Below, piece after piece: positions 1-20,413 of a stretch of DNA of 20,413 bases. A program made the position numbers and the translations under genes. The notes beneath the pieces are model-generated. The model saw nothing but the letters and a program-made list of their open reading frames with translations, was not told where the DNA came from and ran no database searches. The stretch comes from a virus. Position 1 is the stretch's first letter. Each line of letters begins with the position of its first letter. Where the stretch lies: the IMG/VR virus record IMGVR_UViG_3300042542_002927, positions 1 through 20,413 of that record. One strand, given 5' to 3'.

Positions 1-1
1 G

Positions 2-475
2 ACTATACGTTTGAATGGTACATCAGATTTGTCTTATGAGAAGTATAGGGTATTTGAAGGCAAAAATATTTTTGAATTGTTTCCTAGTGTACAATTTTAT
101 GATTATACTAAAAATTGGACTAGATTTGAAAAGGAATTGCCTAGCAATTATCATTTGACATTTAGTCGTTCTGAAAGCAATCATGACAAGGCTATTGAGT
201 TATTGAACAAGGGTATCAATGTGGCTATGGTATTTGACAAGTTACCTAGTATCTATGAAGGTTTTGAAGTTATCAATGCAGATTTGGATGATTTAAGGTT
301 TTTGGATAAGAAAGGTGTTATATGTGGTTTGAAGTATAAAAAAATGACTGGCAAGGGTGCAAATAACCTATTGGCTTTTGAAAGTGGTTTTGCGATACGT
401 ACACAAGCTAGTGTGGACCAAAAACTTAAAAAGGCTTATAAAAAAACTGAAAAAGATTTGGTAGTATCAGAATAA
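2..475 (+). CDS. Gene product 88-type phage protein, 3' part
   Basis: The reading frame is open from base 2 to the stop at 475, so the gene begins before the window; the visible residues start T-I-R-L-N-G-T-S. The order of motifs (RLNGTSDLSYEK, FPSVQFYDYTKNW, HLTFSRSESN, then a lysine-rich tail) is what I recall for the phage gene product 88 family, whose biochemical role is not known. The next promoter's -33 box lies inside its last codons and a strong terminator follows the stop. The family call rests on memory of the pattern, not on a search. Confidence 0.7.
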   Translation, partial: TIRLNGTSDLSYEKYRVFEGKNIFELFPSVQFYDYTKNWTRFEKELPSNYHLTFSRSESNHDKAIELLNKGINVAMVFDKLPSIYEGFEVINADLDDLRFLDKKGVICGLKYKKMTGKGANNLLAFESGFAIRTQASVDQKLKKAYKKTEKDLVVSE

Positions 476-488
476 TTTCTTATCTTTG
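457..488 (+). promoter_or_regulatory. Promoter inside a gene end and terminator
   Basis: TTTG 457-460, 20-nt spacer, TATCTTTG 481-488. The -33 box is coding sequence of the gp88-type gene, and the last base of the -7 box is the first base of the terminator stem. A transcript would start near 493-497, inside the left arm, and so could not form that hairpin. Confidence 0.6.
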
Positions 489-525
489 TACCGTTGATGA
501 TAACAAGTCAACGGTACATTTTTTT
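488..525 (+). terminator. Intrinsic terminator of the gp88-type gene
   Basis: A perfect 10-bp stem (GTACCGTTGA 488-497 with TCAACGGTAC 508-517) has a 10-nt loop and is followed by A and seven T. It sits 12 nt after the stop codon. Confidence 0.9.
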
Positions 526-603
526 AAAGGGAATGGGAAGTATACTCCATAATACTTATATATTACCTATCTAAAAAATAATTTAAAAAAAGTTACATAA
601 AAG
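495..603 (+). ncRNA. Possible small RNA with GTATACTCCA core (copy C)
   Basis: There is no ORF between 476 and 674. A promoter (457-488) fires into this gap, and 47 nt past its -7 box lies GGGAAGTATACTCCA (535-549), the core shared with the other three gaps. The 3' end is not defined; 550-603 is very AT-rich. The evidence is the shared core plus promoter placement only. Confidence 0.3.
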
Positions 604-634
604 TTTGGAAATTCAATTATTTTTCTTATCTTTG
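604..634 (+). promoter_or_regulatory. Promoter of the DUF932 gene
   Basis: TTTG 604-607, 19-nt spacer, TATCTTTG 627-634. The leader is about 35 nt with no Shine-Dalgarno. Confidence 0.85.
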
Positions 635-674
635 CATTGTTCAATTAATCATTCACTTAAAAAAACTAATTATT

Positions 675-1583
675 ATGAGTAACATCAAAACACAAACACA
701 AGAAATCTTAACAGCACATGGTTTGGATTTCACTATTGAAAAAGCACCTATGGTAGCTATTGACAAGCAAGGCAACCAAGTTGCAAGTCCTTATTTTGGG
801 CTTATCAACAGTCAGTCCAATGAAGTTATCAATACTGTAAAAGAGGGCTATACAGTATCACAAAACCACGATATTGTGGAAATGGTATTGCGTGGTATGG
901 AACGCTTTGGTGACAAGTTGACCGTATCAAAAGCTGGCTCATTGAACGGTGGTCGCAAGGTATTTATGCAGTTGGCTATTGACGGTATGAGCAAGGTAGC
1001 TGATGACATTATCAAGCGTTATGTGACTATCATTGATAGCAATGACGGTAGTACATCATTAAGTATTGGTATTGGAGATTTGACTATGAGTTGTTCAAAT
1101 CAGTTTGCTAAATTTTACAAGTCGGGTGACGCTAAATTCAGACATACGGCTACGCTAGAACAAAAGCTACGTACAATACCTATGTTGATTGAAAATGCTT
1201 TGGCTGAAAGCCTACGTCAAGTTGAATTATACAGACGATTTGTAAGCACTCCTGTATCAAGAAGATTGGCAGATGAAATGGTAAAACACGTATTGGGTTA
1301 TGACAGAGAGATTACATCTACGCTTGTATTATCAGAGAAATCAACACGTTCTATCAACACTATGGACAAGTTGTATGCTCACATTGAAAAGGAAATAGCA
1401 CAGAAAGGTCAGAATGTATGGGGATTGCATAGTGGGGTTACATCATTTACCACTCACGAAATGAGCAGTCCAAAGCGTGACAATGGTCGTATTGAAAGCA
1501 CGCTTATTGGAAATGCTTATAATATGAATCAAAAGTCTTTGAACTTTGCAATGGGCAAAAGTGGACTTTTGGAAATGGCATAA
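675..1583 (+). CDS. DUF932 (phage/plasmid-like) protein
   Basis: This 302-residue protein has the layout I know for DUF932: an N-terminal segment ending in a Y-G-L-I-type motif (SPYFGLINSQ), then VNTVKEGYTVSQNHDIVEMV and a central part with GGRKVFMQLAI, IIDSNDGSTSLSIG and TMSCSNQFAK. The family is common in phages and plasmids and its function is unresolved; association with recombination or single-strand DNA has been suggested. The length looks complete. ATG 675 is chosen because it follows the promoter leader directly. A GAAA-loop terminator follows the stop at once. Confidence 0.85.
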   Translation: MSNIKTQTQEILTAHGLDFTIEKAPMVAIDKQGNQVASPYFGLINSQSNEVINTVKEGYTVSQNHDIVEMVLRGMERFGDKLTVSKAGSLNGGRKVFMQLAIDGMSKVADDIIKRYVTIIDSNDGSTSLSIGIGDLTMSCSNQFAKFYKSGDAKFRHTATLEQKLRTIPMLIENALAESLRQVELYRRFVSTPVSRRLADEMVKHVLGYDREITSTLVLSEKSTRSINTMDKLYAHIEKEIAQKGQNVWGLHSGVTSFTTHEMSSPKRDNGRIESTLIGNAYNMNQKSLNFAMGKSGLLEMA

Positions 1584-1589
1584 GGGATT

Positions 1590-1610
1590 GGGGGGTGAAA
1601 ACCCCCTTTT
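1590..1610 (+). terminator. Terminator of the DUF932 gene
   Basis: Stem GGGGGT 1591-1596 with ACCCCC 1601-1606, a GAAA tetraloop, then TTTT. It starts 7 nt after the stop codon. Confidence 0.85.
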
Positions 1611-1628
1611 CAAGTGTTGATAACTTTG

Positions 1629-1660
1629 TTTGTTTGATTGAGAAAAAAGTCGTACCTTTA
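1629..1660 (+). promoter_or_regulatory. Degenerate promoter with -7 box in a hairpin
   Basis: TTTG 1629-1632, exactly 20 nt, then TACCTTTA 1653-1660, which departs from consensus at its last base. The -7 box overlaps the left arm and loop of the hairpin at 1643-1677. It would read antisense to the candidate small RNA on the minus strand. It may be a decayed remnant. Confidence 0.35.
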
Positions 1661-1678
1661 TGAGTTGCGGCTTTTTTT
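1643..1678 (+). terminator. Second hairpin terminator after DUF932
   Basis: Arms 1643-1654 and 1666-1677 pair over 12 bp with two G-U wobbles when read as plus-strand RNA, and end in seven T. On the minus strand the wobbles become A-C mismatches, so plus is the likely working strand. A weak minus-strand terminator role for the small RNA is still possible because U-runs flank both sides. Confidence 0.65.
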
Positions 1679-1757
1679 CTATATATGGGTATTAGAGTTT
1701 AGGGTAGGTTGGAGTATACCTTCCGTTAGCTTGTGACTATCGTCCCGTCTTAATGAC
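1643..1757 (-). ncRNA. Candidate small antisense RNA (copy A)
   Basis: A minus-strand promoter (1762-1793) reads into a gap without ORFs. The predicted transcript carries ACGGGACGAT, then CGGAAGGTATACTCCA, then a C- and A-rich tail. Both blocks recur in the same order and at similar spacing near 14640-14663 on the minus strand. Its 3' end may be the U-flanked hairpin at 1643-1677. No coding potential was seen. Confidence 0.5.
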
Positions 1758-1761
1758 TTTA

Positions 1762-1793
1762 CAAAGATGAGGATAATTTCTGACATTTCCAAA
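1762..1793 (-). promoter_or_regulatory. Minus-strand promoter of small RNA A
   Basis: On the minus strand TTTG (1793-1790), a 20-nt spacer and CATCTTTG (1769-1762). The -33 context TTTGGAAATGTCA matches the extended element seen on the plus strand. Confidence 0.6.
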
Positions 1794-1835
1794 TTTATTT
1801 TAGATTATTTTTCTAAAAATATTTTTTAATAAAAG

Positions 1836-1866
1836 TTTGGATATTCAGATTTTTTTCTTATCTTTG
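1836..1866 (+). promoter_or_regulatory. Promoter of the SprT-like gene
   Basis: TTTG 1836-1839, 19-nt spacer, TATCTTTG 1859-1866. It is divergent from the minus-strand promoter 43 nt upstream. Confidence 0.85.
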
Positions 1867-1890
1867 TATTCTAATCAAAAATAAAACATT

Positions 1891-2379
1891 ATGGAACTTA
1901 AAAAAGCAATGGTACTAGCAATCAATCTTATGGAACAGCATGGTCTTATGGACATGGGTTGGGGTTTTGGATTTGACAATGCGAAGCGTAGATTTGGCGT
2001 ATGTAAATATCGTAGCAAAGTCATTGGATTGTCAAAGCATTTGGTTGAATTGAATAATGAGGCTAGAGTAAAGAATACTATACTACATGAGATTGCACAC
2101 GCTCTTGTGGGACATAAGAACGGACATAATGATATATGGAGGACTAAGGCACTGGAGATTGGTTGTAATGGTGAGCGTTGTTATGATAACAGCGAGGTAG
2201 CCACACCAGAAGCCAAATATGAGGCTGTATGTGGTGGTTGTGGTCATGTGCATAAGAAACACAAAAGACCAACAAGGATTGCATCATGTGGCAAGTGTAG
2301 TGGTGGTAGATACAATGAAACATACAGGCTTGTGTGGAAAACACAGGATGAAAGAAAATTTGCAAAAATATTTGGATAA
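1891..2379 (+). CDS. SprT-like zinc metalloprotease
   Basis: The 162-residue protein has the SprT arrangement: HEIAH at residues 66-70 supplies two zinc ligands and the catalytic Glu, His79 in GHNDIW is the likely third ligand, and Cys114, Cys117, Cys133 and Cys136 form a C-terminal zinc ribbon. Cellular SprT/Spartan proteins act on DNA-protein crosslinks; phage copies are common but their substrates are not known. The size fits a complete family member. The following promoter's TTTG is formed by the last Phe-Gly codons. A role in clearing proteins from phage DNA is inference. Confidence 0.88.
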   Translation: MELKKAMVLAINLMEQHGLMDMGWGFGFDNAKRRFGVCKYRSKVIGLSKHLVELNNEARVKNTILHEIAHALVGHKNGHNDIWRTKALEIGCNGERCYDNSEVATPEAKYEAVCGGCGHVHKKHKRPTRIASCGKCSGGRYNETYRLVWKTQDERKFAKIFG

Positions 2380-2402
2380 TTCAAATTAATTCCTTATCTT
2401 TG
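2371..2402 (+). promoter_or_regulatory. Promoter overlapping the SprT gene end
   Basis: TTTG 2371-2374 within the SprT coding end, 20 nt, TATCTTTG 2395-2402. It serves the two-gene unit 2428/2670. Confidence 0.85.
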
Positions 2403-2427
2403 TATCATAATCAAAAACACTAGTATC

Positions 2428-2667
2428 ATGGAAAACATCAGATTGGTTGAAATCAACACCACAGCTTGGGAAGAAGAAAATATCATATTGGTAACAGATT
2501 TGACAGATGAGCAAATCAAAGAGGTTATCACACCTATCGTATTAAAGGAACGCAATAGCGATGAAGAGTATCACAATGATACGTTATGTGAGGCATTGCG
2601 TGAGGCATATCCTACAAGTGTGATACTGGATTATGGGAGTGATAACTTTGATAAAATTACGATATAA
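2428..2667 (+). CDS. Small acidic protein of unknown function
   Basis: A 79-residue acidic protein. I do not recognise a family. It has an N-terminal strand-rich stretch (IILVTDLTDEQIKEVITPIV) followed by a likely helix. The ATG follows the promoter leader with its conserved TAATCAAA. The stop is 2 nt before the ATG of the next small gene, so the two are probably one mRNA. Confidence 0.8.
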   Translation: MENIRLVEINTTAWEEENIILVTDLTDEQIKEVITPIVLKERNSDEEYHNDTLCEALREAYPTSVILDYGSDNFDKITI

Positions 2668-2669
2668 TC

Positions 2670-2828
2670 ATGGCAAAATCAACACCTTGTAAAATACGCC
2701 TACATGGGCAAACTAGAGAGATACTAACAAGTGAGTTCTCAAGCATAGCTAAAGCCAAAGAGTGGATAAATCTATGTTGGGATAGACCTTATACAATTGT
2801 GAAAATAAATTTGGATAAGTCAATTTAA
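2670..2828 (+). CDS. 52-residue hypothetical protein
   Basis: A short gene starting 2 nt after the preceding stop and ending inside the next promoter. The product (MAKSTPCKIRLHGQTREILT and on) is basic, with a predicted helix around AKAKEWINLCW. There is no promoter of its own and no family that I recognise. Tight coupling and the absence of any other gene in this stretch are the grounds for calling it. Confidence 0.65.
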   Translation: MAKSTPCKIRLHGQTREILTSEFSSIAKAKEWINLCWDRPYTIVKINLDKSI

Positions 2829-2841
2829 TTGCTTATCTTTG
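2810..2841 (+). promoter_or_regulatory. Promoter of gene 2863
   Basis: TTTG 2810-2813, 20 nt, TATCTTTG 2834-2841. The -33 box is within the last codons of the 52-residue gene. Confidence 0.85.
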
Positions 2842-2862
2842 TATTCTAAACAAATAAACATT

Positions 2863-3210
2863 ATGGCAAAATTACCCAAAGCAATACTCAATGAAAAAAT
2901 CAAGGACTTAGGTCTTATTGATGAGAATGACAAACCCATAAGTTTTGCCAAGTTCAAACAGCGTATCGACATACACCAATACGGAAAGGGACAGCGTAGG
3001 TTGTTTATCTTATTCATAGGACAGCCAAAAGAAAATTTGTTGGCGTTTTATCCACCAACCGATACACGCCCTAGTATGTTAAAGACAGCGTATGAGTATC
3101 TAGTAGATACCATAACTACTAGTATGAAACAGGCGTATGAGGATGATAATGTAATGTGGGGCAATTGTGGTTATCCACTATCTTATGGTAGTCTAAGAGC
3201 ATATTTTTAA
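2863..3210 (+). CDS. Hypothetical protein, 115 residues
   Basis: The start is ATG 2863. An upstream in-frame ATG at 2839 overlaps the -7 box and would not be on the mRNA. The product begins MAKLPKAILNEKIKDLGLI and has a hydrophobic strand (RRLFILFIGQ) followed by an aromatic C-terminal part. I recognise no domain. The first six residues are the same as those of the zinc-ribbon gene at 5242, but the rest is unrelated. Confidence 0.8.
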   Translation: MAKLPKAILNEKIKDLGLIDENDKPISFAKFKQRIDIHQYGKGQRRLFILFIGQPKENLLAFYPPTDTRPSMLKTAYEYLVDTITTSMKQAYEDDNVMWGNCGYPLSYGSLRAYF

Positions 3211-3217
3211 AAATAAA

Positions 3218-3249
3218 TTTGGTAGTATCAAATAAATTACTTATTTTTG
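3218..3249 (+). promoter_or_regulatory. Promoter of gene 3272
   Basis: TTTG 3218-3221, 20 nt, TATTTTTG 3242-3249. The upstream AAATAAA is shared with most promoters of the non-hairpin class. Confidence 0.8.
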
Positions 3250-3271
3250 TATTTATAAATAAAATTAAAAT

Positions 3272-3520
3272 ATGGAAACAAAAAAGGAAGACTTGATAAA
3301 TAAACTTAAACAAACGGGTGTAAGAATATCAGAAGTTAATCAAAATTTACACTGGGTTGAAATATATTTTGAAACAGTTGATTGTGTTTTAATGGAGAAG
3401 ATAGGTTCTGTTGTTAAAGAATTTTTCTATATTGAAGGTAGATATACACATTTACTTCCGAAGTTTATCGGTAAAAAGGGTTGTGTTTGTTTTATTTTTG
3501 ACGAGAATTTATTATCTTAA
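3272..3520 (+). CDS. Hypothetical protein upstream of attC-like repeat
   Basis: An 82-residue protein (METKKEDLINKLKQTGVRIS start) with alternating strand-like segments in the second half; no family is recognised. It has a standard phage-type promoter. Its stop is about 13 nt before the first attC-like repeat, the position a cassette gene would have relative to its own attC, so it may be the gene of a first cassette that later gained a phage promoter. Confidence 0.75.
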   Translation: METKKEDLINKLKQTGVRISEVNQNLHWVEIYFETVDCVLMEKIGSVVKEFFYIEGRYTHLLPKFIGKKGCVCFIFDENLLS

Positions 3521-3533
3521 TTTTTTATTACAC

Positions 3534-3625
3534 ATAACGGTTGAGTGTATGAGTAGTGTGGCTTTGCACATACTTTCAACTTACAAATAAATTTATTTAG
3601 CCACATTACTTATACATTTTGTTAT
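3534..3625 (+). repeat. attC-like interrupted inverted repeat 1
   Basis: ATAAC (3534-3538) pairs with GTTAT (3621-3625). Inside it, 3545-3563 pairs with 3599-3617 over 19 positions, three of them G-T. The two paired blocks are separated by a small asymmetric internal loop (GGTTGA against TTT). The total of 92 nt, terminal AAC...GTT boxes and two paired blocks match the layout of integron attC sites. The wobble pattern could instead mean a structured plus-strand RNA. Confidence 0.6.
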
Positions 3626-3646
3626 AGGTATGTAAAATTTACGGTT

Positions 3647-3802
3647 ATGAATAAAGAAAATGATTATTGGAAAGGTATATTAGTTGGATTTGCGGTAAGT
3701 ACAATTGTTTGGTGTACTCTATGGGCATTTGTTATTGGTAAAATAGACAAAGTTCATAAACAAGAACTTGACTATATAATAGAAAAACACCAAACAAAGT
3801 AG
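3647..3802 (+). CDS. 51-residue single-pass membrane protein, cassette-like
   Basis: The ORF starts MNKENDYWKGILVGFAVSTI and has one hydrophobic segment at about residues 9-31, followed by a charged helix, so it is a small inner-membrane protein with a cytoplasmic tail or the reverse. It has no phage-type promoter and ends in TAG, whereas neighbours mostly use TAA. It lies exactly between the two attC-like repeats, which suggests a mobile cassette. Its function is not known. Confidence 0.65.
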   Translation: MNKENDYWKGILVGFAVSTIVWCTLWAFVIGKIDKVHKQELDYIIEKHQTK

Positions 3803-3820
3803 GTAGTAAATTTTATTACC

Positions 3821-3952
3821 TATAACGGTTGAAGATATATGAAGTGGGAGCATCAAGGAGGTTCGATTCCTCAGGAGAACTATGGTATAAGTGTGAGTAG
3901 TGGAGATAGTGGGTTCGACTCCCACCTCCCATTTCATATATCTTTTGTTATA
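3821..3952 (+). repeat. attC-like inverted repeat 2 with T-arm insert
   Basis: TATAAC (3821-3826) pairs with GTTATA (3947-3952), and 3832-3850 pairs with 3926-3944 over 19 positions with one G-T. It opens with the same TAACGGTTGA motif as repeat 1 and ends in the same TTTGTTATA. The centre holds two tRNA T-arm-like hairpins: GAGG-TTCGATT-CCTC (3858-3872) and GTGGG-TTCGACT-CCCAC (3909-3925). Confidence 0.6.
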
Positions 3953-4065
3953 AAATCGTTTTAATGTTTTATAACTATTATATATACGCAAGTTTTTATA
4001 AAATATTGATTATCTATTTTATATAAGATAAAAATCAATTATTTTCTTAAAATTGTGAAAATAAT

Positions 4066-4096
4066 TTTGTGGTTTCATTTATTTTACTTATCTTTG
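4066..4096 (+). promoter_or_regulatory. Promoter of gene 4120
   Basis: TTTG 4066-4069, 19 nt, TATCTTTG 4089-4096. The stretch between the attC-like repeat and this promoter is AT-rich and holds no gene that I can see. Confidence 0.8.
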
Positions 4097-4119
4097 TATT
4101 CTAATCAAAACCCAGTATC

Positions 4120-4635
4120 ATGCAAATAGAACTAAAGAACATCAAGTTTAGTGAAGCACTATCGGAAGAAACCAATGCGTTTGTTGCTGATGTGTATGTA
4201 AACAAAGTAAAGGTAGCCTATGCCAAAAATGATGGTCATGGTGGTTGTACCTTTTATCATGCCTACTTGGGCAAAGGTGAAGTTGTCAAACAAGCTGAAG
4301 ATTTTTGTAAAGCGTTGCCACCTTTGAAGTATGGTGGTATGGAATTGCCAATGAGTTTGGAAATGAAAATTGACAATTTATTGAGTGATTGGTTAAAAGC
4401 CAAAGACCAAGCCAAGTTTGACAAAAAGCTACAAAAGGATATGCTCACAAGTTTGTGTATAAAAACACCTAATGGTTACACACAACTTACATGGAAAAGT
4501 GGCAGTCGTAATATTACCATAGCTGAATTGGTTAGTGTGCCGAATGGTCGTGAGGTATTAAAGAAGACCATAGCCCAAGCCAAAGCAGAGGGCAAAGAGG
4601 TATTAAACACAAACATACCACAACATTTATTTTAA
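4120..4635 (+). CDS. Conserved phage hypothetical protein, 171 residues
   Basis: The N-terminal half (SEETNAFVADVYVNKVKVAY, then KNDGHGGCTFYHAY) resembles a recurrent uncharacterised phage family as I recall it; the KNDGHGGCT block looks like a functional site or turn. A helical middle (residues 75-110, Lys-rich) and a C-terminal part end in NIPQHLF. The ATG follows a typical leader. No enzymatic motif is certain. Confidence 0.85.
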   Translation: MQIELKNIKFSEALSEETNAFVADVYVNKVKVAYAKNDGHGGCTFYHAYLGKGEVVKQAEDFCKALPPLKYGGMELPMSLEMKIDNLLSDWLKAKDQAKFDKKLQKDMLTSLCIKTPNGYTQLTWKSGSRNITIAELVSVPNGREVLKKTIAQAKAEGKEVLNTNIPQHLF

Positions 4636-4642
4636 AAATAAA

Positions 4643-4674
4643 TTTGGAAGTATCATTTATTTTTCTTATCTTTG
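4643..4674 (+). promoter_or_regulatory. Promoter of gene 4702
   Basis: TTTG 4643-4646, 20 nt, TATCTTTG 4667-4674, preceded by AAATAAA and 7 nt after the previous stop. Confidence 0.85.
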
Positions 4675-4701
4675 TATTCTAATCAAAACAAATAAATAAT
4701 C

Positions 4702-5172
4702 ATGGGAACAAGAAGTTTAACACACGTTATCGAAACTTACAAGGATAACGGTAAAAAGAAAAAGCAAACTCTATTAACTATGTATCGTCAGTATGACGGT
4801 TATCCAAGCGGACATGGTGCTGACCTTGTTGAGTTTTTGGAAGGTAGTAGAGTAGTTAATGGTTACTCAACATCTGATACAGAAAGTGAAAAACGAGTAT
4901 TCAATGGCACAGGTTGTCTTGCGGCTCAATTGGTTGCTCACTTCAAAAAAGGTATTGGTGGGTTCTACTTACACAGACCTAACGCCAAAGATTGTGGCGA
5001 GAACTACACTTATGACATCGAGGTTGATTCCGACACCAACCAAGTAACCTTGCGTTGCTATGAAATCGGCTACATGAATAAGAAAAACGAATACGTAAAT
5101 AAAAAGTGTATTTTGTTTGAGGGCAAAGCGGAGGCGTTTTTGGAAGCTGTAAAAGAAAAACAGGAAGCCTAA
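4702..5172 (+). CDS. Conserved phage hypothetical (MGTRSL family)
   Basis: The 156-residue product starts MGTRSLTHVIETY and carries YRQYDGYPSGHG at about residues 28-39, a signature I know from many phage and some bacterial hypothetical proteins. No catalytic activity is established for them. The C-terminal third is strand-rich and ends in a charged helix (EAFLEAVKEKQEA). A fused terminator-promoter follows immediately. Confidence 0.88.
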   Translation: MGTRSLTHVIETYKDNGKKKKQTLLTMYRQYDGYPSGHGADLVEFLEGSRVVNGYSTSDTESEKRVFNGTGCLAAQLVAHFKKGIGGFYLHRPNAKDCGENYTYDIEVDSDTNQVTLRCYEIGYMNKKNEYVNKKCILFEGKAEAFLEAVKEKQEA

Positions 5173-5177
5173 AAAAA

Positions 5178-5207
5178 AAGTGACACCATTATTTGGTGGT
5201 GTCACTT
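5178..5207 (+). terminator. Terminator with -33 box in its loop
   Basis: A perfect 11-bp stem, AAGTGACACCA (5178-5188) with TGGTGTCACTT (5197-5207), and loop TTATTTGG, which contains the next gene's TTTG. An A-run precedes it and a T-rich stretch follows. Confidence 0.85.
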
Positions 5208-5223
5208 ATTTTCTTTATCTTTG
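5192..5223 (+). promoter_or_regulatory. Promoter of gene 5242, -33 in terminator loop
   Basis: TTTG 5192-5195, 20 nt, TATCTTTG 5216-5223. The right arm of the terminator occupies most of the spacer. Confidence 0.85.
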
Positions 5224-5241
5224 TATTCTAAATAAAACAAT

Positions 5242-5499
5242 ATGGCAAAGTTACCAAAACCAAGATTCTATCAAGCAGTCCTAAAACCAATCAAAGGGAA
5301 TGTCCTTGACCACGTATACCCACACTTCAAAGGCAAGAACCAACTAACCATGACCGAACGTATGGGTAGTGAGGAGGCTAAGTGTCCCGACTGTAGCAAC
5401 AATGAATGGTTCCTTTTGCCCGATGACAGTGTAGCTGTTAGGGAGGGTGGCAAACCTTATATCGAATGTATCAACTGTGGATACCACACACATCTTTAA
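5242..5499 (+). CDS. Small zinc-ribbon protein
   Basis: An 85-residue protein with two Cys pairs, Cys48-x2-Cys51 and Cys76-x2-Cys79, typical of a zinc ribbon that binds nucleic acid or protein. The N-terminal half is basic (MAKLPKPRFYQAVLKPIKGN). The next gene, also Cys-rich, begins 19 nt after the stop without its own promoter, so both are likely on one mRNA. Confidence 0.82.
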   Translation: MAKLPKPRFYQAVLKPIKGNVLDHVYPHFKGKNQLTMTERMGSEEAKCPDCSNNEWFLLPDDSVAVREGGKPYIECINCGYHTHL

Positions 5500-5518
5500 T
5501 CAATTAAATCTAGATACT

Positions 5519-5809
5519 ATGGCTCAATCAAATCTTACGAAAGCGTTCAAAGCCCTACGCAAAAAGGGTTACTTTGCAAGACAAAACTTTTGGTGTTGTC
5601 AATCATGTGCGTGGTCAGCGATGACCGATGAGCAAGCCAAGAAGACTGTGTTCTATCACCAACAGGATGCGGATGACCTCCGTGAAATTAACAGCTGTCA
5701 CTTAGCGTGGAGTGGCAATGGACAGGAGATTGTAGAGGTTCTCAAGGAGAACGGCATTGAAGTGGATTGGAATGGCAGTGACGGTACAAGGATTAATATC
5801 ACTGTATAA
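5519..5809 (+). CDS. DUF6891-like protein
   Basis: The start is ATG 5519; an upstream in-frame ATG at 5447 lies inside the preceding gene and is rejected. The 96-residue product has ARQNFWCCQSCAW at residues 20-32, a CCxxC cluster (Cys26, Cys27, Cys30), then FYHQQDADDL, a pattern I associate with DUF6891. A later Cys60-His61 could complete a metal site. The function is not known. It is transcribed with the zinc-ribbon gene upstream. Confidence 0.8.
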   Translation: MAQSNLTKAFKALRKKGYFARQNFWCCQSCAWSAMTDEQAKKTVFYHQQDADDLREINSCHLAWSGNGQEIVEVLKENGIEVDWNGSDGTRINITV

Positions 5810-5813
5810 ATAA

Positions 5814-5838
5814 AAGGTACCAATTGATTTGGTACTTT
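5814..5838 (+). terminator. Short terminator fused to promoter
   Basis: GTACCAA 5817-5823 pairs with TTGGTAC 5829-5835 and is extended by a G-T and two A-T pairs to 5814 and 5838; the loop is TTGAT. The next gene's TTTG spans the loop and right arm. The T-tract is short (TTT). Confidence 0.65.
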
Positions 5839-5859
5839 CGAATAATTTAAATACCTTTA
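5828..5859 (+). promoter_or_regulatory. Promoter of leaderless gene 5864
   Basis: TTTG 5828-5831, 20 nt, TACCTTTA 5852-5859. Only 4 nt separate the -7 box from the ATG. Confidence 0.7.
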
Positions 5860-5863
5860 CAAA

Positions 5864-6076
5864 ATGGGTGCAGAAGAAACATATATAAAAAATATCATAA
5901 ATGGAATTCGAGGGTTACGGTTACGTAGTAAAACACCATCTGAGGTTAACGTTGGTTCGAACCTGAATCGTCTTAAGATACTAAATGAAGGGTTATATGA
6001 TGAGTACTTAACCAAATATACAAAAGCTTTAAAAGAATATAATAAACACAATGCGACAAAGAACCATATTAGTTAA
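5864..6076 (+). CDS. Hypothetical protein, probably leaderless
   Basis: A 70-residue basic protein (MGAEETYIKNIINGIRGLRL start) rich in helix-forming residues; no family is recognised. The ATG comes 4 nt after the -7 box. Its last 26 nt overlap the next gene in another frame, which suggests translational coupling. Confidence 0.72.
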   Translation: MGAEETYIKNIINGIRGLRLRSKTPSEVNVGSNLNRLKILNEGLYDEYLTKYTKALKEYNKHNATKNHIS

Positions 6077-6311
6077 CAGCAAGGTAATCAAAACGGTACT
6101 GGGTGATTATCACCGTGCCATGGAAACACCTAACCACATTTATTTTGTGCTTTTTGAAGAATGTGATGAGAACAACAGCGTCAAGATGTTCAATCGTAAC
6201 AGGGAGATTGTGAGTGACAATTACTTTGCATATCAAGCTTTTATGGAAGACATTGAGACCAAGCAGTATACGTGGGTATCAGAAAAATTGAAAGAAAATT
6301 TGGATAAGTAA
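6051..6311 (+). CDS. Hypothetical protein, 86 residues
   Basis: It begins MRQRTILVNSKVIKTVLGDY and has strand-like alternation followed by a C-terminal helix; no domain is recognised. ATG 6051 lies within the end of the preceding gene and no promoter precedes it, so it depends on the 5828 promoter. The next promoter's -33 box is in its last codons. Confidence 0.75.
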   Translation: MRQRTILVNSKVIKTVLGDYHRAMETPNHIYFVLFEECDENNSVKMFNRNREIVSDNYFAYQAFMEDIETKQYTWVSEKLKENLDK

Positions 6312-6330
6312 AATTAATTTTGTATCTTTG
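6299..6330 (+). promoter_or_regulatory. Promoter of the glucosaminidase gene
   Basis: TTTG 6299-6302 in the coding end of the previous gene, 20 nt, TATCTTTG 6323-6330. Confidence 0.85.
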
Positions 6331-6350
6331 TATCAACCAAAACATATATT

Positions 6351-6929
6351 ATGATTTACAAATATGATTATAAGAATCTTACTTATAAGAACGTAACCAA
6401 AAACCTAGCATTTATTTTGATTGGGATTATCGTGTTATTCACAGGAATAACATCAATCCTTATGCTAACCAGAATCAATGATATACGGTATATTTCGTCT
6501 GAAACGAAATCTATCATTATCAAAGAATCAGCCAAAGAGAATGAGTTTAGTCCAGAAAAGTTAAGGTCATATATTCTGGAATTGAACATCAAATTTCCAC
6601 ATATTGTATATGCACAGGCTCGTTTAGAAACTGGAAACTTCAAAAGCCAGATATTCAAAACCAACCACAATCTATTTGGAATGAAGGTTGCCACATTGCG
6701 ACCAACTACCAACAAGGGTGAAGAAAACGGTCATGCTTATTATGAGGGGTGGAGAGAATCGGTTGTTGATTATGCTTTTTACCAAGCACAGTATTTATCT
6801 GATATAAAAACAGAAGCAGAGTATTTGCAGTATCTAAAAGCCAATTATGCCGAAGACCCTAACTACATGGCACAGTTACAGGTTATCATTGATAAACAAA
6901 AGGGTAATAAAAATTTATTTAAAAAATAA
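6351..6929 (+). CDS. Membrane-anchored glucosaminidase-like hydrolase
   Basis: The 192-residue protein has one N-terminal membrane segment at about residues 19-40 and then a glucosaminidase-type domain (FlgJ/LytG/endo-beta-N-acetylglucosaminidase superfamily). ARLETGNFKS places the likely catalytic Glu at 93, NHNLFGMK is at 105-112, and YYEGWRESVVDYAFYQ at 130-145 is the second hallmark block. It should cleave glycan chains of peptidoglycan on the periplasmic side. In phages such enzymes serve in lysis or wall opening; the anchor and absence of a holin nearby leave the role open. A perfect hairpin terminator fused to the next promoter follows. Confidence 0.85.
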   Translation: MIYKYDYKNLTYKNVTKNLAFILIGIIVLFTGITSILMLTRINDIRYISSETKSIIIKESAKENEFSPEKLRSYILELNIKFPHIVYAQARLETGNFKSQIFKTNHNLFGMKVATLRPTTNKGEENGHAYYEGWRESVVDYAFYQAQYLSDIKTEAEYLQYLKANYAEDPNYMAQLQVIIDKQKGNKNLFKK

Positions 6930-6934
6930 TCACG

Positions 6935-6964
6935 AAAAAGTTTGGAATATCCAAACTTTTTTTT
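6935..6964 (+). terminator. Terminator of the glucosaminidase gene
   Basis: A perfect 11-bp stem, AAAAAGTTTGG (6935-6945) with CCAAACTTTTT (6951-6961), a 5-nt loop AATAT and a T-run. The left arm contains the next TTTG. Confidence 0.9.
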
Positions 6965-6971
6965 ATCTTTG
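6941..6971 (+). promoter_or_regulatory. Promoter of gene 7008, -33 in terminator stem
   Basis: TTTG 6941-6944, 19 nt, TATCTTTG 6964-6971. The T-tract of the terminator runs into the -7 box. Confidence 0.85.
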
Positions 6972-7007
6972 TATCATAACAAATTATTAATAAAACTCAA
7001 ATTAAAA

Positions 7008-7382
7008 ATGGATTATCCAAAATTTATAATAGAAACACTAGACCAAGAAGGTGATTGTTTAATAGTGGGTGAATGTACTTATCATAAAGAACTTGCTACC
7101 GATATTAAAAAGGTAAAAGGTGGTGGTGTTGAAAATAACTTAGTAGATTGGTTTGATAATACTTATGGCAAAATGACTAAAAAAGAAATAGAAACAGCTA
7201 TAGTAAAAGAAAACGAAAAGTTTAATAAACTAAAAAAAGAAAATTCACAATTGCCATATCATTACGAATCTGCTCATATTCAAAATATACAGTTTTTAAA
7301 TAGAAGATTGACTGCAATTGAAAATAAAAAAGAAAATGGTGGTGGAATTTTAGATTTGGAAACGTATGGTAGCAATGACTAA
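7008..7382 (+). CDS. Hypothetical protein with coiled-coil-like middle
   Basis: ATG 7008 is chosen because the upstream in-frame ATG at 6942 lies in the terminator. The 124-residue product starts MDYPKFIIETLDQEGDCLIV; residues 55-85 (KKEIETAIVKENEKFNKLKK) are charged and helical, and the end is Gly-rich (NGGGILDLETYGSND). I recognise no family. Codon use is more AT-rich than in its neighbours. Confidence 0.78.
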   Translation: MDYPKFIIETLDQEGDCLIVGECTYHKELATDIKKVKGGGVENNLVDWFDNTYGKMTKKEIETAIVKENEKFNKLKKENSQLPYHYESAHIQNIQFLNRRLTAIENKKENGGGILDLETYGSND

Positions 7383-7399
7383 AAATACTTAAAAATAAA

Positions 7400-7431
7400 T
7401 TTGGTAGTGTCATTTCTTTTACTTATCTTTG
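7400..7431 (+). promoter_or_regulatory. Promoter of gene 7462
   Basis: TTTG 7400-7403, 20 nt, TATCTTTG 7424-7431, with upstream AAATAAA and the extended -33 context TTTGGTAGTGTCA. Confidence 0.85.
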
Positions 7432-7461
7432 TATCATTAATTAATCAAAAACATATATATC

Positions 7462-7728
7462 ATGGCAACTTATTTAGACGGAATGGAAGGTGGTAAACAC
7501 AACAGCGATAACACAGAAACAAGCATTAGCCCAAAGACATTCAAGGTATCATTGACCTTTGATGGTATCACAGGCAAAAATCCATTGGAAGTGGCAAAGA
7601 CCATAGCCAAATGGTGTAAAGATGCCGACACATTTACTTACGATGTAGTGAATGAAGAAACCAACGAGGCGTTTACCGTAGATTTGTCAGAAGATGATGA
7701 AGATGCTGTACTACCAAATAAAGATTAA
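7462..7728 (+). CDS. Conserved phage hypothetical, acidic C-terminus
   Basis: An 88-residue protein. VSLTFDGITGKNPLEVAKTI and the ending FTVDLSEDDEDAVLPNKD resemble a small protein family I recall from several phages; no function is assigned. The strongly acidic tail could be DNA-mimic-like or simply solubilising; neither is shown. Confidence 0.85.
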   Translation: MATYLDGMEGGKHNSDNTETSISPKTFKVSLTFDGITGKNPLEVAKTIAKWCKDADTFTYDVVNEETNEAFTVDLSEDDEDAVLPNKD

Positions 7729-7734
7729 AATAAA

Positions 7735-7766
7735 TTTGGATTATTCAAAAATAAAAACTATCTTTG
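7735..7766 (+). promoter_or_regulatory. Promoter of leaderless gene 7771
   Basis: TTTG 7735-7738, 20 nt, TATCTTTG 7759-7766, with ATG 4 nt later. Confidence 0.85.
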
Positions 7767-7770
7767 TATC

Positions 7771-8037
7771 ATGAGCAAATTCAAACCACAGGTAACAGTG
7801 ATTACCACAGAAACAAGAAGGGATTATAGCAACAGTTATCAAAAAGGAAATCCTTATAAAACACTGGTGTATCCTACATACAGGGAATTGTGTAAGAACG
7901 TGAAAAGACATCTGGATGAAAATCTGGAGGCTAACATATCTGTATCAAGAAGTCGTAGAGGCGAGTGGGGTGAATGGTACGAGATATGGACATTGGTTGA
8001 CGGGAAAGCTAAAATTATAAAAGAAGGTTGGCAATAA
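7771..8037 (+). CDS. Conserved phage hypothetical, leaderless
   Basis: An 88-residue protein with ETRRDYSNSYQKGNPYKTLV, YPTYRELCKNVKRHL and SVSRSRRGEWGEWYEIW, blocks I associate with an uncharacterised phage family. It is very basic and aromatic, which would suit nucleic-acid binding, but this is inference. The start is fixed by the 4-nt distance from the -7 box. Confidence 0.83.
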   Translation: MSKFKPQVTVITTETRRDYSNSYQKGNPYKTLVYPTYRELCKNVKRHLDENLEANISVSRSRRGEWGEWYEIWTLVDGKAKIIKEGWQ

Positions 8038-8038
8038 A

Positions 8039-8069
8039 TTTGGATATTAAAAAATAAATACTATCTTTG
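8039..8069 (+). promoter_or_regulatory. Promoter of gene 8094
   Basis: TTTG 8039-8042 begins 2 nt after the previous stop; 19 nt, TATCTTTG 8062-8069. Confidence 0.83.
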
Positions 8070-8093
8070 CATAACAATTAAAAAATAAAGAAT

Positions 8094-8360
8094 ATGAGAA
8101 ACAAGGTAATCGTTTACGGACTAGTAAAGAATAATACAAATAAAAAAGTTTTGGTAGGTACGATAGAAGATATCCGTACCTTCATCAAGAATCGTTGGAA
8201 AGATGTTGATACCTATATAACTCGAATTACGGGTATCAAGGTTGAAGAAGACTTCTACGCTTACGTGGATGACACAAAGAACCTATTCACAACAATGGAT
8301 AAAATGGGTTATGAGGCAACTAACCTTTGCGAAGTACCCATAGAAGACTTCATGAATTAA
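8094..8360 (+). CDS. Hypothetical protein, 88 residues
   Basis: It starts MRNKVIVYGLVKNNTNKKVL with a beta-hairpin-like N-terminus, then a helix (IEDIRTFIKNRWKDVDTYI) and a second strand/helix pair. No family is recognised. It is followed directly by the longest fused terminator in the window. Confidence 0.8.
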   Translation: MRNKVIVYGLVKNNTNKKVLVGTIEDIRTFIKNRWKDVDTYITRITGIKVEEDFYAYVDDTKNLFTTMDKMGYEATNLCEVPIEDFMN

Positions 8361-8400
8361 AAAAAAGTGACAATACTATTTGGTATTGTCACTTTTTTTT
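8361..8400 (+). terminator. 16-bp terminator with -33 box as its loop
   Basis: A perfect 16-bp stem (8361-8376 with 8383-8398), including the A-run and T-run, around the core AGTGACAATAC/GTATTGTCACT. The 6-nt loop is TATTTG, so the next gene's TTTG is the loop itself. It begins at the base after the stop codon. Confidence 0.92.
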
Positions 8401-8410
8401 CTTATCTTTG
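8379..8410 (+). promoter_or_regulatory. Promoter of the DUF1281-type gene
   Basis: TTTG 8379-8382, 20 nt, TATCTTTG 8403-8410. The spacer is the right arm and T-tract of the terminator. Confidence 0.88.
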
Positions 8411-8435
8411 TATTCTAATCAAAAACATATATATC

Positions 8436-8915
8436 ATGCCAAACCATGTAACCAATCGCCTTACCATTGTAGGCGATGAACAAGAAGTAGCGAAGTGCCT
8501 CGCTGAAATCAAAGGCACAAAAAAAGACCAATTTATTGACTTCAATACCTTTGCACCAATTCCAAAGGAACTGGAAGGTACACAAAGCCCTGTGAAAATC
8601 ATATCTCAAGAAGATTATGATGACCAAGAAAAACGTATTGCACATAACGAACTAACCGAAACTGAAAAACTTCATGGTGTAAGTCGTGGGATTACCAAAG
8701 AGATGTCAGAAAAATTCCAAGAAGAATTTGGGTATGACAACTGGTATGACTGGCAAATCGCCAACTGGGGTACAAAATGGAATGCTTACGACCAATTCTT
8801 TAATGGCGATAACATGATTGAATTTAGCACAGCTTGGAGTACGCCTTACCATGCAATTACAATCTTGTCTATAAAGTATCCTACACTACAGTTTAAATTG
8901 GCTACTAAAAAATAA
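8436..8915 (+). CDS. DUF1281/YubB ferredoxin-like phage protein
   Basis: ATG 8436 is used because the upstream in-frame start at 8367 lies in the terminator. The 159-residue product shows MPNHVTNRLTIVGD, FNTFAPIPKELEG, NWYDWQIANWGTKWNAYD and IEFSTAWSTPYHAI in that order, the layout I know for DUF1281 (YubB ferredoxin-like) proteins of plasmids and phages. Their biochemical role is not known. The length fits a full member. Confidence 0.85.
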   Translation: MPNHVTNRLTIVGDEQEVAKCLAEIKGTKKDQFIDFNTFAPIPKELEGTQSPVKIISQEDYDDQEKRIAHNELTETEKLHGVSRGITKEMSEKFQEEFGYDNWYDWQIANWGTKWNAYDQFFNGDNMIEFSTAWSTPYHAITILSIKYPTLQFKLATKK

Positions 8916-8918
8916 TTG

Positions 8919-8949
8919 GGAAAAGATTTGGAAAAGTCAAATCTTTTCC
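8919..8949 (+). terminator. 12-bp terminator fused to promoter
   Basis: GGAAAAGATTTG (8919-8930) pairs perfectly with CAAATCTTTTCC (8938-8949), loop GAAAAGT. It starts 4 nt after the stop. The same sequence can also pair GGAAAAG (8930-8936) with CTTTTCC (8943-8949), so two hairpins compete. Confidence 0.8.
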
Positions 8950-8958
8950 TTATCTTTG
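8927..8958 (+). promoter_or_regulatory. Promoter of gene 8983
   Basis: TTTG 8927-8930 at the top of the terminator stem, 20 nt, TATCTTTG 8951-8958. Confidence 0.87.
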
Positions 8959-8982
8959 TATTCTAATCAAATAAATAATATC

Positions 8983-9288
8983 ATGGCAAAAGCAACAAAA
9001 ACATGGAAATTGGGTGAGGTAGCACAAGGTGGCGTTATCACAGCCGAAATAAACGGTAAGGTTATTACCATTATTGGAAAGGAGTGGGATTTCTCAACTG
9101 GTAGTAGAAGGTCGTCTAACCAAAGCAATGCAAAAGAATTTACACGAGGTAGTGTACTTGCCAATGAGCAAGATGCCGAACGTAAATTATATATGTTCCT
9201 TAGCGACTTATCGACTTCATATTGGGCTGACGAGATTATCAAGTGGGTAAAAACAAAGGTTAAAATAGAAACCGAATTTGGGTATTAA
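8983..9288 (+). CDS. Conserved phage hypothetical protein, 101 residues
   Basis: It begins MAKATKTWKLGEVAQGGVIT; strands with IIGKEWDFSTGSRRSSNQSN follow, then a helix ending in ADEIIKWVKTKVKIE. The pattern resembles uncharacterised phage proteins I have seen. The start is ATG 8983 because the alternative at 8956 overlaps the -7 box. No function is known. Confidence 0.83.
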   Translation: MAKATKTWKLGEVAQGGVITAEINGKVITIIGKEWDFSTGSRRSSNQSNAKEFTRGSVLANEQDAERKLYMFLSDLSTSYWADEIIKWVKTKVKIETEFGY

Positions 9289-9299
9289 AAATAAATGAA

Positions 9300-9328
9300 A
9301 AAAGATTTGGAAAAGTCAAATCTTTTCC
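9300..9328 (+). terminator. 10-bp terminator, near-copy of the 8919 hairpin
   Basis: AAAAGATTTG (9300-9309) pairs with CAAATCTTTT (9317-9326), loop GAAAAGT. From AAAAGATTTG to the leader it is identical to the junction before gene 8983. Confidence 0.78.
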
Positions 9329-9337
9329 TTATCTTTG
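9306..9337 (+). promoter_or_regulatory. Promoter of gene 9364
   Basis: TTTG 9306-9309, 20 nt, TATCTTTG 9330-9337. Confidence 0.87.
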
Positions 9338-9363
9338 TATTCTAATCAAAACAAAATAATATC

Positions 9364-9936
9364 ATGGGACAGTATTACAACGCAGTCATTTTGGCTGACA
9401 ACAAGAAAACAGTAAAAGCGTGGGTTTATTCTCACGACATCAAGTACACATTCAAACGTGCTGACGGTACGGAGGTAGTGCATGGCAATGGGCTTAAACT
9501 CATGGAACATTCCTATATTCGTAATGAGTTTGTGAGTGCTTTTGAAAGCCTTATCAAAAACAAACCTCAAAGGGTTGTATGGGGTGGTGACTATGCCGAC
9601 TTGTGCAAAGGGTTAAAAACCAATATCTATGACCGTTGCAAAGACAGTAACAAGGTATTGCCTACTGACAGACCCAATATACGTGAAACTCGTTATGTGG
9701 TTAACCACAGCAAAAAGGAGTTTGTGGATAAGTACAAGGTTGCTGAAATCAAAGATTGGAAAGGTGCAAAGATACATCCTTTGCCTTTATTGACTTGCGA
9801 AGGCAATGGTCGTGGTGGTGGTGACTTTAGGGGTGAGAACAAGTACATTGGAACGTGGGCTAGGGACATCATAAGTGTTGAAAGCAAAAAGCCACAGGGT
9901 TATACAGAGATTGTGCCTAATTTTAACGAAGATTAA
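9364..9936 (+). CDS. Conserved phage hypothetical (MGQYY family)
   Basis: A 190-residue protein starting MGQYYNAVILADNKKTVKAW, an N-terminus found on many phage hypothetical proteins. Other visible blocks are GNGLKLMEHSYIRNEFVSAF, RVVWGGDYADL, TRYVVNHSKKEFVDKYK and a C-terminal LPLLTCEGNGRGGGDF. Its many conserved aromatics suggest a folded globular domain. No catalytic assignment is possible from the sequence. Confidence 0.87.
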   Translation: MGQYYNAVILADNKKTVKAWVYSHDIKYTFKRADGTEVVHGNGLKLMEHSYIRNEFVSAFESLIKNKPQRVVWGGDYADLCKGLKTNIYDRCKDSNKVLPTDRPNIRETRYVVNHSKKEFVDKYKVAEIKDWKGAKIHPLPLLTCEGNGRGGGDFRGENKYIGTWARDIISVESKKPQGYTEIVPNFNED

Positions 9937-9949
9937 AAATAAATATAAG

Positions 9950-9980
9950 AAAAGGTTTGGAATATTCAAACCTTTTTTTT
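9950..9980 (+). terminator. 10-bp terminator fused to promoter
   Basis: AAAAGGTTTG (9950-9959) pairs perfectly with CAAACCTTTT (9967-9976), loop GAATATT, followed by more T. Confidence 0.85.
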
Positions 9981-9987
9981 ATCTTTG
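9956..9987 (+). promoter_or_regulatory. Promoter of leaderless gene 9992
   Basis: TTTG 9956-9959 in the terminator's left arm, 20 nt, TATCTTTG 9980-9987; ATG 4 nt further. Confidence 0.87.
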
Positions 9988-9991
9988 CATT

Positions 9992-10213
9992 ATGAAACAA
10001 GAATATCTTAATACCATAACACAGACAGCCACAGGATTACCTGTAAAGAACTTGCGTTGGCTAACCATTGATAATATCATTACAGGGCTAGTAGAGTGTC
10101 CTATATTGAACAAAACGATAAGTGGGCAATGGCGTAGGAATGGAACGCCTACCAATAGCATAAAAGGTAGGGCTGAATTAAAGTTGGAAATAAATTTGGA
10201 AATGTCAATTTAA
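9992..10213 (+). CDS. Hypothetical protein, leaderless, 73 residues
   Basis: ATG 9992 is the only in-frame start compatible with the promoter; an earlier start at 9875 lies inside the upstream gene. The product begins MKQEYLNTITQTATGLPVKN and carries QWRRNGTPTNSIKGRAELKL near the end. It is basic, and no family is recognised. The next promoter's TTTG is in its final codons. Confidence 0.75.
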   Translation: MKQEYLNTITQTATGLPVKNLRWLTIDNIITGLVECPILNKTISGQWRRNGTPTNSIKGRAELKLEINLEMSI

Positions 10214-10226
10214 TTACTTATTTTTG
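10195..10226 (+). promoter_or_regulatory. Promoter of gene 10247
   Basis: TTTG 10195-10198 within the preceding coding end, 20 nt, TATTTTTG 10219-10226. Confidence 0.82.
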
Positions 10227-10246
10227 TATTCTAATCAAATAACATT

Positions 10247-10561
10247 ATGCAAAAGAAAACAATAATCAAGAAAATCAAACGTGTTATTACAGAGTGGGGT
10301 GCGTTTGGCTGTGGTGAAGTCCCAATGGGTAATGGTGTATCAATAAACTCAATGGGTGACCTTGTAGCCATAGGTGAATACTTTAACAGCAAGACAGTTG
10401 AGGTTGAAGTATTTGATACTGGAAGTATGAGTAGCGACAGCATACATACATACGAAGTTAGTTATGAGGATTTGTCAGCAGATATTTTGGCTGAAATTCT
10501 GGAACTGGTTGAACAATATGAGGCTGACCAGATACAAACTGAAAAAAGAATCTCAAATTAA
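10247..10561 (+). CDS. Hypothetical protein, 104 residues
   Basis: It starts MQKKTIIKKIKRVITEWGAF, then has a Gly/Ser-rich strand region (GEVPMGNGVSINSMGDLVAI) and an acidic C-terminal helix (LAEILELVEQYEADQIQTEK). No family is recognised. The next promoter begins within 1-2 nt of its stop. Confidence 0.8.
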   Translation: MQKKTIIKKIKRVITEWGAFGCGEVPMGNGVSINSMGDLVAIGEYFNSKTVEVEVFDTGSMSSDSIHTYEVSYEDLSADILAEILELVEQYEADQIQTEKRISN

Positions 10562-10593
10562 TTTGGTAGTGTCAATTTAATTCCGTATATTTG
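10562..10593 (+). promoter_or_regulatory. Promoter of leaderless gene 10598
   Basis: TTTG 10562-10565, 20 nt, TATATTTG 10586-10593; ATG 4 nt after the -7 box. Confidence 0.83.
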
Positions 10594-10597
10594 CAAC

Positions 10598-10876
10598 ATG
10601 GAATTAGTAATCATTGAAGTAGAAAGCCCAGAGTGGGAATATATGTGGAACTGGCTAACAGTTCATCCAATCAATTCTGGTCTGGAAGAACCAAGCGTAG
10701 CCAGACATCCAGAATCTGGTGAGGCATGGCAGTATATGGGTAGCTTTAAACAAGGCAACAGGGTAATATCAGAATTTCGCCATCGCCATCATCCAGTAAC
10801 CAATAAAATAGAAGACTTGAAAGTTAGTCATGAAAACTTTGATGTTAATTGTATTAAGAAATCTTTTAAGCTTTAA
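10598..10876 (+). CDS. Hypothetical protein with FRHRHHPVT tail
   Basis: A 92-residue protein rich in Trp, Glu and His. Its C-terminal 36 residues (EFRHRHHPVT...DLKV...IKKSFKL) are matched by the small gene at 11573, so the two are paralogous. No family is recognised; the His/Arg cluster could bind metal or nucleic acid. The 3' end overlaps the convergent HNH gene by 11 nt. The start is set by the leaderless spacing. Confidence 0.8.
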   Translation: MELVIIEVESPEWEYMWNWLTVHPINSGLEEPSVARHPESGEAWQYMGSFKQGNRVISEFRHRHHPVTNKIEDLKVSHENFDVNCIKKSFKL

Positions 10877-11528
10877 CCCATCTATTATGATAACTACATA
10901 AAGGTTGTAAGTTAGAATAATGATTTAGCTTGATTATTTCTTCAATCGTATTGACAGATGATAATTTTACAATATGGTCAATGTCCCACGTTTTATTTGG
11001 TTCAAATATACCATCTTTAGGGTTTCCATAATTTCCCCAGTTCATCCAAGGTTGCCATAATGATTCTATGTGTTTTTTAAACTCATCAAAAGAGCAACCT
11101 AAAATTATTTCTGTTTTTGTCGGTTTATCAACCCCTTTACGTTTAAATGATTGGTTGATTAGACTTCTAATTGCCGTAATAGTACGAAATAATGGGTCTG
11201 TTTGTTTTCTATTGTTTAAATATTGATTTATAGTCGCTCTATTATTACGTCTATACTCTTTACCTTTATCTTTAATATTATCTTTGTTTTTTTGATAATA
11301 CTGTTTGTTTATTTCTTTTTTCTTATCAGCATTTTTTATACGATATTCAATATCATAAAGACGTTTTTGTTCTTTGTTTTCTTCATGATACTTTCTATCC
11401 CTTTCTTTTTTCTTATCAGCATTTTGCTCACGCCAAAGTTTTTCTTTTTGTTTTAATTTTTCAGCGTTTTGTTTACGATACTCAATATCATAAAGACGTT
11501 TTCTTTCTTTTTTCTCTTCTGGTGTCAT
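10866..11528 (-). CDS. HNH endonuclease, homing type
   Basis: A 220-residue protein. Residues 1-95 are a Lys/Glu-rich helix with a repeated unit (RLYDIEYR at 11-18 and 56-63; NADKKKE at 36-42 and 66-72). Residues 145-220 are the HNH domain: SFDEFKKHIESLWQPWMNW, then WDIDHIVKLS with Asp184-His185, NLQPL and the final His-Asn at 214-215. It is expected to nick or cut DNA near its own site as a free-standing mobile gene. It runs against its neighbours and sits between two paralogous small genes. I see no convincing promoter upstream. Codon use is very AT-rich. Confidence 0.87.
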   Translation of the reverse strand: MTPEEKKERKRLYDIEYRKQNAEKLKQKEKLWREQNADKKKERDRKYHEENKEQKRLYDIEYRIKNADKKKEINKQYYQKNKDNIKDKGKEYRRNNRATINQYLNNRKQTDPLFRTITAIRSLINQSFKRKGVDKPTKTEIILGCSFDEFKKHIESLWQPWMNWGNYGNPKDGIFEPNKTWDIDHIVKLSSVNTIEEIIKLNHYSNLQPLCSYHNRWVKA

Positions 11529-11533
11529 TTTAA

Positions 11534-11565
11534 TTTGTTTTTATTATAAATATTTCGTACCTTTG
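11534..11565 (+). promoter_or_regulatory. Promoter of gene 11573
   Basis: TTTG 11534-11537, 20 nt, TACCTTTG 11558-11565. It lies just outside the HNH start codon on the opposite strand. Confidence 0.75.
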
Positions 11566-11572
11566 AAAAGTG

Positions 11573-11698
11573 ATGTCTATGACTAAAAAAAAGTTTAGAC
11601 ACAGGCATCATCCTGTAACCCAGAAGAGAGAAGATTTGAAGGTACAAGCCTCTGGTGAGCTTACACCAGAGCAGATAAAAAAAAGTTTTAAAATTTAA
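11573..11698 (+). CDS. Short paralogue of the 10598 gene C-terminus
   Basis: A 41-residue product, MSMTKKKFRHRHHPVTQKRE followed by DLKV and ending IKKSFKI. It aligns with the last 36 residues of the 10598 product and lacks the first ~55. It has its own promoter 7 nt upstream; a second in-frame ATG at 11579 is equally possible. DNA identity to the longer gene is only moderate, so the copy is old, or it came in with a different flank when the HNH gene inserted. Confidence 0.7.
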   Translation: MSMTKKKFRHRHHPVTQKREDLKVQASGELTPEQIKKSFKI

Positions 11699-11707
11699 GC
11701 AAAAAAA

Positions 11708-11739
11708 TTTGGTAGTGTCAAAAAGTTTTTGTACCTTTG
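11708..11739 (+). promoter_or_regulatory. Promoter of structured RNA D
   Basis: TTTG 11708-11711, 20 nt, TACCTTTG 11732-11739. The downstream TATTGTT is like the start of small RNA B. Confidence 0.75.
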
Positions 11740-11744
11740 TATTG

Positions 11745-12158
11745 TTGAAAGAGAAATAAGTTCTTTAAAATATTGGGTTTTTTGGTAATGTACTCCACCT
11801 CTGTTAGGTTTAAACACTTTCGAGATACAGCCTCTGTTCTTTACCTATACTTCGGCTCGGTTTACCGACATAGAAGTTAGGTTTGAGCTCTTCGGAGCGA
11901 ATGTAGATTATGCGTAACTCCACCGACTGTGAGACCTCTGTCACGTTGAAGGGATGCCTCTTACCAAAACCCAAGGGTTCTCTGCCAAGGGACGCAAGTC
12001 GATGAGAGGGATTCTCATTGAGCCCAGAAGTGCCGTTGGGTGAATCAGATTTGAGCGTTTGATTCTTTATGGGTCGCAAACTCAACCAGCGGAGCTCACA
12101 CTTCAAAAAGTAACAATGGGCCCAGCCGCAAATTAAGGTTGGGTCCATTTTATTTTTG
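11745..12158 (+). ncRNA. Candidate ~410-nt structured RNA (copy D)
   Basis: From a good promoter to a strong terminator there is no plus-strand gene, but GC content is visibly above the neighbours and hairpins are dense. Visible stems: CCTA-ACTTC 11844-11853 with GAAGTTAGG 11873-11881, enclosing TCGG-TTTA-CCGA; GCTC-TTCG-GAGC 11887-11898, a cUUCGg tetraloop; ATGAGA 12002-12007 with TCTCAT 12013-12018; GAATCA 12042-12047 with TGATTC 12060-12065. Near the 5' end lies GGTAATGTACTCCA (11784-11797), related to the core in gaps A-C. I find no tmRNA, RNase P or group I/II signature. Confidence 0.6.
12118..12158 (+). terminator. Terminator of structured RNA D
   Basis: GGGCCCAGCC (12118-12127) pairs with GGTTGGGTCC (12137-12146), 10 bp with two G-U, followed by ATTTTATTTTT. 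Confidence 0.85.
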
Positions 12159-12380
12159 TCTATTATCCAGAACATGTTCTGGTCTATATAAAACTGTTGC
12201 ATGACTGCAATCTGGAGAGTGGTTTCTCCGAGCTGGGTTGTCTCTTCATTGAGGCGGCCCTTTTGCTTTTTAGGGATACCCATATATACACATTTGTGTA
12301 CATCGGTCCGATTGGCCTAGCAGCCCAGCTCAAGCTCTGGGTCCAGATAACCAGAAGACCAGAATCAGCTTCTGGGAAAT
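12159..12380. other. Palindrome-rich segment without a clear gene
   Basis: This GC-richer stretch holds a perfect 16-bp palindrome CCAGAACATGTTCTGG (12167-12182), the imperfect palindromes TACACATTTGTGTA (near 12290) and ATCGGTCCGAT (near 12303), and a series of CCAGA/TCTGG words. CCAGATAA (12343-12350) can pair with TTATCTGG (12412-12419), enclosing two further hairpins and so making a three-way junction. A minus-strand frame runs from 12283 leftwards through the RNA D region, but nothing supports it as coding. Confidence 0.4.
12167..12182. repeat. 16-bp perfect palindrome
   Basis: CCAGAACATGTTCTGG is self-complementary along its full length, a form typical of an operator for a dimeric regulator. 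It lies 20 nt past the RNA D terminator. No regulator gene is recognised nearby. Confidence 0.5.
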
Positions 12381-12406
12381 AAAAAAGCCCCAGACGAATC
12401 TGGAGC
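12381..12406 (-). terminator. Terminator of minus-strand gene 12430
   Basis: Read on the minus strand, GCTCCAGA-TTCG-TCTGGGGC forms an 8-bp stem with one U-G and is followed by six T. Confidence 0.9.
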
Positions 12407-12429
12407 TTAAGTTATCTGGTATCTTGTGG

Positions 12430-12615
12430 TTAAATTTCCTCAGTTTCTCCTGTTTCAGTATCTACTGTAAAGCTCTTGCCTTCTGGAGCTACCTCACGTA
12501 CATCTACAAACCAGTTAGGATTGTTCTGGATATTAGCGATAAACTCTCTAGCAGCCTCTTCTGGGCTATTGGTATCATAAGTGAATGATACAGTACATTC
12601 ATACGTTTTTGTCAT
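12430..12615 (-). CDS. Small hypothetical protein, 61 residues
   Basis: The product starts MTKTYECTVSFTYDTNSPEE and ends EGKSFTVDTETGETEEI: an N-terminal strand, a helix (EEAAREFIANIQ), then strands. This is a compact alpha/beta fold of the sort often seen in phage small proteins. It has its own terminator. I see no clear promoter in the 73 nt upstream, so it may rely on read-through from 12946. Base composition is less AT-rich than in the plus-strand genes. Confidence 0.8.
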   Translation of the reverse strand: MTKTYECTVSFTYDTNSPEEAAREFIANIQNNPNWFVDVREVAPEGKSFTVDTETGETEEI

Positions 12616-12644
12616 GATGTGTTAATTTAAAAGTGTATAGAAAT

Positions 12645-12673
12645 AAAAAAGCCCCAGACATTCCTGTCTGGGG
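12645..12673 (-). terminator. Terminator of minus-strand gene 12689
   Basis: On the minus strand CCCCAGACA-GGAA-TGTCTGGGG makes a perfect 9-bp stem followed by C and six T. Confidence 0.92.
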
Positions 12674-12688
12674 TTACTGGTTAATAGA

Positions 12689-12946
12689 TTACTTGCCCAT
12701 TGCTTTAAGTTCAGCCTTCACACGTTTTGCTGTGTCACCTCTCCATGTACTAGCATTCGATAAGAAGTAAAGGATGATACTATTGCCACTGTCATAACCG
12801 TATTTGTCTGTTGGCTTGTCTAAGCTTGACATTGCATCTAGGTAAGGTACAGCACCAAAGTAGATACCATTTTTGGATGTAGCTGTCCAATCCCTTCTGA
12901 TTTCTTGTGCTATTTCGTATAGCGGACGTTGAGTTGTGTTTGACAT
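12689..12946 (-). CDS. Conserved phage hypothetical protein, 85 residues
   Basis: PLYEIAQEIRRDWTATSKNG, YFGAVPYLDAMSSL, YGYDSGNSIILYFLSNASTW and KRVKAELKAMGK make up most of the protein. This is a pattern I recall from phages of widely different hosts. Its function is unknown. It has a good minus-strand promoter with the same leader motif TAATCAAA as the plus-strand genes, so it belongs to the same regulatory set in spite of its orientation. Confidence 0.87.
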   Translation of the reverse strand: MSNTTQRPLYEIAQEIRRDWTATSKNGIYFGAVPYLDAMSSLDKPTDKYGYDSGNSIILYFLSNASTWRGDTAKRVKAELKAMGK

Positions 12947-12968
12947 GATATATTGTTTGATTAGAATA

Positions 12969-13000
12969 CAAATATAAGGATAATATTTTTAATAACCAAA
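12969..13000 (-). promoter_or_regulatory. Minus-strand promoter of gene 12946
   Basis: On the minus strand TTTG (13000-12997), 20 nt, TATATTTG (12976-12969), then TATTCTAATCAAAC in the leader. Confidence 0.85.
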
Positions 13001-13041
13001 TAAAACAGCAAAAATATTTTTTAAAAAAAGTTGAAAATAAA

Positions 13042-13073
13042 TTTGGAGGTTTCAATTTTTTTATACATCTTTG
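13042..13073 (+). promoter_or_regulatory. Promoter of gene 13099
   Basis: TTTG 13042-13045, 20 nt, CATCTTTG 13066-13073. It is back-to-back with the minus-strand promoter at 12969-13000. Confidence 0.8.
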
Positions 13074-13098
13074 CACCATCATCAAATCAATCAAAATC

Positions 13099-13947
13099 AT
13101 GACACAAGTATCAAACGAAAAAATTCAGAAGTTTATATTAAAGAATAATGACAGGCTTACTACTTATGAAATGGCAGAGGCTTTGAATGTAAAAACTATT
13201 AGAATAGGTGGCAATAAAGCATCTTTAAAAAGACAGGGCTTAATAAGTGTAAGTGAGGCAAATGTATCTGTTGACAAAGCTATCAATAAGTTAACAAAAG
13301 CTTTATCACCTTATAAATTAAAGAAAGCCAAAGGCGAAAATACCTACATTAACCACAATGGCGAAAATAAAGAAGTGGCACGTAATAAAATGGCTAATGT
13401 TATCATTGATAGTAGCATTACAGGGCTTATTCCTACTTTGCCTAACACAGAGTGGGCTATCGAACAAAAGGTTGCTAATGGGCTTAATAACGTGAAATTT
13501 TTAGGTATTGAATGTGATGAGGCTACCTATGTTACAATGCGTTCAAACCTTAAAAATACAGGCTTAAATGCTGAAACGTATTTGGGTTACTTTGGCGATA
13601 AAGTCTATGGCAAAATTGAAAATAGTTATGCACATCTTATTATGGATTATTGTGGTGAATTGCATACAATAAGCAAAGAAGTTGAATATGCTATTACCAA
13701 TGATTTGGTTGTGGTTGGTGGTTGTATGTGTGTTACGTTTGCCAAACCAATGAGAGGCACAACGCCACAGGCTGAAAAATTAAAAGGGCTTGCGGCTATC
13801 AATAATGCAGATGACAGATGTATGTCAGACAGGGCTATTGAGGCTTATTTTAACAAGGTTACAGGTTGGAACTACGAAGTGGTTGAATTCTTTTACTACC
13901 AAGATACGTATCCGATGACTTTGGTAATTATCAAAAGAATAAAATAA
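13099..13947 (+). CDS. Methyltransferase-like protein with N-terminal HTH
   Basis: A 282-residue protein. Residues 17-50 (LTTYEMAEALNVKTIRIGGN and on) look like a winged helix-turn-helix. Residues 95-220 fit a Rossmann-type, SAM-methyltransferase-like core: NVKFLGIECDEATY (132-144) has the strand plus acidic residue expected after the SAM loop, and HLIMDYCGEL (179-188) fits the strand-4 motif. The glycine-rich SAM loop is not evident (SITGLIPTLPNTEW stands there), so catalysis is uncertain. It may methylate phage DNA, or have lost activity and bind DNA. No partner endonuclease is adjacent. Confidence 0.65.
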   Translation: MTQVSNEKIQKFILKNNDRLTTYEMAEALNVKTIRIGGNKASLKRQGLISVSEANVSVDKAINKLTKALSPYKLKKAKGENTYINHNGENKEVARNKMANVIIDSSITGLIPTLPNTEWAIEQKVANGLNNVKFLGIECDEATYVTMRSNLKNTGLNAETYLGYFGDKVYGKIENSYAHLIMDYCGELHTISKEVEYAITNDLVVVGGCMCVTFAKPMRGTTPQAEKLKGLAAINNADDRCMSDRAIEAYFNKVTGWNYEVVEFFYYQDTYPMTLVIIKRIK

Positions 13948-13960
13948 AGTTGCAAATAAA

Positions 13961-13992
13961 TTTGGAAGTGTGAAAACTTATTCTTATCTTTG
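13961..13992 (+). promoter_or_regulatory. Promoter of gene 14016
   Basis: TTTG 13961-13964, 20 nt, TATCTTTG 13985-13992. Confidence 0.86.
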
Positions 13993-14015
13993 TATTATAA
14001 TCAAACAATAAAACA

Positions 14016-14294
14016 ATGGTAAAGACAAGAGAACAAATGATTGAACTATTAGAGGTGAAATACCCTAAAATGTTCTTACGCACAACTGAAGAATTCGGTG
14101 GTTGGAAGGGTGGAATTTGGTCAAGTGGTGAAGATAGATTACCAGCCAAAGATGGCTACCCATTATTCAACCACTATGGTGAAGGCAAACGTTACGAGTT
14201 GGGAGTGCATACTGAAATCTACAACTTTTTAGAGAAGCATGGTTGGTTTGCTGAATGGCATGATTGCGGAACAATAATGTTTTGGATAATCTAA
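14016..14294 (+). CDS. Conserved phage hypothetical protein, 92 residues
   Basis: EFGGWKGGIWSSGEDRL, KDGYPLFNHYGEGKRYELGV and EKHGWFAEWHDCGTIMFWII are blocks I recall from an uncharacterised phage family with many Trp and Gly residues. The strand-rich C-terminus ends directly at the family's usual position, so it looks complete. No function is assigned. Confidence 0.85.
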   Translation: MVKTREQMIELLEVKYPKMFLRTTEEFGGWKGGIWSSGEDRLPAKDGYPLFNHYGEGKRYELGVHTEIYNFLEKHGWFAEWHDCGTIMFWII

Positions 14295-14311
14295 AAAAAC
14301 TTTAAAAAAGA

Positions 14312-14343
14312 TTTGGAATTGTGAAAACAATTCCTTATCTTTG
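14312..14343 (+). promoter_or_regulatory. Promoter with GAAA hairpin, GGAATTGT arm
   Basis: TTTG 14312-14315, 20 nt, TATCTTTG 14336-14343. GGAATTGT (14315-14322) pairs with ACAATTCC (14327-14334) across a GAAA loop. It drives gene 14364. Confidence 0.86.
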
Positions 14344-14363
14344 TCTTAACAAAATCAAAAACA

Positions 14364-14561
14364 ATGAAAGTAAAAGTAAGCATGATTATTCTAAGCCACT
14401 TGTCAGATATACAAGAAGATTTGACAGCCCCACAGACAAACACACGTATCAACTTTGTCAAGTACTTGGTACTGAATTACAAAGATACCAACACCGAAGT
14501 TGACCCATATGTCGTTTATAAAGAATTTATAGCCAAACATTCAAGTTTGGTAAACGCTTGA
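14364..14561 (+). CDS. Small hypothetical protein, 65 residues
   Basis: It starts MKVKVSMIILSHLSDIQEDL, a hydrophobic strand then a helix, and continues INFVKYLVLNYKDTNTEVD. The frame is chosen because this ATG directly follows the leader, and an overlapping frame from 14321 would start inside the promoter. No family is recognised. Confidence 0.75.
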   Translation: MKVKVSMIILSHLSDIQEDLTAPQTNTRINFVKYLVLNYKDTNTEVDPYVVYKEFIAKHSSLVNA

Positions 14562-14570
14562 TGATTGATG

Positions 14571-14604
14571 AAGCAATTGGGGCCTATTGGCTCCTTTGCT
14601 TTTT
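14571..14604 (+). terminator. Two-part hairpin terminator of gene 14364
   Basis: AAGCAA (14571-14576) pairs with TTGCTT (14596-14601) and GGGGCC (14579-14584) with GGCTCC (14589-14594); the loop is TATT and five T end it. The G-U pair works on the plus strand only. Confidence 0.82.
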
Positions 14605-14675
14605 GGTGTTAGGTTAAAGTAGGGGCATAGTGGAGTATACCTCCCGATTCATCATCGTCTCGTTCATCAATTGAA
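14575..14675 (-). ncRNA. Candidate small antisense RNA (copy B)
   Basis: A strong minus-strand promoter (14681-14712) reads into a gap without ORFs. The transcript contains ACGAGACGAT and CGGGAGGTATACTCCA and continues with a C/A-rich tail ending CCTAACACC, matching copy A block for block. It would run into the hairpin at 14571-14604 from the other side and overlap the 3' end of the 14364 mRNA. Confidence 0.55.
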
Positions 14676-14680
14676 CAATA

Positions 14681-14712
14681 CAAAGATAGAAAAAAGAATT
14701 GACATTTCCAAA
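14681..14712 (-). promoter_or_regulatory. Minus-strand promoter of small RNA B
   Basis: On the minus strand TTTG (14712-14709), 20 nt, TATCTTTG (14688-14681), then TATTGTTCAATT. It matches consensus fully. Confidence 0.75.
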
Positions 14713-14753
14713 CTTTTATACAAAAATATTTTTTAAAAATAATCAAAAATAAA

Positions 14754-14785
14754 TTTGGTAGTGTCAAATTAATTCCTTATCTTTG
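14754..14785 (+). promoter_or_regulatory. Promoter of gene 14809
   Basis: TTTG 14754-14757, 20 nt, TATCTTTG 14778-14785. It is divergent from the small RNA B promoter. Confidence 0.85.
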
Positions 14786-14808
14786 TATTCTAATCAAATA
14801 AAATAATT

Positions 14809-14985
14809 ATGTTAGCATTACTATTAAGTGTTTTTAGCAAAAAAGAAATTACTTGTGAAACCAATCCTCGTTGCAACTTTAGAGTTGTTTATCCATTTGA
14901 GGGGTATGAAAACTTATCTTTGGGTGAACGTTTTGATGTGATAGGACAAGGTATGATAGAAAACAAAGTCATTATGAAAAAATAA
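14809..14985 (+). CDS. 58-residue hypothetical protein
   Basis: The product starts MLALLLSVFSKKEITCETNP, a short hydrophobic N-terminus, then has a strand-rich part with Cys16 and Cys22 (FRVVYPFEGYENLSLGERFD). The hydrophobic start could be a weak signal or anchor. It has a full promoter and typical leader. No family is recognised. Confidence 0.75.
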   Translation: MLALLLSVFSKKEITCETNPRCNFRVVYPFEGYENLSLGERFDVIGQGMIENKVIMKK

Positions 14986-14996
14986 TTGCAAAAAGA

Positions 14997-15028
14997 TTTG
15001 GAAAGTAGAAATACTTTCCTTACCTTTG
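14997..15028 (+). promoter_or_regulatory. Promoter with GAAA hairpin, GGAAAGTA arm
   Basis: TTTG 14997-15000, 20 nt, TACCTTTG 15021-15028. GGAAAGTA (15000-15007) pairs with TACTTTCC (15012-15019) across GAAA. Confidence 0.85.
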
Positions 15029-15051
15029 TATTCTAATCAAATCAAATAACA

Positions 15052-15294
15052 ATGGCTAACCAACATAAACTAGCACAAAGACAAATCAGTACCAATGGAC
15101 ACACAATAAGTGTAGGTTTAACAGGTAATATAGGTTATGTGAGTATAACTGATAATAACCTTTATCCCGATAGTGATAGTCGTACTGAAAGACGTGATTT
15201 AGGGTTTAGTTCAATGATGATACCACTAATGACGAGAGAACAGCTAAAAGATTTAAAGACAGCTATTGATGAAGTTTTAAAAAATTCTAAATAA
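15052..15294 (+). CDS. Hypothetical protein, 80 residues
   Basis: It starts MANQHKLAQRQISTNGHTIS. Strands dominate the first half, then comes a helix (LMTREQLKDLKTAIDEVLKN) at the end. No family is recognised. The spacing to the promoter fixes the start. Confidence 0.8.
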   Translation: MANQHKLAQRQISTNGHTISVGLTGNIGYVSITDNNLYPDSDSRTERRDLGFSSMMIPLMTREQLKDLKTAIDEVLKNSK

Positions 15295-15297
15295 AAA

Positions 15298-15329
15298 TTT
15301 GGAAATACCAAATCTTTTCCTTATCTTTG
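15298..15329 (+). promoter_or_regulatory. Promoter of gene 15353
   Basis: TTTG 15298-15301, 20 nt, TATCTTTG 15322-15329. A 6-bp ATTTGG/CCAAAT hairpin surrounds the -33 box. Confidence 0.85.
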
Positions 15330-15352
15330 TATTCTAATCAAATAATAAAAAT

Positions 15353-16027
15353 ATGCAAATCATTATCAACAATCAAAAGTTTCCTTACGATATGGGTTGT
15401 CGTTTGTTGAAGTTGAAACACAAAGATTGCCCAATGGCTGAACTTGAAGATATTTGGAACGATATTGTTCCTTTGACATTCAAAGATATTGCCAAACTAC
15501 CTAATTTGGAACAACGTAGAGTAGGTGTATTATGCTTGGGGTTGGAACGACTTGCAAGTGAAGTTCAACCAAAATTATTGAGCAAAAAAACACTAAAAAA
15601 ATCTACTAATTGGGTAGATGAAAACGGAAAACTTGTTACAACAAAATTCAATGATACCTATGAACTTTACGAGGTAAGTGGTGAGTATTTTAACGAGGGG
15701 TTGCAAGGTTGGAATAAAATGGAAAATGCTTACTTTGTGAAACTGAAAGATACATCAACTGATAGAAACTATTTTATTTGGGTTGAGCCACAAAGTGTTT
15801 ATAATACCAATAATGAAAATCGTTGGGAGTATGATATTAAAAAAATCAATGCTATCCAATGTATTGCTTGGACTATCCAAACCAACGTACCACAAGGTAG
15901 CATTGAAAAGATTATCCGACAAGGTGATTGCGTATTAATCAAACCCAATGGCAAATACAAACCTTTGGATAGTGCAAGACACTTGACTGAAAAAGAATAT
16001 AAGGAACTTTTGGTTGCTGAAAGTTGA
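15353..16027 (+). CDS. Conserved phage hypothetical protein, 224 residues
   Basis: It is one of the longest genes here. Blocks include LEDIWNDIVPLTFKDIAKLP, LEQRRVGVLCLGLERLASEV, DTYELYEVSGEYFNEGL, KDTSTDRNYFIWVEPQSVY, IQCIAWTIQTNVPQGSIEKI, RQGDCVLIKP and SARHLTEKEYKELL. I recall this order from an uncharacterised family in Bacteroidota phages. It has no motif that gives an activity. A strong free-standing terminator follows. Confidence 0.85.
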   Translation: MQIIINNQKFPYDMGCRLLKLKHKDCPMAELEDIWNDIVPLTFKDIAKLPNLEQRRVGVLCLGLERLASEVQPKLLSKKTLKKSTNWVDENGKLVTTKFNDTYELYEVSGEYFNEGLQGWNKMENAYFVKLKDTSTDRNYFIWVEPQSVYNTNNENRWEYDIKKINAIQCIAWTIQTNVPQGSIEKIIRQGDCVLIKPNGKYKPLDSARHLTEKEYKELLVAES

Positions 16028-16037
16028 TTGATTGATA

Positions 16038-16068
16038 AAAGGGTGGAAATTTATTTTCCACCTTTTTT
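16038..16068 (+). terminator. Terminator of gene 15353
   Basis: 16038-16050 pairs with 16056-16068 over 13 bp (GGGTGGAAA/TTTCCACC core, one G-U), loop TTTAT, ending in T6. It is one of the few terminators here not fused to a promoter. Confidence 0.9.
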
Positions 16069-16078
16069 CATAAAAAAT

Positions 16079-16110
16079 TTGGATTTTTCAAATAAATTGC
16101 TTATCTTTGT
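16079..16110 (+). promoter_or_regulatory. Promoter of gene 16135
   Basis: TTTG 16079-16082, 20 nt, TATCTTTG 16103-16110. Confidence 0.86.
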
Positions 16111-16134
16111 ATCATAATTAAAAAATCATATCAA

Positions 16135-16401
16135 ATGAAACGTAACGTAAAAAAACAAACACTATTGAAAGGTGAGGGTGCAAACCAACATACCTTGTAT
16201 GGCGAATTTGCCATTGAAAAAGAAACTACCGACTTTGCTGACCTTGTTGTAAAAAAGGATAGCTTATTGAAACACGAAATGCCCAATGGTTCTTGGAGTA
16301 ACGAACATCAAACCCTTGCAGTTGAAAAGGGTAATTGGGTAATGGGTAAACAAGTTGAGTACAATCCATTTGACCAAAAAATTAGTCAAATTTGGGACTA
16401 A
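16135..16401 (+). CDS. Conserved hypothetical protein, 88 residues
   Basis: TLLKGEGANQHTLYGEFAIE, then SLLKHEMPNGSWSNEHQTLA, and the ending VEKGNWVMGKQVEYNPFDQK resemble small proteins I recall from Bacteroidota phages. Strands dominate. No function is known. Confidence 0.83.
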   Translation: MKRNVKKQTLLKGEGANQHTLYGEFAIEKETTDFADLVVKKDSLLKHEMPNGSWSNEHQTLAVEKGNWVMGKQVEYNPFDQKISQIWD

Positions 16402-16416
16402 AAAAATGAAAAAAGA

Positions 16417-16448
16417 TTTGGAAAAGTGAAAACTTTTCCTTATCTTTG
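16417..16448 (+). promoter_or_regulatory. Promoter with GAAA hairpin, GGAAAAGT arm
   Basis: TTTG 16417-16420, 20 nt, TATCTTTG 16441-16448. GGAAAAGT (16420-16427) pairs with ACTTTTCC (16432-16439). It is one of four copies identical over about 43 nt. Confidence 0.87.
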
Positions 16449-16471
16449 TATCATAATCAAATCAATCAATT

Positions 16472-16867
16472 ATGGCAAATCCAATGATACATTCAAAATC
16501 CAGCGTTAAGCGTTGGGGTGGAAAAGTAGAAGATTATTTAGCTATCCACGAACTTATTGATAGTCCAAAAGCTACAATGAACAACAATTCAGCAAGGTTA
16601 TTAACACATAATACTTGGTTTGCATACACTATCATTCCAAAGATTTTTGGGTATAATATAATCAATTCCGATGGCAGAAGTGTTGATAGTGTTGATATTG
16701 CTATGCTACATATAGCAGAAGATTTTAGAATGAAATTTGTACCAACACCACAAGATTATTTGAAGCACGTTGTAGTTCAACCCTGGTTTAACAATGCAGT
16801 AAAAAACATTGACAATCCCGAAGCAGAACAAACTGCAAAAGAATTTTTAGAAAAAATTAGCCAATAA
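16472..16867 (+). CDS. DUF6915-like protein
   Basis: A 131-residue protein with HSKSSVKRWGGKVEDYLAIH at residues 7-26, LTHNTWFAYTIIPKIFGYNI at 44-63, NSDGRSV at 65-71, HIAEDF at 80-85, and QPWF near residue 103. These landmarks and their spacing match what I recall of DUF6915, a family of phages and bacteria without known function. The length is about that of the family. Confidence 0.82.
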   Translation: MANPMIHSKSSVKRWGGKVEDYLAIHELIDSPKATMNNNSARLLTHNTWFAYTIIPKIFGYNIINSDGRSVDSVDIAMLHIAEDFRMKFVPTPQDYLKHVVVQPWFNNAVKNIDNPEAEQTAKEFLEKISQ

Positions 16868-16899
16868 TTTGGTAATCTCAATTTAATTACTTATCTTTG
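16868..16899 (+). promoter_or_regulatory. Promoter of gene 16925
   Basis: TTTG 16868-16871 starts at the base after the previous stop; 20 nt, TATCTTTG 16892-16899. Confidence 0.87.
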
Positions 16900-16924
16900 T
16901 ATCATAATCAAAAATCATAAACAA

Positions 16925-17554
16925 ATGGCAGAAAATATTATCAAAATTTGGAAAGAAAAAAACATTGACCACGTTAATTTTAATTTTAGTTGTGGTGGTG
17001 ATAGTATGAATGACACAAGTATTGAAATCTTTGACAAAGAGGGTGAGTTGGTACAAGATAGTGAACTTGAAACATACTTTGATGACAAAACCTACAACAA
17101 CGTAGAGTTTTATGTAAATTCTGACGGACATTATCAAGGTGAGTTTGGAGTGGTAACTATTGAGTTTGATGAAGATGAAAACGATTTTACCTACTCAAAA
17201 TCTTCATCAAGTGAATGGAGTGAAAGTTCAGTAAACGAAGCTGAAATTGAACTTACTGATGAAGAAGCTAAATTTGTGGCTGACTATGTACTGAATATCA
17301 ATGGTGGTGAAGATGATATACAAACCAATTACAAAAAGGACTTTATCCTTACCAACGAGCAAGAAGAAACTTTGAAAGGGTTGGAAGAAAAAATATCCGA
17401 ATTTGCCCAAGATTATACACCGAATGATGTTAAGGGTGAAATAAATGAGTGGCATACCTATACTACAAATGAAGAGGGTGAAGAGTTGAAACTTGTAGAT
17501 AACGTACTTACGTTAAGTATAACCAAGAGTTTTGATGTTATCAAAGAAGATTAA
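16925..17554 (+). CDS. DUF6878-like acidic protein
   Basis: A 209-residue protein rich in Glu and Asp throughout. HVNFNFSCGGDSMND (residues 16-30) and VEFYVNSDGHYQGEFG (60-75) are the features I associate with DUF6878. The family has no known activity. The strong overall negative charge would be compatible with DNA mimicry, but nothing in the sequence proves this. Confidence 0.82.
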   Translation: MAENIIKIWKEKNIDHVNFNFSCGGDSMNDTSIEIFDKEGELVQDSELETYFDDKTYNNVEFYVNSDGHYQGEFGVVTIEFDEDENDFTYSKSSSSEWSESSVNEAEIELTDEEAKFVADYVLNINGGEDDIQTNYKKDFILTNEQEETLKGLEEKISEFAQDYTPNDVKGEINEWHTYTTNEEGEELKLVDNVLTLSITKSFDVIKED

Positions 17555-17571
17555 AAATAAACGAAAAAAGA

Positions 17572-17603
17572 TTTGGAAAAGTGAAAACTTTTCCTTATCT
17601 TTG
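17572..17603 (+). promoter_or_regulatory. Promoter with GAAA hairpin, GGAAAAGT arm
   Basis: TTTG 17572-17575, 20 nt, TATCTTTG 17596-17603; arms 17575-17582 and 17587-17594. It drives gene 17628. Confidence 0.87.
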
Positions 17604-17627
17604 TATTATTAATCAAAACAATCAACC

Positions 17628-17948
17628 ATGGCAAAAATTAGTAAAAAGTATCTAGAATTAGAACCTAATCCAAGAGCAACACATTTAAAAGTTGAAGTAT
17701 ATTATGACAAAGGTGGTGCAAATTATTTTACAGGTGGCGTTGAATCTAGAGGTATCAAATTATCTGTGTCGCCAGTTAGTAGAACAGAAAATTCTGAAAG
17801 TTATGCAGCTTTTAGTGGCTTTAAAAAGCATTTAAAAGATATGGCAAGGTTCAGTCAAAAGGCTTGTGATAACTTTGTAGTAGATGCAAACGAAGAAAAA
17901 ACTTTAATTGATGCAGTCCTAATACAAAACGGAATTAAAATAAAATAA
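17628..17948 (+). CDS. Conserved phage hypothetical protein, 106 residues
   Basis: LKVEVYYDKGGANYFTGGVE, RGIKLSVSPVSRTENSESYA and AFSGFKKHLKDMARFSQKAC form a pattern I recall from small phage proteins: strands, then a helical C-terminus. It is basic. Its function is unknown. Confidence 0.85.
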   Translation: MAKISKKYLELEPNPRATHLKVEVYYDKGGANYFTGGVESRGIKLSVSPVSRTENSESYAAFSGFKKHLKDMARFSQKACDNFVVDANEEKTLIDAVLIQNGIKIK

Positions 17949-17961
17949 ATTTGAAAAAAGA

Positions 17962-17993
17962 TTTGGAAAGTAGAAATACTTTCCTTATCTTTG
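17962..17993 (+). promoter_or_regulatory. Promoter with GAAA hairpin, GGAAAGTA arm
   Basis: TTTG 17962-17965, 20 nt, TATCTTTG 17986-17993; arms 17965-17972 and 17977-17984. It drives gene 18018. Confidence 0.86.
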
Positions 17994-18017
17994 TATTCTA
18001 ATCAAATAATAAAAACG

Positions 18018-18119
18018 ATGAAAGTAATATCAGAAGTTATTTTAATGTGTTGTATTGCATTGACATTAGTAAGTCTTATAGTTTACAATGTGATTGTGCA
18101 TGGTATTCACAACTTTTAG
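18018..18119 (+). CDS. 33-residue membrane micropeptide
   Basis: MKVISEVILMCCIALTLVSL continues to a His-containing end. The whole middle (about residues 5-27) is hydrophobic, so it is a single-pass membrane peptide. It has a full promoter, conserved leader and a terminator just downstream, which is why a gene this short is called. Two adjacent Cys (11-12) are notable. Confidence 0.72.
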   Translation: MKVISEVILMCCIALTLVSLIVYNVIVHGIHNF

Positions 18120-18127
18120 ATTGATTG

Positions 18128-18169
18128 AAAAAAAGTGGCATTATTATTTGGTAATGTCATTTTTTTTTC
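18128..18169 (+). terminator. 16-bp terminator with -33 box in its loop
   Basis: 18128-18143 pairs with 18152-18167 (GTGGCATTA with TAATGTCAT, two G-U, plus A/T runs). The loop TTATTTGG is the same loop as at 5189-5196. Confidence 0.88.
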
Positions 18170-18178
18170 TTATCTTTG
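18147..18178 (+). promoter_or_regulatory. Promoter of genes 18202 and 18306
   Basis: TTTG 18147-18150 in the terminator loop, 20 nt, TATCTTTG 18171-18178. Confidence 0.87.
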
Positions 18179-18201
18179 TACCATAATCAAATCAAACAAT
18201 C

Positions 18202-18294
18202 ATGAAAAAAGTAACAATACAACAATGGGCAAATATTTTGAAGGTATTAGCAATCTTAGGTACTATTGCAATCATTTATTCAGTAACATTTTAA
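18202..18294 (+). CDS. 30-residue membrane micropeptide
   Basis: The product is MKKVTIQQWANILKVLAILG followed by TIAIIYSVTF, with a hydrophobic segment from about residue 12 to the end. It has a promoter and conserved leader of its own and lies 11 nt before gene 18306, so it could be a leader peptide coupled to that gene as well as a membrane protein. Confidence 0.68.
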   Translation: MKKVTIQQWANILKVLAILGTIAIIYSVTF

Positions 18295-18305
18295 TCTAAT
18301 CAATC

Positions 18306-18698
18306 ATGACAAAAGAGCAACAATTAGAACATCGTTTAGCCATGGTAGCTGACGATTTAAAAGTAATCAGAAAATTCATCGCACAACGAGGTTTAACCGA
18401 GGCATTCCAAATGCGTTCATCAACATCAGATGAAGCCTTTACGAACCTTAACAACATCGAAATAGCCTGTGATTTAACAAGCAATGAATCTTTGACTTGG
18501 GGTTTTTATAACTATGAAGAAGTGAATGAAATCATCAAGAAACTGAAAGCTATTGATATTGATGGAGAGAGAATGCAGTATATCCTTGAAAAGGTTGGTA
18601 TGAGTGACCAAATGCACCGCCAACTTATAATGACAAAAACAATTGCAGATACTGAACTTTTATTAGAAGAAAAATCAAGTATGTTTGACAAAAAATAA
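18306..18698 (+). CDS. Helical hypothetical protein, 130 residues
   Basis: The sequence is helix-rich: MTKEQQLEHRLAMVADDLKV, then an Asn/Thr-rich loop and YEEVNEIIKKLKAIDIDGER, ending in TELLLEEKSSMFDKK. No family is recognised. It has no promoter of its own and depends on read-through from the micropeptide gene. Confidence 0.82.
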   Translation: MTKEQQLEHRLAMVADDLKVIRKFIAQRGLTEAFQMRSSTSDEAFTNLNNIEIACDLTSNESLTWGFYNYEEVNEIIKKLKAIDIDGERMQYILEKVGMSDQMHRQLIMTKTIADTELLLEEKSSMFDKK

Positions 18699-18709
18699 TT
18701 GAAAAAAGA

Positions 18710-18741
18710 TTTGGAATTGTGAAAACTTTTCCTTATCTTTG
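18710..18741 (+). promoter_or_regulatory. Promoter with mismatched hairpin arms
   Basis: TTTG 18710-18713, 20 nt, TATCTTTG 18734-18741. The left arm GGAATTGT belongs to one hairpin type and the right arm ACTTTTCC to another, so two central pairs fail. It drives gene 18764. Confidence 0.85.
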
Positions 18742-18763
18742 TATTCTAATCAAATCAAATATC

Positions 18764-19024
18764 ATGACAACAGTAGGAAAACTAATCGAATTACTAAGTG
18801 CTTACCCTAAAGATATGGTAATCACAAACGAACAAAATCAGCCATTTATCCACATGGTTAATGGAAGTGAAGAAAGTGTAATTTTATCAACAACAAAACC
18901 CATTGGATATTGTAATCGTAGTGGTGAATATGTTTACCCATCAGTTGTTGAGGGCTATTCAGCTTATAGCCCCGAATTAGATGAAGACCTTTACGATATA
19001 GAGTGGACACCATTAGAAAAATAA
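18764..19024 (+). CDS. Conserved hypothetical protein, 86 residues
   Basis: ATG 18764 follows the leader; an in-frame start at 18719 is inside the promoter. MTTVGKLIELLSAYPKDMVI is a beginning seen in many phage hypothetical proteins; then come strands with IGYCNRSGEYVYPSVVEGY and the acidic end DEDLYDIEWTPLEK. No known function. Confidence 0.83.
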   Translation: MTTVGKLIELLSAYPKDMVITNEQNQPFIHMVNGSEESVILSTTKPIGYCNRSGEYVYPSVVEGYSAYSPELDEDLYDIEWTPLEK

Positions 19025-19035
19025 TTGAAAAAAGA

Positions 19036-19067
19036 TTTGGAAAAGTCATTTATTTTCCTTATCTTTG
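19036..19067 (+). promoter_or_regulatory. Promoter with broken hairpin
   Basis: TTTG 19036-19039, 20 nt, TATCTTTG 19060-19067. The left part is the AAAAAGATTTGGAAAAGTC type, but the right part (ATTTATTTTCC) does not pair with it. Confidence 0.85.
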
Positions 19068-19092
19068 TATCATAATCAAATCAAATAACATT

Positions 19093-19368
19093 ATGCAATT
19101 TATTAGCAAAGTAGCCGCAGTTGAGCTTATCAACCAATCCAAAGGTAAAATCTTCACCGCTGAATTCAGAAAGAAAGACAACACCACACGAGTAATGAAT
19201 TGCCGTTTGGGTGTAACCAAAGGTGTAACAGGTAGTGGTATGGCTTACAATCCAAGTCTTAAGGGGTTAAAGCCAGTGTATGATATGCAAGTCAAAGAAT
19301 GGCGAATGATTAACCTTGACACTATTACAAGGCTAACAATCAAAGGTGAAAATTATCTTGTACACTAA
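19093..19368 (+). CDS. Conserved phage hypothetical, SH3-like small protein
   Basis: ATG 19093 is the start after the leader. GKIFTAEFRKKDNTTRVMNC, RLGVTKGVTGSGMAYNPSLK and the ending EWRMINLDTITRLTIKGENY match an uncharacterised phage family I recall. Alternating strands suggest a small beta-barrel. It is basic; nucleic-acid binding is plausible but unproven. Confidence 0.85.
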   Translation: MQFISKVAAVELINQSKGKIFTAEFRKKDNTTRVMNCRLGVTKGVTGSGMAYNPSLKGLKPVYDMQVKEWRMINLDTITRLTIKGENYLVH

Positions 19369-19386
19369 AAAATAATTGAAAAAAGA

Positions 19387-19418
19387 TTTGGAAAAGTGAA
19401 AACTTTTCCTTATCTTTG
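19387..19418 (+). promoter_or_regulatory. Promoter with GAAA hairpin, GGAAAAGT arm
   Basis: TTTG 19387-19390, 20 nt, TATCTTTG 19411-19418. It drives gene 19442. Confidence 0.87.
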
Positions 19419-19441
19419 TATTCTAATCAAAACAAACAACT

Positions 19442-19711
19442 ATGTTCAAATCAACATTAAGAAAAGGCTTTCAAATTACTTTTGAAAACGGGTGGACAAT
19501 ATCTGTACAATGGGGTTATGGAAACTATTGTGATAATAGAAGTATATCACAAGACGGATGGAACAACACAAAGGACTTGGAGAGTAAAACGGCAGAAATT
19601 GCCATGTGGGATAAAGACGATAAATGGTTTGACTTTGGTACTGATGAAGTTAAAGGCTATTGTTCGGCAAATGAAGTGGCAGAGTGGATTGACAAGTGTA
19701 GCAAATTTTAA
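19442..19711 (+). CDS. Conserved phage hypothetical protein, 89 residues
   Basis: GFQITFENGWTISVQWGYGN opens the protein, followed by TAEIAMWDKDDKWFDFGTDE and VKGYCSANEVAEWIDKCSKF. This layout recurs in hypothetical proteins of phages of very different hosts. A second frame over the same stretch is a shadow. No function is known. Confidence 0.87.
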   Translation: MFKSTLRKGFQITFENGWTISVQWGYGNYCDNRSISQDGWNNTKDLESKTAEIAMWDKDDKWFDFGTDEVKGYCSANEVAEWIDKCSKF

Positions 19712-19720
19712 CAAAAAAGA

Positions 19721-19752
19721 TTTGGAAAAGTGAAAACTTTTCCTTATCTTTG
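19721..19752 (+). promoter_or_regulatory. Promoter with GAAA hairpin, GGAAAAGT arm
   Basis: TTTG 19721-19724, 20 nt, TATCTTTG 19745-19752. It drives gene 19776. Confidence 0.87.
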
Positions 19753-19775
19753 TATTCTAATCAAAAACAAAAGAT

Positions 19776-19991
19776 ATGAGCAATATTAGATTTATTACAG
19801 TAACCAACAATTACAACCAAATGATTGGAACCAAAATGGTTTTAAGTGTCAATGGTATTCAAGGTATGTATCCACATGAAGATGGTATAGGTAGCACATT
19901 AAAGCACGATTCACATAACAATGGTGGTTATAAGGTTGTTGAATCAGTTGAAGAAATTTTGAAACTTATTGAGCAATCAAGAGCAATTTAA
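19776..19991 (+). CDS. Small beta-rich hypothetical protein, 71 residues
   Basis: MSNIRFITVTNNYNQMIGTK, then a strand-loop part and a closing helix VVESVEEILKLIEQSRAI. The strand order and closing V-x-E-S-x-E-E-I helix recall FlbD-like small proteins; the similarity is loose and may be only structural. It is complete, with its own promoter. Confidence 0.78.
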   Translation: MSNIRFITVTNNYNQMIGTKMVLSVNGIQGMYPHEDGIGSTLKHDSHNNGGYKVVESVEEILKLIEQSRAI

Positions 19992-20007
19992 AAAAGTTGA
20001 AAAAATA

Positions 20008-20039
20008 TTTGGAAATGTGAAAACTTTTCCTTATCTTTG
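20008..20039 (+). promoter_or_regulatory. Promoter of the right-edge gene
   Basis: TTTG 20008-20011, 20 nt, TATCTTTG 20032-20039. The GAAA hairpin has one mismatch (GGAAATGT against ACTTTTCC). Confidence 0.86.
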
Positions 20040-20062
20040 TATTCTAATCAATTAAATAAATT

Positions 20063-20413
20063 ATGGAAAAATTTGAAATTGTATCGGGAACACTTGTTTG
20101 TTCCGACCCTTGCTACTCAATTCCGACTTGGTGTCAAGGTATCGTAGAAAACGTAAAGAAAGGCACTTGGGTTGCTGACGTTGAAGAAGATGAATCTTGG
20201 GGTCGTAGAATAGCTGAATTACGTATTAACCACGTAAATCATTTTCTATCGGGTAAGTTTGAAGAAATGCCTTTTAGTGCTGGGGTTGATAGTGGGCAAT
20301 TTGGCTTCTTTGACAAAGAGTTTTATCGTAATGATGAGAAAGCAAAAGAGTTAAAAAAACACAATTTTGGTGATGATTACGATACGGAAGAAGGTGATGA
20401 GTGGTATCGTGCT
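20063..20413 (+). CDS. Conserved hypothetical protein, 5' part only
   Basis: The gene runs off the window after 117 codons. FEIVSGTLVCSDPCYSIPTW, then KKGTWVADVEEDESWGRRIA and SAGVDSGQFGFFDKEFYR resemble proteins of phages and bacteria in which a V-D-S/A-G-x-x-x-F-x-D motif is conserved, somewhat like DUF4241. No activity is known. The start follows the standard leader. Confidence 0.82.
   Translation, partial: MEKFEIVSGTLVCSDPCYSIPTWCQGIVENVKKGTWVADVEEDESWGRRIAELRINHVNHFLSGKFEEMPFSAGVDSGQFGFFDKEFYRNDEKAKELKKHNFGDDYDTEEGDEWYRA

Follow-up and report, generated by a model that had tools for sequence, protein, structure and literature searches.

The locus at positions 8361–8410 raises the question of whether a single element of ~50 bp can both end one gene and start the next, as had been proposed in a first-pass annotation of the window (the whole stretch of DNA that was analysed, 20,413 bases). 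That proposal is supported as the best explanation of four computed facts: an excess of such hairpins over shuffled sequences, covariation of the hairpin arms, a predominance of G-U over A-C mismatches, and a concentration of the hairpins after same-strand stop codons. We put at roughly 0.8 the probability that the element is a composite terminator–promoter cassette of a T4-type phage of Bacteroidota, with termination, its strength and promoter activity all predicted from sequence.

Architecture of the element at 8361–8410

The element and its two flanking genes comprise the following features:

8094–8360, + strand: upstream ORF of 88 aa, with its stop 18 nt before TTTG (ORF list)
8361–8376, + strand: left hairpin arm, made of an A-tract and GTGACAATAC (sequence, scan, fold)
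8377–8382, + strand: loop TATTTG, containing the TTTG (−33) box at 8379–8382 (sequence, motif scan, fold)
8383–8398, + strand: right arm of the hairpin (sequence, scan, fold)
8403–8410, + strand: −7 box TATCTTTG (sequence, motif scan)
8436–8915, + strand: downstream ORF of 159 aa from the ATG at 8436 (read from sequence)

Reading and scanning of the sequence bore out the 16-bp stem with loop TATTTG that had been annotated, in which 8361–8376 (AAAAAAGTGACAATAC) pairs with 8383–8398 (GTATTGTCACTTTTTT). The flanking A/T runs extend this stem to 18 possible Watson-Crick pairs, and RNAfold closes an extra T-G wobble within the loop to give 19 pairs (8359–8400, loop ATTT), so the G of the TTTG box may be wobble-paired. 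The energy of the hairpin is −21.7 kcal/mol, and a run of eight T occupies 8393–8400. TTTG does lie in the loop as claimed, and the 20-nt spacer that follows it (8383–8402) is made up of the right arm and positions 8399–8402. The layout also agrees with the suggestion that a transcript starting here would lack the hairpin, as a start after the −7 box would exclude it. The protein of the downstream ORF gave a weak match to PF18406 (22.2 bits, with a cut-off of 22.8). Directly 3′ of −7 boxes we observed a leader, TATTCTAATCAA or TATCATAATCAA (e.g. at window positions 8411–8422); among 91 promoter motifs in the phage, 20 have the first form and 7 the second.

The phage and its promoters

The window is a virus record that is 99.97% identical to part of contig G001 (63.9 kb). 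G001 overlaps G004 (86.9 kb) by 16.1 kb at 100% identity, so the phage genome is at least ~134.7 kb. Its head protein (phrog_138, E 1.1e-67) and portal protein (phrog_213, E 6.3e-59) place it among the T4-type phages. In the tblastn list, Flavobacterium phage immuto is the first record with a name (38.7% identity), and its matching gene is annotated as Gp23-like; megablast of the window against phage and plasmid collections returned no match.

TTTG is the −33 box of Bacteroidota sigma-A promoters, and the motif scan found both features of this class here, a −7 box of the form TAnnTTTG and TTTG ~20 nt upstream. The promoter motif was defined as TTTG-N19/20-TANNTTTG. It occurs 89 times in G001 (none in the last 4 kb) and 44 times in G004, of which only one lies within positions 1–60000, the home of the head and portal genes. 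In the window the motif scan gave 38 plus-strand and 2 minus-strand hits, so many of its small genes seem to be served by individual promoters. In a count that gave 39 plus-strand motifs, hairpins in differing registers accompany 14, and at all 14 a same-strand ORF (at least 20 aa) stops 9–27 nt before TTTG.

For the comparative analysis we collected 460 motifs, drawn from this phage and from 18 contigs with which it has proteins in common (19 contig sets). The 18 contigs were recruited by relatedness to the head protein or to proteins of the window rather than by T4-type status. Further loci of this phage and all loci with fewer than four motif hits were left out. L166 and L182, which match L115 and L183 at 99.98% identity, were omitted as well, and so were two loci of a relative, L110 (4 hits) and L111 (5 hits), where no stem reaches 7.

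Cassettes occur in at least three registers

The two sister loci that had been listed at 5178–5223 and 18128–18178 are real, with the same layout and other stem sequences (sequence, fold). The design with the box in the loop thus stands at all three loci; it proved to be one of at least three registers, so this placement is not essential. In type I the −33 box lies in the hairpin loop. In type II the hairpin fills the spacer, TTT-GGNNNNNN-GAAA-NNNNNNCC-TTATCTTTG, and the boxes flank it on both sides. In type B TTTG is within the left arm. Among the 101 hairpin promoters in the collection (folding at or below −9 kcal/mol), type I accounts for 37 and type II for 36, while 12 belong to type B and 16 are of other kinds. 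The remaining cassettes of the window are:

5178–5223, + strand: type I, TTTG at 5192–5195 in the loop, TATCTTTG at 5216–5223, −19.2 kcal/mol (motif scan, terminator scan, fold)
6934–6971, + strand: type B, TTTG at 6941 in the left arm (motif scan, terminator scan, fold)
8918–8958, + strand: type B, TTTG at 8927 in the left arm, type II fold also possible (terminator scan, fold)
9300–9337, + strand: TTTG at 9306, best fold type II, type B pairing possible (terminator scan, fold)
9947–9987, + strand: type B, TTTG at 9956 in the left arm (terminator scan, fold)
14306–14343, + strand: type II, spacer hairpin GGAATTGT-GAAA-ACAATTCC between TTTG and TATCTTTG (motif and terminator scans)
14991–15028, + strand: type II, GGAAAGTA-GAAA-TACTTTCC, −7 box TACCTTTG (motif and terminator scans)
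16411–16448, + strand: type II, GGAAAAGT-GAAA-ACTTTTCC (terminator scan, fold)
17566–17603, + strand: type II, GGAAAAGT-GAAA-ACTTTTCC (terminator scan, fold)
17956–17993, + strand: type II, GGAAAGTA-GAAA-TACTTTCC (terminator scan, fold)
18128–18178, + strand: type I, TTTG at 18147–18150 in the loop, G-U pairs in the stem, −16.8 kcal/mol (motif scan, fold)
18710–18741, + strand: type II-like promoter whose hairpin GGAATTGT-GAAA-ACTTTTCC is partly broken, −8.0 kcal/mol (motif scan, fold); left out of the 14 hairpin promoters of the window
19381–19418, + strand: type II, GGAAAAGT-GAAA-ACTTTTCC (terminator scan, fold)
19715–19752, + strand: type II, GGAAAAGT-GAAA-ACTTTTCC (terminator scan, fold)

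A 33-aa ORF stops 27 nt before the TTTG of the cassette at 18128–18178. The sequences at 8927 and 9306, which can pair as type B or type II, are a possible bridge between the registers.

Type II cassettes share a further element, AAAGA before TTTG, which is present in 33 of 36 type II sites, in none of the 37 type I sites and in 13 of the 359 motifs without a hairpin. It can pair with ATCTTT of the −7 box, and common descent of the type II cassettes could contribute to its enrichment. A single ancestral cassette is the probable source of many type II sites, and the counts and p-values given below therefore do not come from independent events. The nine nucleotides after the last G-C pair contain on average 6.4 T in type I, 5.3 in type B and 5.9 in type II. 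Behind the type II stem there is no clean T-run (TTATCTTTG), the tail being only UUAUCUUUG, so this type may terminate weakly.

Partly broken stems were found in four type II-like sites of this phage. Mosaic hairpins, GGAATTGT-GAAA-ACTTTTCC, occur at window position 18710 and at position 59509 of the 74.7-kb working stretch; they look as if the left arm came from one type II family and the right arm from another by recombination in the loop, with point mutation as the alternative.

The hairpins exceed chance expectation

Hairpins of −9 kcal/mol or lower accompany 101 of the 460 motifs, compared with 10.4 expected when flank and spacer are shuffled and the boxes kept, and at −12 kcal/mol or lower the numbers are 79 and 1.1. 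A stricter count (eight contiguous Watson-Crick pairs, loop of at most 8) gave 64 of 460 motifs, compared with 9 in shuffles; it misses stems that contain G-U pairs, and folding energy was used instead for this reason. In agreement with these numbers, a terminator scan of window positions 1–20000 found 41 sites, compared with 9.8 (sd 2.7) in shuffles, on both strands, so that one palindrome may be counted twice.

The hairpins are unevenly distributed among the contigs and nearly absent from some of them (0 of 53 motifs in c010, 1 of 35 in c011, 0 of 13 in c184 and 0 of 7 in c112). In 150,000 of the 160,410 bases of phage immuto, the scan gave a single motif match (−6.5 kcal/mol) and no such hairpin. 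A search of genome_contigs with one promoter pattern returned no match, and an Rfam search of the window returned no family.

Pairing is maintained while stem sequences change

The arms of the hairpins covary. In 14 distinct type II hairpins, the mean number of Watson-Crick pairs is 7.6 of 8, compared with 5.0 when the arms are swapped, a comparison that is partly circular since these hairpins had been pre-selected by folding. Pair 2 is GC or CG, pair 4 is AT, GC or TA, and pairs 3 and 5–8 also change on both sides, with three T-T at pair 8. In 23 distinct spacers that were selected solely by AAAGA before TTTG, the mean is 6.2 of 8 Watson-Crick pairs, compared with 4.5 for swapped arms, and 0 of 5000 permutations reached the observed value. 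The 29 distinct type I hairpins have a mean energy of −16.8 kcal/mol, which becomes −7.0 kcal/mol when the left flanks are exchanged; 30% of the exchanged hairpins still reach −9 kcal/mol, probably because the right arm is common to many of them. Among 131 motifs located 9–45 nt after a stop codon and not selected by folding, 56 reach −12 kcal/mol, compared with 15.6 when left flanks are swapped within the contig, and after removal of type II the numbers are 39 of 101 and 6.2. A comparison of orthologous promoters (310 genes from 11 of the 19 contig sets, 138 reciprocal pairs) gave little true orthologous covariation, so the covariation rests on cassettes at different genes and phages. Given the excess over shuffles and this covariation, a chance origin of the hairpins was set aside.

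The mismatches that do occur in the stems are asymmetric. Among 113 hairpins identified with a finder that is blind to G-U pairs (score of at least 9), there are 78 G-U and 12 A-C mismatches, compared with G-U baselines of 60% (left-arm transition model, nominal p ~2e-8) and 64% (shuffled sequences). At score 10 the counts are 55 and 9 against a baseline of 66% (p ~3e-4). Outside the context of 6–45 nt after a stop codon, G-U outnumbers A-C less strongly (30 to 15 at score 7), and in the phage of the window alone the G-U excess was not found (5 to 4 at score 8). The excess of G-U points to selection on RNA that is read in the direction of the upstream gene.

The hairpin follows the upstream gene

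The position of the motif relative to neighboring genes was assigned with ORFs called by a simple rule (at least 45 aa), and the contexts are hence approximate. When TTTG lies 6–45 nt after a same-strand stop codon, 75 of 168 motifs have a hairpin and the other 93 have no such structure. Within this range, hairpins are found at 0 of 28 motifs at 6–8 nt, 39 of 81 at 9–20 nt and 36 of 59 at 21–45 nt, i.e. at 75 of 140 motifs at 9–45 nt. None of the 85 motifs that overlap the end of the upstream gene has a hairpin, which is partly trivial because the left arm would fall in coding sequence. Hairpins are also rare at divergent junctions (5 of 65 motifs) and far from the upstream gene (12 of 102); inside called ORFs they accompany 7 of 38 motifs, and both motifs with no upstream ORF have one. 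Among the three strongest divergent exceptions, one was mis-called, as a 75-aa same-strand ORF lies 27 nt upstream; the second has no more than a 29-aa ORF at a distance of 43 nt upstream, and the third has none.

In the 138 orthologous pairs, the hairpin is absent from both sides in 83, present on one side only in 46 and on both sides in nine (three I–I, one II–II, one other–other, three I–II and one B–I). The type often differs at orthologous downstream genes, so the hairpin does not travel with the downstream gene. A hairpin that served the downstream promoter should be common at divergent promoters as well. Its rarity there, together with its variability at orthologous downstream genes, ties it to the upstream gene. 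Judged from covariation, the G-U excess, the stop-codon context and the rarity at divergent promoters, the hairpin is most likely part of the upstream transcript.

We propose that the transcript made by a polymerase leaving the upstream early gene would end in a hairpin and a U-rich stretch, and that the polymerase would be released inside the promoter of the next gene. A stable hairpin with a U-rich tract at the end of a gene, as in an intrinsic terminator, is what is seen at 8361–8410. The same DNA contains the −33 (TTTG) and −7 (TANNTTTG) boxes; transcription of the next gene would start from these a few bases past the hairpin, so its transcript would be free of the hairpin. The two constraints fit into ~50 bp because the boxes mostly sit in parts that need not pair, which are the loop in type I and the sequence just outside the stem in type II; in type B the complement of the box is found in the right arm.

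The alternative that survives best is that the hairpin is mainly a 3′-end stabilizer or processing site of the upstream mRNA, which blocks 3′–5′ exonucleases, including an RNase R-like enzyme of the phage. Context and covariation fit this equally well, type II tails lack a long U-run, and the phage has its own RNase II/R family protein (PF00773, E 1.9e-110):

L013:11102–13081, − strand: RNase II/R-family exoribonuclease, phrog_13933, PF00773 (profile match; 42 matching records in the phage collection)

However, type I sites have T-runs, such as the eight T at 8393–8400, and a stabilizer has no need to overlap a promoter. Moreover, T-run hairpins without overlap with a −33/−7 pair in these registers also trail gene ends in this phage, namely at 487–518 after the ORF at 11–475 (closely preceded by a promoter-like motif whose TTTG is at 457) and as GAGGATGAAAATTCCTCCTTTTTT, which directly precedes the promoter at position 56493 in the working stretch. 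We consider this alternative unlikely.

Much less probable still is an action of the inverted repeat as DNA at the downstream promoter, either as the operator of a phage regulator or as a cruciform or single-stranded hairpin at initiation. The overlap with the promoter core and the fixed register of type II, with its mostly GAAA loop, would suit such a role. Yet the stem sequence is free while pairing is kept, which differs from what is expected of an operator, several registers are used, and divergent promoters of the same phages, with identical needs at initiation, have the hairpin at only the 5 of 65 motifs mentioned above. The predominance of G-U over A-C mismatches also speaks against it, and both the operator and the cruciform readings were set aside on these grounds. 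That the hairpins are a functionless by-product of duplicated promoter repeats spread by recombination is hardly credible: 59–116 bp stretches around cassettes do recur within the phage at 87–98% identity and mosaic hairpins occur, but the compensating changes between diverged cassettes and the concentration at same-strand gene ends require selection on pairing.

A fused terminator–promoter could go one step further, with the polymerase released on the next promoter, staying on the DNA and restarting there. Post-termination recycling has been described for bacterial RNA polymerase (PMC6978380). We regard such a relay in this phage as doubtful; if it occurred, the same polymerases would serve one single-gene unit after another, each gene with its own short transcript.

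Comparison with known terminator–promoter elements

The nearest known case is the PeSL (promoter-early stem-loop) cassette of the T4-type phages RB49, phi1 and others (Arbiol et al. 2010, doi 10.1093/gbe/evq006; Comeau et al. 2014, doi 10.1093/gbe/evu129), which Comeau et al. term a composite promoter–terminator motif. Our scan of RB49 (100,000 of 164,018 bases) found a stem of at least 6 at 22 of 86 TTGAC-type promoter-like sites, compared with 5.8 in shuffles. Ten of these stems occupy the spacer directly behind TTGAC (e.g. AGGGGATC-ggt-GATCCCCT), eight have GGGAGTA/TACTCCC-like arms around the −10 box, and four lie elsewhere. The PeSL stem-loops of RB49 are reportedly effective transcription terminators. 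As the logic is the same, the fusion of terminator and promoter is less new than the first-pass annotation had implied.

Both systems combine an early promoter with a stem-loop in a T4-type phage, repeated before small variable genes, and the RB49 stem-loops likewise occupy two registers. In the present phage, a host-like early promoter (identified by motif only) and a stem-loop are found together in a short cassette, and the cassettes are dispersed in a variable region of small ORFs away from the structural genes. PeSLs reportedly mediate recombination and modular shuffling of genes. Dispersed similar copies, mosaic hairpins and changes of type at orthologous genes were seen here, where a comparable role is possible. 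However, the RB49 promoter has sigma-70 −35/−10 boxes, whereas the promoter here is TTTG-N20-TANNTTTG of the Bacteroidota kind, and for this reason the cassette is a variant, on another promoter type and with a further register, rather than a plain member of the PeSL group. It also differs in its A+T-rich stems, in the register that places the −33 box in the loop and thereby the T-run in the spacer, and in the outer AAAGAT helix that can pair with the −7 box.

A more distant likeness is the inverted-repeat promoter motif of the haloarchaeal virus HGTV-1, which there is TATA-like and belongs to an archaeal promoter. As reported for that virus, it stands ahead of most ORFs in the left-hand portion of the genome, and it has been likened to T4-type promoter stem loops (PMC3950731). 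An ordinary intrinsic terminator shares with the present hairpin the U-rich tract and the position just after a stop codon, but the hairpin here is inside the next promoter and not before it. Among the matches listed by a literature search over a limited set of papers, none reports cassettes of this kind from phages of Bacteroidota.

These comparisons suggest that T4-type phages have a general solution in the fusion of a terminator with the promoter that follows it, realized on two promoter types, and that they satisfy the double constraint in several registers, for the most part by leaving the boxes unpaired. Termination, insulation and polymerase recycling become directly testable at a single 50-bp element, since the hairpins vary among relatives and the cassettes differ at orthologous genes.

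Other structured sequences in the window

A candidate large structured RNA of ~550 nt lies at 11745–12300 on the plus strand, with a promoter motif at 11708. Its GC content is 45%, with 28–34% in 10-kb stretches of the phage, and its fold has a z-score of −5.5 (0 of 100 shuffles as stable). The region contains no plus-strand ORF of at least 80 aa and a 157-aa ORF on the minus strand. It matched no Rfam family at gathering score, and a search of the phage collection gave no match; pieces of 53–139 bases occur with 73–81% identity in the relatives L116/L181, L115/L166 and L103.

Two long imperfect palindromes, at 3528–3632 and 3815–3960, resemble integron attC sites and surround an ORF of ~50 codons that was identified by eye. 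At E 1e-3 no further copies of the second were found in the phage; the first has five more copies elsewhere in it (72–99% identical). Folded as single-stranded DNA, the palindromes have z-scores of −3.0 (3528–3632) and −3.8 (3815–3960).
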